Assembly (NCBI GenBank): GCA_016190245.1
Contig: JACPQY010000008.1
Location: 1-45,937, forward strand
Source of the DNA: Nitrospirota bacterium
GTDB lineage: Bacteria > JACPQY01
Direction of reading: 5' to 3'
Length of the DNA: 45,937 nucleotides
The translations under genes were made by a program, and so were the position numbers. The notes under the pieces were generated by a model. That model had not been told where the DNA came from and made no database searches. It was given only the letters and a program-made list of their open reading frames with translations. Every line of letters starts with the position of its first letter. Within the stretch, counting starts at the first letter, position 1. Of this stretch, positions 1-45,937 are shown in pieces.

Positions 1-1
1 C

Positions 2-1231
2 CCTCCCCTCGCCTCCCTCCCCCCGACGAACAAGCAGATCCTCATGGACCACTTCAACGAGGTCGTCACCGATCCCGAGGTGCGCAAGGAGGATGTCATC
101 CGCGTCGCACATGATCCCGCCCACGGGGATCGGCTGTACCTGAACCGCTACGTAGTCCTCCAGACCTCCGGAACGACCGGGAAGGTGGGGTATTTCCTCC
201 ACGACCTTGCCGCCTGGAGCGCCACGCGCCCGCTCCTCCTGGCCCGTGCCCCACGCAGCGTGAAGATCCGATCGTTTTTCTATCGGATAGCGTCGGGCCG
301 AACTCGCGTCGCCACGTTCTGCGCGACCCAAGGCCCTTTCGGTCTGCGCGCGATCTTCTCGCTCCACGCGCCAGGGTGGGAGAACGTCTTCATCCGCAAG
401 GAGGCGTTCGAGATCACCGACCCTTTGCCCGAGCACATCCGGCGGCTCAACGAATTCCGGCCGCACGTCCTCGCCGGGTACGCCAGCATCCTGGCCGAGT
501 TGGCGCGGGAGCAGCGGGACGGCCGCCTGCGCATTGCGCCCGAACTGGTTGGAACAGGGGCGGAACCGCTCACGCCCGAGCGCCGCGCCGAAATCGCGCG
601 GGCGTTCAGCGCCACGATCGTCGACGTCTATGGCGCCACAGAAGCGATCGGCATTGCCGCCGAGTCGGACTGCGGGAATCTGCATCTCGTCGAGGATGCC
701 TGCGTGCTGGAACCCGTGGACGAGCAGGGCCGCCCTGTCGGCGAGGGAGCGTGGGGCAACAAGGTGTACGTGACCAACCTGCTCAATCGCGTCATGCCGA
801 TCATCCGGTATGAGCTGGCGGACCGGGTCCGTTTCATCCCCGGCGGGTGCACGTGCGGTTCACCATTCACCCGCATCGAGATCCAGGGGAGACCCGATGA
901 CACGCTCGTCCTCCCCGGCACGGAGGGGCGGACCGTTCGCGTAGCGCCGATCCCTCTCATCGCGCTGCTTCTTGAGGTCCCGGGCATCCGCGAGTCCCAG
1001 GTGATCCAGGAGACCGATTCCCGCGTGCGGATCCTCCTCGTGCCGGAGTCGCCCGGCCCGGAGGAGCCGATCAGGCAAACGGTCGAGGCCCGATTCACGC
1101 GCTACCTCAGGCAGTCGGGCGCTTCGGAGGCGGTGACGGTCGGCGTCGAATGCGTCCGCGCACTCGAAAGAATGCCCGGCGGCGGAAAGATCCGCCAGAT
1201 CTGGAACCGTTCGAAAGGGACGGAGGCTTGA
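2..1231 (+). CDS. Phenylacetate-CoA ligase/CapK-family adenylate-forming enzyme (5' partial)
   Basis: The reading frame is open to the left edge, so the N terminus is outside the window. The first ATG at 44 is probably internal, because the residues before it (PTNKQILMDHF) match the conserved region ahead of the ATP-binding loop in this family. Visible motifs are the P-loop-like SGTTGK near residue 44 counted from that ATG, the adenylate motif DVYGATEA, and the C-terminal NRVMPIIRYELADRVRF hinge region. Members activate aryl or acyl carboxylates as adenylates, often followed by CoA transfer. The substrate cannot be read from sequence. The gene is convergent with the ferredoxin gene, 13 nt away. 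Confidence 0.85.
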   Translation, partial: PPLASLPPTNKQILMDHFNEVVTDPEVRKEDVIRVAHDPAHGDRLYLNRYVVLQTSGTTGKVGYFLHDLAAWSATRPLLLARAPRSVKIRSFFYRIASGRTRVATFCATQGPFGLRAIFSLHAPGWENVFIRKEAFEITDPLPEHIRRLNEFRPHVLAGYASILAELAREQRDGRLRIAPELVGTGAEPLTPERRAEIARAFSATIVDVYGATEAIGIAAESDCGNLHLVEDACVLEPVDEQGRPVGEGAWGNKVYVTNLLNRVMPIIRYELADRVRFIPGGCTCGSPFTRIEIQGRPDDTLVLPGTEGRTVRVAPIPLIALLLEVPGIRESQVIQETDSRVRILLVPESPGPEEPIRQTVEARFTRYLRQSGASEAVTVGVECVRALERMPGGGKIRQIWNRSKGTEA

Positions 1232-1244
1232 GGAGGACACCGGG

Positions 1245-1541
1245 TCAAGGGAGCGGATCGATAAAGAGGGCCTTGATTTCCTCGATGTCCTCGGGCGTGG
1301 CGTGGTGGTACCAGACGTTGTCCGGCATGATGGCGATGTTGGGGCCGATGGCGCACTGGCCCAGGCACAGCGTGCGGGTAATCCGAACCTTCTTCGCGAG
1401 GCCCTTCTCCCGCACGTGGGCCTTGAGGGCCTCTTGGAGGGGCCTGGAGTTCCGGCCGCCGCAGGAGTCCTGCCCAGGCGGGCGCTCGTTGATGCACACG
1501 AAGATCGTGCGGACGTAGGGCTGTCGATCGGCCTTGGGCAA
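1245..1541 (-). CDS. Thioredoxin-like [2Fe-2S] ferredoxin
   Basis: A 98-aa protein of the thioredoxin-fold 2Fe-2S ferredoxin family. The cluster ligands are visible as the first Cys in IFVCINERPPGQDSCGG, the second Cys in that segment, and two more in CLGQCAIGPN. The length fits a stand-alone domain. It starts 9 nt after the nadA stop and is almost certainly cotranscribed with nadA. An electron-transfer role next to the 4Fe-4S enzyme NadA is plausible but is only inferred from the position. Confidence 0.85.
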   Translation of the reverse strand: MPKADRQPYVRTIFVCINERPPGQDSCGGRNSRPLQEALKAHVREKGLAKKVRITRTLCLGQCAIGPNIAIMPDNVWYHHATPEDIEEIKALFIDPLP

Positions 1542-1550
1542 GGGGGTGAT

Positions 1551-2720
1551 TCAGTGTGCGGCTTCGGTAACCTGGATCATGCGCTCGAGGGCGAGGCGGG
1601 CCCGGCCTGCGAGCGACTCGGGCACCCGGATCCTGTTCACCACCGTCCCTTCCAGAAGCGAATCGAGGACCCACGCGAGGTACGCCGGGTGGATGCGATA
1701 CATCGTCGAGCACGGGCACACGATGGGATCGAGGCAGAAAACTGTTTTGTCCGTGTGCTGCTGGGCGAGGCGGTGGACGAGGTTCACTTCCGTCCCGATG
1801 GCCCAGACCGATCCCGGCGGGGCCGACTCCACCTGTCTCGCGATCTGCTCGGTGGAACCGGATGCGTCGGCCGCCTGCACCACATCGAGCGTGCACTCCG
1901 GGTGAACGATCACGCGCACGCCGGGATGCTCCGCACGCGCCTTGCGGATCTGCTCCACCTTGAAACGCGCGTGGACGGAGCAGTGGCCCTGCCAGAGGAT
2001 GAGGCGCGATCGTCGCAGCCTCTCCGCGGTGTTGCCGCCCAACGGTTTGCGAGGATCCCAGAGGGCCATCTCTTCGAGCGGGATGCCCATCTGGACGCCC
2101 GTGTTCCGGCCGAGGTGCTGGTCCGGGAAGAAGAAGACGCGCGCGAACCCCTGCAGTGCCCAGCGTATGATTCGCCCGGCATTGGAGGACGTGCAGACGG
2201 CCCCGCCGTGCTCGCCCGTGAGCGCCTTGAGCGACGCGGCAGAGTTCATGTACGTCACGGGGACGACATCCGGCGTCACCTCCCGGAGCTCCGCCCAGGC
2301 GACCTCAACATCGTCCGGCGGAGCCATGTCGGCCATCGAGCAGCCGGCCGTCAGGTTGGGCAGGATCGTGACCTGTCCCGGGCGAGAGAGGATGTCCGCC
2401 GTCTCGGCCATGAAATGGACCCCGCAGAAGACAATGAACTCGCGGCCCTCGGAAGCGGCGGCACGCGAGAGCTTGTACGAATCGCCCGTGAAATCGGCGA
2501 ACCGGACGATCTCGTCCCTCTGGTAGTGATGACCGAGGATGACGAGGCGCGCCTTCAGGGTTTCCTTCGCCGCGCGGATCGCCTCGCCGAGCGCCGAGGC
2601 ATCCATCTGGAGATACCTGTCGGGAATCCGCTGCCACGTGGCCCGCACATCCGCGGGAACCTCACCAAACGGCTCCAGTTCGTAATCGAACTCGCAGGCA
2701 GAACTGGGTTGAAGCGGCAT
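1551..2720 (-). CDS. nadA: Quinolinate synthase NadA
   Basis: 389-aa quinolinate synthase, which condenses iminoaspartate with dihydroxyacetone phosphate to give quinolinate in de novo NAD synthesis. Family motifs are LGHHYQRDEIVRFADFTGDS near the N terminus, VFCGVHFMAETADIL, LPNLTAGCSMAD, VTYMNSAA, VHPECTLDV, and the C-terminal cysteine region FCLDPIVCPCSTMYRIHP. The cluster cysteines in AGCSM, WQGHCSVH/HPEC and VCPC are present. The ATG at 2720 is chosen because a perfect -10 (TACAAT) lies exactly 6 nt upstream, and because the longer frame upstream does not look like NadA. Neither nadB nor nadC is in the window. Confidence 0.95.
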   Translation of the reverse strand: MPLQPSSACEFDYELEPFGEVPADVRATWQRIPDRYLQMDASALGEAIRAAKETLKARLVILGHHYQRDEIVRFADFTGDSYKLSRAAASEGREFIVFCGVHFMAETADILSRPGQVTILPNLTAGCSMADMAPPDDVEVAWAELREVTPDVVPVTYMNSAASLKALTGEHGGAVCTSSNAGRIIRWALQGFARVFFFPDQHLGRNTGVQMGIPLEEMALWDPRKPLGGNTAERLRRSRLILWQGHCSVHARFKVEQIRKARAEHPGVRVIVHPECTLDVVQAADASGSTEQIARQVESAPPGSVWAIGTEVNLVHRLAQQHTDKTVFCLDPIVCPCSTMYRIHPAYLAWVLDSLLEGTVVNRIRVPESLAGRARLALERMIQVTEAAH

Positions 2721-2726
2721 GGGTTT

Positions 2727-2732
2727 ATTGTA
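2727..2732 (-). promoter_or_regulatory. -10 element of nadA (leaderless)
   Basis: TACAAT on the minus strand ends exactly 6 nt before the nadA ATG, so transcription should begin at or next to the start codon. No Shine-Dalgarno sequence is visible. The same spacing recurs at seven other genes in this window. Confidence 0.6.
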
Positions 2733-2778
2733 GACGTGCGAAGCCTTCGAGAGCAAGGTGCCCTCCCTCGCCGGACGG

Positions 2779-3525
2779 CTACCGCGATTGTCCGGGCGTC
2801 GCGCCGCGACCACGGCACTTCTCGACGGCGGCCGCGGCGTCCGGGGCGAGTGAGTGCGAGGCGTGCCGGTCAAGGAAATTGGCGTACGCCAGCAACGCCT
2901 CCGGACACCTTCCTTCGGTGTAGAAGGCCGTTGCGTACTGGTACTGGGCAAGCGCTGCGAACCGGCTGTTGGGATAGGACTGGACGAGATCCTTGAACTC
3001 CACTCGGGCCTGATCGTACTGGCCCAGATCGAGATAGGACTCCCCGATGAGGAACTGACCCTCGGGGGCAAGGGCGTGGTCGGGGTACTTCTCCGTGACC
3101 GCAGCGTAGTAGACGATCGCGCGCTTCACATCCTTCGTTTTCTGCCGGTAAAGGTCGCCCACGCGGAGGTACGCCTCCGGCGCAAACTCGCTGGCGGGAT
3201 ACTTCTCGGCGAGCATGAGGTAGGTGCTGATGGCCCGGGCATCATCCTTGAGTTCGGCCGCGTAGCCCCCCGCCGCCAGGTGCAAGGCGCGCGGGGCGTA
3301 TGGCGAATCGGGAAAGCTGATGGCGTAGGCGTAGAACTTCTCCACGGCGTCCACGTGCCGGCCCAAACGCCAGAGTCGGAAGGCGTCGTCGAGGAGTCGG
3401 TCGGTCTCCCGCTCGCACGCGGGGGCGAGTACGAGGAGCAACCACCCCGCGCTGACAGCGACCAGCAGATGGATCAACCGTCGTGCGAGGCCCGCAGGCT
3501 CAAAGCCTGCTGTGCCCCGTTCCAC
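2779..3525 (-). CDS. TPR-repeat lipoprotein (BamD/YbgF-like tetratricopeptide protein)
   Basis: An outer-membrane-type lipoprotein signal (LLLVLAPAC) is followed by about five tetratricopeptide repeats, each marked by phrases such as SFPDSPYAPRALHLA, EKYPASEFAPEAYLRVG and QSYPNSRFAALAQYQYA. This is the arrangement of BamD/YbgF-type periplasmic scaffold lipoproteins. The start is uncertain. The frame stays open to an ATG at 3663, but the 5' part of that frame is a dispersed repeat (3488-3627) that also occurs near 28.3 kb, so the first ATG is not trustworthy. GTG at 3525 is chosen because it leaves a signal peptide with a basic n-region and places the lipobox Cys at residue 37. TTG at 3477 is an alternative. 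The gene lies downstream of gyrB. Confidence 0.7.
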   Translation of the reverse strand: MERGTAGFEPAGLARRLIHLLVAVSAGWLLLVLAPACERETDRLLDDAFRLWRLGRHVDAVEKFYAYAISFPDSPYAPRALHLAAGGYAAELKDDARAISTYLMLAEKYPASEFAPEAYLRVGDLYRQKTKDVKRAIVYYAAVTEKYPDHALAPEGQFLIGESYLDLGQYDQARVEFKDLVQSYPNSRFAALAQYQYATAFYTEGRCPEALLAYANFLDRHASHSLAPDAAAAVEKCRGRGATPGQSR

Positions 3526-3627
3526 GGGTGCGTCTACCTCGGATTCTCGGTTCCTGTGGCCGCGGGCTTCCCGCCTGTCCAGTCCGCCACGGCGGACGGA
3601 CTTCGGCGGGCAGGCAGCCCGCGTCAT
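3488..3627 (-). repeat. Dispersed two-hairpin repeat, copy 1
   Basis: Read on the minus strand, this element shares its ends with the copy at 28257-28352: it begins ATGACGCGGGCT and runs through GAGAATCCGAGGTAG and CCCGTGGAACGGGG to a GCAGGC-TTTGA-GCCTGC hairpin. Copy 1 also contains an extra internal inverted repeat (CCGCC...GGCGG, about 3555-3615) inserted between the two arms of the first hairpin. It sits 14 nt beyond the gyrB stop and supplies the apparent N-terminal codons of the next gene. Confidence 0.75.
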
Positions 3628-3640
3628 GAGGTAAGAGGCG

Positions 3641-7223
<3,583 letters not shown>

Positions 7224-7243
7224 AAGAGGTAGGGCTCCTTTCC

Positions 7244-7385
7244 TGTGGATACTAGACTAACTCCGGAAAGCAGCGAAGAAAAGGCGCACGAGATTCCTGT
7301 GGAAAGCCTGTGGGCTGTTTTGTGGAAAAGTGGCCCTCGGGGCGGAGCCTCGGTTATTCACAAGCCTCTCCAGCACTTATCCCCA
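7244..7385. other. DnaA-box cluster between dnaN and dnaA (oriC part 1)
   Basis: The 165-bp spacer between dnaN and dnaA contains one perfect TTATnCACA box (7354-7362, TTATTCACA). Near matches are at 7244-7252 (GTATCCACA on the minus strand), 7321-7329 (TTTTCCACA on the minus strand), 7298-7306 (two mismatches) and 7377-7385 (TTATCCCCA). This density in a non-coding spacer next to dnaA fits an origin sub-region or DnaA autoregulatory sites. Confidence 0.6.
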
Positions 7386-7388
7386 GCG

Positions 7389-8714
7389 TTATGCATAGCC
7401 GACGACCTTGCGGATTCGGCCAAGCGACTGACGGAACTGATCGTCCGAATTGGTCAGACTGTGGATCTTCCGGCAGGCATGAAGGACGGTGGTGTGATCC
7501 TTGCCGCCCAGGAGTCTGCCGATCTCCGGGAGCGACGTTCCGATCACGGTTCTCATCAGGAACATGGCCGTCTGGCGGGCCAGAGCGATGGTCTTGATAC
7601 GGCGGCTCCCCCTCAGATCGGCCGGTTTCAGGTTGAACTCGGCAGCCACGGCACGTACGAGTTCGTCCGGCGACGGTTTCTCCCGGCGACCGGGCATGAT
7701 GGTGTCCATGTGCGCCTGGAGGTACTCCGCCGTGATGGGCTCCTGGCTGAAGGCGCAATGCGCCGCTAGGCGCGTGAGACAACCTTCGAGATCCCTGATG
7801 TTGGACGTGATCCGCGAGGCGAGCGTGAAGGCCACGTCATCCGAAAGGGAGAGTTGAAAAAACTCCGCCTTTTTTTGCAGGATCGCGACCTTCGTTTCGA
7901 TGTCTGGGGGCTGAATGTCCGCCATGAGCCCGCGGCTGAACCGGGAGATAAGCCTTTCATGGAGGCCGGTGATCTCGTTTGGGGGGTTGTCGCTGGTGAA
8001 CACCATCTGCCGTCGGCGCTCAAAGAGCGTGTTGAAGACGAAGAAGAACTCCTGCTGGGTGCGCTCCTTGGTCGCCCAGAACTGGATGTCGTCAATGAGC
8101 AGGACATCCACCTTCCGGTATTTCGCCCGGAACTCGTCCAGCGTGCCGGATCGGAGGTGGGCGATGAGGTTATGCTCGAAGTCCTGGGAGGTCGTGCTGT
8201 GGACGGCGAGCCCGCCCTGGGCGGTGAGGTGGTTCGCGATCGCGTGGATGAGATGCGTTTTTCCAAGCCCCACACCGCCGTAGATGAGGAGGGGATTGTA
8301 CTTGCGCCCCGGATCCTTGGCGATGGCCAGCGCGGAAGCGTGCGCGAACTGGTTCGACGCACCCACCACGAAATTGTCGAACGTGTAGTTCCAGCTTGCG
8401 TGGTCGTCGAAGCGCTTGAGGGCCGGCGGCGGCGTCGCGGCGGGGGATTCCGCGCCGCTCGTGCCGTTCGCGCGCTGCGCGATCTCGACCTCGAGGTTGT
8501 CGCTGGAGACCTCGCTCACCGTCTGCCGGAGGAGGTCGGCGTAATTCTCGCGAATCCAGTCGGCCTGGAACTTGTCCTGCGTCTCGAGAACGAACCGGCC
8601 GGACGCACCGCGCTCGCAGCGCACGTTCGCAAACCACATTTTGAACTGCGCCGGGCCGACTTTCGCCTTGACTCTCTCGATGCTGCGCTCCCAGATTTCT
8701 TGCGTGTCCATCAT
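7389..8714 (-). CDS. dnaA: Chromosomal replication initiator DnaA
   Basis: 441-aa replication initiator. It has an N-terminal DnaB/DiaA interaction domain, a variable linker rich in Pro and Ala around residues 90-110, an AAA+ domain with Walker A GGVGLGKTHLIHA near residue 145 and Walker B LLIDDIQF, and domain IV with the DnaA signature GGKDHTTVLHACRKI that binds DnaA boxes. The start is ATG 8714 or the adjacent ATG 8711. A purine-rich ACGGAG lies about 10 nt upstream. Confidence 0.98.
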   Translation of the reverse strand: MMDTQEIWERSIERVKAKVGPAQFKMWFANVRCERGASGRFVLETQDKFQADWIRENYADLLRQTVSEVSSDNLEVEIAQRANGTSGAESPAATPPPALKRFDDHASWNYTFDNFVVGASNQFAHASALAIAKDPGRKYNPLLIYGGVGLGKTHLIHAIANHLTAQGGLAVHSTTSQDFEHNLIAHLRSGTLDEFRAKYRKVDVLLIDDIQFWATKERTQQEFFFVFNTLFERRRQMVFTSDNPPNEITGLHERLISRFSRGLMADIQPPDIETKVAILQKKAEFFQLSLSDDVAFTLASRITSNIRDLEGCLTRLAAHCAFSQEPITAEYLQAHMDTIMPGRREKPSPDELVRAVAAEFNLKPADLRGSRRIKTIALARQTAMFLMRTVIGTSLPEIGRLLGGKDHTTVLHACRKIHSLTNSDDQFRQSLGRIRKVVGYA

Positions 8715-9122
8715 GAATTAAATCTCCGTTTGATTTCGCTGTTCTGCGCCCTGGCGAAGATTGTCAAGCAAAGTGAAAATATGACGAACTTCACCGGGAT
8801 TAGGAAAAGTTACACACAGGTTTATGCACAGCTGTGGAAAACTCCAAACCTACGGATCTTCAGGGGGTTGCGGCATTCGCCCCCCCTGATACAGGAACCG
8901 CTCCGGTGCAACCTCCTTGAACCGGTGCCCACTCGGAAGACCCTCAAGATCTTGTGGACTGCCGCCGGACCCACACCACAGCTTGTATTCGTTTTGTCCA
9001 TGTTCCGCGTATTCTACCATCGGGCTGCAAACCGAACAACGTTCTACGGTCTTTCGTTGACGCTGCGCGTCAGACGCTCGCGCGGGACTGCGGCACTTGT
9101 GTCGCCGGGGGGGGGGAGAGAA
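8715..9122. other. dnaA upstream region with DnaA boxes (oriC part 2)
   Basis: This 408-bp gap between ribE and dnaA has no convincing gene. It holds a perfect DnaA box TTATGCACA at 8822-8830, with one-mismatch boxes at 8810-8818 (TTACACACA) and 8833-8841 (TTTTCCACA on the minus strand), next to an AT-richer stretch (8757-8810) that could be an unwinding element. The dnaA promoter must also lie here. A run of ten G occurs at 9107-9116. The rest is unremarkable. Confidence 0.6.
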
Positions 9123-9728
9123 TCAGCGCGTCTTCGGAGAGGTGTGACGCGGGGGGAGGAGCCGCTCGATCTGCTTGGCGAGGATATCGAACTCGAGGTT
9201 GACGCTCTGTCCCGCCCTGAGCGTGCCGAGTGTCGTGTGCGACAGCGTGTAGGGGATGAGATAGACGGAAAAGCTGGAGGGGCCGATGCGGTTCACGGTT
9301 AGGCTCACGCCGTCCACGGCCACGGAGCCCTTCACCGTGAGGTAGCGCATGAACTTGCGATCGGCCGAGAGTGCGAGATCCGTTCCGTTGGGATCGTCGC
9401 GGCGCGATAGGACGTGTCCGAGTCCATCCACGTGGCCTTGCACGAGGTGGCCGCCGATTTCCTGCCCCATCCTCAGGGCCCGTTCGAGATTCACGCGATC
9501 GCCCTCGGTGAGCGCGCCGAGCGTGGTGAGCGCGAGGGTCTCGCGGGCGGCCTCTGCAGCGAACCGGGATCCTGAGCGACGGACGACGGTGAGGCACGTG
9601 CCGTTCACGGCCACACTCGCGCCTTTCTTGAAGCCGGTGAGGCGCGAGCGAATGAGGAGCCGGCGGAGTCCGGGGAGGGTTTCGACTCTCTCGATGCGCC
9701 CCATGTCTTCGATGATGCCGGTGAACAT
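9123..9728 (-). CDS. ribE: Riboflavin synthase alpha chain
   Basis: 201-aa lumazine-binding protein that dismutates two 6,7-dimethyl-8-ribityllumazine molecules to riboflavin. It begins MFTGIIEDMGRIE, and the two internal repeats of the family are visible: VNGTCLTVV / GGHLVQGHVDG in the first half, and VDGVSLTVNRIG in the second. The start ATG overlaps the ribD stop (TGATG), which indicates translational coupling. Confidence 0.95.
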   Translation of the reverse strand: MFTGIIEDMGRIERVETLPGLRRLLIRSRLTGFKKGASVAVNGTCLTVVRRSGSRFAAEAARETLALTTLGALTEGDRVNLERALRMGQEIGGHLVQGHVDGLGHVLSRRDDPNGTDLALSADRKFMRYLTVKGSVAVDGVSLTVNRIGPSSFSVYLIPYTLSHTTLGTLRAGQSVNLEFDILAKQIERLLPPRHTSPKTR

Positions 9729-10801
9729 CAGTGCGTCTCCATTTCGCATTCCACGAGAAGGTCGGGGCCGATGAAGTGCGCCTTCCGCCTCCCCACGCGA
9801 AGAGCATCCTTGATCTTCCGTGTGCCCGGGCCGGCGATCATAGGCACGCCCTCCCCGCCGACCACGATCGGGGCATAGAAGACGAAGAGCCGGTCCACGA
9901 GGTTCTGAGCGAGCGCCGAGCCGGCAAGCCGGGAGCCTCCCTCGAGCAGGACTCGCCCCACACCTGTCCGGCCGAGGCGCTGGAGGAGCCGTGCGAGATC
10001 CACGTGGCCGTCGCGCGTCGGGGCGGGCCAGACGAGCACGTCGCGCGCGAGAAAAGGGCGATGACGTGCCGGGGGCGTGTCGCCCGTGGCCAGAACCGCC
10101 CGGCCGGGCGGCCCGCTGGTGTAGACTCGAGCCGAGGGCGAGGTTCGGAGCCGGGTGTCGGCCACAATGCGCAGCGGCCAGCGGCGCAGCCTGGTGTGGC
10201 GCGGGGTCAGGAGGGGGTCGTCGCGCATGACCGTGCCGCTGCCGACGAGAATGGCGTCCACCCCCGACCGCAGGTGGTGGACCCACGCGCGCGCGGCGGG
10301 GCCCGTGATCCAGCGCGAGGCGCCCGAGGCAGTGGCGATTTTTCCGTCCATCGTTGCGGCAAGTTTCAGGATGACGTAGGGGCGTCCCCGTTTCACCCGC
10401 GTCTCGTAGTCCACATTCAGCGCGCGACATTCGGCCTCGAGGACGCCTTGGTCCACTCGGATCCCCGTGCGGCGGAGCGCGGTGATCCCTCTGCCGCGCG
10501 CGTCCGGGTGCGGATCGAGGGCGCCCGTCACCACGCGGCGGATCCCGGATCGGCGGATCGCATCCACGCACGGCTCCGTTCGCCCCCACACGCGGCACGG
10601 TTCCAGCGTGACGTAGAGGGTTGCGCCGCGGGATCGAGGGCCCGCGTGAGCGAGCGCCGCCTTCTCCGCGTGAGGCTCTCCCGGCCGCCGGTGAAACCCC
10701 TCGCCCACGGCGCGGCCCGCGGCCACCACCACCGCGCCCACGAGCGGGTTCGGCGAAGCCGTCGGATCACCGCGGCGCGCGAGCCGGATGGCCCGCCTCA
10801 T
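9728..10801 (-). CDS. ribD: Bifunctional riboflavin biosynthesis deaminase/reductase RibD
   Basis: 357 aa, with two domains. The N-terminal cytidine-deaminase-like domain has SPNPLVGAVVV, the zinc motif PHAEKAAL and a Cys-containing TLEPCRVWGRTEPC. The C-terminal reductase domain (from about residue 140) has KLAATMDGKIA, SRWITG, DAILVGSGTVMRDDP, and LLEGGSRLAGS. It performs the second and third steps after GTP cyclohydrolase II. The ATG at 10801 gives MRRAIRLARRG, the usual family start. It is 35 nt downstream of nrdR and one base overlaps ribE. No ribAB or ribH is seen nearby. Confidence 0.95.
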   Translation of the reverse strand: MRRAIRLARRGDPTASPNPLVGAVVVAAGRAVGEGFHRRPGEPHAEKAALAHAGPRSRGATLYVTLEPCRVWGRTEPCVDAIRRSGIRRVVTGALDPHPDARGRGITALRRTGIRVDQGVLEAECRALNVDYETRVKRGRPYVILKLAATMDGKIATASGASRWITGPAARAWVHHLRSGVDAILVGSGTVMRDDPLLTPRHTRLRRWPLRIVADTRLRTSPSARVYTSGPPGRAVLATGDTPPARHRPFLARDVLVWPAPTRDGHVDLARLLQRLGRTGVGRVLLEGGSRLAGSALAQNLVDRLFVFYAPIVVGGEGVPMIAGPGTRKIKDALRVGRRKAHFIGPDLLVECEMETH

Positions 10802-10836
10802 CCATCGGGCGTCCGCCCCCGGTGACCCTCTGCCGA

Positions 10837-11295
10837 TCAGGACCGCTTGTCCCGGATGAGGTCCTTGACCTCGTCCATGAACTGGGAGACGTCCTTGAAC
10901 TCCTGGTACACGGAGGCGAATCGCACGTAGGCGATCTGGTCCCACTCCTTGAGCGCGGCCATGATCTTTTCCCCGATCACGCGGCTCGGAATTTCTTTCC
11001 CCATCTCCTGAAGCTCGGATTCGAGCCGCTCCATGAAATCCTCAACCTGCTGGAGGCTGACCGGGCGCTTCTGAACGGCCTTCCGGATGCCTTGCATCAC
11101 CTTGTCGCGCGCGTAGGGCTCGCGGCGCCCGTCCTTCTTCACCACCGCGGGAAGGGAGTCTTCCACCTTCTCGTAGGTCGTGAAGCGTTTGGAACAGGAG
11201 ATGCAACTCCTCCGCCTCCGGATGGCGGCGCCGTCCTGGCTCAGACGGGAGTCCGTCACCTTGTTCTGCATCGAGCCGCAGTAGGGACATTTCAT
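10837..11295 (-). CDS. nrdR: Transcriptional repressor NrdR
   Basis: 152-aa regulator of ribonucleotide reductase genes. An N-terminal zinc ribbon (CPYCGS...CISCSKRFTTYE) is followed by an ATP-cone domain (VVKKDGRREPYARDKVMQGI) that senses ATP/dATP. Length is typical. It is placed between glyA and ribD, a gene order seen in many bacteria. No nrd genes are in the window. Confidence 0.96.
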   Translation of the reverse strand: MKCPYCGSMQNKVTDSRLSQDGAAIRRRRSCISCSKRFTTYEKVEDSLPAVVKKDGRREPYARDKVMQGIRKAVQKRPVSLQQVEDFMERLESELQEMGKEIPSRVIGEKIMAALKEWDQIAYVRFASVYQEFKDVSQFMDEVKDLIRDKRS

Positions 11296-11309
11296 AGCGC
11301 GGGGGCCGG

Positions 11310-12617
11310 CTACAACGCGGCCAAGGCCGCGATCCCGGCGCGAGACGCCGAGTTTCCTGCGCGCTTCTGCCGATCGAGGCGCGACGCATAGAGGGGAAAC
11401 CGCTCGCACAGTCCGCCCACCTCTTCGCGAATGCGCCTGAGCGCCGCGGCATCGGTGCGCCGGTCCAGCGTCTCCTTGATGAAGTCGGCGATCCGGACCA
11501 TTTCGGTTTCCTTCATGCCGCGCGTGGTCACAGCGGGGGTGCCGATCCGGATCCCGCTGGCGACGGCCGGTGGCCGCTTGTCGAACGGCACGGTGTTCTT
11601 GTTCACGGTGATGCCCGCCTGGTCCAGTATCTCCTCCGCCAGTTTTCCGGTCACGTCCGTCTCCGAGAGATCCACGAGCACGAGGTGCGTGTCGGTCCCT
11701 CCGGAGACCAGCTTGAAGCCGTGGTGGGTGAGGCGCGCGGCGAGGGCCTGGGCGTTCTTCACGATCTGTTTCTGGTAGTCGTTGAATCCCTCTCCCATGG
11801 CTTCCTTGAGCGCGACGGCCTTGGCGGCGATGACGTGCATGAGCGGGCCTCCCTGCATGCCGGGGAAGATCTTGCTGTTGAGGGCCTTGGCGTGCCGCTC
11901 CCAGCACATCGCCATTCCGCCACGGGGCCCGCGCAGCGTCTTGTGCGTGGTGGTGGTGACGAATTCGCAATGGGGGTTGGGGTTCGGGAAGAGACCGGCG
12001 ACGACGAGGCCGGCATAGTGCGCGATGTCGGCCATGACCGGGCAGCCAACCTCATCCGCCGCCGCGCGGAAGCGGGCGAAATCTATCTGTCTGGGATAGG
12101 CGCTGGCGCCCACCACGATGAGTTTGGGCCGGTGCCGGAGGGCGAGGGAGCGGACCTGGTCGTAGTCGATCCGGTGGTCGTCCGCCCGCACGCCGTACGG
12201 GACGACCTTGTAGAGAAAGCCGGAGAAGTTCACGGGGGAACCATGGGTAAGGTGCCCTCCGTGGCTCAGATTCATCCCTAAGATTGTGTCGCCGGGCTGG
12301 AGGACGGTGAAGTACACGGCCATATTGGCCTGGGCACCGGAGTGGGGCTGCACGTTGGCGTGCTCGGCCTTGAAGAGGGCCTTGGCGCGCTCGATGGCGA
12401 GCGATTCCGCCACGTCCACGAACCGGCACCCCCCGTAGTAGCGTTTGCCCGGAAGCCCCTCGGCATACTTGTTGGTCATAACGCTGCCGAGGGCCTCGAG
12501 GACGGCCTCGCTGACGAAATTTTCCGACGCGATCAGCTCGAGCGTGGTGGCCTCGCGTTCGGTTTCCTTCAGGATGGCGTCGAAAACCTCGGGATCGGTG
12601 CGGAAGAGGTGCTCCAT
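11310..12617 (-). CDS. glyA: Serine hydroxymethyltransferase
   Basis: 435-aa PLP enzyme that interconverts serine and glycine with transfer of a one-carbon unit to tetrahydrofolate. Motifs are [45 protein letters not shown], the PLP-lysine segment [14 protein letters not shown], and [13 protein letters not shown] purine-rich SD (AGGAAGG) lies upstream of the ATG at 12617. It probably heads a glyA-nrdR-ribD-ribE transcript, with only 14 nt to nrdR. The last ~25 residues are Arg/Ala-rich and beyond the usual end. Confidence 0.97.
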
Positions 12618-12705
12618 TAAGAGCCTTGATCCTTCCTCAACGGCCCCCCTTTGTCAACGGAAGCCAGGCTTGGCCCGCGGAGGCCGTGCGCTGCCGCCCG
12701 CATGC

Positions 12706-12990
12706 CTAACCCCACAGACCGGCCAGCGCCCGATCGAGCTCTCTACGAGGAACGATCCTCAGGACAAACATGCCCTCCCGGGAGAGTCGGAAGATGGTCC
12801 GAAAGTCCCCGGTTCGAAGACGATGCCGATTGGCAATGCCCCTGAGTTTCCGAATCTTGGGCCGCCCCGGCAAGTGGGCTGCGGATGCGACGCCCTCAAT
12901 GTCCGATAGGATGGCTTCTTGGTCGCTTCGGGGAGTGGATTTCAGATCTCGGCGCGATCGAGGGGAGAAGAAGAGCCCTCGGTCAGCCAT
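12706..12990 (-). CDS. RelE/ParE-family toxin
   Basis: 94-aa RelE-fold protein. The typical C-terminal half is visible: RKLRGIANRHRLRTGDFRTI, then the IFRL strand, and VLRIVPRRELDRAL. RelE toxins are usually ribosome-dependent mRNA endonucleases. Its start overlaps the end of the Phd-like antitoxin gene by 8 nt, the standard coupled antitoxin-toxin order. Confidence 0.88.
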   Translation of the reverse strand: MADRGLFFSPRSRRDLKSTPRSDQEAILSDIEGVASAAHLPGRPKIRKLRGIANRHRLRTGDFRTIFRLSREGMFVLRIVPRRELDRALAGLWG

Positions 12991-13249
12991 CCCGCAGTCC
13001 CAGTTCCTTGCGGACCTCGGCGAGGCTGCGCCAGCCTTTGCGCCGGCCCTCCCGGTCGGCGGCCTTGATGCTCTTCAGAAAGGAGGGGCTGGCCAGAACG
13101 AGGTCCTCGATCTCGTCTTCTGAAAGGGGCAGGAGAAGCGCCTTGGGTTTGCCCCGCTTGGTGATCACGATTTTGGCCCCTCTCTCGACCTGGTGGATGG
13201 CCTGAGGGGTTCGGGCGTGAAGCTCGTGGATGTTGATGAACCGGAGCAT
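12983..13249 (-). CDS. Phd/YefM-family antitoxin
   Basis: 88-aa antitoxin. It starts MLRFINIHELHARTPQAIHQ, followed by the Phd/YefM DNA-binding core with ITKRGKPKALLLPLSEDE. The C-terminal part (SPSFLKSIKAADREGRRKG) should be the toxin-binding tail. A strong SD (AAGGAGG) precedes the ATG. It is expected to repress its own promoter, which has a repeat-containing operator-like site just upstream. Confidence 0.87.
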   Translation of the reverse strand: MLRFINIHELHARTPQAIHQVERGAKIVITKRGKPKALLLPLSEDEIEDLVLASPSFLKSIKAADREGRRKGWRSLAEVRKELGLRDG

Positions 13250-13259
13250 GGTGCCTCCT

Positions 13260-13288
13260 TGTGTCTTAAATGTGTCACAACCAGAATA
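13260..13288 (-). promoter_or_regulatory. Toxin-antitoxin promoter/operator
   Basis: On the minus strand a -10 TATTCT (13283-13288) is followed at 13260-13279 by a 20-bp site. On the plus strand the site reads TGTGTC, TTAAA, TGTGTC, ACA. This direct repeat with TGTG/CACA ends overlaps the predicted transcription start, a likely autorepression operator for the Phd-like antitoxin. Confidence 0.45.
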
Positions 13289-13368
13289 GCCGGTGCGACC
13301 CGGACGGTCAACGGAGATGTGGCGTGCCGCCTCGTCTGCGGCCGTTGCGGCCGGGTTGGGGAGCGGGC

Positions 13369-14361
13369 CTACGCCCGGTGGCCGTTGCGGCCCGCGCAGA
13401 TGCCGGTCAGTCGCCCGAGCGTCTCGTCGGCTTCGGAGGCGATCCGGTCCATGAGCTCGCGGACGCTCGGCACGTCGTCCAACGCGCCCACGATCTGACC
13501 GCAGGCGATCACGCCCATATCGAGGTCCCCGGAGCGATAGGCTTCCAGGCCCATCTTCCCGCTGATATGGGGGAGCAGATCCGCGAGCGTTGCGCCCTGC
13601 TTCTCGAGCTCCAACACTTCTTCCGCGGCCTTGTTCCTGCGCACGCGGGCGGGGTTGCGGATGGACCGCTCCACGATCATCGTGTCGGTCTCCTGCGCCT
13701 TCATCATCCACGACTTGAAGTTGGGATGGGCGATGCACTCCTTCGTGGCCATGAACCGCGTGCCCATGAGGATTCCGCTGGCGCCGAGCGCGAGCGCGGC
13801 CAGTAGCCCGCGGCCGTCGCAATACCCGCCGGCGGCGACGATCGGGATCTTGATCGTGCGTGCGGCTTTCTGGATGAGGATGAGACTTGTAACGTCGTCC
13901 AGCCCCGGATGGCCGCCGCACTCGTAGCCGACCACGGTGACCGCGTCCACGCCGAGCGACTCGGCCTTGCGCGCAAATCTCACCGCCGGAACCTTGTGAA
14001 TGATCTTGACGCCCGCCTGCTTGAGCCGGGGCACGAAGCCCTCGGGGCTCCGGCCGGAGGTCTCGACGACGCGGACGCCTTCCTCCAGCAGGATGTCGAA
14101 ATAGATGTCGTAGATGTCGTTGGAGGTGACGACGGGCAGCATCGAGATGTTCACACAGATGGGCTTGTCCGTCAGTCCCTTGGCCTTCTTGAGCTCATCG
14201 CGGAACTCGTCGGCCGAGGGGAAGGAGAGGGCGCAGATCGTGCCGAGCCCGCCGGCATTGGATACGGCGGCGGCAAGCTCGCCGGTGGCCAGCCATTGCA
14301 TGCCGCCCTGGATGATGGGGAGGCGGATGCCGAGGAGATCCGTGAGGGGGGTGCGAATCAT
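13369..14361 (-). CDS. Nitronate monooxygenase / FabK-like FMN enzyme
   Basis: 330-aa TIM-barrel flavoprotein of the 2-nitropropane dioxygenase/FabK superfamily. Motifs: LPIIQGGMQWLATGELAAAV at the N terminus, NISMLP, VVGYECGGHPG with the family's catalytic-region His, PIVAAGGYCDGRGLLAALAL, and GTRFMATKEC. It could be a nitronate monooxygenase or an enoyl-ACP reductase. No fatty acid synthesis genes are adjacent, so nitronate monooxygenase is favoured. A TATGAT hexamer lies 9 nt upstream of the ATG. Confidence 0.88.
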   Translation of the reverse strand: MIRTPLTDLLGIRLPIIQGGMQWLATGELAAAVSNAGGLGTICALSFPSADEFRDELKKAKGLTDKPICVNISMLPVVTSNDIYDIYFDILLEEGVRVVETSGRSPEGFVPRLKQAGVKIIHKVPAVRFARKAESLGVDAVTVVGYECGGHPGLDDVTSLILIQKAARTIKIPIVAAGGYCDGRGLLAALALGASGILMGTRFMATKECIAHPNFKSWMMKAQETDTMIVERSIRNPARVRRNKAAEEVLELEKQGATLADLLPHISGKMGLEAYRSGDLDMGVIACGQIVGALDDVPSVRELMDRIASEADETLGRLTGICAGRNGHRA

Positions 14362-14598
14362 CTGCGGCGGATCATAGAGACGCGGGCGCTCGTGTCAAGT
14401 CGCGGGGGGGGTGGGCCGCATGCTCCTTTGTGGCATTGACGCGAAAGGCAGGGCGACCCGGTGGGCCCTCTCGCGCCGGAAACGAGGCAAATGAGCACGC
14501 CATCCTCGGAATCTCCGGGTGGGAACGCGCGGTCGCGACCTTCCCTCTGCCGGATCGGCGGATGAAAGGTGATCTTGAAGTCCCGCGGCATCGAAGGT

Positions 14599-14604
14599 TA
14601 CAAT
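14599..14604 (+). promoter_or_regulatory. -10 element of first DUF433 gene (leaderless)
   Basis: TACAAT ends 6 nt before the ATG at 14611, which puts the expected transcription start on the start codon. No SD is visible. The 14362-14598 stretch upstream holds no recognisable gene. Confidence 0.55.
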
Positions 14605-14610
14605 CCACGC

Positions 14611-14838
14611 ATGAGCTATCGCGAGCGTATCAGCGTTGATCCTGCCGTGCGCGGGGGCAAGCCGTGCATCAAGAATACGCGCATTACCGTTTACGATATC
14701 CTGGAGTATCTGGCGGGCGGGATGTCGGAAGCGAAACTGTTGGAGGAGTTCCCGAGTCTTACACAGGAGGATGTCCGAGCCGCCCTGGAATTTGCCGCGG
14801 TACGCGAGCGGAAGTTGGCGGCCTCTCGTGCGGCGTGA
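14611..14838 (+). CDS. DUF433 antitoxin-like protein (pair 1)
   Basis: 75-aa DUF433 protein with the family core RISVDPAVRGGKPCIKNTRI, TVYDILEYLAGGMS and LEEFPSLTQEDVRAAL. DUF433 is a small helix-turn-helix-like domain usually paired with a DUF5615 PIN-like partner and thought to act as antitoxin. Its stop overlaps the GTG start of the partner by 4 nt. A paralogous pair lies 2 kb downstream. Confidence 0.9.
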   Translation: MSYRERISVDPAVRGGKPCIKNTRITVYDILEYLAGGMSEAKLLEEFPSLTQEDVRAALEFAAVRERKLAASRAA

Positions 14839-15185
14839 GGCTCTTGTTTGATGAGAACCTGAGCCCACGGCTCGTACAGCAGTTGGCCGCGGAGTTCCCG
14901 GACAGCACCCACGTTGATTCGGCGGGGTTGCGTGGCGCGCGAGATGAAGTTGTTTGGGGGTACGCCCGCGCTCACGGCCTCACCATCGTTTCGAAGGACA
15001 ATGACTTCCGCCAGATCGCCTTCTTGCAGGGTCCGCCCCCCAAGATTGTTTGGCTTTCGGTGGGGAATGAGGGAACCGAGGCCATCGTTCAGGCCCTTCG
15101 CAGACACAAGGCACGGATCCAGACCTTTTGTGCGGACCCGGAGGAAAGCCTGCTTGTTCTCGTTGCGGAAGACGAGCCGATCTGA
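14835..15185 (+). CDS. DUF5615 PIN-like toxin candidate (pair 1)
   Basis: 116-aa protein starting VRLLFDENLSPRLV with a GTG start that overlaps the DUF433 stop (GTGA). Acidic residues typical of the PIN-like (Mut7-C-related) fold are present in LLFDENLS and VSKDNDFRQ. DUF433-DUF5615 pairs are treated as VapBC-like toxin-antitoxin modules. RNase activity is inferred from fold only. Confidence 0.88.
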   Translation: MRLLFDENLSPRLVQQLAAEFPDSTHVDSAGLRGARDEVVWGYARAHGLTIVSKDNDFRQIAFLQGPPPKIVWLSVGNEGTEAIVQALRRHKARIQTFCADPEESLLVLVAEDEPI

Positions 15186-15223
15186 TCATCGAATTGCTCA
15201 CGCGTCATCCCGTGAAGTAGTTT

Positions 15224-15243
15224 CGCGGAGGTTTTTCTCCGCG
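15224..15243 (+). terminator. Hairpin after DUF5615 gene
   Basis: CGCGGAG / CTCCGCG form a perfect 7-bp stem around a GTTTTT loop, followed by a weakly T-rich stretch (CATTGTCTTTT). It lies 38 nt after the DUF5615 stop, and may end that transcript before the WYL promoter. Confidence 0.45.
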
Positions 15244-15290
15244 CTCATTGTCTTTTGATCCCCGGAAGGGGTCGTGGTACTGTGGCGCTC

Positions 15291-15305
15291 TGACAGCGGC
15301 TGTCA
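15291..15305. promoter_or_regulatory. WYL box 1: palindrome at the WYL regulator start
   Basis: TGACAGCGGCTGTCA is a perfect 7+1+7 palindrome whose last base is the A of the ATG at 15305. A possible -10 (TACTGT, 15278-15283) for the regulator lies just upstream. The palindrome would then sit at the transcription start, a position suited to autorepression. The same palindrome recurs at 22302-22316 and 27615-27629. Confidence 0.75.
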
Positions 15306-16351
15306 TGGCGAAGAGGCGAGAATCGAAATCCATGGCCGGGATCACCTACCGGCCGCCGACCTATGGGGCCGCTGCGCGGTTTGCGCAGATCATGTACGGG
15401 CTCCAGCAGCGGCCGCTGGGATGGAGCCTGGAGGCCATGAGCGAAGACCTGCGGCTCCATCCGCGCACCATCGCACGGTATGCGGGGTGCCTTACAAAGG
15501 ACGTGGAGGATAACGAAGGGCGGCCGCTTATCATCTTGGAAGAGCGATACGGGAAGCCGCATCTGCGTCTGGCCGCGAAGCCGGTGGAGCCGCTTGACCT
15601 CAACGCCTCGCTGGCTCTCTCGCTCTACGCGGCCACCACCCTGCTTCGGTTCACGCGGGGGTCCCGGCTGTACGCGAGCCTTGAGGCGGCCCTCCAGAAG
15701 GCACTCGGCCGGCTCAGTCCGGGCGACCGGATGAAGCTCATGTCGCTCGAACGCAAGATCCACTACGTGCCGGACGGGCCGAAAGACTACTCGAACAAGG
15801 CGATCGTGCTCGAACGCGTCGTGGAGGGCCTGCTGCACCAGCGCAGACTGAAAGTGAAGTACACGTCCCTTTCCGGGGGAACGTGGGAGAGCTTGGTCCA
15901 CCCGTATTCCCTCATGATGTACAAGCGGGGCCTCTACATCATCGGGCATTCGGAGAAGCATGGGGACGTGCGCTACCTGGCCATCGAGAGGATTGACGAG
16001 GCCTCGATCACGGATGCCGTTTTCAACTACCCGGTGGGCTATCGTCCCGGCGACTACACGGATGGCTGTTTTGGGATCATTGATGGCGATCCCGTGGATG
16101 TTTCGATCCGGTTCAAGAAGGGCGCCGACGCGCTCATCACCGGCCGCGTATGGCACCCCACGCAGAAAATCACCCGATTGAAGAATGGCGACCTCCGCCT
16201 CACCATGCGCGTCCGCGGCACTGATGAACTCTTGCCGTGGGTCATGTCCCACGGGCCGTATGCCAAGGTGGAGGCGCCGGCGGAACTCCGGTCCGCGGTC
16301 AAGGACTGGCTGGCCGGGATGAAGAGGGGCTACCGATTCAGCGGGCCGTGA
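15305..16351 (+). CDS. WYL-domain transcriptional regulator
   Basis: 348-aa regulator. The N-terminal winged-helix-like region is about residues 15-75 (GWSLEAMSEDLRLHPRTIAR). A middle helical linker follows, then a WYL domain from about residue 180 (HQRRLKVKYTSLSGG, then HPYSLMMYKRGLYIIGHS, the WYL-motif strand, here LYI). A C-terminal WCX-type extension ends at about 345. WYL proteins bind palindromes as dimers and often sense single-stranded nucleic acid. Several control DNA-damage or phage-defence genes. The start may be ATG 15305 or ATG 15332. Truncated copies of the 3' end occur at 17246-17503 and 18593-18722. Confidence 0.9.
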   Translation: MAKRRESKSMAGITYRPPTYGAAARFAQIMYGLQQRPLGWSLEAMSEDLRLHPRTIARYAGCLTKDVEDNEGRPLIILEERYGKPHLRLAAKPVEPLDLNASLALSLYAATTLLRFTRGSRLYASLEAALQKALGRLSPGDRMKLMSLERKIHYVPDGPKDYSNKAIVLERVVEGLLHQRRLKVKYTSLSGGTWESLVHPYSLMMYKRGLYIIGHSEKHGDVRYLAIERIDEASITDAVFNYPVGYRPGDYTDGCFGIIDGDPVDVSIRFKKGADALITGRVWHPTQKITRLKNGDLRLTMRVRGTDELLPWVMSHGPYAKVEAPAELRSAVKDWLAGMKRGYRFSGP

Positions 16352-16562
16352 CGCTGGATGTGCCTTGGCAGGCGGGCGAATCGGTTCCACAGAGCCGGAC
16401 ATATGTCGAGGTATCTCATATCCCTGGAATCGCCTTGACCGCCTACCCGAAATGCAAAAACGGGATGGCCGTTCCTTCGTCCTGTGTTCGGCGGCTGAGG
16501 GGGGTATCTGATGGATGGATGAACCTGAATGGCGTTGTCAGGCGACTCGTTGGGGATTGTGA

Positions 16563-16568
16563 TACACT
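16563..16568 (+). promoter_or_regulatory. -10 element of second DUF433 gene (leaderless)
   Basis: TACACT ends 6 nt before the GTG at 16575. This supports a GTG start and leaderless transcription. The 16352-16562 stretch upstream shows no gene. Its first ~20 bases continue the sequence shared with the WYL tail copy at 17.5 kb. Confidence 0.5.
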
Positions 16569-16574
16569 GCGGTC

Positions 16575-16820
16575 GTGGGAAAAGAGGGAAATCCGCTGGC
16601 ACGAGTAGTCGCGGACCCTGCGGTCTGTGCGGGGCAGCCATGTATCCGGGGCACCCGAATTCCGATCTCGGTCATCCTTGACAGTCTTGCGGAGGGTATG
16701 GCGCCGGAGGATATCATTGACCACTTTCCCAACCTTCACACGGAAGACGTTCGAGCGGCCCTTGCCTACGCGGCGGAGCTATCCAGAGAGAATATCTGGA
16801 AAGTTGCCGCCGGGACATGA
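16575..16820 (+). CDS. DUF433 antitoxin-like protein (pair 2)
   Basis: 81-aa DUF433 protein, GTG start. The core reads ARVVADPAVCAGQPCIRGTR, then ISVILDSLAEGMAPEDIIDH and LHTEDVRAALAYAA. It is clearly a paralogue of the gene at 14611 but too diverged for a recent duplication. It overlaps its DUF5615 partner by 4 nt (ATGA). Confidence 0.9.
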   Translation: MGKEGNPLARVVADPAVCAGQPCIRGTRIPISVILDSLAEGMAPEDIIDHFPNLHTEDVRAALAYAAELSRENIWKVAAGT

Positions 16821-17218
16821 AGGTCAAGCTCGACGAGAACATTTCAAGACATCTCAAACCCGACCTTGCCCGGCTTGGTCACGACGTAACCACCGCGGAA
16901 GATGAAGGACTCCTGTCGGTATCCGATGACAAGATCGCCGCTGCCATCAGGCTTGAAAACAGGATGCTCCTTACCCTTGATCTCGGGTTTGCGGATTTGC
17001 GCAGGTATGCGCCCGGTACGCATCCGGGTGTAGTCGTTTTCCGCCCCCATTCCCTCGGGGTTCGATCGGTCAGCCGCTTCGTTGAGTCATTTGTCCGGGA
17101 GGGAAGACTCGGCACGCTCTCCGGCTGTCTGGTGATTGTCGAGCCGGATCGTATCCGGATACGCAGAGCGGGTGCAGAGGGGGGTTCCGGGCGCAGCGGA
17201 GATGAGGAGCCGGCGTAG
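16817..17218 (+). CDS. DUF5615 PIN-like toxin candidate (pair 2)
   Basis: 133-aa DUF5615 protein: KVKLDENISRHLKPDLARLG at the N terminus, then LLTLDLGFADLRRYAPG with the expected acidic residues, and VVVFRPHSLGVRSVSRFVE. It is the predicted toxin of the second DUF433 pair. The last ~18 residues (GAEGGSGRSGDEEPA) are low complexity and probably beyond the fold. Confidence 0.88.
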   Translation: MKVKLDENISRHLKPDLARLGHDVTTAEDEGLLSVSDDKIAAAIRLENRMLLTLDLGFADLRRYAPGTHPGVVVFRPHSLGVRSVSRFVESFVREGRLGTLSGCLVIVEPDRIRIRRAGAEGGSGRSGDEEPA

Positions 17219-17245
17219 GCGGGGGTGGTGGGGTTGCTCCGGATG

Positions 17246-17503
17246 GTGGACGTCTCATTCCGGCTAAGAAAGGGCGCCGACGCGCTCATCACCGGTCGCG
17301 TATGGCACCCGACGCAGAAGATCACCCGATTGAAGAATGGCGACCTCCTCCTCACCATGCGCGTCCGCGGCACGGACGAGGTTCTGCCGTGGGTCATGTC
17401 CCACGGGCCGCATGCGAAGGTAGAGGCGCCGGCGGAACTCCGGGCCGCGGTCAAGGATTGGCTGACCGGGATGAGGAAGAGCTACCGATTCAGCGGGCCG
17501 TGA
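17246..17503 (+). pseudogene. WYL regulator 3'-end fragment, copy B
   Basis: About 260 bp that closely match the last 86 codons of the WYL gene (16094-16351). The fragment begins VDVSFRLRKGADALITGRVW and ends at the same stop after RFSGP. The match continues about 18 bp beyond the stop (CGCTGGATGTG). There is no HTH or WYL core, so this is a remnant and not a functional regulator. Amino-acid changes relative to the full gene are mostly conservative. Confidence 0.85.
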
Positions 17504-17564
17504 CGCTGGATGTGGCTTGGCTGTTTGGCGAATTGCACCCAGAGTGAGGAACTGGCGTAGGAAA

Positions 17565-17795
17565 TCAGAAATTCCGATTGACGATCGGACGTGTTTTCCC
17601 TCTTCGGTGATCGTCCAGGGCCTTGTCCGCCATCGCTCTCAGCTTGTGGGCATACTTTTGGTCTCGGAAAGCGCGTTGCCACTTTTCCTCGGCGACTTTC
17701 TCGGCCAAGAAGCGGGCATAGTCCAGCAACGCCCTCGCCTTCTCAGGCGGCAACCGATCAACAATTTGCGCGGTTTCCTTCGCCAACGTCGTCAT
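17565..17795 (-). CDS. Small DUF2281/antitoxin-like protein
   Basis: 76-aa protein with the phrase TAQIVDRLPPEKARALLDYA, then RFLAEK. This resembles DUF2281-type antitoxins, in which a short helical N terminus precedes a charged tail. The ATG at 17795 is chosen over a longer start at 17831 because the family-like region begins there. No toxin partner is adjacent. It is the only minus-strand gene between the WYL gene and 19.9 kb. Confidence 0.6.
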   Translation of the reverse strand: MTTLAKETAQIVDRLPPEKARALLDYARFLAEKVAEEKWQRAFRDQKYAHKLRAMADKALDDHRRGKTRPIVNRNF

Positions 17796-17902
17796 TCTTC
17801 GAGGATACCACGGGGGGCAGGCGCCGATCAACGGACCGAGGTCATGTCGGCTCGATGGTCGATCCGGCGAGGTCGCCGGTTGACCTGCTTTGACCCGGCA
17901 GG

Positions 17903-17908
17903 CATACT
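17903..17908 (+). promoter_or_regulatory. -10 element of DUF5678 gene (leaderless)
   Basis: CATACT ends 6 nt before the ATG at 17915. It matches TATACT at five positions and fits the leaderless pattern of this genome. Confidence 0.45.
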
Positions 17909-17914
17909 ATAGGC

Positions 17915-18208
17915 ATGGCGACCCGCAGGAACGGGCGGACGAAAAAGAGGGCATCGAGAAAGCGCGCATGCCGGGCCAAGGACCCGCTCACGATTGCCCT
18001 GACGGTCGAAAACGAGTGGGTATCTCGGCACTATGACAGGCTGGTACGCCAGTATCCACGGAAGATCGTTGCCATCTCACACCGCCAGGTCGCCGGCGTC
18101 GGCGAGACGGGTGACGAGGCCCTCGCCTTGGCCCGTGAAAAGTATCCTAATGCCCTGCCCCTTCTCGTGCGCGTCCCCTCCCCCGAGGATCTCGTCTGCG
18201 TTCTGTAG
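17915..18208 (+). CDS. DUF5678 domain protein
   Basis: 97-aa protein. A very basic N terminus (TRRNGRTKKRASRKRACRAK) is followed by a DUF5678-like core: ENEWVSRHYDRLVRQYPRKI, then VAISHRQVAGVGETGDEALA. In many genomes DUF5678 genes sit next to retropepsin-like genes, as here. Function is unknown. Confidence 0.65.
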   Translation: MATRRNGRTKKRASRKRACRAKDPLTIALTVENEWVSRHYDRLVRQYPRKIVAISHRQVAGVGETGDEALALAREKYPNALPLLVRVPSPEDLVCVL

Positions 18209-18246
18209 TCTTTTCATACACGCCGATCGGCCGGCACCTTCACCCG

Positions 18247-18591
18247 GTGATTCCCATCGGAATCCGCATCGGGCAGGAATGGCGGACGGCGCAGGTGTAT
18301 GTCGATTCGGGCTCGATGTACACAATCTTGGCCCCCTCGCTCGTCCCCGGAAGCTTCGATTGGAAAGCCGGCCGGAACGCCCAGGCAACTTCAGGCACGG
18401 GCCAGACCCTTGCCGTTTTTCTGCACGACCTCGACATCCAAATTGGGAACGACCGCTTTGTCGCGCCCGTCGGGTTTTCCTCCGACTTGAAAATCGGCTT
18501 CGACATCCTGGGCCGGAGAGGGATATTCGACCGCTACCGGATCGAGTTCAACGAGCCGAAACGGTTCGTGTCTTTCACGTCGGTGAAATGA
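18247..18591 (+). CDS. Retropepsin-like aspartic protease domain protein
   Basis: 114-aa single-domain aspartyl-protease-like protein. The active-site triad is seen in YVDSGSMYTIL (D-S-G), and the C-terminal block FDILGRRGIFDRYRIEFNE is typical of the bacterial retropepsin-like family partnered with DUF5678. The GTG start at 18247 is provisional. The frame is open upstream through FSYTPIGRHLHPVIPIG, which also looks like the usual family N terminus, but no start codon was found there. It may be translated from a rare start or truncated. Confidence 0.7.
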   Translation: MIPIGIRIGQEWRTAQVYVDSGSMYTILAPSLVPGSFDWKAGRNAQATSGTGQTLAVFLHDLDIQIGNDRFVAPVGFSSDLKIGFDILGRRGIFDRYRIEFNEPKRFVSFTSVK

Positions 18592-18592
18592 T

Positions 18593-18722
18593 GGTGCGCG
18601 TCCGCGGCACGGATGAACTCTTGCCGTGGGTCATGTCCCACGGGCCGTATGCCAAGGTGGAAGCGCCGGCGGAACTCCGGTCCGCGGTCAAGGGCTGGCT
18701 GGCCGGGATGAGCAAGTACTAC
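18593..18722 (+). pseudogene. WYL regulator 3'-end fragment, copy C
   Basis: About 125 bp nearly identical to 16207-16330 of the WYL gene, encoding RVRGTDELLPWVMSHGPYAK and onward, then diverging after GWLAGMSK. It follows directly on the retropepsin-like stop. It is closer to the full gene than to copy B, for example TGAACTCTTGCC and TATGCCAAGGTGGA, so it arose independently of copy B. Confidence 0.8.
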
Positions 18723-18760
18723 AGGTCCGACAGATTCGCACTCGCAGGGGGCGGGCGAGG

Positions 18761-19906
18761 ATGACGTCCCCCGCTTCGCAACTTGGTGACCTGCTCGGCG
18801 TATTGCCGGGCAATCGCAAGGAGCCCTTTGTCACTCAGTTGCTGTCATTCCTCCTACGCTCCGACTCCGAGTTTCGTTCATCCTTCCTCGAGAAGTTTCT
18901 CCGCATTCCCGACGTGTGTGCCGAACACTACGACGTTGTTCCGGAGGATCCGACTGAGCAGGCCGAGGAGGAATCTCCAGAAGCGGAAGCCGATCCCGGT
19001 CGGATGGACTTTACGTTTGTTCCCCAAAGAAATGGATCCCAACTACCCTACATCGGTGTCGAGTGCAAGATTGGTGCCCGATTTGGGGAAGGCCAGCTCG
19101 ACAAGTATGCCTCCGACTTGACGGGCCGAAGTCATCGTCCGAAACCGCGACTATTCGCGATCACGCGGGATGAATTCACCCTAACAGATTTGGGTGCCAA
19201 GGGGCAGAAAGCCGTTCTGCTCAAGGCAACCAGTGGCATGCTGCGTCTTGATGGCAATGGGCTGTGCAGGGAGGGGAACAGGCAGGGATTGAGGACCTGG
19301 AATTGCCTATTCGACGTCATCAGCCCAGATGTTTCTCATTTCACACCTGCGACACGGGCTGGTTTGCGGCACATAAAGGAGGTAGCCATGGCGGAAGCAT
19401 TTCGAGGTTTTCAGAGCCTAAGAACAGGATCAATGACTATGGCCGATCTCGTCCAGGCACGTATTCTCCTCTCTCACCTCACCCGACGTGTGGCCAAGGG
19501 TAAGGGTGCTCATAGAGCACCTACCTTCCACCTGAAGCGCGGAACCTACAAGCCGAAAGAACAAGAGTCCTATCACCACTACCACTTTCTCCACACATGG
19601 AGGAAAGCGGGAAAGAGCTATCTTCACTTGTATGTGGTCGAATACCCAAATGACTCGGAGGTCTACCTGGAAATCCGTTATTGGAAAGGAAGGAGACGTG
19701 CGCGTTCTCTCCATTACCTCAGTCTCAAGATTGGCGGACACAATGCCAAGGATCTGTTGATGGAGAAGGCCAAGCAACCGAAGATAATCGCAGATGCCCC
19801 GGGCAATCTCGCGAAGGTCATCCGGGAGTGGGTTGAGGCCAAGGGATGGGAGCCGAGCGATTGCAAAGGAACATTCGGGGATTTTGACTGTTCTCTCGAC
19901 GAATGA
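18761..19906 (+). CDS. PD-(D/E)XK nuclease-like protein
   Basis: 381-aa protein of unknown family. An N-terminal segment contains the pattern RMDFTFVP then YIGVECKIGA and GEGQLDKYASDL, that is D-x(n)-E-x-K with a downstream Gln. This is the PD-(D/E)XK nuclease core (about residues 85-130) as found in PDDEXK_4-like proteins. The C-terminal half (from about 220) is rich in aromatic and basic residues and unrecognised. The ATG at 18761 follows a purine-rich GGGCGAGG. It is less GC-rich than its neighbours. It could be a restriction or anti-phage nuclease, which is inference. Confidence 0.65.
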   Translation: MTSPASQLGDLLGVLPGNRKEPFVTQLLSFLLRSDSEFRSSFLEKFLRIPDVCAEHYDVVPEDPTEQAEEESPEAEADPGRMDFTFVPQRNGSQLPYIGVECKIGARFGEGQLDKYASDLTGRSHRPKPRLFAITRDEFTLTDLGAKGQKAVLLKATSGMLRLDGNGLCREGNRQGLRTWNCLFDVISPDVSHFTPATRAGLRHIKEVAMAEAFRGFQSLRTGSMTMADLVQARILLSHLTRRVAKGKGAHRAPTFHLKRGTYKPKEQESYHHYHFLHTWRKAGKSYLHLYVVEYPNDSEVYLEIRYWKGRRRARSLHYLSLKIGGHNAKDLLMEKAKQPKIIADAPGNLAKVIREWVEAKGWEPSDCKGTFGDFDCSLDE

Positions 19907-19944
19907 GCTGGGTGCCCTTGATCCGGCAGAGGCGCCGGGGCAAA

Positions 19945-20229
19945 CTACCGCAGGACAAGAACCCACAACGCAGCTAGCGAGACGCCGCCCGGGCCATCAA
20001 TGGCCTTGCGGACATCGGCCATCTTGCCGATGGTTCTTCCGCTCGCATCCGTGATGGTGTCACTTTTCACCTTGGCGACAGTGACGCCGGACTTGTCAAC
20101 GATGTCGGTGCCGCGGATCCGCCCGAGCGTCACGCCGGAGGCGTTTCGGATGTCGTTGCCGGCCAGCCGGGCCTCGGTGACGCCCGACTTGTTTCTGAGA
20201 TCGTTCCCCACGAGTTTGTAGTCCGCCAT
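19945..20229 (-). CDS. Small protein of four 16-residue beta repeats
   Basis: 94 aa. Residues 6-69 are four tandem 16-residue units of the pattern G-[NT]-D-[LI]-x-[ND]-x-S-G-V-T-x-x-[RK], as in GNDIRNASGVTLGR and GTDIVDKSGVTVAK. Ser-Gly pairs fall at 15-16, 31-32, 47-48 and 63-64. The regular turn spacing suggests a small four-bladed all-beta fold such as the 4-fold beta-flower proteins. A C-terminal hydrophobic tail (VSLAALWVLVL) may be a membrane anchor. An SD (GGGGG) precedes the ATG. It is the last gene of the minus-strand operon that starts at the WYL-box promoter. Confidence 0.7.
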   Translation of the reverse strand: MADYKLVGNDLRNKSGVTEARLAGNDIRNASGVTLGRIRGTDIVDKSGVTVAKVKSDTITDASGRTIGKMADVRKAIDGPGGVSLAALWVLVLR

Positions 20230-20249
20230 TGAATCCCCCTTTCAGTTTC

Positions 20250-20540
20250 CTACCGGAATAGTCTGTGCCACCAACGGAGATAGAAAGGCTGAGGCCTGAG
20301 TCGCAGAAAGCCCCACCCGAAGTTCCGATTGTTCACGAAGAACCAGTCCCACGCTTTCATGTAGTCGGCCTCCGACAAGTCGGTATCGTAGCCGCGAGTT
20401 TTCAGGGAAGCCACGAAGAAGGCAGCGACGTCCCTCGCCAACTCTCTGTCCGCCTTCTTCACTAGCTGGTCCAGCGCAAGCCTCAAGTTCGGGTCCCGCT
20501 CCAGTAGCTGGGCAACCTGCCGCCAGTCGGTGAGAACCAT
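20250..20540 (-). CDS. Uncharacterised 96-aa protein
   Basis: Not recognised. The first ~60 residues are charged and helical (QLVKKADRELARDVAAFFVA). The C terminus is strongly aromatic and basic (KAWDWFFVNNRNFGWGFLRL, ending LRWWHRLFR), which suggests binding to a membrane surface or protein. It lies 3 nt after the deiminase-like gene and 20 nt before the beta-repeat gene, clearly in one operon. Confidence 0.65.
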   Translation of the reverse strand: MVLTDWRQVAQLLERDPNLRLALDQLVKKADRELARDVAAFFVASLKTRGYDTDLSEADYMKAWDWFFVNNRNFGWGFLRLRPQPFYLRWWHRLFR

Positions 20541-20543
20541 GGC

Positions 20544-21485
20544 CTACCTCCGCCGGGAGACTTCCGCAGCAGACGCGACCTGCTTGGGGTACGTTGCCGT
20601 GATGCAATTCAAGACCCCGCCGTACGCGGCAAGCCGCCTGCAGTCGATTTGATGGTACTCCAGGTCCGGCCTCACCCTTTTCAGGGTCGCCACGGCCGTC
20701 CTGTCCATGCCGACGCCATAGGCGGGGACCAAGACCTTCCTGCCGTTCCTGTAGAAGTTGACGTAATTCCCGGCCGCGCTCGTCAGGCTGTCGGTGACAA
20801 AGCACGGCAGCCTGAGCACGGCTATTCCTGATGGGCCCAGCTTGCCCACCAGACAGTCGAACAGTTCGTTGTGGAAATCCTTCATCTCCTTGTCCTCATC
20901 GTACGATGCCACCATGAGAACATCCTTGTCCAAGAAACGGCAGTAGCCGTCGGCGTGACGGATCGGGTCGCGCTTCTCGTACTCGATAGCGACCAACCTT
21001 ACCCCGAAAGCGGCCTTGAACCAAGCGACCCACCCGGAAGCATCGAGGCCGGTGTTGCAGAGCATGAATTGCTTGGTCACGATGAGAACATCCCTGCCGT
21101 TGTAGACGAAATTGCCGCCTTCGCTGGTGAGGGGCACCCGGCGCAGGGGGAGTTTCAGGCGGCGAGCGATGGCCTCGATTCCTCGTGTGGCGCTCATGGC
21201 GTCGGTGAAGGCGGCGGCGCTTGGCTCCGCGTAGGAGGGTTCGTACTTGGGACACCAGAGGAAGCGAGCGCCCTTCGCCTGGAGGAGGATCGGCGCCCAA
21301 TCGCGGATCCAGAAATCCGTCAGCCAACAGTTCTCCTCGTCCAGGAGCACGACATCCGGCTTGAGCAGGTCAGCAATCTCCCGGAAAGTGTCTTCGAGTC
21401 CGGCTCGCCGCGGTGGCCGCACGAGATACGCCGTTCCCCCCATGAATTCGGCGCTCACAAGCCTACCCAATTGTCTCACGTGCAT
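20544..21485 (-). CDS. Agmatine/peptidylarginine deiminase-fold protein
   Basis: 313-aa guanidino-modifying enzyme fold. Family landmarks: ENCWLTDFWIRDWAPILL (catalytic-region Asp), SEGGNFVYNGRDVLI, DPIRHADGYCRFL (catalytic His-Asp), and GGVLNCITATYP with the nucleophilic Cys near the C terminus. All catalytic positions appear intact, so it may hydrolyse agmatine or arginine side chains. Typical agmatine deiminases are longer and the context is not polyamine metabolism. The ATG at 21485 has a good SD (GAGGAAGGG). A longer start at 21647 would overlap the upstream gene by 14 nt. Confidence 0.8.
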   Translation of the reverse strand: MHVRQLGRLVSAEFMGGTAYLVRPPRRAGLEDTFREIADLLKPDVVLLDEENCWLTDFWIRDWAPILLQAKGARFLWCPKYEPSYAEPSAAAFTDAMSATRGIEAIARRLKLPLRRVPLTSEGGNFVYNGRDVLIVTKQFMLCNTGLDASGWVAWFKAAFGVRLVAIEYEKRDPIRHADGYCRFLDKDVLMVASYDEDKEMKDFHNELFDCLVGKLGPSGIAVLRLPCFVTDSLTSAAGNYVNFYRNGRKVLVPAYGVGMDRTAVATLKRVRPDLEYHQIDCRRLAAYGGVLNCITATYPKQVASAAEVSRRR

Positions 21486-21633
21486 CCTGGGCCCTTCCTC
21501 TGACCTTTTACGATCTCCTGAAGGTGGTATCAGGTCCCGGTCGCGGTTCATCAAGCACTCGGTAGCCTGCCTGATCGTAGTCGGCGATAATCGTCGAGTC
21601 CGCTCCCAGACCGGCGGCAATGCCGGGGGCGGA

Positions 21634-22122
21634 CTAGCCGCGTTCATGGGGAAAGAGCGGCAGTTGGCGGCTGTGAACCCGATACACGCGGGCCAAGACC
21701 TTGGCGACTGCCCAGTACAGATTGGCAGGAATGAATGTCCCTCGTGGAGTGGAAACCTCCAGCGCGCGTGCCAAGGGAGTGTCCTCGCAGATCGGCACGC
21801 GGCCGGCCCGGGCGCTTCCGAGGGCTGAATCGTAGGACAGGTTGCCGCAGACGTCGAGTACGACAGGGGCGATCATGAATTCCGGATCGTAGTGGACGCT
21901 GATGGCGAGGGAGACTCCGTCCACAATCAGCACATCTGGAAGGACATGATCGGGGACGTCTACCAGTCCGTCATCGAGGCCCTCCTCCTGTGCAGGACGA
22001 TCTGTAAGGTGAGCATGCGCGCTTCTTGGCAGGGCCGGAACAACACTCCCGGCGGCAAGCACCGCAAGTCCATTCCTGACGAACGTTCTTCGATCCAAGA
22101 TGGCCTCCTTCCAGTTCATCAT
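21634..22122 (-). CDS. Tat-exported protein of unknown function
   Basis: 162 aa. The N terminus has a twin-arginine signal: DRRTFVRNGLAVLAAG, then SVVPALPRSAHA with an AxA-like cleavage site near residue 38. The mature part is acidic at first (EEGLDDGLVDVPDHVLPDV) and not recognised. The start ATG overlaps the stop of the 52-codon gene upstream (ATGA). It belongs to the WYL-box operon. A second Tat-signal protein is made from WYL box 3. Confidence 0.7.
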   Translation of the reverse strand: MMNWKEAILDRRTFVRNGLAVLAAGSVVPALPRSAHAHLTDRPAQEEGLDDGLVDVPDHVLPDVLIVDGVSLAISVHYDPEFMIAPVVLDVCGNLSYDSALGSARAGRVPICEDTPLARALEVSTPRGTFIPANLYWAVAKVLARVYRVHSRQLPLFPHERG

Positions 22123-22277
22123 TGCGGGGACCTGCGGGAATATCTGGAGATCCGTTCGAGGCCCTTCTTGATGCGTTCACCCTCGCGCAGGACGTTTTTC
22201 CAGTGGTGAAGAAACCATCTCCAGGGGAAGTCATCTTCCCGAATCCGCTCCACGCTACGGCTTGGTTTCCGTTTCAC
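22119..22277 (-). CDS. Small basic protein (52 codons), first gene of WYL-box operon
   Basis: Not recognised. The peptide begins VKRKPSRSVERIREDDFPWR and continues WFLHHWKNVLREGERIKKGL, ending SRRSPQ: basic, helical and rich in Trp. Support that it is real: the stop overlaps the next start as ATGA, the GTG start lies 7 nt after a -10 (TAGACT) placed exactly 11 nt from the WYL palindrome, and codon use looks coding. Leaderless translation would be needed. It could instead be a leader peptide. Confidence 0.55.
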   Translation of the reverse strand: MKRKPSRSVERIREDDFPWRWFLHHWKNVLREGERIKKGLERISRYSRRSPQ

Positions 22278-22284
22278 ACGCTTG

Positions 22285-22333
22285 AGTCTATCCCCGGCGC
22301 GTGACAGCCGCTGTCACATCTCCCGCGTATACT
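22285..22333. promoter_or_regulatory. WYL box 2: symmetric divergent promoter
   Basis: The palindrome TGACAGCCGCTGTCA (22302-22316, extended by one base pair each side) is flanked at exactly 11 nt on both sides by -10 hexamers: TATACT on the plus strand (22328-22333) toward the AAA+ gene, and TAGACT on the minus strand (22290-22285) toward the 52-codon gene. No proper -35 exists for either, so the palindrome occupies about -38 to -24 for both. A bound dimer would either activate or block both promoters at once. Confidence 0.75.
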
Positions 22334-22355
22334 GACGAGGCATGGAGGGGGGAAC

Positions 22356-24497
22356 ATGAAACGACGCGGGAAAGTCACCTCGGTCCCTGCACCGGAGGCA
22401 AGCCCGTTTGGACCATGCGTGGACGACTACGCCCACAACCTGCTCGTGGGCACTTCGCTCCGGCGTTTGGATGAGGCCGGCCTACGGCGGATTGAGTCCG
22501 TCGAGCCGGTGCTCAGGATGGTCTGTGCGACGACGGCGAGGGTTGCCGGGAGGGGCGCCAAGATCGGGGACTTCACGCGGGAAGACCTCCGGCGACGGCT
22601 GCGCGCTTATCTGCGTGGGTGCAGGAATCAGACGCGACCCCCGGGACCTGCAGATTCGCGGGTGGCGGACAACCTTGGAGTGATAGGGAACCTCTTGGAT
22701 CTGGACGAACACCAGAGGGCGGTGTTTCAGTTCATTCTGGCGCTGCACGATAGCCGCGAGATCAAGGAAATTGTGGAGACCTTCGGTGCCGTCTCGGCTG
22801 TCCGGGCGGCTTCGCTCATCGCGGCTGCCACAACGATATCGAACGATCACGTCATGAGGGCACTGGATCGAGCCGGTGGCCTTCTCGCAAGTGGCTTGGT
22901 GGAGATTGACGCGAAGGGCAGCTACTCCCTCGAGGGCAAGGTTACGCTCAAGCCCGGTGTTCTGGATGAATGTCTTGCGCCCGGCCTTGACCGTGATCGG
23001 CTCATCTCGCGGTTTCTGCCCCCGGCAGGGGTGAGTCAACTTGGCTGGGATGATTTCGAGCACATGCGGGTGCCGGGCCGCACGGCTCGAGACCTGCTCG
23101 CCGGGACTCTCCAGTCTCGGCGTCCGGGGGTGAACGTCCTCTTCTACGGGGAAACCGGAACCGGCAAGACGGAACTGGCGAAGCTGCTGGCTCGAGACAT
23201 TGGCACGACACTGTACGTGGCCGGACGGGCGGATGAAAGCGGGGAGTCTGCCCACGCATGGGAGCGGCTGTCGTCCCTGCTCCTTGGTGAGCGGCTTCTC
23301 CGAGACGGCACATCACTCCTCCTCTTCGATGAAATGGAGGATCTCTTTACATGGGAGTTTCATGGCACCCACCCACGCGGTGTCCCCTCGATGTCGAAAC
23401 AGTGGTTCAATAACCTCCTGGAAAACACCCCCGTTCCCACCATTTGGATCACGAATCTCGTCGAAGGAATCGACCGGGCGTTTCTTCGGCGGTTTTCCTA
23501 CGCCGTGGAATTTCGCCCAATCGGACCCCGGCAGCGCGCCCGGGTGTTGAATCGGCATCTTGGTGAACAGGGTCGAATTCCTCCATCGGACGTAGAGCAG
23601 ATGGCGCAAAAGTTCACCGTCAGCCCAGCTCAACTCCGAAGTGCCGTGGAGTCCGCCCGCTTGATTGCCGGTACTGCTCCTCCAGATCGCGAAACGATTG
23701 AGCACGTGCTCGCGCCGATGCAAAAGATTGTAACGGGCGAGGATCCCGAAAAGCGTCCTGTGTTCGACGCCACCGCGTACCGGATTGACGCCCTGAACAG
23801 TGTTGAGGATCTTGGACGGATCGCGGATCAGCTCACAAGGTGGGAACCGTCGCGAGGAGCCGGGGTCTCAATGTGCCTCTACGGCCCGCCCGGCACGGGG
23901 AAGTCCGAATACGCGAAATATCTCGCGCACCGCATGGGCAGACCCATACTCTACCGGCACGCATCCGACATCCTGGGCCCCTTCTGGGGGCAAACAGAAG
24001 CGATGATCGCGGAGGCCTTCCGCAGGGCGACGGACGAGGATTCGCTCCTCCTTTTCGACGAGGCGGATTCATTCCTCCGCGACCGGCGGTCGGTGATGCA
24101 TTCCTGGGAGACGATCCAGGTGAACGAATTCCTTCAGCAACTCGAATCGTTCCGGGGTGTGGTCGTCTGCACGACCAATCTTTGGCACAACATTGACGAG
24201 GCGGCGCTCCGGCGTTTCATTTTCAAGGCCGAATTCCGCTACCTCCGGCTGGAGCAGGGTGTGGCGCTATTCCGCAGCAGTTTCTCCCCCTACCTTGACC
24301 GGCCGCCCTCGGAGGATGACGTTGGGATGGTGTGCTCTGCCCTCGCCGGTATCGGCAACCTCGCTCCCGGCGATTTCGCAGCGGTCAGCCGACGCTGGCG
24401 GGCTATGGGAAATCGCTCGACCGCCCGCGAGCTGGTTCAGGCTCTCGTGAGCGAGGCACGTGCAAAGCCCGGCGCCGCCGGACCGATTGGGTTTTAG
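22356..24497 (+). CDS. Tandem AAA+ ATPase
   Basis: 713 aa with an N-terminal helical domain (about 1-230) and two AAA+ modules. Module 1 has Walker [14 protein letters not shown] (about 264), Walker [11 protein letters not shown], sensor WITNLVEG and an arginine-finger-like FLRRF. Module 2 has Walker [14 protein letters not shown] (about 509), Walker [11 protein letters not shown], sensor VVCTTN and ALRRF. Both look catalytically intact, recalling CDC48-like unfoldases or remodelers. No protease domain is present. An SD (GGAGGGGGG) precedes the ATG, and the mRNA leader is about 16 nt. The 3' end overlaps the convergent ClpX-type zinc-finger gene by 4 bp. Confidence 0.88.
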
Positions 24498-25009
24498 CGA
24501 CGATATTGCGCGTCAAGCGAGCGAAGATAGCACACCGCGCCGACGGTCGAGGCAAGCAGATTGGCCAGGAAACGTCCGAATCTCCCGAAGAGGAACGAGG
24601 CGGACGGTCCGTCTGTCTCGTCGCTCCGATCCAAGGGGAATGCCACGATCGACACGCCTCTGCCGAGGAGGTAGTCGCCGGCGATGCCGATGCGGTTCAT
24701 GCACTCGATAGCTTTCCACTTCGTTGAAAACGCCCCGTGCCAGGTTACATGCCCCCTCCGCTCGGTCTGAATCAGATAGATCTCCTTCGGGTACCGGCTG
24801 CACGCTTCGGGAGAGTCCCCGGCGGGGCTTTTGTTCAGGATTCTCCGCTTGTCCCGGCTTCCGGTCGCTTCGGCGACAATGTCAGCGCAAAGCTCTACGC
24901 ATTCATCGCAGATGCAGACGCCGGGACCGGCGATGAGCTTGCGAACCTCGTGCTGTCCTTTGCCGCACCAGGAACAAACCGGCAGGCCTGACTCAGCTTC
25001 GCTGGACAT
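24494..25009 (-). CDS. Stand-alone ClpX-type C4 zinc-finger protein
   Basis: 171 aa. Residues 11-45 match the ClpX N-terminal zinc-binding domain closely: [19 protein letters not shown], then [13 protein letters not shown], with zinc ligands C12, C15, C34 and C37. In ClpX this domain dimerises and binds substrates and adaptors. Here no AAA+ domain follows. The rest ([20 protein letters not shown] onward) is unrecognised and ends in a hydrophobic stretch ([16 protein letters not shown]). It is last in the operon from WYL box 3 and overlaps the phosphoesterase gene by 17 nt. It could serve as adaptor for the neighbouring AAA+ ATPase. Confidence 0.8.
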
Positions 25010-25745
25010 CGCTTTCGGCGGGAGCGTCCAAGAGCGTGCCCTGCGGCCCGGGGTTGATGATGAGGGTGTCGCCGATTGTATCGGTTGCGCCGAAACGGTC
25101 GTGGAAGTGGCCGCAGATGACGATGCGGGGTTTCAGGACTTCGGCGATGTTCCGGACGATCCGACTGCCCTGTGCTCGTCCCCCGGAATGGCCTTGGAAT
25201 TGTCCGTTCTCGTAGATTGGCTCATGACCGCACCCTCCGCCTGGTCCTGCGATGCCGTCCTGGCATCGGTCGGTGCTTCGGGTGCAGGCCGTCCGGTGGC
25301 CGCAGCACGCCGTGCCTGCCGGGGGGTAGTGGGACACGAGAATCAGGGGCAGCGACAGGTTGAGTTGACTCCGAATGAGGTGCAAATACGTGTCCATGGC
25401 TTCGAGGTCCTCTTCGTGGTGTGGGCTGAGGTCGTCGGTGCCGTCAATTCCGGCGATCTGAACACCGGCCACCTTCACAACCTTGCAGCCGATCCAATGG
25501 CAGCCTGGGTAAAACGCTTCGATACGCTTACACATTTTCGGTGACTCATGATTCCCCGCGATGAAGTAGACGGGGATCCCAGCGTCGGCGATGAGGCGCC
25601 ATGAATCCTCCCGACTCTCTTCGAACACCGCAAAATCTCCGCCGCAAACCAAACACTCGACCTTCTTTTCCTGAGCCAGGGAAGCGATCTTCCTTGCTGA
25701 CCCTGCCGAGCCGTGATGATCGGTGAAGGCCACGAAACTCGTCAT
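24993..25745 (-). CDS. Calcineurin-like metallophosphoesterase
   Basis: 250 aa with all five metal-binding blocks of the superfamily: AFTDHHGS (D-x-H), VCGGDFAVF (GD), AGNHES (GNHE), VSHYPP and ICGHFHD (GHxH). An insertion rich in Cys, His and Gly ([20 protein letters not shown]) between blocks 4 and 5 could bind metal. The substrate is unknown; the fold covers nucleic acid, nucleotide and protein phosphatases. The ATG at 25745 overlaps the previous stop as ATGA. Confidence 0.87.
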
Positions 25746-27577
25746 GTCGACACCTGAATCCTTGTTCCATACGACCGGACGCACAACGCCGCGCCCACGA
25801 TGGAAATCAGCGGGTCAAGTTCGTCCATGAGCTGGCGGCCGTGATCAGCTGCCTCAGGGGAGTTCAGTTGCTCGTACAGTACTTGTCCATGGACCTCGTC
25901 GGGACTCTGGCGGAAATGTGTAAGGGCTGCGAGAGTACCTTGCTGCCCGGTTTCCAAGAGCCAGGTAAATGCCGCCGCGCGCGCTCTGGCATCGTGGCAC
26001 GAATCGAGCCCATGCGAGATCTCAGCCGCCCATGCAGGCGTACCCCAGCGGCCGCACAGAAGACGTCCCCATGTTGCTTCGGGTTCGGTGGAGATCCCCT
26101 GCCAACCACCGAATAGTTCGAGGATGTTGCGGGGGACGACATCGGGGCGGAAGAAAAACACGTGTTCTGCAAGAGAAAGACGGTCTTCCCCTGATGCCGT
26201 AGCTATCCAGTCGCTAAGATCCGGCTTGAGTCCTGTCACTTGGTTCCACCAGAGAGGCTGAAGCCCTCCGGATTCTCGCAGGCGGTCATAGCTCAGGTCA
26301 TGCAGCCATTGACGGCCTGCCACGGAACAGGCGAGACGTTTCATCATCCACCAATCCCAACCCTCATGCCCCACCTCCCTATGGAGTTTCCGGATGGCGG
26401 AACGGAGGGAGTTCTGGTCCAACAGGTAGCCCAGCGTGAAAACGGCTTCCAACCTATCTTGGGCCGGCGCTGCCCGGGCGACGCGGACAAAGTCATCCGG
26501 AGCGAACCGTTCGCCCTGACTGATGAGCCAGCGCCCAACACGTGCGATTGCATCCGTCCCCCCATTCGTCCATCGCTCGGGGTGAGGATCCGCGAGCGCG
26601 CGGTCGAGTTTTCGTCGGGTCTCACGCGGGTCGAGAGAGATTGAACCGCCCCGAGGCCCATGCCCGAGCAATTTCCCAGCCGCCATGAGGACTGCGACAG
26701 GGCTACGCGAGTGCTGATACACGTCCAGCAGCAAATGGGCGCACCTGCAACAGTTCGCGACTGCCTCGCCGGATACGGTGGGCCGCCGGGCGGAAGGATG
26801 GACGACTTCCGGACTGTGCCAGCCGCCGGGGGGAGAGAGAAGGAAGAGCGCTTCTTCCGGGTGGCTGGCAGTTGCGATGAGTCTGTGGAATTCGGCGTCC
26901 CATGGGGTGGGCGGCCAGTCGAAGAACGCGAGCAGGATTTCGGTTTGGATTCTCTCATCCACATCCGAAAAGCGGGGGCCGAGTACTGGCATTATCTCCT
27001 CCGGGGGGAAACTTGAAAGAAAGCCGGGCCAGAGGTCATCCACCGGCCAAGTCTCGCTATTAGCGATCGCATGCAAACAGTAGTGTCGGTATTCGGGGGA
27101 GACCTCGAACAGCTTGGATCGCGCGTACCAGTCGCCATTGTTTGCGCGGTCCCGCAAAAGGGCCAAGCACCTCGGGGTGGCGGGTAATGGGCAATCCCAG
27201 AAATCGTAATCGAAATTCAACAGTGAGTCCTTCATGGAGAGTTGCTTCTCAATCCAATTCGGCTCAAGCCTTGCTCTTGCGACTGAAAGGGCGCGCATGT
27301 AATTGGCAGCCTCGGCGCACGGAGGCGGCAATCGAAGGTTCTTGATCCATTCGAGGGCCTTGGGACTCCCGCTCCGGCCGAGCGCATCTATCACGACGGG
27401 GTCCATGGGGCCGCCCCGGCACTCCCATTTCAGAAGGATGCTGGTGGCGCGATCAAGTGACACCCTGGTGTCTCCAGGCATCGTTGCCGGCTCTCGCCAT
27501 GGAGCCCGCAGCACGGGGCGGGCGAGGAGTCCAGCTGTGGCGACCCCCGCGGTGCAGATGAATTCCCTTCGTCTCAT
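25742..27577 (-). CDS. Tat-signal alpha-solenoid (HEAT-like) protein
   Basis: 611 aa. It starts with a twin-arginine-type signal (MRRREFICTAGVATAGLL). The rest is helical with repeating pairs reminiscent of HEAT repeats (DPVVIDALGRSGSPKALEWI near the N terminus, LAALTHFRQSPDEVHGQVLY near the C terminus) and many Trp residues. No catalytic motif is recognised. A strong SD (AGGAGG) lies 5 nt before the ATG and a -10 (TACCAT) 11 nt from WYL box 3. It heads the three-gene operon with the phosphoesterase and zinc-finger genes. Confidence 0.75.
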   Translation of the reverse strand: MRRREFICTAGVATAGLLARPVLRAPWREPATMPGDTRVSLDRATSILLKWECRGGPMDPVVIDALGRSGSPKALEWIKNLRLPPPCAEAANYMRALSVARARLEPNWIEKQLSMKDSLLNFDYDFWDCPLPATPRCLALLRDRANNGDWYARSKLFEVSPEYRHYCLHAIANSETWPVDDLWPGFLSSFPPEEIMPVLGPRFSDVDERIQTEILLAFFDWPPTPWDAEFHRLIATASHPEEALFLLSPPGGWHSPEVVHPSARRPTVSGEAVANCCRCAHLLLDVYQHSRSPVAVLMAAGKLLGHGPRGGSISLDPRETRRKLDRALADPHPERWTNGGTDAIARVGRWLISQGERFAPDDFVRVARAAPAQDRLEAVFTLGYLLDQNSLRSAIRKLHREVGHEGWDWWMMKRLACSVAGRQWLHDLSYDRLRESGGLQPLWWNQVTGLKPDLSDWIATASGEDRLSLAEHVFFFRPDVVPRNILELFGGWQGISTEPEATWGRLLCGRWGTPAWAAEISHGLDSCHDARARAAAFTWLLETGQQGTLAALTHFRQSPDEVHGQVLYEQLNSPEAADHGRQLMDELDPLISIVGAALCVRSYGTRIQVST

Positions 27578-27597
27578 GGGTACCTCCTGAAGTCGCT

Positions 27598-27629
27598 ATG
27601 GTACCGGCAGGGGTGGACAGCCGCTGTCA
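27598..27629 (-). promoter_or_regulatory. WYL box 3 with -10 for the solenoid operon
   Basis: A 13-bp perfect core GACAGCCGCTGTC (27616-27628) lies within a 15-bp site with one outer mismatch. On the minus strand it is followed after exactly 11 nt by TACCAT (27603-27598), then a ~15-nt leader with SD and the ATG at 27577. The geometry is identical to WYL box 2. Confidence 0.72.
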
Positions 27630-27754
27630 CAGCCGTCCATCATCTTGGAGGGGTGCGGAAGTTCGGCAGTAACAGAGGACGGGAGAGCACGGAGCTCTCT
27701 GAAGCAGCCTGAGATCACCGGAGGCCCGCGAGGGCCGACGTGCGCAATCTGAGT

Positions 27755-28240
27755 CTACGGCGTCCCTTTCGTGGGCGGGCGCAGGAGCCAGCGGGGGACT
27801 TCGCGGCAGTAGGTTTCGTAGTCGGCGCCGAACTGCCGGCGAAGGTGGGGTTCTTCGTAGAGGAGGACGAAGAGATTGAAGGCGACGGCGAGGGCGGCGG
27901 CCCAGATGAGGATGGGGAGCGAGCCGAAAACGAAGGACTCAGAGGCGACGGTGATGAGGACGCTGAGGTACATCGGGTTGCGCACGCAGCGGTAGAGTCC
28001 GCCTCGGACGAGGAACTTGGGGGGATCGATCGGGACGAGCGTGCCGCGCCCTTTGCGCGCGAAGTCCGCAATGCACCAAATGAGACCGGCCGCGCCGATG
28101 AGCAACGCCGGCAGGGCGGCATAGCGGCCGAAGCCCGGGTCGAAGCGGCCCCAACCTGCGCGCAGGAGCAACCACGGTGCGATGATCGTCGTGGTTCCGG
28201 GAACCGCGAGCGCCGCAACGATCGCCCGAAGGTACAGCAT
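27755..28240 (-). CDS. Isoprenylcysteine carboxyl methyltransferase-like membrane protein
   Basis: 161-aa integral membrane protein with about four hydrophobic segments and the ICMT/PEMT-type SAM-binding C terminus: LYRCVRNPMYLSVLI, YEEPHLRRQFGADYETYCRE, VPRWL. Bacterial members methylate small or lipid substrates. The substrate here is unknown. It starts 17 nt from the second copy of the two-hairpin repeat. The 27630-27754 stretch before it shows only a small GAGAGC/GCTCTC hairpin. Confidence 0.85.
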   Translation of the reverse strand: MLYLRAIVAALAVPGTTTIIAPWLLLRAGWGRFDPGFGRYAALPALLIGAAGLIWCIADFARKGRGTLVPIDPPKFLVRGGLYRCVRNPMYLSVLITVASESFVFGSLPILIWAAALAVAFNLFVLLYEEPHLRRQFGADYETYCREVPRWLLRPPTKGTP

Positions 28241-28256
28241 CGGTTCTACCAGCGTG

Positions 28257-28352
28257 ATGACGCGGGCTGAAGCCCGCGGCTACCGGGAACGAGAATCCGA
28301 GGTAGGCGCACCCGTGGAACGGGGCACAGCAGGCCTTGAGCCTGCGGGCCTT
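28257..28352 (+). repeat. Dispersed two-hairpin repeat, copy 2
   Basis: Begins ATGACGCGGGCTGAAGCCCG, whose GCGGGCT/AGCCCGC arms form a hairpin. It continues GAGAATCCGAGGTAGGCGCA and ends with the GCAGGC-CTTGA-GCCTGC hairpin. It matches the copy at 3488-3627 in opposite chromosomal orientation and lacks that copy's internal insertion. A REP/MITE-like non-autonomous element is likely. The following ~100 bp to 28452 hold no gene. Confidence 0.7.
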
Positions 28353-28452
28353 TCGCCCCAGGTGCCCGCCTTGGCGGACACCATAGCCCTCTTCCTACCG
28401 CGGGCGGGGCTCCGGCGCAAGCCCACGAAACGCCGCGACGGCGGCCTGCCGC

Positions 28453-28578
28453 CTACGCGCCCGGATTGAAGGCGTCGACGGCAAACCCCACGTTAGAGGC
28501 GGGCCGTGAGCCCCGCCCCCCGGGTTCAGCCAGAACGGCGGCCTTGATGACGGAGCTGTCGGCGAAGGCTCTCGTCAC
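28453..28578 (-). pseudogene. Truncated PIN-domain (VapC-like) toxin
   Basis: A GTG-started frame overlapping the antitoxin gene reads VTRAFADSSVIKAAVLAEPG, a good match to the first strand and helix of PIN-domain toxins with the first catalytic Asp. Similarity then stops and the frame closes after 41 codons. A full PIN domain needs about 130 residues, so the gene is broken, possibly by the rearrangement that brought in the repeat next to it. Confidence 0.55.
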
Positions 28579-28852
28579 GCTGCCCGCGGGCATCGAACAT
28601 TCGTTGGAGGGCCCCCGGGCGTGGCACGATCGGCTGGGGACCGGCTCGGTGGTCGGCGGTGGCGGGCGAGATCGCGCCTTGACCGATCAACTCCGCGATC
28701 TGATCATCGAGGGTCCGAGGTTTCTCGTACGGAAGGACCTGGTCGACGGGTTGGTCGCGCTCAGGGATGACGGCTTGGCGCTCCTGCTTGACGGTCGCCA
28801 CGTCCTCGCTTGGTTTCGGCTTGGCCGCGCAGATGGAATAGTGCGCCCCCAT
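28526..28852 (-). CDS. Phd/YefM-like antitoxin, partner lost
   Basis: 108 aa. The start MGAHYSICAAKPKPSEDVAT and the following VIPERDQPVDQVLPYE align with the Phd family pattern (AHYSIYEAK...ITERGQPVARLVPYE). The region EKPRTLDDQIAELIGQGAIS matches the usual linker. Some conserved positions differ, so it may be decaying. It overlaps the start of the broken PIN toxin. Confidence 0.55.
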   Translation of the reverse strand: MGAHYSICAAKPKPSEDVATVKQERQAVIPERDQPVDQVLPYEKPRTLDDQIAELIGQGAISPATADHRAGPQPIVPRPGALQRMFDARGQRDESLRRQLRHQGRRSG

Positions 28853-28855
28853 CAC

Positions 28856-29186
28856 TGGAGGGTCTCAGATTGGATCAGACTCGTCAAGCCCGCCCGCCGG
28901 ACGGCCTTCCTCGTTGAGATCCCGCGGGGTGTCCGGAGTCGCCCGAATCAGAAAACGTGTGGAGCTATCCGGCCCGCCGAAGGCGGGGCGGTTTCATCGG
29001 TCGGCTACGCGGCCTTTCTGATTTCCGCCGACTCATACATGTCTTCCCGCAGTTCAGTTCCACCGCTGAACGCCGGCCCTCAGCCGCGAGTGAGGCTGGG
29101 GGTCAGATCTGTGCACCGGTCAAAACCGTTCGGCGGTCGTGTCTTCGACTCCACAGATCGAATTCCCGCATCCGATGGAGCTCCCG
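28856..29186. other. Non-coding stretch with hairpins
   Basis: There is no convincing gene. It contains a CCCGCC-GAA-GGCGGG hairpin at 28973-28987 and a second 8-bp stem (CCTCAGCC / GGCTGGGG) around 29083-29106. The second may terminate the transcript of the enhancer-binding-protein-like gene. The rest shows nothing I can identify. Confidence 0.4.
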
Positions 29187-30572
29187 TCAACGCGGATCCG
29201 CAGCGGAGAGCGCCTTCAGCTTCTTCCAGAGCGTGACTCGGGTGACGCCGAGGAGGGCGGCGGCCTTGGACCGGTGGCCGCCGGTCTCCCGCAGGGCCTC
29301 TTCGATCACGCGCCTCTGTTTTTCCAGGGGCACACGGCGCAAGAGATTGACCGGCCGGGCCGGGGGCTGGGGTGGCGGCTCCGAGATCTCCGAGGGGAGG
29401 TCGCGCCGACCGATCGTGTCGCCGGTGCAGCGAATGAAGGCGTGTTCGACGGCCCTTTCGAGTTCCCGCAGGTTGCCGGGCCATGCGTAGCCCGCCAGGT
29501 CTGCAAGCGCGTTCTCCGAAATGCCGGTCACCGCCTTCCCATAGCGGCGGCGCATGTCTTCGAGGAGGGCTTGGACGAGGATCGGGATGTCGGGCGCTCG
29601 GTCGCGCAGGGGGGGGAGGACGATGGGGACGACGCCGAGACGGTGATAGAGGTCGAGGCGGAGAGCCCCCTGCCGGATGGCGGTTCGGGGGTCCGAGCAA
29701 GAGGTGGCGATCAGGCGGACATTCGGAGGGGAGTCCGACGCCCCTGTGGGGGGATGCCGCTGGTCTTCGAGGAGTCGGAAAAGCGCGGCCTGCGCGCGAG
29801 GGGAGAGAGTGGATATCTCTTGCAGGAAGAGCGTGCCGCCACTTGCCTCGAATATCTTCGGACCCCAGCCGGGCCGCCGACCGCGGCCGACCGGCCGATC
29901 CACCAAGTCAGCTTCCACGATCTCGGCTGGGGGGCCGTCGCACAACAGAGGCACGAAGGGGGCGGTCCGACGGCGACTCCGGAGGTGGAGCACCCGGGCA
30001 AGTTTCTCCTTGCCAGTGCCAGGCTCGCCAAGAAGGAGGACGGGGACGTCGGTGTCCGCCACCTGCTCGACCACTCGAAGGGCGTCCAATAGGGGGGGGT
30101 GACGGGTGATCCAGCCGAGCCTCCCGAGCCGACCCGCCAGGGCTTCCCGGAGCCGTGTTTCCTCGGTGGCGTCCCGAAGGATGATGGCCGCCAGTGGGGG
30201 CGGTCCCTCCGCCCCGCCCGGAAACTCTACCACCGTGGCAAGCAGAACCCGGTCGAGACCGTCGGGTCCGGCCAGGGTGAGACTTCGAAGAGCGGGGTGG
30301 CGATCCTCTTTGTTGGGGGGGCTGGCGGTTGCCGAGACTGGCTTCGGGATCGGGACGGGCCCCGGGACCAACAGTCCCCGGAGGACTTCCGGGATCGCCT
30401 CGGCCCCCCCCGCGTCATGCCCGAATGGCACGAGTTCCCTCGCGGCCTGGTTCGCCCAAACGAGGCCTCCCGAGCGGTCCGCGAGGACGATGCCCTCCCC
30501 GAGAACTTCCAAGATAGGGATGGCTTGAGCTATCGGGTCAGGGAGCGTCTGGTGCGGGGTGTCCGAGGCCAA
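29187..30572 (-). CDS. Degenerate sigma-54 activator-like regulator (PAS-AAA+-Fis)
   Basis: 461 aa. Residues ~15-140 form a PAS-like domain (VLGEGIVLADRSGGLVWANQ). The AAA+ domain runs ~155-400 with Walker A GEPGTGKEK (182-190) and arginine-finger segment LDLYHRL. A Fis-type HTH lies at 415-455 (RSKAAALLGVTRVTLWKKLK). The GAFTGA loop that contacts sigma-54 is absent: VDRPVGRGRRPGWGPKIFEA stands in its place. Walker B reads GGTLFLQEI with Gln251 instead of Asp. It probably cannot drive sigma-54 open-complex formation and may act like TyrR on sigma-70 promoters. The start is TTG, 8 nt after TATTCT. Confidence 0.85.
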   Translation of the reverse strand: MASDTPHQTLPDPIAQAIPILEVLGEGIVLADRSGGLVWANQAARELVPFGHDAGGAEAIPEVLRGLLVPGPVPIPKPVSATASPPNKEDRHPALRSLTLAGPDGLDRVLLATVVEFPGGAEGPPPLAAIILRDATEETRLREALAGRLGRLGWITRHPPLLDALRVVEQVADTDVPVLLLGEPGTGKEKLARVLHLRSRRRTAPFVPLLCDGPPAEIVEADLVDRPVGRGRRPGWGPKIFEASGGTLFLQEISTLSPRAQAALFRLLEDQRHPPTGASDSPPNVRLIATSCSDPRTAIRQGALRLDLYHRLGVVPIVLPPLRDRAPDIPILVQALLEDMRRRYGKAVTGISENALADLAGYAWPGNLRELERAVEHAFIRCTGDTIGRRDLPSEISEPPPQPPARPVNLLRRVPLEKQRRVIEEALRETGGHRSKAAALLGVTRVTLWKKLKALSAADPR

Positions 30573-30611
30573 TACCGAGCAGAATAGCGCGAAATGGCGG
30601 GGCTGTCAACT

Positions 30612-30658
30612 TAAACATCATTCCACGATAACTCGATGACTAAGTAAACATCAATCCA
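30612..30658. promoter_or_regulatory. Tandem 14-bp direct repeats upstream of PAS-AAA+ regulator
   Basis: TAAACATCATTCCA (30612-30625) and TAAACATCAATCCA (30645-30658) differ at one base and are 33 bp apart, about three helical turns. Relative to the predicted start near 30574 they centre at about -45 and -78, positions suited to an activator. The stretch is strikingly AT-rich for this genome. Confidence 0.5.
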
Positions 30659-30677
30659 ACAACTGCTTTATTTTATT

Positions 30678-31469
30678 CTACTTCAACCCCAGTGTATTCA
30701 TGGCTGCTTTTCTGAATTCTGCCGATGCGAGCAACTTCCCTTGAACCTTCACCACCTCCCGAAGGTACTTCTCCAAGCTTGCTTTCTCTTGGGAATGGAC
30801 AAGCTTTTTCAGGTGACTCACGAACGTCGTGCCCGCAGTCGCGATCTCCTGGGCGATTTTGATCACCTCTGGGAGCAATGCCGAATCCTCAAAAAGGCCG
30901 TCCACCAGTCCCAGCCTCAGTGCCTCCTCGCCGCTCACCGCCTCGCCGGTGTAGATGATCCTCTGGGCCTTCATGCCCGCGCGCCGGAGGATGAAATACG
31001 CCCCGCCCATGGCCGGTAGGAGGCCGAGCCGCACCCACGATTGGCGGAGGCTGGCGGATCTCGCCGAGTAGCACAGGTCGCAGGCCAGCGCGAGATCCAT
31101 CCCTCCCCCGGCGGCGGCCCCGTTCACGGCGGAGATGACGACCACAGGCGTCTCTCGGACGGCCCGGACGAGACCCTGGAACCCTTTGTAGACATGCCCG
31201 GCAGCTTTCTCGGCGCCCTTGGCGGTCACGTCCAGCAGCTCCCTCAGATCGCCCCCGGCACAGAACGCCGGCGGGGTTCCCGTGAGGATGCCCACCCGCT
31301 GACCGGTGGCGGCGAGGTCTCGGACAGCCCGCTGCAGCTCGAATGTCGTTTCGATGTTGAGTGCATTGCGCACCTGTGGGCGATTCAGACGGATAATCCT
31401 AACTCCATCGGTCGCCTGCTCGACTTCGATGAACTTGTAGGCTGCGGGTTTCTTGGCTTGGCGGCTCAC
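30678..31469 (-). CDS. Enoyl-CoA hydratase/isomerase family protein
   Basis: 263-aa crotonase-fold protein. Motifs: RLNRPQVRNALN, PPAFCAGGDLREL (oxyanion-hole region), VISAVNGAAAGGGMDLALAC, RLGLLPAMGGAYFILRRAG, EALRLGLVDGLFE. The usual catalytic Glu of hydratases after the AGGGM motif is not obvious, so other crotonase chemistry is possible. The frame is open far upstream, but family similarity begins at the GTG at 31469 (VSRQAKKPAAYKF). It sits alone between regulator and ATPase genes. Confidence 0.88.
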   Translation of the reverse strand: MSRQAKKPAAYKFIEVEQATDGVRIIRLNRPQVRNALNIETTFELQRAVRDLAATGQRVGILTGTPPAFCAGGDLRELLDVTAKGAEKAAGHVYKGFQGLVRAVRETPVVVISAVNGAAAGGGMDLALACDLCYSARSASLRQSWVRLGLLPAMGGAYFILRRAGMKAQRIIYTGEAVSGEEALRLGLVDGLFEDSALLPEVIKIAQEIATAGTTFVSHLKKLVHSQEKASLEKYLREVVKVQGKLLASAEFRKAAMNTLGLK

Positions 31470-31600
31470 GCGCGGTGTATGACACAGATCGCCCCCCCCC
31501 CGCAACCCTGTACGCGGAGGACGAGGTGCCTGGTCCTCTGAAGAATGTGCGGCGGTCAACAACCTGTTGCGCGACAGCCGCCCGGAGGGTCTCGCGGGCC

Positions 31601-31672
31601 GGCCCACCGGGTCTTCCGTGTCAGGGCCAAGATCAGTGGACTGACGTCCTCCCCGGAAAACTCCCGAGCCGG
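31601..31672 (+). repeat. Dispersed repeat family 2, copy A
   Basis: GGTCTTCCGTGTCAGGGCCA, AGATCAGTGGACTG and TCCCCGGAAAACTC match the copies at 32977-33068 and 33630-33807. The TCCCCGGAAAACT end recurs in B and C. It lies in the 270-bp gap between the crotonase and DUF4143 ATPase genes, which has no gene. Confidence 0.55.
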
Positions 31673-31738
31673 GCAGGGCACGGCGATCGCAGCCTCGCGC
31701 GGGTTTGTGACCGACCCGCCGGCCCCAGGAGCTCCCGT

Positions 31739-32902
31739 TCAGAACAGTCGGCCGCTCTCCACTTCCTGGAGGAAGCTTTCCAGCGGCAATACGTCGATGC
31801 CGTCCTTCGTTCGTTGGCGGTGGTCGCCTCCGTACGCGAGGATCCGGCGCGCCAGCCCCGGGAGCGGTTGGATGGCGCGAAGGCCCCGCAGGGCATCCCC
31901 CGAGGCGGAGCGGCCGGATTTGACCTCGAGGGCCAGGAATTTCCTCCCCCGCCTCAGGAGAAAATCCACCTCCGTCAGTCCGGCCTCCGCCGGGGCCCAG
32001 TACCACCACTCGTCGAACAGGCCTCGGTAGTCGCGGTAGGCGCGCAGGACGCCGGCGAGCCATCCCTCCAGCAGCGGCCCCATTTCTTCCCGTGTGGCCG
32101 GTCCGAGTTGTTTCTTGATCGCCCGGGGGAGCCCCGGGTCGGCCCAGTACAACTTGGGGTGGCGGCGCTCCCGGACCCGCAATCGCCCTTCGAAGGCGGG
32201 AAGGCGGTAGGCGAGGAGCGTGTCTTCGAGGACGTCGAGATAGCCGATGGCCGTCGTGCGTGTGACGCCCGCGTCCCGGGCAAGGCTGGAGACGTTGAGC
32301 ACCCGTCCATGGAATAGCGCGGCCACGGGCAGGAACCGCGCGAATCCCGGCAAGTTGCGCACGAGGGCCTCGGCTTGGATTTCCTCGCGAAGATAGGTTT
32401 GGGCGTAGGCCTCCAGCGCCTCGCTGCGGCTTTCGGCCCCGAGGACCACGGGCAGGCTGCCCCATCGCAGCGATTCGTCGAGATGGAATGTGCCCCCGAG
32501 TTCCTCCGGCACAAGCGGATGCATGAAGCGCTGAACGGCTCGGCCCCCGAGCAGGTTGACACCCCCGCGCCTGAGCTTCCTGGCGCTGGAGCCACACAGG
32601 GCGAACTTGAGACCCTGCTCCTCGATGTGTCGGTGGACCTCATTGAGGAGCGAGGGGAGCCGCTGGATTTCATCGATGACGACGCGGGTTCCGCGGCGAA
32701 GGGCGCGCACCTCGCCCGCGAAGAGGCCGGCGTCCGCGAGGTAGGCCTGGTATTTCCGTTCGTCCAGCAGGTCCACGTAGTGGGCCTCGGGAAAGGTGCG
32801 CCGGAGCCAGGTGCTCTTCCCCGTCCCCCGCGGTCCGAACAGGAAGAAAGAACCCGCGGGGGGCTTCAGGAGGCGGGGATAGGAGAGTGATTCATTGCGC
32901 AT
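31739..32902 (-). CDS. AAA ATPase with DUF4143 (AAA_14 family)
   Basis: 387 aa. N-terminal P-loop module: FLFGPRGTGKSTWLRRTFPE (Walker A) and VVIDEIQRLPSLLNEV (Walker B). The C-terminal DUF4143 region has the winged helix VSSLARDAGVTRTTAIGYLD, then LTEVDFLLRRGRKFLALEVK, a D-x(n)-E-x-K pattern resembling a PD-(D/E)XK fold. The family is widespread, often mobile, with unknown function. The ATG at 32902 gives the family-typical MRNESLSYPRLL. It is flanked by repeats A and B. Confidence 0.88.
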   Translation of the reverse strand: MRNESLSYPRLLKPPAGSFFLFGPRGTGKSTWLRRTFPEAHYVDLLDERKYQAYLADAGLFAGEVRALRRGTRVVIDEIQRLPSLLNEVHRHIEEQGLKFALCGSSARKLRRGGVNLLGGRAVQRFMHPLVPEELGGTFHLDESLRWGSLPVVLGAESRSEALEAYAQTYLREEIQAEALVRNLPGFARFLPVAALFHGRVLNVSSLARDAGVTRTTAIGYLDVLEDTLLAYRLPAFEGRLRVRERRHPKLYWADPGLPRAIKKQLGPATREEMGPLLEGWLAGVLRAYRDYRGLFDEWWYWAPAEAGLTEVDFLLRRGRKFLALEVKSGRSASGDALRGLRAIQPLPGLARRILAYGGDHRQRTKDGIDVLPLESFLQEVESGRLF

Positions 32903-32976
32903 ATTGCCATCATTATACGCCGTATTATGACGGCAAGCCATACAGCTTGGTTCTTCCGGGGCCCCGAGGCTCATGG

Positions 32977-33068
32977 GCTTCGTTGCCGGAGGGAGAGAGC
33001 CCCCCGGCTCGCCCGGTCTTCCGTGCCAAGGCCAGGATCAGCAGACTGTCCCCGGAACACTCACGGGG
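32977..33068 (+). repeat. Dispersed repeat family 2, copy B
   Basis: Starts CTTCGTTGCCGGAGG and contains CCCCCCGGCTCGCCCGGTCT, then CAAGGCCAGGATCAGCAGAC and TGTCCCCGGAAC. It aligns with copy C over its whole 5' part and with copy A from GGTCTTCC onward. The 314-bp gap 32903-33216 otherwise holds a compound hairpin and the promoter of the next gene. Confidence 0.6.
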
Positions 33069-33124
33069 TGCGTCCTTGACCGAGGCGGGCTGAGCCACGC
33101 GGAGTCGGGCCGAACACCGGGTGA

Positions 33125-33183
33125 AACCGGGGTCGTGCGGTTGGTACAGAGCCTGCCGACAGGCAGGCGTCTCCGACCCGGTT
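33125..33183. repeat. Compound hairpin upstream of 33217 gene
   Basis: The outer arms AACCGGGGTCG (33125-33135) and CGACCCGGTT (33174-33183) enclose a perfect inner hairpin GCCTGCC-GACA-GGCAGGC (33151-33168). It is probably a small palindromic mobile element or a structured regulatory site. Confidence 0.5.
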
Positions 33184-33204
33184 GGACGCGCGGCTGGGGC
33201 GTGT

Positions 33205-33210
33205 TACCCT
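33205..33210 (+). promoter_or_regulatory. -10 element of 33217 gene (leaderless)
   Basis: TACCCT ends 6 nt before the ATG at 33217, again the leaderless spacing. Confidence 0.45.
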
Positions 33211-33216
33211 GAACGC

Positions 33217-33603
33217 ATGTCACGCAACGGCTACATGAGGGCCGCGCGGATCTTCGCCGAGAGGGCGCAGCAGGAATTTGCAAAGGCGCGGCTGGAGATG
33301 GACGATGCCGGGCTTCGGCAGGCGGCCGAGAAGGGCTGGGGTGCCGCCTTCCAGGCAACGAAGGCGTTGGTTGCCAAGAAGGGTCGAAAACCATCAAAGG
33401 GAACCACTCGACTGAAAGAAACGCTTCTCGACCTCGAGAAACGCGACCCAGCGCTATCCCGGGCAAAAGTATTCGAAAGGTTTGCAACCTTCTTGGGGGA
33501 GCTGCACGTGAATTGTTTTGGGGAAGGGGACTATTCCGTCAAGATCATCGGCAGGATTCTCGATAAGCTTCCCGACTACATCCGCACCATCGAATCGCTC
33601 TAG
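33217..33603 (+). CDS. HEPN/PaREP1-like helical protein
   Basis: 128 aa, all helical. The N terminus YMRAARIFAERAQQEFAKAR, then AAEKGWGAAFQATKALVAKK, resembles PaREP1/DUF5618 HEPN-superfamily proteins. The canonical HEPN R-x(4-6)-H motif is not clear, so nuclease activity is doubtful. No nucleotidyltransferase partner is adjacent. The ATG at 33217 is supported by the -10 at fixed spacing. Family assignment is tentative. Confidence 0.6.
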   Translation: MSRNGYMRAARIFAERAQQEFAKARLEMDDAGLRQAAEKGWGAAFQATKALVAKKGRKPSKGTTRLKETLLDLEKRDPALSRAKVFERFATFLGELHVNCFGEGDYSVKIIGRILDKLPDYIRTIESL

Positions 33604-33629
33604 GATTCCGGTGACGGCATGCTGCTTTT

Positions 33630-33807
33630 CTTCGCTTCCGGTTGGAGGAGCGCCCCCCGGCTCGCCCGGTCTTTGGTGTCAAGGCCAAGATGAGCAGGCG
33701 GCATCGAAAATGGATCCGCCTATTGAAGCCACACGGCATTCGAGACGGGATTTTCATCGTTCGCGTGTGCCGCACGGCGGCATGACGACTGTCCCCGGAA
33801 AACTTAA
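33630..33807 (+). repeat. Dispersed repeat family 2, copy C (split)
   Basis: The left part (33630-33698) matches copy B: GCCCCCCGGCTCGCCCGGTC, then CAAGGCCAAGATGAGCAG. The right end GACTGTCCCCGGAAAACTTA (33787-33806) corresponds to the end of A and B, but here about 88 bp of other sequence separate the halves. Either copy C carries an insertion, or A and B are internally deleted. Confidence 0.5.
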
Positions 33808-33852
33808 CGTTGCAAGTGGCGCCTGATCGCGTATGATCGGGCCAAAGTCCAA

Positions 33853-34398
33853 ATGACCAGTTTCTGGAATCAGCCCACAAAGCGCTACCGCAATTTCCAG
33901 ATCGTCTACACCGTGCTCACGCTCAACTTCATCATCCCCTCGTTCATGTATGCCTTCGCGCCGATGACGGCGGTGCGCCAGTTCTTCGAGATCGGGCAGA
34001 TCTTGGGCGGCGGGTACTACCCCATCCATGAGGAGAGCTACGTCTGGCGGTGCCTGGCGGTGGGGAACGTCTTCACGCTCGGGATCATGTGCTTTCTCCT
34101 CCAAGCGGACATCCAGAAGCACTTTCCCATCCTGTGGCCCCTGGTGGTGATGAAATCGTCGGCCGCCCTCGGGTACCTGCGGATCTACACATCGCGCTAC
34201 GACTATCCCGCCTTCCTCGCGGTTTTCCTGTTCGATTCGCTCACGGTCGGCTTCATGATCTATTTCGCGGTGCGCGCGAGGCGCGAACTCGAGCGCGCGG
34301 GCGCCTGGGCGTCCGTGCCCCGACCGCACTCGCTCAGCGCCCGCCGGGCGACCGGAGCCGCCGCGCCCCCGCCGGCGGTGGGACGCCCGACGACGTGA
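33853..34398 (+). CDS. Four-helix membrane protein, function unknown
   Basis: 181 aa with about four transmembrane segments: IVYTVLTLNFIIPSFMYAF, CLAVGNVFTLGIMCFLLQA, ILWPLVVMKSSAALGYL, YPAFLAVFLFDSLTVGFMIY. The C terminus after about residue 150 is low-complexity Ala/Pro/Arg. No family is recognised. It is 87 nt upstream of the GMC oxidoreductase in the same direction, so they may share a transcript. Confidence 0.7.
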   Translation: MTSFWNQPTKRYRNFQIVYTVLTLNFIIPSFMYAFAPMTAVRQFFEIGQILGGGYYPIHEESYVWRCLAVGNVFTLGIMCFLLQADIQKHFPILWPLVVMKSSAALGYLRIYTSRYDYPAFLAVFLFDSLTVGFMIYFAVRARRELERAGAWASVPRPHSLSARRATGAAAPPPAVGRPTT

Positions 34399-34485
34399 CC
34401 GCTCCGGCGGGATCCTCCTTCAAGGGGTGATCCGGCCTCCATTCAACGGCCCGAGCCGTGGCGGCAGGGCGAGGCACACCGGCCC

Positions 34486-36423
34486 ATGCGTCTGAGAGCC
34501 TTCGAGATCCGCTGGGCCGCCGGACTCGTCCGTGCCTTGCTTCCGCTCGATCGCTCCACGCGGTTCGCGTCCGTCGCGCGCGACATCCCGCTCGATGCCT
34601 TCATCCAGGACTTCGTGGGCCGCCCGCCTGCCTTCGTGGGGTGGGTCTATCGGCTGCTCATCTGGTGTTTCGAGTGGCTCCCGCCGATCCTCATCGGCCG
34701 GTTCCGTCGCTTCAGCCGGCTCTCCGCCAAGGATCAGGAGGCCTACGTGCAGGCGTGGGGGGCGGCGGAATTCTACCCCCTCCGCCAGGGCCTCAATCTC
34801 CTCAAAATCATGACGGCGCTCGCGCTGGGCGGTGAACCGGCCGTCCAGCGGGCGCTGGGCTATCACAAGGAATTCGGCAGTCGGGAGTCGGCAGTGGGCA
34901 GCAAGAAGGGCGGGCGGGACCTCGTAGCGATTTCCGATTCCCGACTTCCGACTCCCGACTCTCGACTGCCGACTGCCGATGACGAGGCCGATTTCGTCGT
35001 TGTCGGCAGCGGCGCCGCGGGGGCGACGTTCGCCCGCACGGCAGCGCGGTTGGGAGCGTCCGTTCTGATCCTGGAGGAAGGTCCCATCGTGGGCAGGGAC
35101 GACTACTCCACGAACCTGTGGCGCTCGATGAAAACCATGTGGCGGGATTGCGGCCGCAGCGCAGCTTTGGGCCGCGCGATGGTGCCCTACCTCCAGGCGC
35201 GCTGCGTGGGCGGCACGACCGTCATCAACTCCGGCATCAGTTGGCGCCTGCCGGACGACATCTATCCGGAGTGGGAGCGCGAGCACGGTGTCCGCCTGGA
35301 TCGGGATCGTTTGGAGGCCTGCTTCGATGAGATCGAGCGCGACTTGAACATCGGTCCCACGGAGGAGCCTCTTTTCGGCGAGAACAACCGGCTCCTCAAG
35401 GTGGCGGCGGAGCGGTTGGGGCTGCGATCGAGACCGACGGCGCGCAACGTGAAGGGTTGCGAGGGACTCTCCCTGTGCAACCAGGGCTGCCCGCGGGGGC
35501 ACAAACTGAGCATGGAGGTGACGTACGTTCCCGACGCGCTCGCCCACGGGGCGACGCTGGTTGATCGGTGCCGTGTGGAGCGGATCGTGATCGAACGAGG
35601 GCGGGCCGTCGGCGTTGAGGCGAGGCACGACGGAGGGCGATTCGTGGCACGGGCGCGGCGCGGTGTGGTGGTCGCCGCCAGCGCGGTTCAAAGCCCTGTC
35701 CTACTCCAGCGCAGCGGGCTGGGACGATCGAACGGCCACCTCGGCCGGCATTTTCAGGCGCACCCCGGCATCGGCATTGCCGCTCTTTTCGAGGAGCCCG
35801 TCCGGCTCTGGGACGGCGCCACGCAGGGGTACGAGTGCGAACACTTCCGGTCGCTGCGTTTCAAGATCGAGACTCTGGCGCTCCCGATGGAGCTCCTCAT
35901 CGCGCGGATTCCGGGCGCGGGATTGCGCCTCCTCGAACGCGTGGAGGCGGCGGATCGTCTGGCCTTGTGGGGCGTGCAAGTGCGGTGCCGCGCCGAGGGG
36001 ACCGTTCGCTCGAGCGCGATCGGTCCGCTCGTTTTCTACGCCCCCACGGCGGAGGACTGCGGCCTGTTCCAGCGCGCGGCCTACGAGACGGCCCGGCTGT
36101 TCTTTGCCGCGGGCGCGCGAGCCGTTTTCCCCGGCATCAAGGGCGCCCCGGAGGAATTGCACAGCGAGGAAGAGGCCCGGCGCCTGCTCGATCTTCGCAT
36201 CGAACCTCGGGATCTCACCATGGCCATGACGCACCTCTTCGGCACTTGTCGTATGGGCCCCGACCCGCGGCGATCCGTCGTGAACTTCGATTTCGAGACG
36301 CACGACGTGCGCGGACTCTACGTCGTGGATTCGAGCGTCTTCCCCACGAACCTTGGTGTGAACCCCCAGGAGCCGATCATGGCGCTGGCGATGTATGCGG
36401 CGCTGGGGATCGTGAGCCCGTGA
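34486..36423 (+). CDS. GMC-family FAD oxidoreductase
   Basis: 645 aa. An N-terminal helical region with a hydrophobic segment (VGWVYRLLIWCFEWLPPILI) precedes the FAD-binding domain: DFVVVGSGAAGATFA, LEEGP, CVGGTTVINSGISWRLP. The C terminus has the catalytic-region HLFGTCRMG and the FAD loop DSSVFPTNLGVNPQEPIMAL. The layout resembles long-chain alcohol oxidases. An in-frame low-complexity insertion occupies residues ~130-165 (34873-34980) just before the FAD domain. Two Cys in LCNQGCPRG are also notable. Confidence 0.88.
   Translation: MRLRAFEIRWAAGLVRALLPLDRSTRFASVARDIPLDAFIQDFVGRPPAFVGWVYRLLIWCFEWLPPILIGRFRRFSRLSAKDQEAYVQAWGAAEFYPLRQGLNLLKIMTALALGGEPAVQRALGYHKEFGSRESAVGSKKGGRDLVAISDSRLPTPDSRLPTADDEADFVVVGSGAAGATFARTAARLGASVLILEEGPIVGRDDYSTNLWRSMKTMWRDCGRSAALGRAMVPYLQARCVGGTTVINSGISWRLPDDIYPEWEREHGVRLDRDRLEACFDEIERDLNIGPTEEPLFGENNRLLKVAAERLGLRSRPTARNVKGCEGLSLCNQGCPRGHKLSMEVTYVPDALAHGATLVDRCRVERIVIERGRAVGVEARHDGGRFVARARRGVVVAASAVQSPVLLQRSGLGRSNGHLGRHFQAHPGIGIAALFEEPVRLWDGATQGYECEHFRSLRFKIETLALPMELLIARIPGAGLRLLERVEAADRLALWGVQVRCRAEGTVRSSAIGPLVFYAPTAEDCGLFQRAAYETARLFFAAGARAVFPGIKGAPEELHSEEEARRLLDLRIEPRDLTMAMTHLFGTCRMGPDPRRSVVNFDFETHDVRGLYVVDSSVFPTNLGVNPQEPIMALAMYAALGIVSP
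34873..34980 (+). repeat. In-frame palindromic simple repeat in GMC gene
   Basis: The left arm contains GGCAGTCGGGAGTCGGCAGT and the right arm CCGACTCCCGACTCTCGACT followed by GCCGACTGCC. They are inverted and made of GGCAGTCGG/GGAGTCGG units. The insert translates to GSRESAVGSKKGGRDL, then SDSRLPTPDSRLPTAD, in a linker. A related unit is inserted in hisF. Confidence 0.75.
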
Positions 36424-36501
36424 TCCCGGGAACCCGTGATCCGGCAGGAGGGCGCGTCGCGCCTCCCGTCTCCCTGGTTCCCCGCCTCCCGGACTCCCCG
36501 C

Positions 36502-37584
36502 TCAGAGTTCCATCGCGCCTACGGCGGAGGCCGCCCGGCGCGGCTTGAACACGAACATCCGGGCCAGCTCGCGCACGCGGCGCAGATCGAACCGGGCCTG
36601 ATTCTCCCCGCGGCACTTGAACCAGCAGTCGGAGCAGTCCGGCGCGGGGATCGGTCCGTTGTATTCGGTGTAGTGCATCACGGGGTCGAACTCCGAGCAG
36701 ACTTTCAAATGACCGTCGGCCGTCACCTGTACCCACGCCTCGCCCGCGCGGCAGCCGTCCACGTGTTCGTTCTCGAAGTAGCTCGGCATCGTCTGCAGGT
36801 AGAAGTCGGAGTTGTTGATGCAGCCGTACCGCTGTTTGTAGTCGAGGATGAGGGCGATCTTCTCGCGCAGCACGGGCAGGCGCTCCGGTGTGATCCAGAA
36901 GTCCTTCTTGCCCACCTTCGTGTAGGAGAAAGCCGTGAAGGAGTTGTTGATGCCGAGACGCCGTCCGAGCGCGAGAAAGGCGTCCACGTCTTCCAGGTTC
37001 TTGTTGTGGAGGACGGTGCCGAGTTGCACGTTGCGGAACGGAAGCGTTCGGATCTTGGGGATCTCCTCGCAGAGGTGGTTGAACAGGCCCGGCAGGCCGC
37101 GCTGCGCATCGTGTCGCTCGTCCGGGAAATCGAGGGAGAAGTTGATCGCATCGAGGCCCGATTCATAGAGATGCTTGGCCTTCGCGTAGGTCATCAGCCC
37201 GCCGTGCGTGGTCATGGAGGTGAAGATGATGTCCGTCTTCGTCTTCAGGTTGTAGAGAATGTCCGGCAGATCCTTCCGGAGCGTCGGCTCGCCGCCCGAG
37301 AGCGTGACGTAGAGCGGTTGGACGCGGTTCACGACGTCCACATAGTCCGGCAGGCGGTCCTCCTGCTTTACTTTCCAGTAGTCGCAGAACCCGCACCCTG
37401 CGTTGCACATGATCGTGACCTCGATGTTGAGGTAGAGCGGTCGGCGGCGGAGCTTGGTGAGGAGATATCTCTTCGGGAGCCGGACCAGATAGGTGTAGTA
37501 GAGGTTGTGCTTGAGGCCGCGCGTCCTGCGCGCGACGGGAGGCGCGGCGGCACGGCCCTTGCCCGAGACTTGGGGATTGTCCAT
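36502..37584 (-). CDS. Radical SAM/SPASM-like protein
   Basis: About 360 aa. The [4Fe-4S]-SAM motif CNAGCGFCDYW (CxxxCxxC) is followed by the SAM-binding LSGGEPTLRKDLPDIL. The C-terminal part has extra cysteines (HVDGCRAGEAWVQV, LKVCSEF, CSDCWFKCRGE) like a SPASM or twitch auxiliary cluster. Such enzymes modify peptides, lipids (for example HpnH-like) or tRNA. The substrate here is not clear. ATG 37584 is chosen; ATG 37599 is an alternative. TACGAT lies just upstream. It is convergent with the GMC gene and divergent from the NtrC-type gene. Confidence 0.87.
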   Translation of the reverse strand: MDNPQVSGKGRAAAPPVARRTRGLKHNLYYTYLVRLPKRYLLTKLRRRPLYLNIEVTIMCNAGCGFCDYWKVKQEDRLPDYVDVVNRVQPLYVTLSGGEPTLRKDLPDILYNLKTKTDIIFTSMTTHGGLMTYAKAKHLYESGLDAINFSLDFPDERHDAQRGLPGLFNHLCEEIPKIRTLPFRNVQLGTVLHNKNLEDVDAFLALGRRLGINNSFTAFSYTKVGKKDFWITPERLPVLREKIALILDYKQRYGCINNSDFYLQTMPSYFENEHVDGCRAGEAWVQVTADGHLKVCSEFDPVMHYTEYNGPIPAPDCSDCWFKCRGENQARFDLRRVRELARMFVFKPRRAASAVGAMEL

Positions 37585-37700
37585 GGCTCGAACGTGCATC
37601 GTAGATCGTGCTTGTCCGCTTTTCAAACCTGCTGCGGGGCTGGTTGGACGCCCCGTTGCGAGTTCGCAGGTCGCAATTCCCGGCGTATGATAGCGGCGGG

Positions 37701-39032
37701 ATGGGTGTCAGGATCCTGGTTGCCGACGATCACGAGGAGATGCGGCTCGTGCTCCGCCGGATACTCGAGAATGCCGGCTACGAAGTTCTCGAGGGCGCAA
37801 GCGCGGCCGAGGCCGCGGGGCTCCTCAGGGAGCAGCCTGTCTCCTTGATTGTGACCGACCTTCGGATGGAGAACGAGTCGAGCGGAATCCGCCTACTGGA
37901 GGTTTCGAAATCCAGAGATCCAAAGGTCCCCGTCATTCTGCTGACCGCGTTCGCCAGCGTGGAATCCACCGTGGAGGCCGTGCGAAAAGGGGCGTTCGAC
38001 TGCATAGGGAAGCCGTTCGAACCGAAGGAGTTTCTGGCGCTGGTCGAGCGGGCCCTCGCCCGGCGCGCCGAGGGATCGGCGCGGCCGCATCGCGAGAGTG
38101 AAGGCGCAGGCGAGGAGACCGTCGCAACCGAGATGGTGGGCCGGTCGAAGGCCATGCTGGACGTGTACAAGCTGATCGCGCATGCCGCGGCGAGCGATCT
38201 TCCCGTGCTGATCGAGGGCGAGACGGGGACGGGCAAGGAACTGGTTGGCCGCGCCATCCATCGCCACGGGGTGCGCGTGGGGAAGCCGTTTCTCGCCGTG
38301 AACTGCGCCGCCCTCCCCGAGCCGCTTCTCGAGTCCGAGCTCTTCGGACACGTCAGGGGGGCCTTCACGGGCGCCGAGGCCATGCGCCGCGGCCTCCTGG
38401 TGGAGTGCGGAGGCGGCACGCTCTTCCTCGATGAGGTCGGCGATCTCCCCCCCGCGGTGCAGCCGAAGCTGCTGCGCGCGTTGGAAGAGCGAGCGGTGCG
38501 TCCCCTCGGTTCCAGCTCTTCGATGGCGATCGACGTGAGGATTGTCTCCGCCACGAATCGCCCCCTGCCCGAGTTCGTCTCGCAACGGCAATTCCGGGAG
38601 GATCTGTTCTATCGCTTGAACGCGATCACCATCCGCCTACCTCCCCTGCGCGAGCGCCGGGAGGACATTCCCCTTCTAGCCGAGTTTTTTGTTCGCCGCT
38701 TTGCGCGGGAAGGAACGTCCCCGCCGGTCTTGGAGTCGGAAGCCGAGGCTTGGCTCCGGGCCTATGACTGGCCCGGAAACGTCCGGCAGTTGCAGCACGC
38801 GATCCAGTGGGCGCTCTCGAGGAGGCATGCCGACCGGCTGGGCCTCGAGGATTTCGCGGGTCTTCCCGGTCGGTTCCCGACGCAGACGTGGAAGCCCCTC
38901 GCGCAGCTTGAGGCGGAGTACATCCAGGAGGTGCTGGCGGCTGTGGGCGGCAATGTCACCAAGGCCGCCGAGATCCTCGGGATTGACCGCAAGACGTTGT
39001 ACCGCAAGACGGGGCGTGTGACCGCCCCGTAG
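37701..39032 (+). CDS. NtrC-family sigma-54 response regulator
   Basis: 443 aa. A receiver domain (ILVADDHEEM, phospho-acceptor in IVTDLRME near D53, LLTAF, GKPF) is followed by AAA+ with Walker A GETGTGKE (about 172), an intact sigma-54 loop FGHVRGAFTGAE (about 215), Walker B GGTLFLDEVGD, and the arginine region FREDLFYRLN. A Fis HTH ends the protein (NVTKAAEILGIDRKTLYRKT). It is a fully functional-looking enhancer-binding protein, a contrast to the degenerate one at 29187. TATGAT lies 9 nt before the ATG. It precedes a sensor kinase operon. Confidence 0.95.
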   Translation: MGVRILVADDHEEMRLVLRRILENAGYEVLEGASAAEAAGLLREQPVSLIVTDLRMENESSGIRLLEVSKSRDPKVPVILLTAFASVESTVEAVRKGAFDCIGKPFEPKEFLALVERALARRAEGSARPHRESEGAGEETVATEMVGRSKAMLDVYKLIAHAAASDLPVLIEGETGTGKELVGRAIHRHGVRVGKPFLAVNCAALPEPLLESELFGHVRGAFTGAEAMRRGLLVECGGGTLFLDEVGDLPPAVQPKLLRALEERAVRPLGSSSSMAIDVRIVSATNRPLPEFVSQRQFREDLFYRLNAITIRLPPLRERREDIPLLAEFFVRRFAREGTSPPVLESEAEAWLRAYDWPGNVRQLQHAIQWALSRRHADRLGLEDFAGLPGRFPTQTWKPLAQLEAEYIQEVLAAVGGNVTKAAEILGIDRKTLYRKTGRVTAP

Positions 39033-39129
39033 TGGGGCGGCGCCACACCGCGTTCGTCCCGTTTCGCCCCTGCTCGCCCGCGGCCGTCCTCTAACCAGGC
39101 GAAACCGCGAGTCATTCTGCGCTGGTTTC

Positions 39130-39144
39130 TGGAACAACCCTTGC
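39130..39144 (+). promoter_or_regulatory. Possible -24/-12 (sigma-54) promoter of kinase operon
   Basis: TGGAACAACCCTTGC has GG and GC separated by exactly 10 nt and resembles TGGCAC-N5-TTGC. It lies downstream of an NtrC-type gene. The predicted start (about 39156) falls after the SD of the kinase gene and only 3 nt before its ATG, so transcripts would be leaderless. This weakens the call. Confidence 0.3.
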
Positions 39145-39158
39145 GAGGAGGTGCCTCG

Positions 39159-41465
39159 ATGAATGAACAAGACCGACCGCCGGAAGGTGGATCTGGGCCT
39201 CTGGATGTTCACGAATCCGTGAGAAGAGCTCTCAGGATTGATCTCGGCGTGAGCCTGGCTCTGCTCGGGGTTTTGGCGGCGGCGCTGACGCTGATGGAGG
39301 TCGGGAGGGCGGGGCATGCCGGAGATCTGGAACGCCTCGAGGCGCAACGCCATCGCGCCTCCAAGCTCCACGCCGATTTGCAGAACGTGTTTTTGGAGCC
39401 CGTGCACATCACGCCGGAGGGTATCGGCGGCGTGCGGGCGGAGCTGAGGGAAAGGCGCTCCGAGATTTACCATGAGTTGGCCGACGTCGAGAGTGTGAGC
39501 TTGGCGACGGAGCGACCGCTGGCGGGCGCGTTTCGCAACGCAGATGAGGCGTACTTCGGTTCGGCTTTCAAGCTTCTGGACGGGGTTCAGCGGCGCGCTC
39601 CGCAGGGGGATCTCTCCGCCCTGGCCGGTGAACTCGAGTCGGCGCGCGCGAACATGATGGACTCGCTCGCCCGGTGGCGAGCCAGTCTCAGCGCCAGAGA
39701 CGACCAACTCCGGCAGGCGCGGCACGTCTCGGACCGGATGGCCACTGTTGTACCGTTTCTGATCATCGGGGCGGTGGTGGCCACCCGGTTCGTTCTTCAC
39801 CGGGGATTTGTTCAGCCGCTCGTCGATCGGCTTGCCACGGAGGGCGAGGAGGCACGCGCTATCGCGAGGCGCAGCGAGCGTCTCCGTCAGATGATGTCCG
39901 CCATTGCGTACCACTCTCCCGCGGCCATTTGGGGCGCGGGACCCGATCTGTGCGTGAGCGTCTGGAGCCGCGGGGCGGCGCGACTCTTCGGTTTCGATGA
40001 GGAGGAAGTTCTGGGCAGGCCGGTGCTCGACCTCATCGCGTCCTCACAGGCGGGGGAGATCGAAGCGCGCCTGCGGGAGCTCGGTCAGCGGGGCGGTTCC
40101 CTCGAGATCGAGACTGTTTGCCGGGCCAAGGACCGTCGTCTTGTGCCGGTCCTTCTGGGTGTTTCACCCTTCCACTCGGCGGCCGGCGAGTTGGAAGGAT
40201 TCGCCTGCGTCGTCCAGGATGTGACCCCTCGCAAGACACTCGAGGCGGCGCACGACCTTTCGCTCGAACTTGCCAGCCACCTCGATCCAACGGCTGTCTC
40301 GAGGCGGCTGCTCGATTTCATCCTTCAAACAACACAGTGCGATCAGGCCGTCCTCTTGGAGTACGACGATCGTGCCTCCACCTTCTCGGTCATCGGGGCC
40401 GTTGGGTACGGACAGGAGAGGCTGCCCGAGTGGCCCACCTGCCCCGCGGCCGAGGATTTGGTCGGACGCCGGATCCTGACGGGCAAGATCGGCGTGCTGG
40501 AGGTGACCGCAGCCGATCTTGAGGTCTCCCCTGCTCTCAAGGTCCTGGTCGAAGCGCCTCCTCCTGCTGCCTCCGTGGTTCTTGTTCCTCTCGTGCAACC
40601 CGGCCCGAAGATCCTGGGTGGGTGCGTGGTCGTTTCCAAAACCCGGCGCGAATGGGATGCCCGCGACATTTCGGCGCTGGAATTGAGCTCGGCCTATGGC
40701 GCCATCGCCCTCCACAACGCGCGGCTCTACGAGGCGCAGTCTCAATCCCTCGATCGGATGCGGGAACTCGACGAACTGAAGACCACCTTCCTCGCCAGTG
40801 TTTCACACGAAATCAAGACCCCTCTCTCCGTCATCCGGGGATCCGCGAGCCACCTCCTTTCCTCCGGAGAAGGCCCCCTCAGCGACGCGCAGCGGCGCTT
40901 CCTCGGCATCATTCTCCGCAACTCGGAAATCCTCAGTGGGTTCATCTCGAATCTCCTCGATCTTTCGCGGATTGAAGCAGGCCGTTTCCAACTCCAACTC
41001 TCCGCGTGCTCGGCCCGCGAGGTCCTCGACGAAGTTCTGGAGGCTTTGGGCAGCCGCGCCCGCGAGAAGGGAATCCAACTCGTGAGGGCGGCCGACGTCC
41101 CGGACCGCGAGTCCAGCCGCATCCGGGCCGATCGAGACCGGCTCAGGCAGGTCTTGGTCAACCTCTGTTCGAACGCCATCCGTTTCACGCCCGAGGGGGG
41201 CCGCGTCGACGTGGACCTTCGGGCTGGTCGTGACGGGGTCGAGATCGGGTTTGCCGATACCGGGATCGGCATTCCGGAGGACGACCAGCCACGGATTTTC
41301 GAGAAGTTTTTCCAGGCCGGCAACGTGAGCGGATCCCTGCGGAAGGATGGGACGGGACTCGGCCTCGCCATCTCGAAGGCCATCGTGGAGGCTCACGGGG
41401 GCTCGATCGGGTTTGTGAGCGAGCCAGGCCGCGGGAGCCGGTTCTCCGTCTTCTTCAAGCGTTGA
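39159..41465 (+). CDS. Membrane sensor histidine kinase (PAS-GAF-HisKA-HATPase)
   Basis: 768 aa. Two transmembrane helices (VSLALLGVLAAALTLMEV and VVPFLIIGAVVATRFVL, about residues 28-46 and 200-217) flank a periplasmic helical sensor. Then come a PAS domain (~245-365), a GAF domain (~375-530), HisKA with SHEIKTPLSVI (phospho-His near residue 550), and HATPase motifs NLCSNAIRFTPEGG, DTGIGIPEDDQPRIFEKFF and GTGLGLAISKAI. The ATG at 39159 has the SD GAGGAGG. It is 6 nt from the GGDEF regulator gene. Confidence 0.95.
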   Translation: MNEQDRPPEGGSGPLDVHESVRRALRIDLGVSLALLGVLAAALTLMEVGRAGHAGDLERLEAQRHRASKLHADLQNVFLEPVHITPEGIGGVRAELRERRSEIYHELADVESVSLATERPLAGAFRNADEAYFGSAFKLLDGVQRRAPQGDLSALAGELESARANMMDSLARWRASLSARDDQLRQARHVSDRMATVVPFLIIGAVVATRFVLHRGFVQPLVDRLATEGEEARAIARRSERLRQMMSAIAYHSPAAIWGAGPDLCVSVWSRGAARLFGFDEEEVLGRPVLDLIASSQAGEIEARLRELGQRGGSLEIETVCRAKDRRLVPVLLGVSPFHSAAGELEGFACVVQDVTPRKTLEAAHDLSLELASHLDPTAVSRRLLDFILQTTQCDQAVLLEYDDRASTFSVIGAVGYGQERLPEWPTCPAAEDLVGRRILTGKIGVLEVTAADLEVSPALKVLVEAPPPAASVVLVPLVQPGPKILGGCVVVSKTRREWDARDISALELSSAYGAIALHNARLYEAQSQSLDRMRELDELKTTFLASVSHEIKTPLSVIRGSASHLLSSGEGPLSDAQRRFLGIILRNSEILSGFISNLLDLSRIEAGRFQLQLSACSAREVLDEVLEALGSRAREKGIQLVRAADVPDRESSRIRADRDRLRQVLVNLCSNAIRFTPEGGRVDVDLRAGRDGVEIGFADTGIGIPEDDQPRIFEKFFQAGNVSGSLRKDGTGLGLAISKAIVEAHGGSIGFVSEPGRGSRFSVFFKR

Positions 41466-41471
41466 CCTCCG

Positions 41472-42626
41472 ATGGATGCCGGCCCCGAGCTGCGCGCCCC
41501 TTCGCCGGATGGAGTCCGACTCGACGGCAGGCCCGCTTCGGCCCGACACGCTCCCACGATTCTTGTGGTGGAGGATGCCCCCGACTTCCAAGACCTGCTC
41601 CAGGCGGTCTTCCGTCAAGCGGGTTTCCGCACCCGTGCCGCAGGAACCTCTCGCGAGGCGCTGAGAGTCCTTGCCCGCGTGCCGGTCGATGTCATCCTAC
41701 TGGATATCGGCCTGCCGGGACGCAACGGGGTGGAGTTTCTCCGGGTGCTGCGGCGTGACCTGAAAAACGTGCAGGTCCCCGTCGTGGTGCTCAGCGGATG
41801 CGACGAAGCGGGAACGAAACGCCGCGCGTTGGAGGAGGGGGCGGATGACTACCTCGTGAAGCCCTTCGATCTCGGAGAACTTGTCACGCGGATCCGTCGC
41901 AGAATGGAGCGCAACAGGGCGTTGGCGGGCCTCAACCCCCTCACGGAGCTTCCCGGCAGCCCCGCCATCTACGCAGAGATCCAACGTCGCATCGACGCGG
42001 CCGAATCTTTTGCCCTCGGCTACGCGGACCTGAGGAACTTCAAGGCCGTGAACGACCATTTCGGGCCCTATTGCGGAGACGAAGTCATTCGGCATACCGC
42101 CAGGATCCTCCAGTGCTGCCTCGAAGACTGGGAGGGTCTCGGGCCCTTCCTCGGTCACATCGGCGGAGACGATTTCATGTTTGTGGGTCGGCCCGAGAAC
42201 GCCCCGCGAATGGCGGATTCGATGATTTCCACCTTCGACCTTTGGGTCTCCGACCACGTCCGCCGGTTGGATGGAGCCGTCGCGTCCCTCCTGGATACTC
42301 GTTCGGGCAGGCTTCTTTCGCGCCCCTACTTGACTCTTCACATCGGTATAGCCGCACATCCGGGGCCGTCTCCTTCGACGGTACAGGAGGTGGTGGAATC
42401 GGCCGCCCGCGCCAAGGAGCGGGCCAAGGCCGACCCCGGAAGTGCCTGGTGCCTCTCGCGCGTCGGGTTGGACGGGGTCGGAACGGGCTCGGTCTCTCAT
42501 CGCCCCCTCCAGCGGAACGGCACACGTGGGGTGCGACACCGTGTTCTGTCGGCAAGGGGAACGAAAGCGCCGGCGTCCCCCGCCAGGCCGTCGATTTCCG
42601 GCGCCGAAAGGAACAACGAGCCATGA
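41472..42626 (+). CDS. Response regulator with GGDEF-like output domain
   Basis: 384 aa. Receiver domain at ~28-145 (ILVVEDAPDF, acceptor in ILLDIGLPG near D77, VKPFDLGEL). A diguanylate-cyclase-type domain follows with DLRNFKAVNDHFG and signature HIGGDDF (GGDDF, a variant of GGDEF). No RxxD inhibitory site is seen at the usual place. Activity is possible but uncertain. The C-terminal ~50 residues are Arg/Ser/Pro-rich. It is likely phosphorylated by the kinase encoded just upstream. Confidence 0.88.
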   Translation: MDAGPELRAPSPDGVRLDGRPASARHAPTILVVEDAPDFQDLLQAVFRQAGFRTRAAGTSREALRVLARVPVDVILLDIGLPGRNGVEFLRVLRRDLKNVQVPVVVLSGCDEAGTKRRALEEGADDYLVKPFDLGELVTRIRRRMERNRALAGLNPLTELPGSPAIYAEIQRRIDAAESFALGYADLRNFKAVNDHFGPYCGDEVIRHTARILQCCLEDWEGLGPFLGHIGGDDFMFVGRPENAPRMADSMISTFDLWVSDHVRRLDGAVASLLDTRSGRLLSRPYLTLHIGIAAHPGPSPSTVQEVVESAARAKERAKADPGSAWCLSRVGLDGVGTGSVSHRPLQRNGTRGVRHRVLSARGTKAPASPARPSISGAERNNEP

Positions 42627-42847
42627 ATCTGTTGATGAAGCGGGCGGCGATGGGCGGTGCCCTCGCCGTTTTTCTGGCCGTGACTCTCCCGGCCTCCGGG
42701 GCCGAAGCGAAAGCGCGCAAGGCCACGAAGGTCCAGTGCTGCCTGAAGAAGGAGGGTTGTCTTGCCGATGCGGATTGGCAGATGTTGACCGAGAAGGATT
42801 GCAAGGCCAAGGGGGGAACACTCAAGGAGCCTGCAAAGAAACCCTGA
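42623..42847 (+). CDS. Small secreted Cys-rich protein
   Basis: 74 aa. A Sec signal peptide (MKRAAMGGALAVFLAVTLPA, cleavage after SGAEA near residue 29) is followed by a ~45-residue basic mature part with four Cys (VQCCLKKEGCLADA, EKDCKAKGG), probably two disulfides or a metal site. The ATG overlaps the stop of the GGDEF gene (ATGA), so it is the last gene of the kinase operon. The function is unknown; it could be a sensor ligand or an envelope effector. Confidence 0.7.
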   Translation: MNLLMKRAAMGGALAVFLAVTLPASGAEAKARKATKVQCCLKKEGCLADADWQMLTEKDCKAKGGTLKEPAKKP

Positions 42848-42940
42848 GGACGGGCGAGGGATGACGCTGCGCGGGGTGCCCCTCCCGCCCCGCGCCCAAC
42901 GCATGCGTTTGCTTCGCCGTCTCCTCTCCGTATCGAGCGG

Positions 42941-42984
42941 GCGGGGTGCGGAACGGCTTGTCACCGTTTCCCGCACCCCCCCGC
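42941..42984. terminator. Long G/C hairpin after the kinase operon
   Basis: GCGGGGTGCGG-AACGG and CCGTT-TCCCGCACCCC pair around CTTGTCA with small bulges. It lies in the 200-bp gap after the secreted-protein gene. There is no T tract, so Rho-independent function is uncertain. Nothing else is seen in 42848-43034. Confidence 0.4.
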
Positions 42985-43036
42985 GCATCATCTGTCCATG
43001 AGGCCGGCGGGCTGACCGAAGCCTCGTTGTGGCCTA

Positions 43037-43042
43037 TACTCT
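43037..43042 (+). promoter_or_regulatory. -10 element of small membrane protein gene (leaderless)
   Basis: TACTCT ends 6 nt before the GTG at 43049; the overlapping TATACT (43035-43040) would give 8 nt. Confidence 0.45.
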
Positions 43043-43048
43043 CCGGCA

Positions 43049-43267
43049 GTGTTGACCGCTGCGACCCTCCTGTTTGCGAAGTTCGGGCACGCGATCGGAT
43101 TCATCCTCTACCGCATCGCGGTGTGGGTGGGCAGCGTGTCGCTGTTTCGCAAAGGCCGCGCGACAGGTCGAAAATCCTACTACGTCCTGGCCGTGCTGAC
43201 GTACGTGATGTCTTGGGTGGTTGTCCTGGTCGTTGCCGGCCTGTTCTGGAAGCGGTTCTCCGGATAG
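43049..43267 (+). CDS. Small membrane protein, two helices
   Basis: 72 aa, GTG start supported by the -10 spacing. Two hydrophobic segments (LLFAKFGHAIGFILYRIAVW and YYVLAVLTYVMSWVVVLVVA) are separated by a basic loop (FRKGRATGRKS). No family is recognised. It is convergent with the FAD-oxidase gene, 22 nt away. Confidence 0.6.
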   Translation: MLTAATLLFAKFGHAIGFILYRIAVWVGSVSLFRKGRATGRKSYYVLAVLTYVMSWVVVLVVAGLFWKRFSG

Positions 43268-43289
43268 CCGCGGGCGCCGGCTCGCGGAA

Positions 43290-44675
43290 TCAGAGGCCCA
43301 GCTTGCCGGGGTTGAGTATCCCCTTTGGATCGAGGGCGCGTTTGAGGGCGCGCTGGACGTCGAGGCCCGTGCCGAGCGACCGCCGCATCCACGGTGCGCG
43401 CAGCGTGCCGATGCCGTGGTGATGGCTGATGGCGGCGCCGTGGTCAAGGCAGACTTTCATCACGTGGTTCCAGATCGCGCGGTACTTCGCGGCCACCTGC
43501 GCGACCGTGTCCGCCTGGAGCACGAACGTGAAGTAGAGCCCGGCGCCTTCGGGATACGCATGCGAGAGGTGGACGGTGCACAGGCTGTCGCGGATCTCTT
43601 CCTTGACGGTTTTCACCATTGAGGGGACGTCTTTCCACAGGGCGCTCACCTCGATCGTCTCGGCCGCGATCGGATCGGGCCGCTCGCGCAGCTTGCGGTA
43701 GTCGCTCACCTGCGCAAACCGGTGCTTCTCCCATTCCTCCGCGGGCGCGCGTCCTGCGGGCTGGGCCGATCCGCCCACGCGCTCGGCGACGGCGACGTGC
43801 TCCTCCTCGCACTCCCAGACGGTCACGAGCAGGCACCCGCCCCCTTCCCACTTGAGCTTCGAGCCGTACCAGGCGCTCTCGGCCTCGTCGTAGAGGCGGA
43901 TCACGCTAGGCACGCAGCCGGCCTGGAGGACGCGGCGGATCCACTCGGCGCCTGCATCGAAGCTCTCGAACGAATACGCGCGATAGACCGGCTGGGGACA
44001 CCTCGGCCAGACCCTGAGATGCGCCTCGGTGATGACGCCGAGCGTTCCTTCGCTGCCGACAAAGAGTTGGACGAGGTTCGATCCCGTAGCCGCCCGTGGC
44101 GCCGGCACGGTCTGCACGACACGGCCGTCGGCCAGCACGACGCGCAGGGCCACCACCATGTCCTCGATCTTCCCGTATCGCGTGGAGGCTTGCCCCGCGG
44201 AGCGCGTCGCGAGCCATCCGCCGACGGTCGAGAGCTCGAAGGAGGCGGGAAAGTGGCCGAGGGTGAATCCTTCGCTGTTCAGGAATCGTTCGAGCTCCGG
44301 TCCGTACACCCCTGCCTGGGCGCGGACGACGCCGGAGACGCGATCCAGTTCCACGATTTTGTTGAGCCGCCCCAGCGAGAGGACGACCGCTTCCTTCCCG
44401 GGCACGGCGCCGCCGCAGACGCCTGAGCCGCCGCCATAGGGCACGAGGGGAACTCCGCGTTTGGCCGCCCACCTCAGAACCTTCACAACGCCCGCTTCGG
44501 ATTCAGGGAGAACGACGAGCGGGGGGGGGGGCGGCCGTTTCCCTCGTTTGGCGTCGATCACCAGAGAGGGGGAGAGGTCCTCCCCGAATGCGGCATTCAA
44601 CTCGGGGTCGGATGAGACGGAACCCATCCCCAACAGCCTTCGCAGTTCCCTGGCGTGTTGTTCCGCGCGTCGCAC
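43290..44675 (-). CDS. FAD-linked oxidase, alkyl-DHAP synthase-like
   Basis: 461 aa of the VAO/GlcD flavoprotein superfamily. FAD-binding motifs: PYGGGSGVCGG, FPASFELSTVGGWLATRSAG, STRYGKIEDMVVALRVVLAD, FVGSEGTLGVITEAHLRVWP. The C terminus has HGAAISHHHGIGTLRAPWM; the HHH-G-[IV]-G motif marks alkyldihydroxyacetonephosphate synthases, which form the ether bond of ether lipids. A glycolate/lactate-type dehydrogenase remains possible. The GTG at 44675 has TACCAC 6 nt upstream and gives the normal family length. A C11 tract encodes part of a five-proline run near residue 50. Confidence 0.82.
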   Translation of the reverse strand: MRRAEQHARELRRLLGMGSVSSDPELNAAFGEDLSPSLVIDAKRGKRPPPPPLVVLPESEAGVVKVLRWAAKRGVPLVPYGGGSGVCGGAVPGKEAVVLSLGRLNKIVELDRVSGVVRAQAGVYGPELERFLNSEGFTLGHFPASFELSTVGGWLATRSAGQASTRYGKIEDMVVALRVVLADGRVVQTVPAPRAATGSNLVQLFVGSEGTLGVITEAHLRVWPRCPQPVYRAYSFESFDAGAEWIRRVLQAGCVPSVIRLYDEAESAWYGSKLKWEGGGCLLVTVWECEEEHVAVAERVGGSAQPAGRAPAEEWEKHRFAQVSDYRKLRERPDPIAAETIEVSALWKDVPSMVKTVKEEIRDSLCTVHLSHAYPEGAGLYFTFVLQADTVAQVAAKYRAIWNHVMKVCLDHGAAISHHHGIGTLRAPWMRRSLGTGLDVQRALKRALDPKGILNPGKLGL

Positions 44676-44681
44676 GCCCGT

Positions 44682-44711
44682 GTGGTAACAGACCGGACTG
44701 AAAGTTACAAT
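44682..44711. promoter_or_regulatory. Divergent leaderless promoters of FAD-oxidase gene and hisA
   Basis: On the minus strand TACCAC (44687-44682) is 6 nt from the GTG at 44675. On the plus strand TACAAT (44706-44711) is 6 nt from GTG 44718 and 9 nt from ATG 44721. Two divergent genes share an intergenic gap of only 45 bp, which leaves no room for leaders. Confidence 0.55.
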
Positions 44712-44720
44712 ACGGCCGTG

Positions 44721-45461
44721 ATGGACGTGATCCCTGCCGTGGATCTCCTGGGCGGGCGCTGCGTGCGCCTGACGCAAGGAGACTATCGACGGCGCAAGGT
44801 ATACGCCCGCGACCCCGTCCGCGTGGCCGAGGCATTTGCAGAGCAGGGCGCCCGGTGGCTTCACGTGGTGGATCTCGACGGAGCGAAGACGGGCCGGATG
44901 CGAAACCTGCCTCTCATTCTGAGATTGATCTGCAACGTGCCGCTTCGCGTGGAGGTGGGGGGGGGGATTCGCGACGAGTCCACGGCGCGTCGTCTGCTCG
45001 ATGCGGGTGCGCGGCGCGTCATCATGGGGACCGCGGCGCTCGGCGGGGAGGACGGCTTGCCGAGCTGGGCGGGCCGCCTGCGCCGGCGTGTCTGGCTCTC
45101 GGTGGATACCCGCGCCGGGCAGGTGATGGTGCGCGGATGGACGGCCGGTTCGGGACAATCGGTGAAAGACGTGCTCCGGCGCGCCCGCGAGTGGCCTCTC
45201 GGCGGGATCGTTCTCACCTCGATCGCGCGCGACGGGGCCTTGCGCGGACCCGACCTCCGCCTGGCGCGTTCGGCGCTCCGCGCCTACGGTGGGCCGGCCA
45301 TCCTCTCGGGCGGGATCTCCTCGCTCGCCAACATCCGCGCGGTGGCCCGCCTCCGATCTCGGCACGTGGTGGGACTCATCGTGGGCAAAGCACTCTACGA
45401 GAGAAGGTTCTCACTTCGCGAAGCTCTGGGCGCGGCTGAAGACTGCACCGCTGATGGCTGA
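44721..45461 (+). CDS. hisA: HisA, ProFAR isomerase
   Basis: 246-aa TIM-barrel isomerase of histidine synthesis. Motifs: [20 protein letters not shown] with the first catalytic Asp, [22 protein letters not shown] (phosphate-binding), LSVDTRAG (second catalytic Asp), [15 protein letters not shown]. The alternative start GTG 44718 fits the 6-nt promoter spacing better. The VGGG codons form a G10 tract (44957-44966). It overlaps hisF by 8 nt. Confidence 0.95.
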
Positions 45462-45937
45462 TCGCTTCTCCAACGGTGTCGCTCTCCGCATCATCCCGTG
45501 TCTGGATGTGCGGGACGGCCGCGTGGTCAAGGGCGTGCGGTTCGTGCGCCTTCGCGACGCGGGCGACCCCGTGGCCGTCGCCGAGGCCTACGAGAAGCAG
45601 CGGGCCGACGAGATCGTGTACCTTGACATCACCGCGTCCCACGAGCGCCGAAAGATTCTGATCGACCTCGTGCGCCGGACGGCGGAACGCGTCTTCACGC
45701 CGTTCACGGTGGGGGGGGGGACGCGGGAGGTGGGGGATATCCGGGCCTTGCTCATGGCGGGGGCCGACAAGGTGTCCATCAACACGGCCGCGGTCGAGAG
45801 TCCCGAGCTGATCCGGCAGGCATCCGACCGCTTTGGAGCGCAGTGCATCGTGGTGGCGATTGATGCCAAGTCGGCAGGCGGCAGTCGGCGGTCGGCAGTC
45901 GGATGGGAAGTTTTCACGCACGGGGGGAGGAAAGCCA
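45454..45937 (+). CDS. hisF: HisF, imidazole glycerol phosphate synthase cyclase (3' partial)
   Basis: The first 161 codons before the window ends. Motifs: [19 protein letters not shown] with the catalytic Asp (D11 equivalent), [32 protein letters not shown], and CIVVAIDAK with the second catalytic Asp. After AIDAK the usual short loop is replaced by [11 protein letters not shown], encoded by a GGCAGTCGG-type simple repeat, before [10 protein letters not shown] resumes. A G10 tract lies in the VGGG codons (45711-45720). HisF forms the cyclase half of the HisFH complex. Confidence 0.95.
45871..45902 (+). repeat. In-frame simple repeat in hisF
   Basis: TCGGCAGGCGGCAGTCGGCG followed by GTCGGCAGTCGG, built of GGCAGTCGG-like units. 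It matches the unit of the palindromic insert in the GMC gene (34873-34980). It adds roughly ten residues to a surface loop of HisF and keeps the frame. Confidence 0.75.

Follow-up and report, generated by a model that had tools for sequence, protein, structure and literature searches.

Regulators of the WYL family, sensors of DNA damage or phage attack, are very common, and to our knowledge binding sites have been described for only a few of them. The mycobacterial activator PafBC, a heterodimer of WYL proteins, acts at promoters such as P1/RecA-NDp, which have the form tTGTCRgtg-8 nt-TannnT, that is, TGTC-N12-TANNNT (PMC5656591). DriD, a WYL activator of Caulobacter crescentus (PDB 8tp8, 9pfq and 9pfv), has the consensus ATACGAC-N7-GTCGTAT, all of its sites lie at one distance from the −10, and its arginines touch the guanines of each half-site (PMC12340889); a site also stands upstream of driD itself, which the protein does not activate. 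In the didA and driD promoters, a hexamer that keeps the reported G−14 stands 12 nt from the GTC position (PMC12340889), a distance that we counted by hand from the printed sequences, with the bapE promoter aligned by eye only. For SiwR of Mycobacterium smegmatis, the binding site is a palindrome of 19 bp upstream of the −10, and activation requires the −26 region (PMC10693628). Among repressors, CapW has sites that overlap the −10, and the site of BrxR is found downstream of that element (PMC9122588, PMC9122601).

The window studied here, the whole stretch of 45,937 nt that was analyzed, encodes a WYL regulator that we predict, with a probability of roughly 0.8, to be a homodimeric activator of the DriD, SiwR and PafBC kind that drives three operons without a −35 element and represses its own gene (Table 1).

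Table 1 Features of the WYL locus (positions in the window; operons, promoter assignments and gene functions are predicted)
Feature	Position	Strand	Description
Operator 1	15291–15305	.	TGACAGCGGCTGTCA; overlaps WYL start codon; placement fits autorepression
WYL regulator gene	15305–16351	+	348 aa; Pfam WYL 7e-13, WCX 1e-16
Operon B gene 2	20544–21647	-	Peptidyl-arginine/agmatine-deiminase-like protein; PAD_porph 9e-27
Operon B gene 1	21634–22122	-	Tat-type signal and FlhB/SctU C-terminal-like domain standing alone; Bac_export_2 2.5e-13, residues 63–146
−10 hexamer TAGACT	22285–22290	-	11 nt from operator 2; would serve leftward operon
Operator 2	22302–22316	.	TGACAGCCGCTGTCA; between divergent operons
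−10 hexamer TATACT	22328–22333	+	11 nt from operator 2; would serve AAA+ gene
Operon A	22356–24497	+	713-aa protein with two AAA+ domains (IetA/CDC48-like); AAA 4e-34, IetA 3e-27
Operon C gene 3	24494–25009	-	ClpX-type C4 zinc finger protein; zf-C4_ClpX 1.5e-17
Operon C gene 2	24993–25784	-	Calcineurin-type metallophosphoesterase; Metallophos 1.5e-12
Operon C gene 1	25742–27577	-	611-aa Tat-signal, HEAT-like protein
−10 hexamer TACCAT	27598–27603	-	11 nt from operator 3
Operator 3	27615–27629	.	One-mismatch copy; TGACAGCGGCTGTCC on minus strand

Operators 1 and 2 are perfect 15-bp palindromes. The final A of operator 1 is the A of the WYL ATG, and the operator 2 palindrome extends to 17 bp (GTGACAGCCGCTGTCAC). 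Operator 3 (GGACAGCCGCTGTCA) carries one mismatch, at an outer base, and its 13-bp core is unbroken. Read outward, the target promoters consist of GACAGC-S-GCTGTC, 12 nt and then one of the three hexamers TATACT, TAGACT or TACCAT, so that GTC-N12-TANNNT is found at all three with the site in place of the −35. The TATACT hexamer is followed by a Shine–Dalgarno sequence (GGAGGGGGG) and the ATG at 22356, and TACCAT by AGGAGG and the ATG at 27577; the leader of the leftward operon at operator 2 would be long, about 150 nt, a feature that tells against the model, as does the mismatch in operator 3. Because the density of TANNNT in the window is 0.0021 per position per strand, the probability that three offsets agree by chance is about 1e-4 to 1e-3, even if 20 offsets are permitted. 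A promoter scan found no sigma-70 −35/−10 pair at operators 1 and 2, and one weak pair, on the opposite strand, at operator 3. Reading by hand below the scan threshold, we noted at operator 1 a weak −10-like TACTGT (15278–15283) 7 nt upstream of the palindrome, with TTGATC 17 nt before it.

These results agree closely with an earlier note made from the sequence alone, which had placed the three palindromes correctly to the base and each −10 hexamer exactly 11 nt from its 15-mer. Its statement that the window holds no other copy is borne out with up to two mismatches allowed, and its report of no −35 element at operators 2 and 3 matches the scan, bar the weak opposite-strand pair at operator 3.

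The geometry suggests how such a regulator might work. The two winged helices of a dimer would read the inverted half-sites TGAC...GTCA and, at operators 2 and 3, the dimer would cover about −38 to −24, the usual place of a −35 element. After the near half-site, TGTC, come 12 nt and then a bare, weak −10, to which the dimer would bring the housekeeping RNA polymerase. A single symmetric operator 2 could serve both divergent promoters, that of the AAA+ gene and that of the operon for the FlhB-C-like and deiminase-like proteins, and operator 3 would serve the HEAT–metallophosphoesterase–zinc-finger operon.

DriD offers the closest comparison. The two proteins have the same full-length wHTH-3HB-WYL-WCX fold and share GAC-N7-GTC, in both the site overlaps the −35 and keeps a constant distance to a poor −10, and a site lies upstream of the regulator's gene too. 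They differ in the outer half-site, which is ATACGAC/GTCGTAT in DriD and TGAC/GTCA here, in sequence (about 20% identity) and in their targets, and the own-gene site here is placed downstream of the promoter. PafBC shares the domain set and the arrangement of TGTCR, 11 nt and TANNNT with no −35, but reads one PafB half-site as a heterodimer, whereas the present site is a palindrome, and it governs a global DNA-damage regulon rather than a small local one. SiwR resembles the present regulator as a homodimer, a state that we infer here, acting on a neighboring operon from a palindrome upstream of its −10, with activation through the −26 region in SiwR; its palindrome, in contrast, is an imperfect one of 19 bp with another core (GGA at −26), and its targets are DinB/YfiT-like genes. 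BrxR and CapW, repressors of BREX and CBASS, have in common with it a WYL-WCX dimer, a palindrome near their own gene and defense-like neighborhoods, but they repress from sites that overlap or follow the −10, and their match in fold and sequence is weaker.

A repressor similar to CapW and BrxR that occludes the three target promoters until released by a ligand is an unlikely reading of the same sites. WYL repressors do bind palindromes near their own and defense-type genes (PMC9122588, PMC9122601), and the operator at 15291 overlaps the start region of its gene, as the BrxR site follows the −10. This repressor-like placement, however, is seen at the WYL gene's own site only: operators 2 and 3, instead of overlapping or following a −10, end 11 nt upstream of it, at the exact activator distance and with no −35 found. 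The target sites thus have activator geometry, as their spacing is that of PafBC and DriD and unlike that of CapW and BrxR. The earlier note had left activation in place of the −35 and occlusion as alternatives; because the geometry matches the activators DriD, PafBC and SiwR, activation is favored at operators 2 and 3, and the only site that occlusion suits is the one at the WYL gene itself. There, the operator falls downstream of the promoter and at the start codon, where the bound protein would probably block transcription, and the regulator probably represses its own gene.

The protein itself points in the same direction. It comprises a wHTH domain (recognition helix 53–66, with R58), a three-helix region, WYL (168–233) and WCX (263–339). 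An AF2 model built from 35 WYL sequences has a mean pLDDT of 89 and an N-terminal winged helix. By fold, DriD matches the model best, along its full length (Foldseek E 1e-19, Z 19.4), followed by PafBC and then by BrxR and CapW, and DriD is also the protein's best sequence match in the PDB; the repressor reading sits poorly with this order, in which fold and sequence are closer to DriD and PafBC than to BrxR and CapW. In the recognition helix, R58 is conserved almost without exception across the 35 WYL proteins, and R223 and R229 fall in a conserved RxFAxxRI segment. The locus has a single full WYL gene and a symmetric site; other copies are 3′-end fragments only, and the C75 paralog described below could in principle pair with the regulator.

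The sites are rare in the genome (3.29 Mb in 86 contigs), in which we counted patterns by search with a reversed control. The exact 15-mer occurs in two places, 15291 and 22302, and if one mismatch is allowed, the only additions are 27615 and a copy within a coding region at C50:19440. A composite pattern fixed from the window, GACA-N5-TGTC-N12-TANNNT, matches five times genome-wide, with about 0.54 matches expected from base composition and none for the reversed pattern. Three of the five are the target promoters in the window. The fourth, with the hexamer TATCAT, is a divergent promoter facing away from a second WYL gene, the C75 paralog, which is 52% identical to the regulator. The fifth directly precedes a Shine–Dalgarno sequence and ATG, and the gene that starts there, small and lipoprotein-like, is the first in a cluster with TPR, SNase-like, WYL and NucS-like genes; this WYL gene, 2.6 kb from the composite site, is the third and last in the genome. 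All five matches therefore belong to WYL loci, with each of them linked to one of the three WYL genes. The C75 paralog has TGGGACAACGGTTGTCCCA immediately before its start, a site with the same GAC-N7-GTC inverted half-sites as operators 1, 2 and 3, and a −10-like TAGAAT stands at a 7-nt offset from it, the same offset as that of TACTGT at operator 1.

A looser core, GACANCSGNTGTC, has eight copies in the genome: three in the window, one before the C75 paralog and four others (C10:58056, C10:196127, C42:17541 and C50:19441) that we judged to be chance occurrences, TANNNT being absent at the set distance on both sides. Short palindromes do arise by chance, and the copies at C10:196127 and C50:19441 look non-regulatory, but it is extremely improbable that the operators themselves are chance palindromes or a hairpin or terminator signal without a regulatory role, given their rarity, their fixed promoter offset, the paralog site and the enrichment across genomes described below; a terminator scan, moreover, scored no T-run terminator at the palindromes.

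Since the sole relative genome in the same family has a WYL match of only 29% identity, we used the paralog and unrelated WYL loci for footprinting. The nearest other relatives of the regulator are about 30% identical, so the cross-genome test concerns the family and not an ortholog. From other genomes, we took 80 loci surrounding WYL-WCX genes and counted GAC-Nk-GTC-Nd-TANNNT across 204 (k,d) pairs. The maximum fell at (7,12), the pair predicted beforehand, with 15 occurrences against a mean of 1.87 (s.d. 1.74), and GAC was the most enriched of 64 half-sites in these loci. Of the 15 occurrences, 14 have T at the unspecified position preceding GTC and 14 have a purine at the one following it, reproducing the TGTCR of PafBC. 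In 800 kb of random regions from the same genomes, (7,12) occurred once, compared with 15 times in the WYL loci, and GAC-N6-TGTCR-N11-TANNNT not at all, compared with 13 times. The neighboring spacings (8,13), (7,13) and (8,12) were added after the result for the 204 spacings had been seen. On the same strand, in the interval that runs from 60 nt upstream to 200 nt downstream of the WYL stop codon, (7,12) was present in seven loci, and the four cells (7–8,12–13) gave 14 locus-hits compared with one for 86 other cells. In several loci, the TGA stop codon of the WYL gene is the first part of the TGAC half-site.

Arbitrary-sequence palindromes at the same distance gave no peak in these loci, which ties the promoter code to GAC/GTC; the notion that any WYL palindrome follows the distance rule was rejected on this result. 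The site is present in only a minority of the 80 loci; many WYL-WCX proteins must therefore work through different half-sites or by a different logic. A scan of the genome collection found no clear common palindrome at three distant WYL genes.

The link between the WYL protein and the site is drawn here from sequence, which leaves room for the palindrome being read by another DNA-binding protein. This we consider very improbable, as like sites lie beside all three WYL genes of this genome and beside many elsewhere, some overlapping WYL stop codons, and are absent from random DNA, save for the one (7,12) occurrence in 800 kb. The resemblances that we presume to the KorB operator (TTTAGCSGCTAAA) and to MerR-type spacer activators were set aside.

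The promoter of the AAA+ gene can be followed into other genomes. Orthologs of the double-AAA+ protein adjoin WYL genes in genomes G139, G230 and G151, and a weaker homolog adjoins one in G021. The gene is preceded by GACATGTCCTGTC-N11-TATATT in G151 and by GACATTATTTGTC-N12-TAATTT in G230. Two cases were counted as weaker: an (8,12) site precedes the G021 homolog, and the G139 ortholog has GACACTATACGTC upstream with only a weak −10. AAA+ homologs in G234 and G094 (two copies) showed neither an upstream site nor a WYL neighbor.

The earlier note's central proposal, that the WYL protein controls the 19.9–27.6 kb genes through the palindrome, thus gains support, at the level of sequence, from genomic rarity, the paralog and footprinting. 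The whole-genome search for the palindrome and −10 distance that it had suggested returned the five composite matches, all at WYL loci, and the footprinting in other genomes that it had also suggested showed the half-site, arm spacing and −10 distance to be enriched beside WYL genes and upstream of AAA orthologs. As for the many copies without linked promoters that it had named as counter-evidence, the exact 15-mer has just its two copies.

More broadly, it seems fairly likely that GAC-N7(8)-GTC (TGTCR), 11–12 nt and TANNNT form a cis-code shared, across bacterial families, by a large subset of WYL-WCX activators, with the operator often at the regulator's own start or stop codon and driving the next gene, and with a recurrent double-AAA+ target that forms a mobile WYL–AAA stress or defense module. 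In the literature searched, which covered few subscription papers, we found no statement of a promoter rule spanning WYL-WCX activators. If true, a rule joining PafBC, DriD and the present locus would allow WYL regulons to be predicted from sequence, and the position of an operator relative to the −10 would also hint at activation or repression by a given WYL protein. The double-AAA+ ATPase is indicated as a recurrent WYL target.

The HEAT-like protein of operon C, by comparison, is an orphan, with no homolog in 241 genomes and no WYL-like companions there. The inducer of the regulator may be single-stranded DNA, which acts on DriD-type activators through WYL arginines, or another damage or phage signal. 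The G151 island that includes the AAA ortholog also carries a NERD-UvrD helicase, a PLD-like nuclease, and DnaB-like and DUF2779 proteins, contents that make a role in repair or defense plausible.

The cluster around the third and last WYL gene of the same genome (L044:1490-1560, L028) encodes lipoprotein-like, TPR, SNase-like, WYL and NucS-like proteins, and the promoter of the gene that opens it is laid out like the target promoters in the window: GACA-N5-TGTC, 12 nt and a TANNNT −10 hexamer. A small uncharacterised gene and a gene for a DUF6745 protein lie divergent from the WYL paralog (L045:16973-18211, L023:1069-1365), and are predicted to be its targets.

In another genome, G151, a gene for a HAD hydrolase and one opposed to it share WYL-type sites that are paired and face each other, on two contigs (L194:16103-16240, L201:5216-5350); this suggests a larger WYL regulon there. 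Five WYL loci of other genomes (L106, L120, L124, L132 and L150) have an inner gap of 8 bp and 13 nt to the −10 hexamer. The gene downstream in L106 and L150 appears, by reading, to be DinB/YfiT-like, an arrangement that resembles that of SiwR, the homodimeric WYL activator of Mycobacterium smegmatis.

The 3′ end of the window's WYL gene is repeated, with small unrelated genes separating the copies; this looks like either repeated insertion into the tail or tail duplication.

Features around the WYL gene (window coordinates)
Feature	Position	Remark
DUF433-type/DUF5615 (PIN-like) toxin–antitoxin-like pair	14611-15185	One flank of WYL gene
DUF433-type/DUF5615 (PIN-like) toxin–antitoxin-like pair	16594-17218	Other flank; antitoxin by reading only
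WYL gene 3′ end, 299 nt	16094-16392	Reference copy
Second copy of 3′ end	17246-17544	88% match, 1.15 kb downstream
Third copy, last 128 nt of repeat only	18595-18722	94% match

Elsewhere in the window, a free-standing Tat-signal protein with a body similar to the FlhB/SctU C-terminal domain is encoded at 21634-22122 (−), outside any flagellar or secretion cluster.

Follow-up and report, generated by a model that had tools for sequence, protein, structure and literature searches.

A putative WYL-controlled island with a tandem AAA ATPase and new cargo in a Nitrospirota bacterium

Known WYL regulators and the regulator of the island

Among the closest described counterparts of this locus are regulons under WYL transcription factors. 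DriD of Caulobacter crescentus, an activator of the WYL-WCX class that senses ssDNA, has the consensus ATACGAC-N7-GTCGTAT, a palindrome that lies over the -35 at a fixed distance from the -10, and its promoters are reported to have a poor -35 (PMC12340889). PafBC, a mycobacterial heterodimer encoded by two adjacent WYL genes, has ssDNA as its ligand and replaces the -35 contact (sigma adaptation) at a non-palindromic site. DriD and PafBC both control host damage responses (PMC12340889, PMC11804915). BrxR and CapW act as repressors and, as in the present case, combine a WYL regulator with inverted-repeat operators within a defence-type island. The ARG-centric ADP-ribose conflict systems described in 2022 (PMC9503650) also resemble the island, having a WYL regulator, nucleases, phosphatases and variable cargo.

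The window analysed here, a stretch of 45,937 nucleotides, contains an island with a single intact wyl gene. Its product matches PF13280 and PF25583 above cut-off, and its best solved relatives are DriD entries (9cu3, 9pfq and 8tp8, E about 1e-9), although the relationship to DriD is distant and extends only across the WYL/WCX part. The N-terminal HTH region gave no match in Pfam; it includes an R-T-x-x-R segment resembling a recognition helix, as do many proteins of the WYL set. The genome also encodes a second WYL paralogue, 52% identical, whose operator and -10 box are of the same type and face a divergent DUF6745 operon, an arrangement that driD shows too. While DriD targets didA, bapE, recJ and dnaG, the WYL protein of the island is presumed to regulate the AAA island, and by analogy with DriD-type activators it may sense ssDNA. 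The region is, on balance and judging by sequence, probably a WYL-controlled conflict or stress island induced by ssDNA, a new-cargo variant of the WYL/tandem-AAA conflict islands.

Several named systems were considered and rejected: strict PafBC because the operator is a palindrome (perfect here, with only one intact wyl gene), an ARG-centric system for want of any ADP-ribosylglycohydrolase (ADPRGH) match in the window, and the anti-phage system IetAS, whose IetA model scored 76.6 bits against 510, with no IetS among the ten proteins scanned. PADLOC models found no known defence system among the operon proteins, only WYL, generic AAA and phosphoesterase matches. The view that the locus matches no known system was nonetheless too strong, as relatives exist for the regulator, the operator layout and the AAA family.

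Gene content of the island

An earlier note had described nine tightly overlapping ORFs with a shared operator between 19,945 and 27,629. ORF positions, overlap lengths and palindrome copies bear this out, and profiles match most of the ORFs. The nine genes form three transcripts, and the first two genes below lie just outside this interval.

15305-16351, plus strand: WYL-WCX transcription factor with N-terminal HTH region, DriD-like, putative island regulator
18758-19906, plus strand: PD-(D/E)XK nuclease-like gene
19945-20229, minus strand: 5-fold beta-flower protein with a short hydrophobic tail
20250-20540, minus strand: 96-aa orphan with an aromatic tail
20544-21647, minus strand: agmatine/peptidyl-arginine deiminase-family enzyme
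21634-22122, minus strand: Tat-signal-like 162-aa protein with an FlhB/SctU C-terminal-type domain
22119-22277, minus strand: 52-aa basic protein (p52), first gene of its operon
22356-24497, plus strand: tandem AAA ATPase, p97/Cdc48-like
24494-25009, minus strand: ClpX-type C4 zinc finger plus an unknown region of about 120 aa
24993-25784, minus strand: calcineurin-like metallophosphoesterase (MPE) with complete motifs
25742-27577, minus strand: Tat-signal-like helical-repeat (HEAT-like) orphan

Overlaps are 4 nt between the p52 and FlhB-like ORFs, 14 nt between the FlhB-like and deiminase ORFs, 17 nt between zinc finger and MPE, and 43 nt between MPE and HEAT-like protein, and the AAA and zinc-finger ORFs overlap convergently by 4 nt (24494-24497). 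The wyl and PD-(D/E)XK-like genes belong to the island story. We infer membership for the latter, which has no operator of its own; its match to PDDEXK_4 (PF14281, E 0.0011) is below cut-off, the candidate residues being D84, E102-C-K104 and QLDKY. The same nuclease class adjoins AAA relatives at other loci.

The protein first described as having four beta repeats turns out to be a 5-fold beta-flower, matching PF21785 above cut-off (E 1.4e-10). For its 96-aa neighbour there was no Pfam family above cut-off and no homologue in 385 other genomes, and the 52-aa protein matched no family. The deiminase (PF04371, E 8.8e-27; alignments to 1zbr and 2cmu) has kept the catalytic Asp, His-x-Asp and Cys (WIRD, EGG, HAD, NCIT); it falls below the agmatine deiminase equivalog cut-off, and its relatives elsewhere are agmatine-deiminase-like at 22-32% identity. 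The two proteins previously noted for Tat signals are indeed Tat-signal-like (RRTF in the smaller), and the 162-aa one proves to be a relative of the FlhB/SctU C-terminal domain (PF01312, E 2.5e-13; FlhB structures aligned). Filing it under the FlhB family was rejected, since the NPTH self-cleavage motif is replaced by DGVS and the N-terminal membrane domain is missing. The zinc finger (PF06689, E 1.5e-17) has plasmid matches that are mostly ClpX itself, while the MPE (PF00149, E 1.5e-12) has none among plasmids. The HEAT-like protein is all-helical in a low-confidence single-sequence model and matches PF13646 weakly; 385 other genomes gave one marginal local HEAT-like match, and a scan of 84,980 species, which reaches close relatives only, gave none.

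The AAA ATPase matches PF00004 twice, and both sites are intact in family alignment A3 (K271/D325-E326/R378-R379 and K516/D568-E569/R619-R620). It agrees with the invariant columns of alignments A1 and A3: both AAA sites are complete and the GDF/IGF C-terminus is conserved. The AF2 model has a pLDDT of 89 and its nearest Foldseek folds are p97, Rix7 and Cdc48, which have two AAA rings and the predicted fold in common with it, but identity to these is 16-19% and the N-terminal helical region differs. Closer in sequence (about 30-50% identity) is a tandem AAA family annotated as 'ATP-binding protein' (PHROG 10401), with members on plasmids and chromosomes, which has the IGF C-terminus, a WYL neighbour and the same operator, but different cargo genes. 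No AAA relative was found in the viral contigs searched.

Operator and promoters

Five copies of the 13-mer GACAGCnGCTGTC are present in the 3.3 Mb genome, against about 0.4 expected: one at the wyl start, one at the divergent AAA and p52 promoters, one ahead of the HEAT operon, and two within unrelated ORFs, where a regulatory role was rejected. Three copies within 12 kb have a chance probability of about 5e-10. The operator and promoter elements are as follows.

15291-15305, no strand: putative WYL operator overlapping the wyl start codon, with a TACCAC box 12 nt away on the minus side
22302-22316: palindrome TGACAGCCGCTGTCA of the divergent AAA and p52 transcripts
22285-22315, minus strand: promoter of the p52-FlhB-deiminase-p96-beta-flower operon, GACAGCGGCTGTC-N12-TAGACT
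22303-22333, plus strand: promoter of the AAA gene, on the same palindrome, GACAGCCGCTGTC-N12-TATACT
27615-27629: palindrome GGACAGCCGCTGTCA of the HEAT operon
27598-27628, minus strand: promoter of the HEAT-MPE-zinc finger operon, GACAGCGGCTGTC-N12-TACCAT

All three operon promoters follow the pattern GACAGC-n-GCTGTC-N12-TAnnnT, in which the palindrome covers the -35 position. TAnnnT stands exactly 12 nt past TGTC in each of the three, a coincidence with a probability of about 4e-6 on a simple composition estimate, and the complete pattern has six occurrences in 3.3 Mb where about 0.7 would be expected. The AAA start lies 41-53 nt downstream of the operator, 6 kb from the wyl gene. Control of all three transcripts by the WYL protein, which had been proposed earlier, is strongly supported by these promoter sequences, and promoters of AAA relatives yielded the operator independently. 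The GAC-N7-GTC core is shared with DriD, but the outer arms of the latter (ATAC/GTAT) are absent from the island operator and appear only at other AAA loci (e.g. L036, L078); the distance from operator to -10 is N12 here, against N11 read off the published DriD promoter.

A palindrome at -35 would fit a repressor too. In one alternative the WYL protein works like BrxR or CapW, as a repressor that blocks the three promoters until a ligand frees it. BrxR, a WYL protein binding inverted repeats in defence islands, has been shown by experiment to repress (PMC9122601), a repressor role was proposed for the WYL regulators of ADP-ribosylglycohydrolase islands (PMC9503650), and an operator overlapping the wyl start would suit autorepression. 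Such a role is unlikely, however, as a usable -35 is missing at all three promoters (the hexamers match at 1-2 of 6 positions), the single exact distance to the -10 is needed by an activator and not by a repressor, and the closest structure is that of the activator DriD.

AAA relatives and the proposed response

A WYL gene lies no more than 700 bp away in 39 of 94 relatives of the AAA ATPase, and this distance covers 40 of the 52 WYL matches. GACA-N5-TGTC is present at the AAA promoter of 16 loci, an 18.7-fold enrichment; GACA ranks first among the 256 possible arms of palindromes with 4-base arms and is enriched only at a spacer of 5, and seven of the 16 loci have TAnnnT at N11-N12. For several relatives, operator copies also precede neighbouring operons (Sir2, RtcB, phosphoesterase). 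The remaining 55 relatives, many from Burkholderiales, lack an adjacent WYL gene, so the function of the AAA protein need not depend on it; the homologues in G094 stand alone, without WYL or cargo. At the loci of the AAA family the neighbours are defence genes (PD-(D/E)XK nucleases, Sir2, ADP-ribosylglycohydrolase, RtcB and helicases). Recurrence of the WYL regulator and p97-like AAA as a core pair in defence islands of many bacteria is thus supported, and with it, for this core, the conflict setting suggested at the outset.

The nine genes do not occur together in other genomes searched, and by the refuting condition that the earlier note itself set, a recurring nine-gene system is not supported. 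In flanks of up to 10 kb around the 94 relatives, the deiminase, FlhB-like, MPE, HEAT-like, beta-flower, 96-aa and 52-aa proteins have no homologue, and a ClpX-type finger occurs only once, 8.5 kb away. The combination of the other eight genes is seen nowhere else among the genomes searched; what remains is co-regulation in one genome, which makes the nine no more than a candidate for a single functional unit. Unrelated genes may thus have accreted under one WYL regulator, giving three operons with a common operator and no common function. This is a somewhat doubtful alternative: cargo in other AAA-WYL islands is highly variable, and two duplications of the wyl 3' end, lying between 16.1 and 18.7 kb, point to accretion, but the overlaps inside each operon are tight, the promoters are near-identical, and phosphoesterases of this class are also present in a few more AAA-WYL islands, in one case (L109) behind the same operator.

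A general, SOS-independent response of the lineage to DNA damage or to failing protein quality, rather than to phage, is likewise less likely. It would agree with the roles of DriD and PafBC, and the only matches of the cargo to defence models come from its generic AAA and phosphoesterase domains. Defence effectors are not typically deiminases or exported proteins. On the other hand, AAA relatives occur on plasmids and beside BREX, DISARM-type, GmrSD, UvrD, PD-(D/E)XK and toxin-antitoxin genes, and the lower GC of the island (60.5% vs 66%), together with the lack of a good AAA match in the one relative of the same family, suggests that it was acquired.

For the preferred reading, an ssDNA-induced conflict or stress island, the following course can be proposed. 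Phage replication or DNA damage would supply ssDNA that binds the WYL domain; the activated dimer would bind the palindrome and recruit RNA polymerase to promoters without a working -35, and the three transcripts would be produced together. The main product would be a double-ring AAA ATPase, p97/Cdc48-like in its predicted fold, that may unfold or extract proteins. The accessory genes would be cargo specific to the island: a deiminase acting on guanidino groups, a phosphoesterase, two proteins that are probably exported, and the ClpX-type zinc finger, which could present substrates. Most likely, foreign or damaged protein complexes would be removed or inactivated, or growth arrested. The eight other genes do not recur with the AAA gene, so a shared role is read from their co-regulation only. 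That unfoldase, arginine-modifying deiminase, phosphoesterase, ClpX-type adaptor and exported partners make up one damage-triggered protein-modification and extraction response, reaching from cytosol to envelope under an ssDNA-sensing WYL activator, seems quite improbable.

Overall, a widespread, uncharacterised family of p97-like AAA proteins appears to be tied to a specific regulator, an operator and, presumably, an ssDNA signal. Defence-linked WYL proteins such as BrxR have been described as repressors, whereas the promoter layout found here argues for activation, and DriD-like activators are predicted to switch on these AAA islands upon DNA damage or phage replication. GACA-N5-TGTC-N11/12-TAnnnT provides a sequence rule by which more co-regulated cargo may be found.

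Gene layout and origin of the island

ORF calling and profile searches place nine ORFs in three transcripts between 19945 and 27629, confirming an earlier note, which had also claimed the gene overlaps found here, including the 4 nt shared by the convergent AAA and zinc-finger genes.

Genes and operons of the island
15305–16351 (+), WYL regulator (wyl), just outside the interval
18758–19906, PD-(D/E)XK-like gene, just outside the interval
22277–19945 (−), operon: 52-aa basic protein (p52), FlhB-C-like protein with Tat-type signal, deiminase, 96-aa protein, beta-flower protein
22356–24497 (+), tandem AAA gene, single-gene transcript
27577–24494 (−), operon: HEAT-like protein with Tat-type signal, metallophosphoesterase, ClpX-type zinc finger

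GC content falls to 60.5% across 16.4–27.7 kb, compared with 66% on either flank, and in the one same-family genome searched the AAA matches were all weak (best E 1.5e-8), so the island was probably acquired. The 3' end of wyl (16094–16381) is duplicated twice downstream (17246–17533 and 18595–18711; 89% and 97% identity), and small genes (DUF5615, PIN-like; DUF2281; DUF5678) lie near these repeats, all signs of stepwise accretion. Between the duplicated ends, a 114-aa protein (18247–18591) resembles by eye a retropepsin-like aspartyl protease (DSGSMYTIL), and had no match in a Pfam search.

The AAA protein, its relatives and the cargo

An AlphaFold2 model of the AAA protein, built from 45 family members (mean pLDDT 89), has p97, Rix7 and Cdc48 as its best PDB matches, and Walker A, Walker B and arginine fingers are intact at both ATP sites, which together suggest a role in protein remodelling. 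The best plasmid-borne relatives show 33–38% identity over up to 87% of the protein. Fourteen plasmid loci were inspected, 13 of them with annotated genes: in most, a WYL gene is adjacent or close, and genes for BREX-2, SNF2, PLD-helicase, UvrD, PD-(D/E)XK, ADP-ribosylglycohydrolase, HEPN, RtcB or Sir2 occur nearby. A scan of 84,980 species added 80 AAA loci, the closest (L042, L043 and L044) at 48%, 43% and 50% identity. WYL lies ≤700 bp from AAA in 39 of the 94 loci, and 40 of the 52 WYL matches fall within that distance. Pfam and PADLOC counts of neighbours (n = 98) include nucleases, helicases, ADP-ribosylglycohydrolase, GmrSD, DrmD-like and MkoA-like proteins.

As to the remaining proteins of the interval (the cargo), the deiminase retains the catalytic residues of the agmatine/peptidyl-arginine deiminase superfamily and the phosphoesterase has a complete motif set. 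The FlhB-like protein lacks NPTH and so cannot undergo FlhB-type self-cleavage. The HEAT-like and 96-aa proteins have no real homologue among 385 other genomes. Since no cargo gene was found near AAA relatives except a distant ClpX-type finger in one (L111), it is solely the shared promoters and gene packing that point to joint action with the AAA protein. Of the 'undescribed nine-gene system' once proposed, the WYL/tandem-AAA core recurs, while the cargo was found here alone. A literature search found no paper naming this core, a lack of match that is no proof of its being undescribed.

The operator and its likeness to DriD sites

The sequence TGACAGCnGCTGTCA occurs at the wyl start and in the gap that separates the divergently transcribed AAA and p52 genes; a copy with a single change precedes the HEAT gene. 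The 13-mer has five copies in the whole genome (expectation ~0.4, or 0.0014 per 12 kb); two copies outside the island fall within unrelated ORFs. At the three operon promoters TAnnnT stands exactly 12 nt past the TGTC half-site (TATACT, TAGACT, TACCAT), and the wyl site, read in the minus direction, has TACCAC at this spacing. The full promoter pattern has 6 matches in 3.3 Mb vs ~0.7 expected: three of them are the island operon promoters, and one more belongs to a second WYL gene. There (C75:32973), the start of the gene, a WYL paralogue with 52% identity in a genome search, carries the operator GACAACCGTTGTC together with TATCAT. In locus L135 (7988–9091 and 6361–7918) this DriD-like gene, with its own operator, faces a divergent two-gene operon encoding a larger protein with a DUF6745 domain and one of 98 aa ('RQGDVL'). 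A third, distant WYL gene is 2.6 kb from another full-pattern match (C78:40479 and C78:43089), which may be chance.

For DriD, the ssDNA-sensing WYL activator of Caulobacter crescentus, a consensus of ATACGAC-N7-GTCGTAT has been published, with sites that cover the -35 at one set distance from the -10 and promoters in which no more than 1–2 of 6 bases agree with the -35 consensus (PMC12340889). The window sites share GAC-N7-GTC, the position over the -35, the fixed distance to the -10 and the poor -35 (1–2 of 6), but not the outer ATAC/GTAT arms, which are partly retained in several AAA relatives. A site near driD switches on a divergent operon, not driD itself (PMC12340889), an arrangement repeated at the second WYL locus. 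Because of the resemblance of the window sites, and because DriD structures are the nearest solved relatives of the window WYL protein, activation is favoured over repression. The WYL control proposed earlier is strengthened into a specific activator model.

The operator at promoters of AAA relatives

In 16 loci the AAA promoter window contains GACA-N5-TGTC, an 18.7-fold enrichment relative to the rest of the loci. GACA ranks highest among all 256 four-base arms at spacer 5, to which the enrichment is essentially confined, and in 7 of the 16 a TAnnnT box comes after a spacer of N11 or N12. Since the motif was defined on the window before the relatives, this is an independent recovery of the operator, although loci that share ancestry count as only partly independent. 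Neighbouring operons have the operator too: in L075 and L109 it precedes operons that carry Sir2-like, RtcB or phosphoesterase genes, and in L114 it precedes a Sir2-like gene. The L075 island (Actinobacillus indolicus, 1909–9670) has it at three operon promoters, one site doubled; its cargo includes three Sir2-like and two nuclease-like proteins, and its examined flanks yielded no WYL gene. In the AAA–WYL island L109 (Marinobacterium, 1697–9588) it precedes the genes for a PrpA-like phosphoesterase, RtcB and the AAA protein, a layout that raises the possibility of a link between the WYL/AAA regulon and RNA repair.
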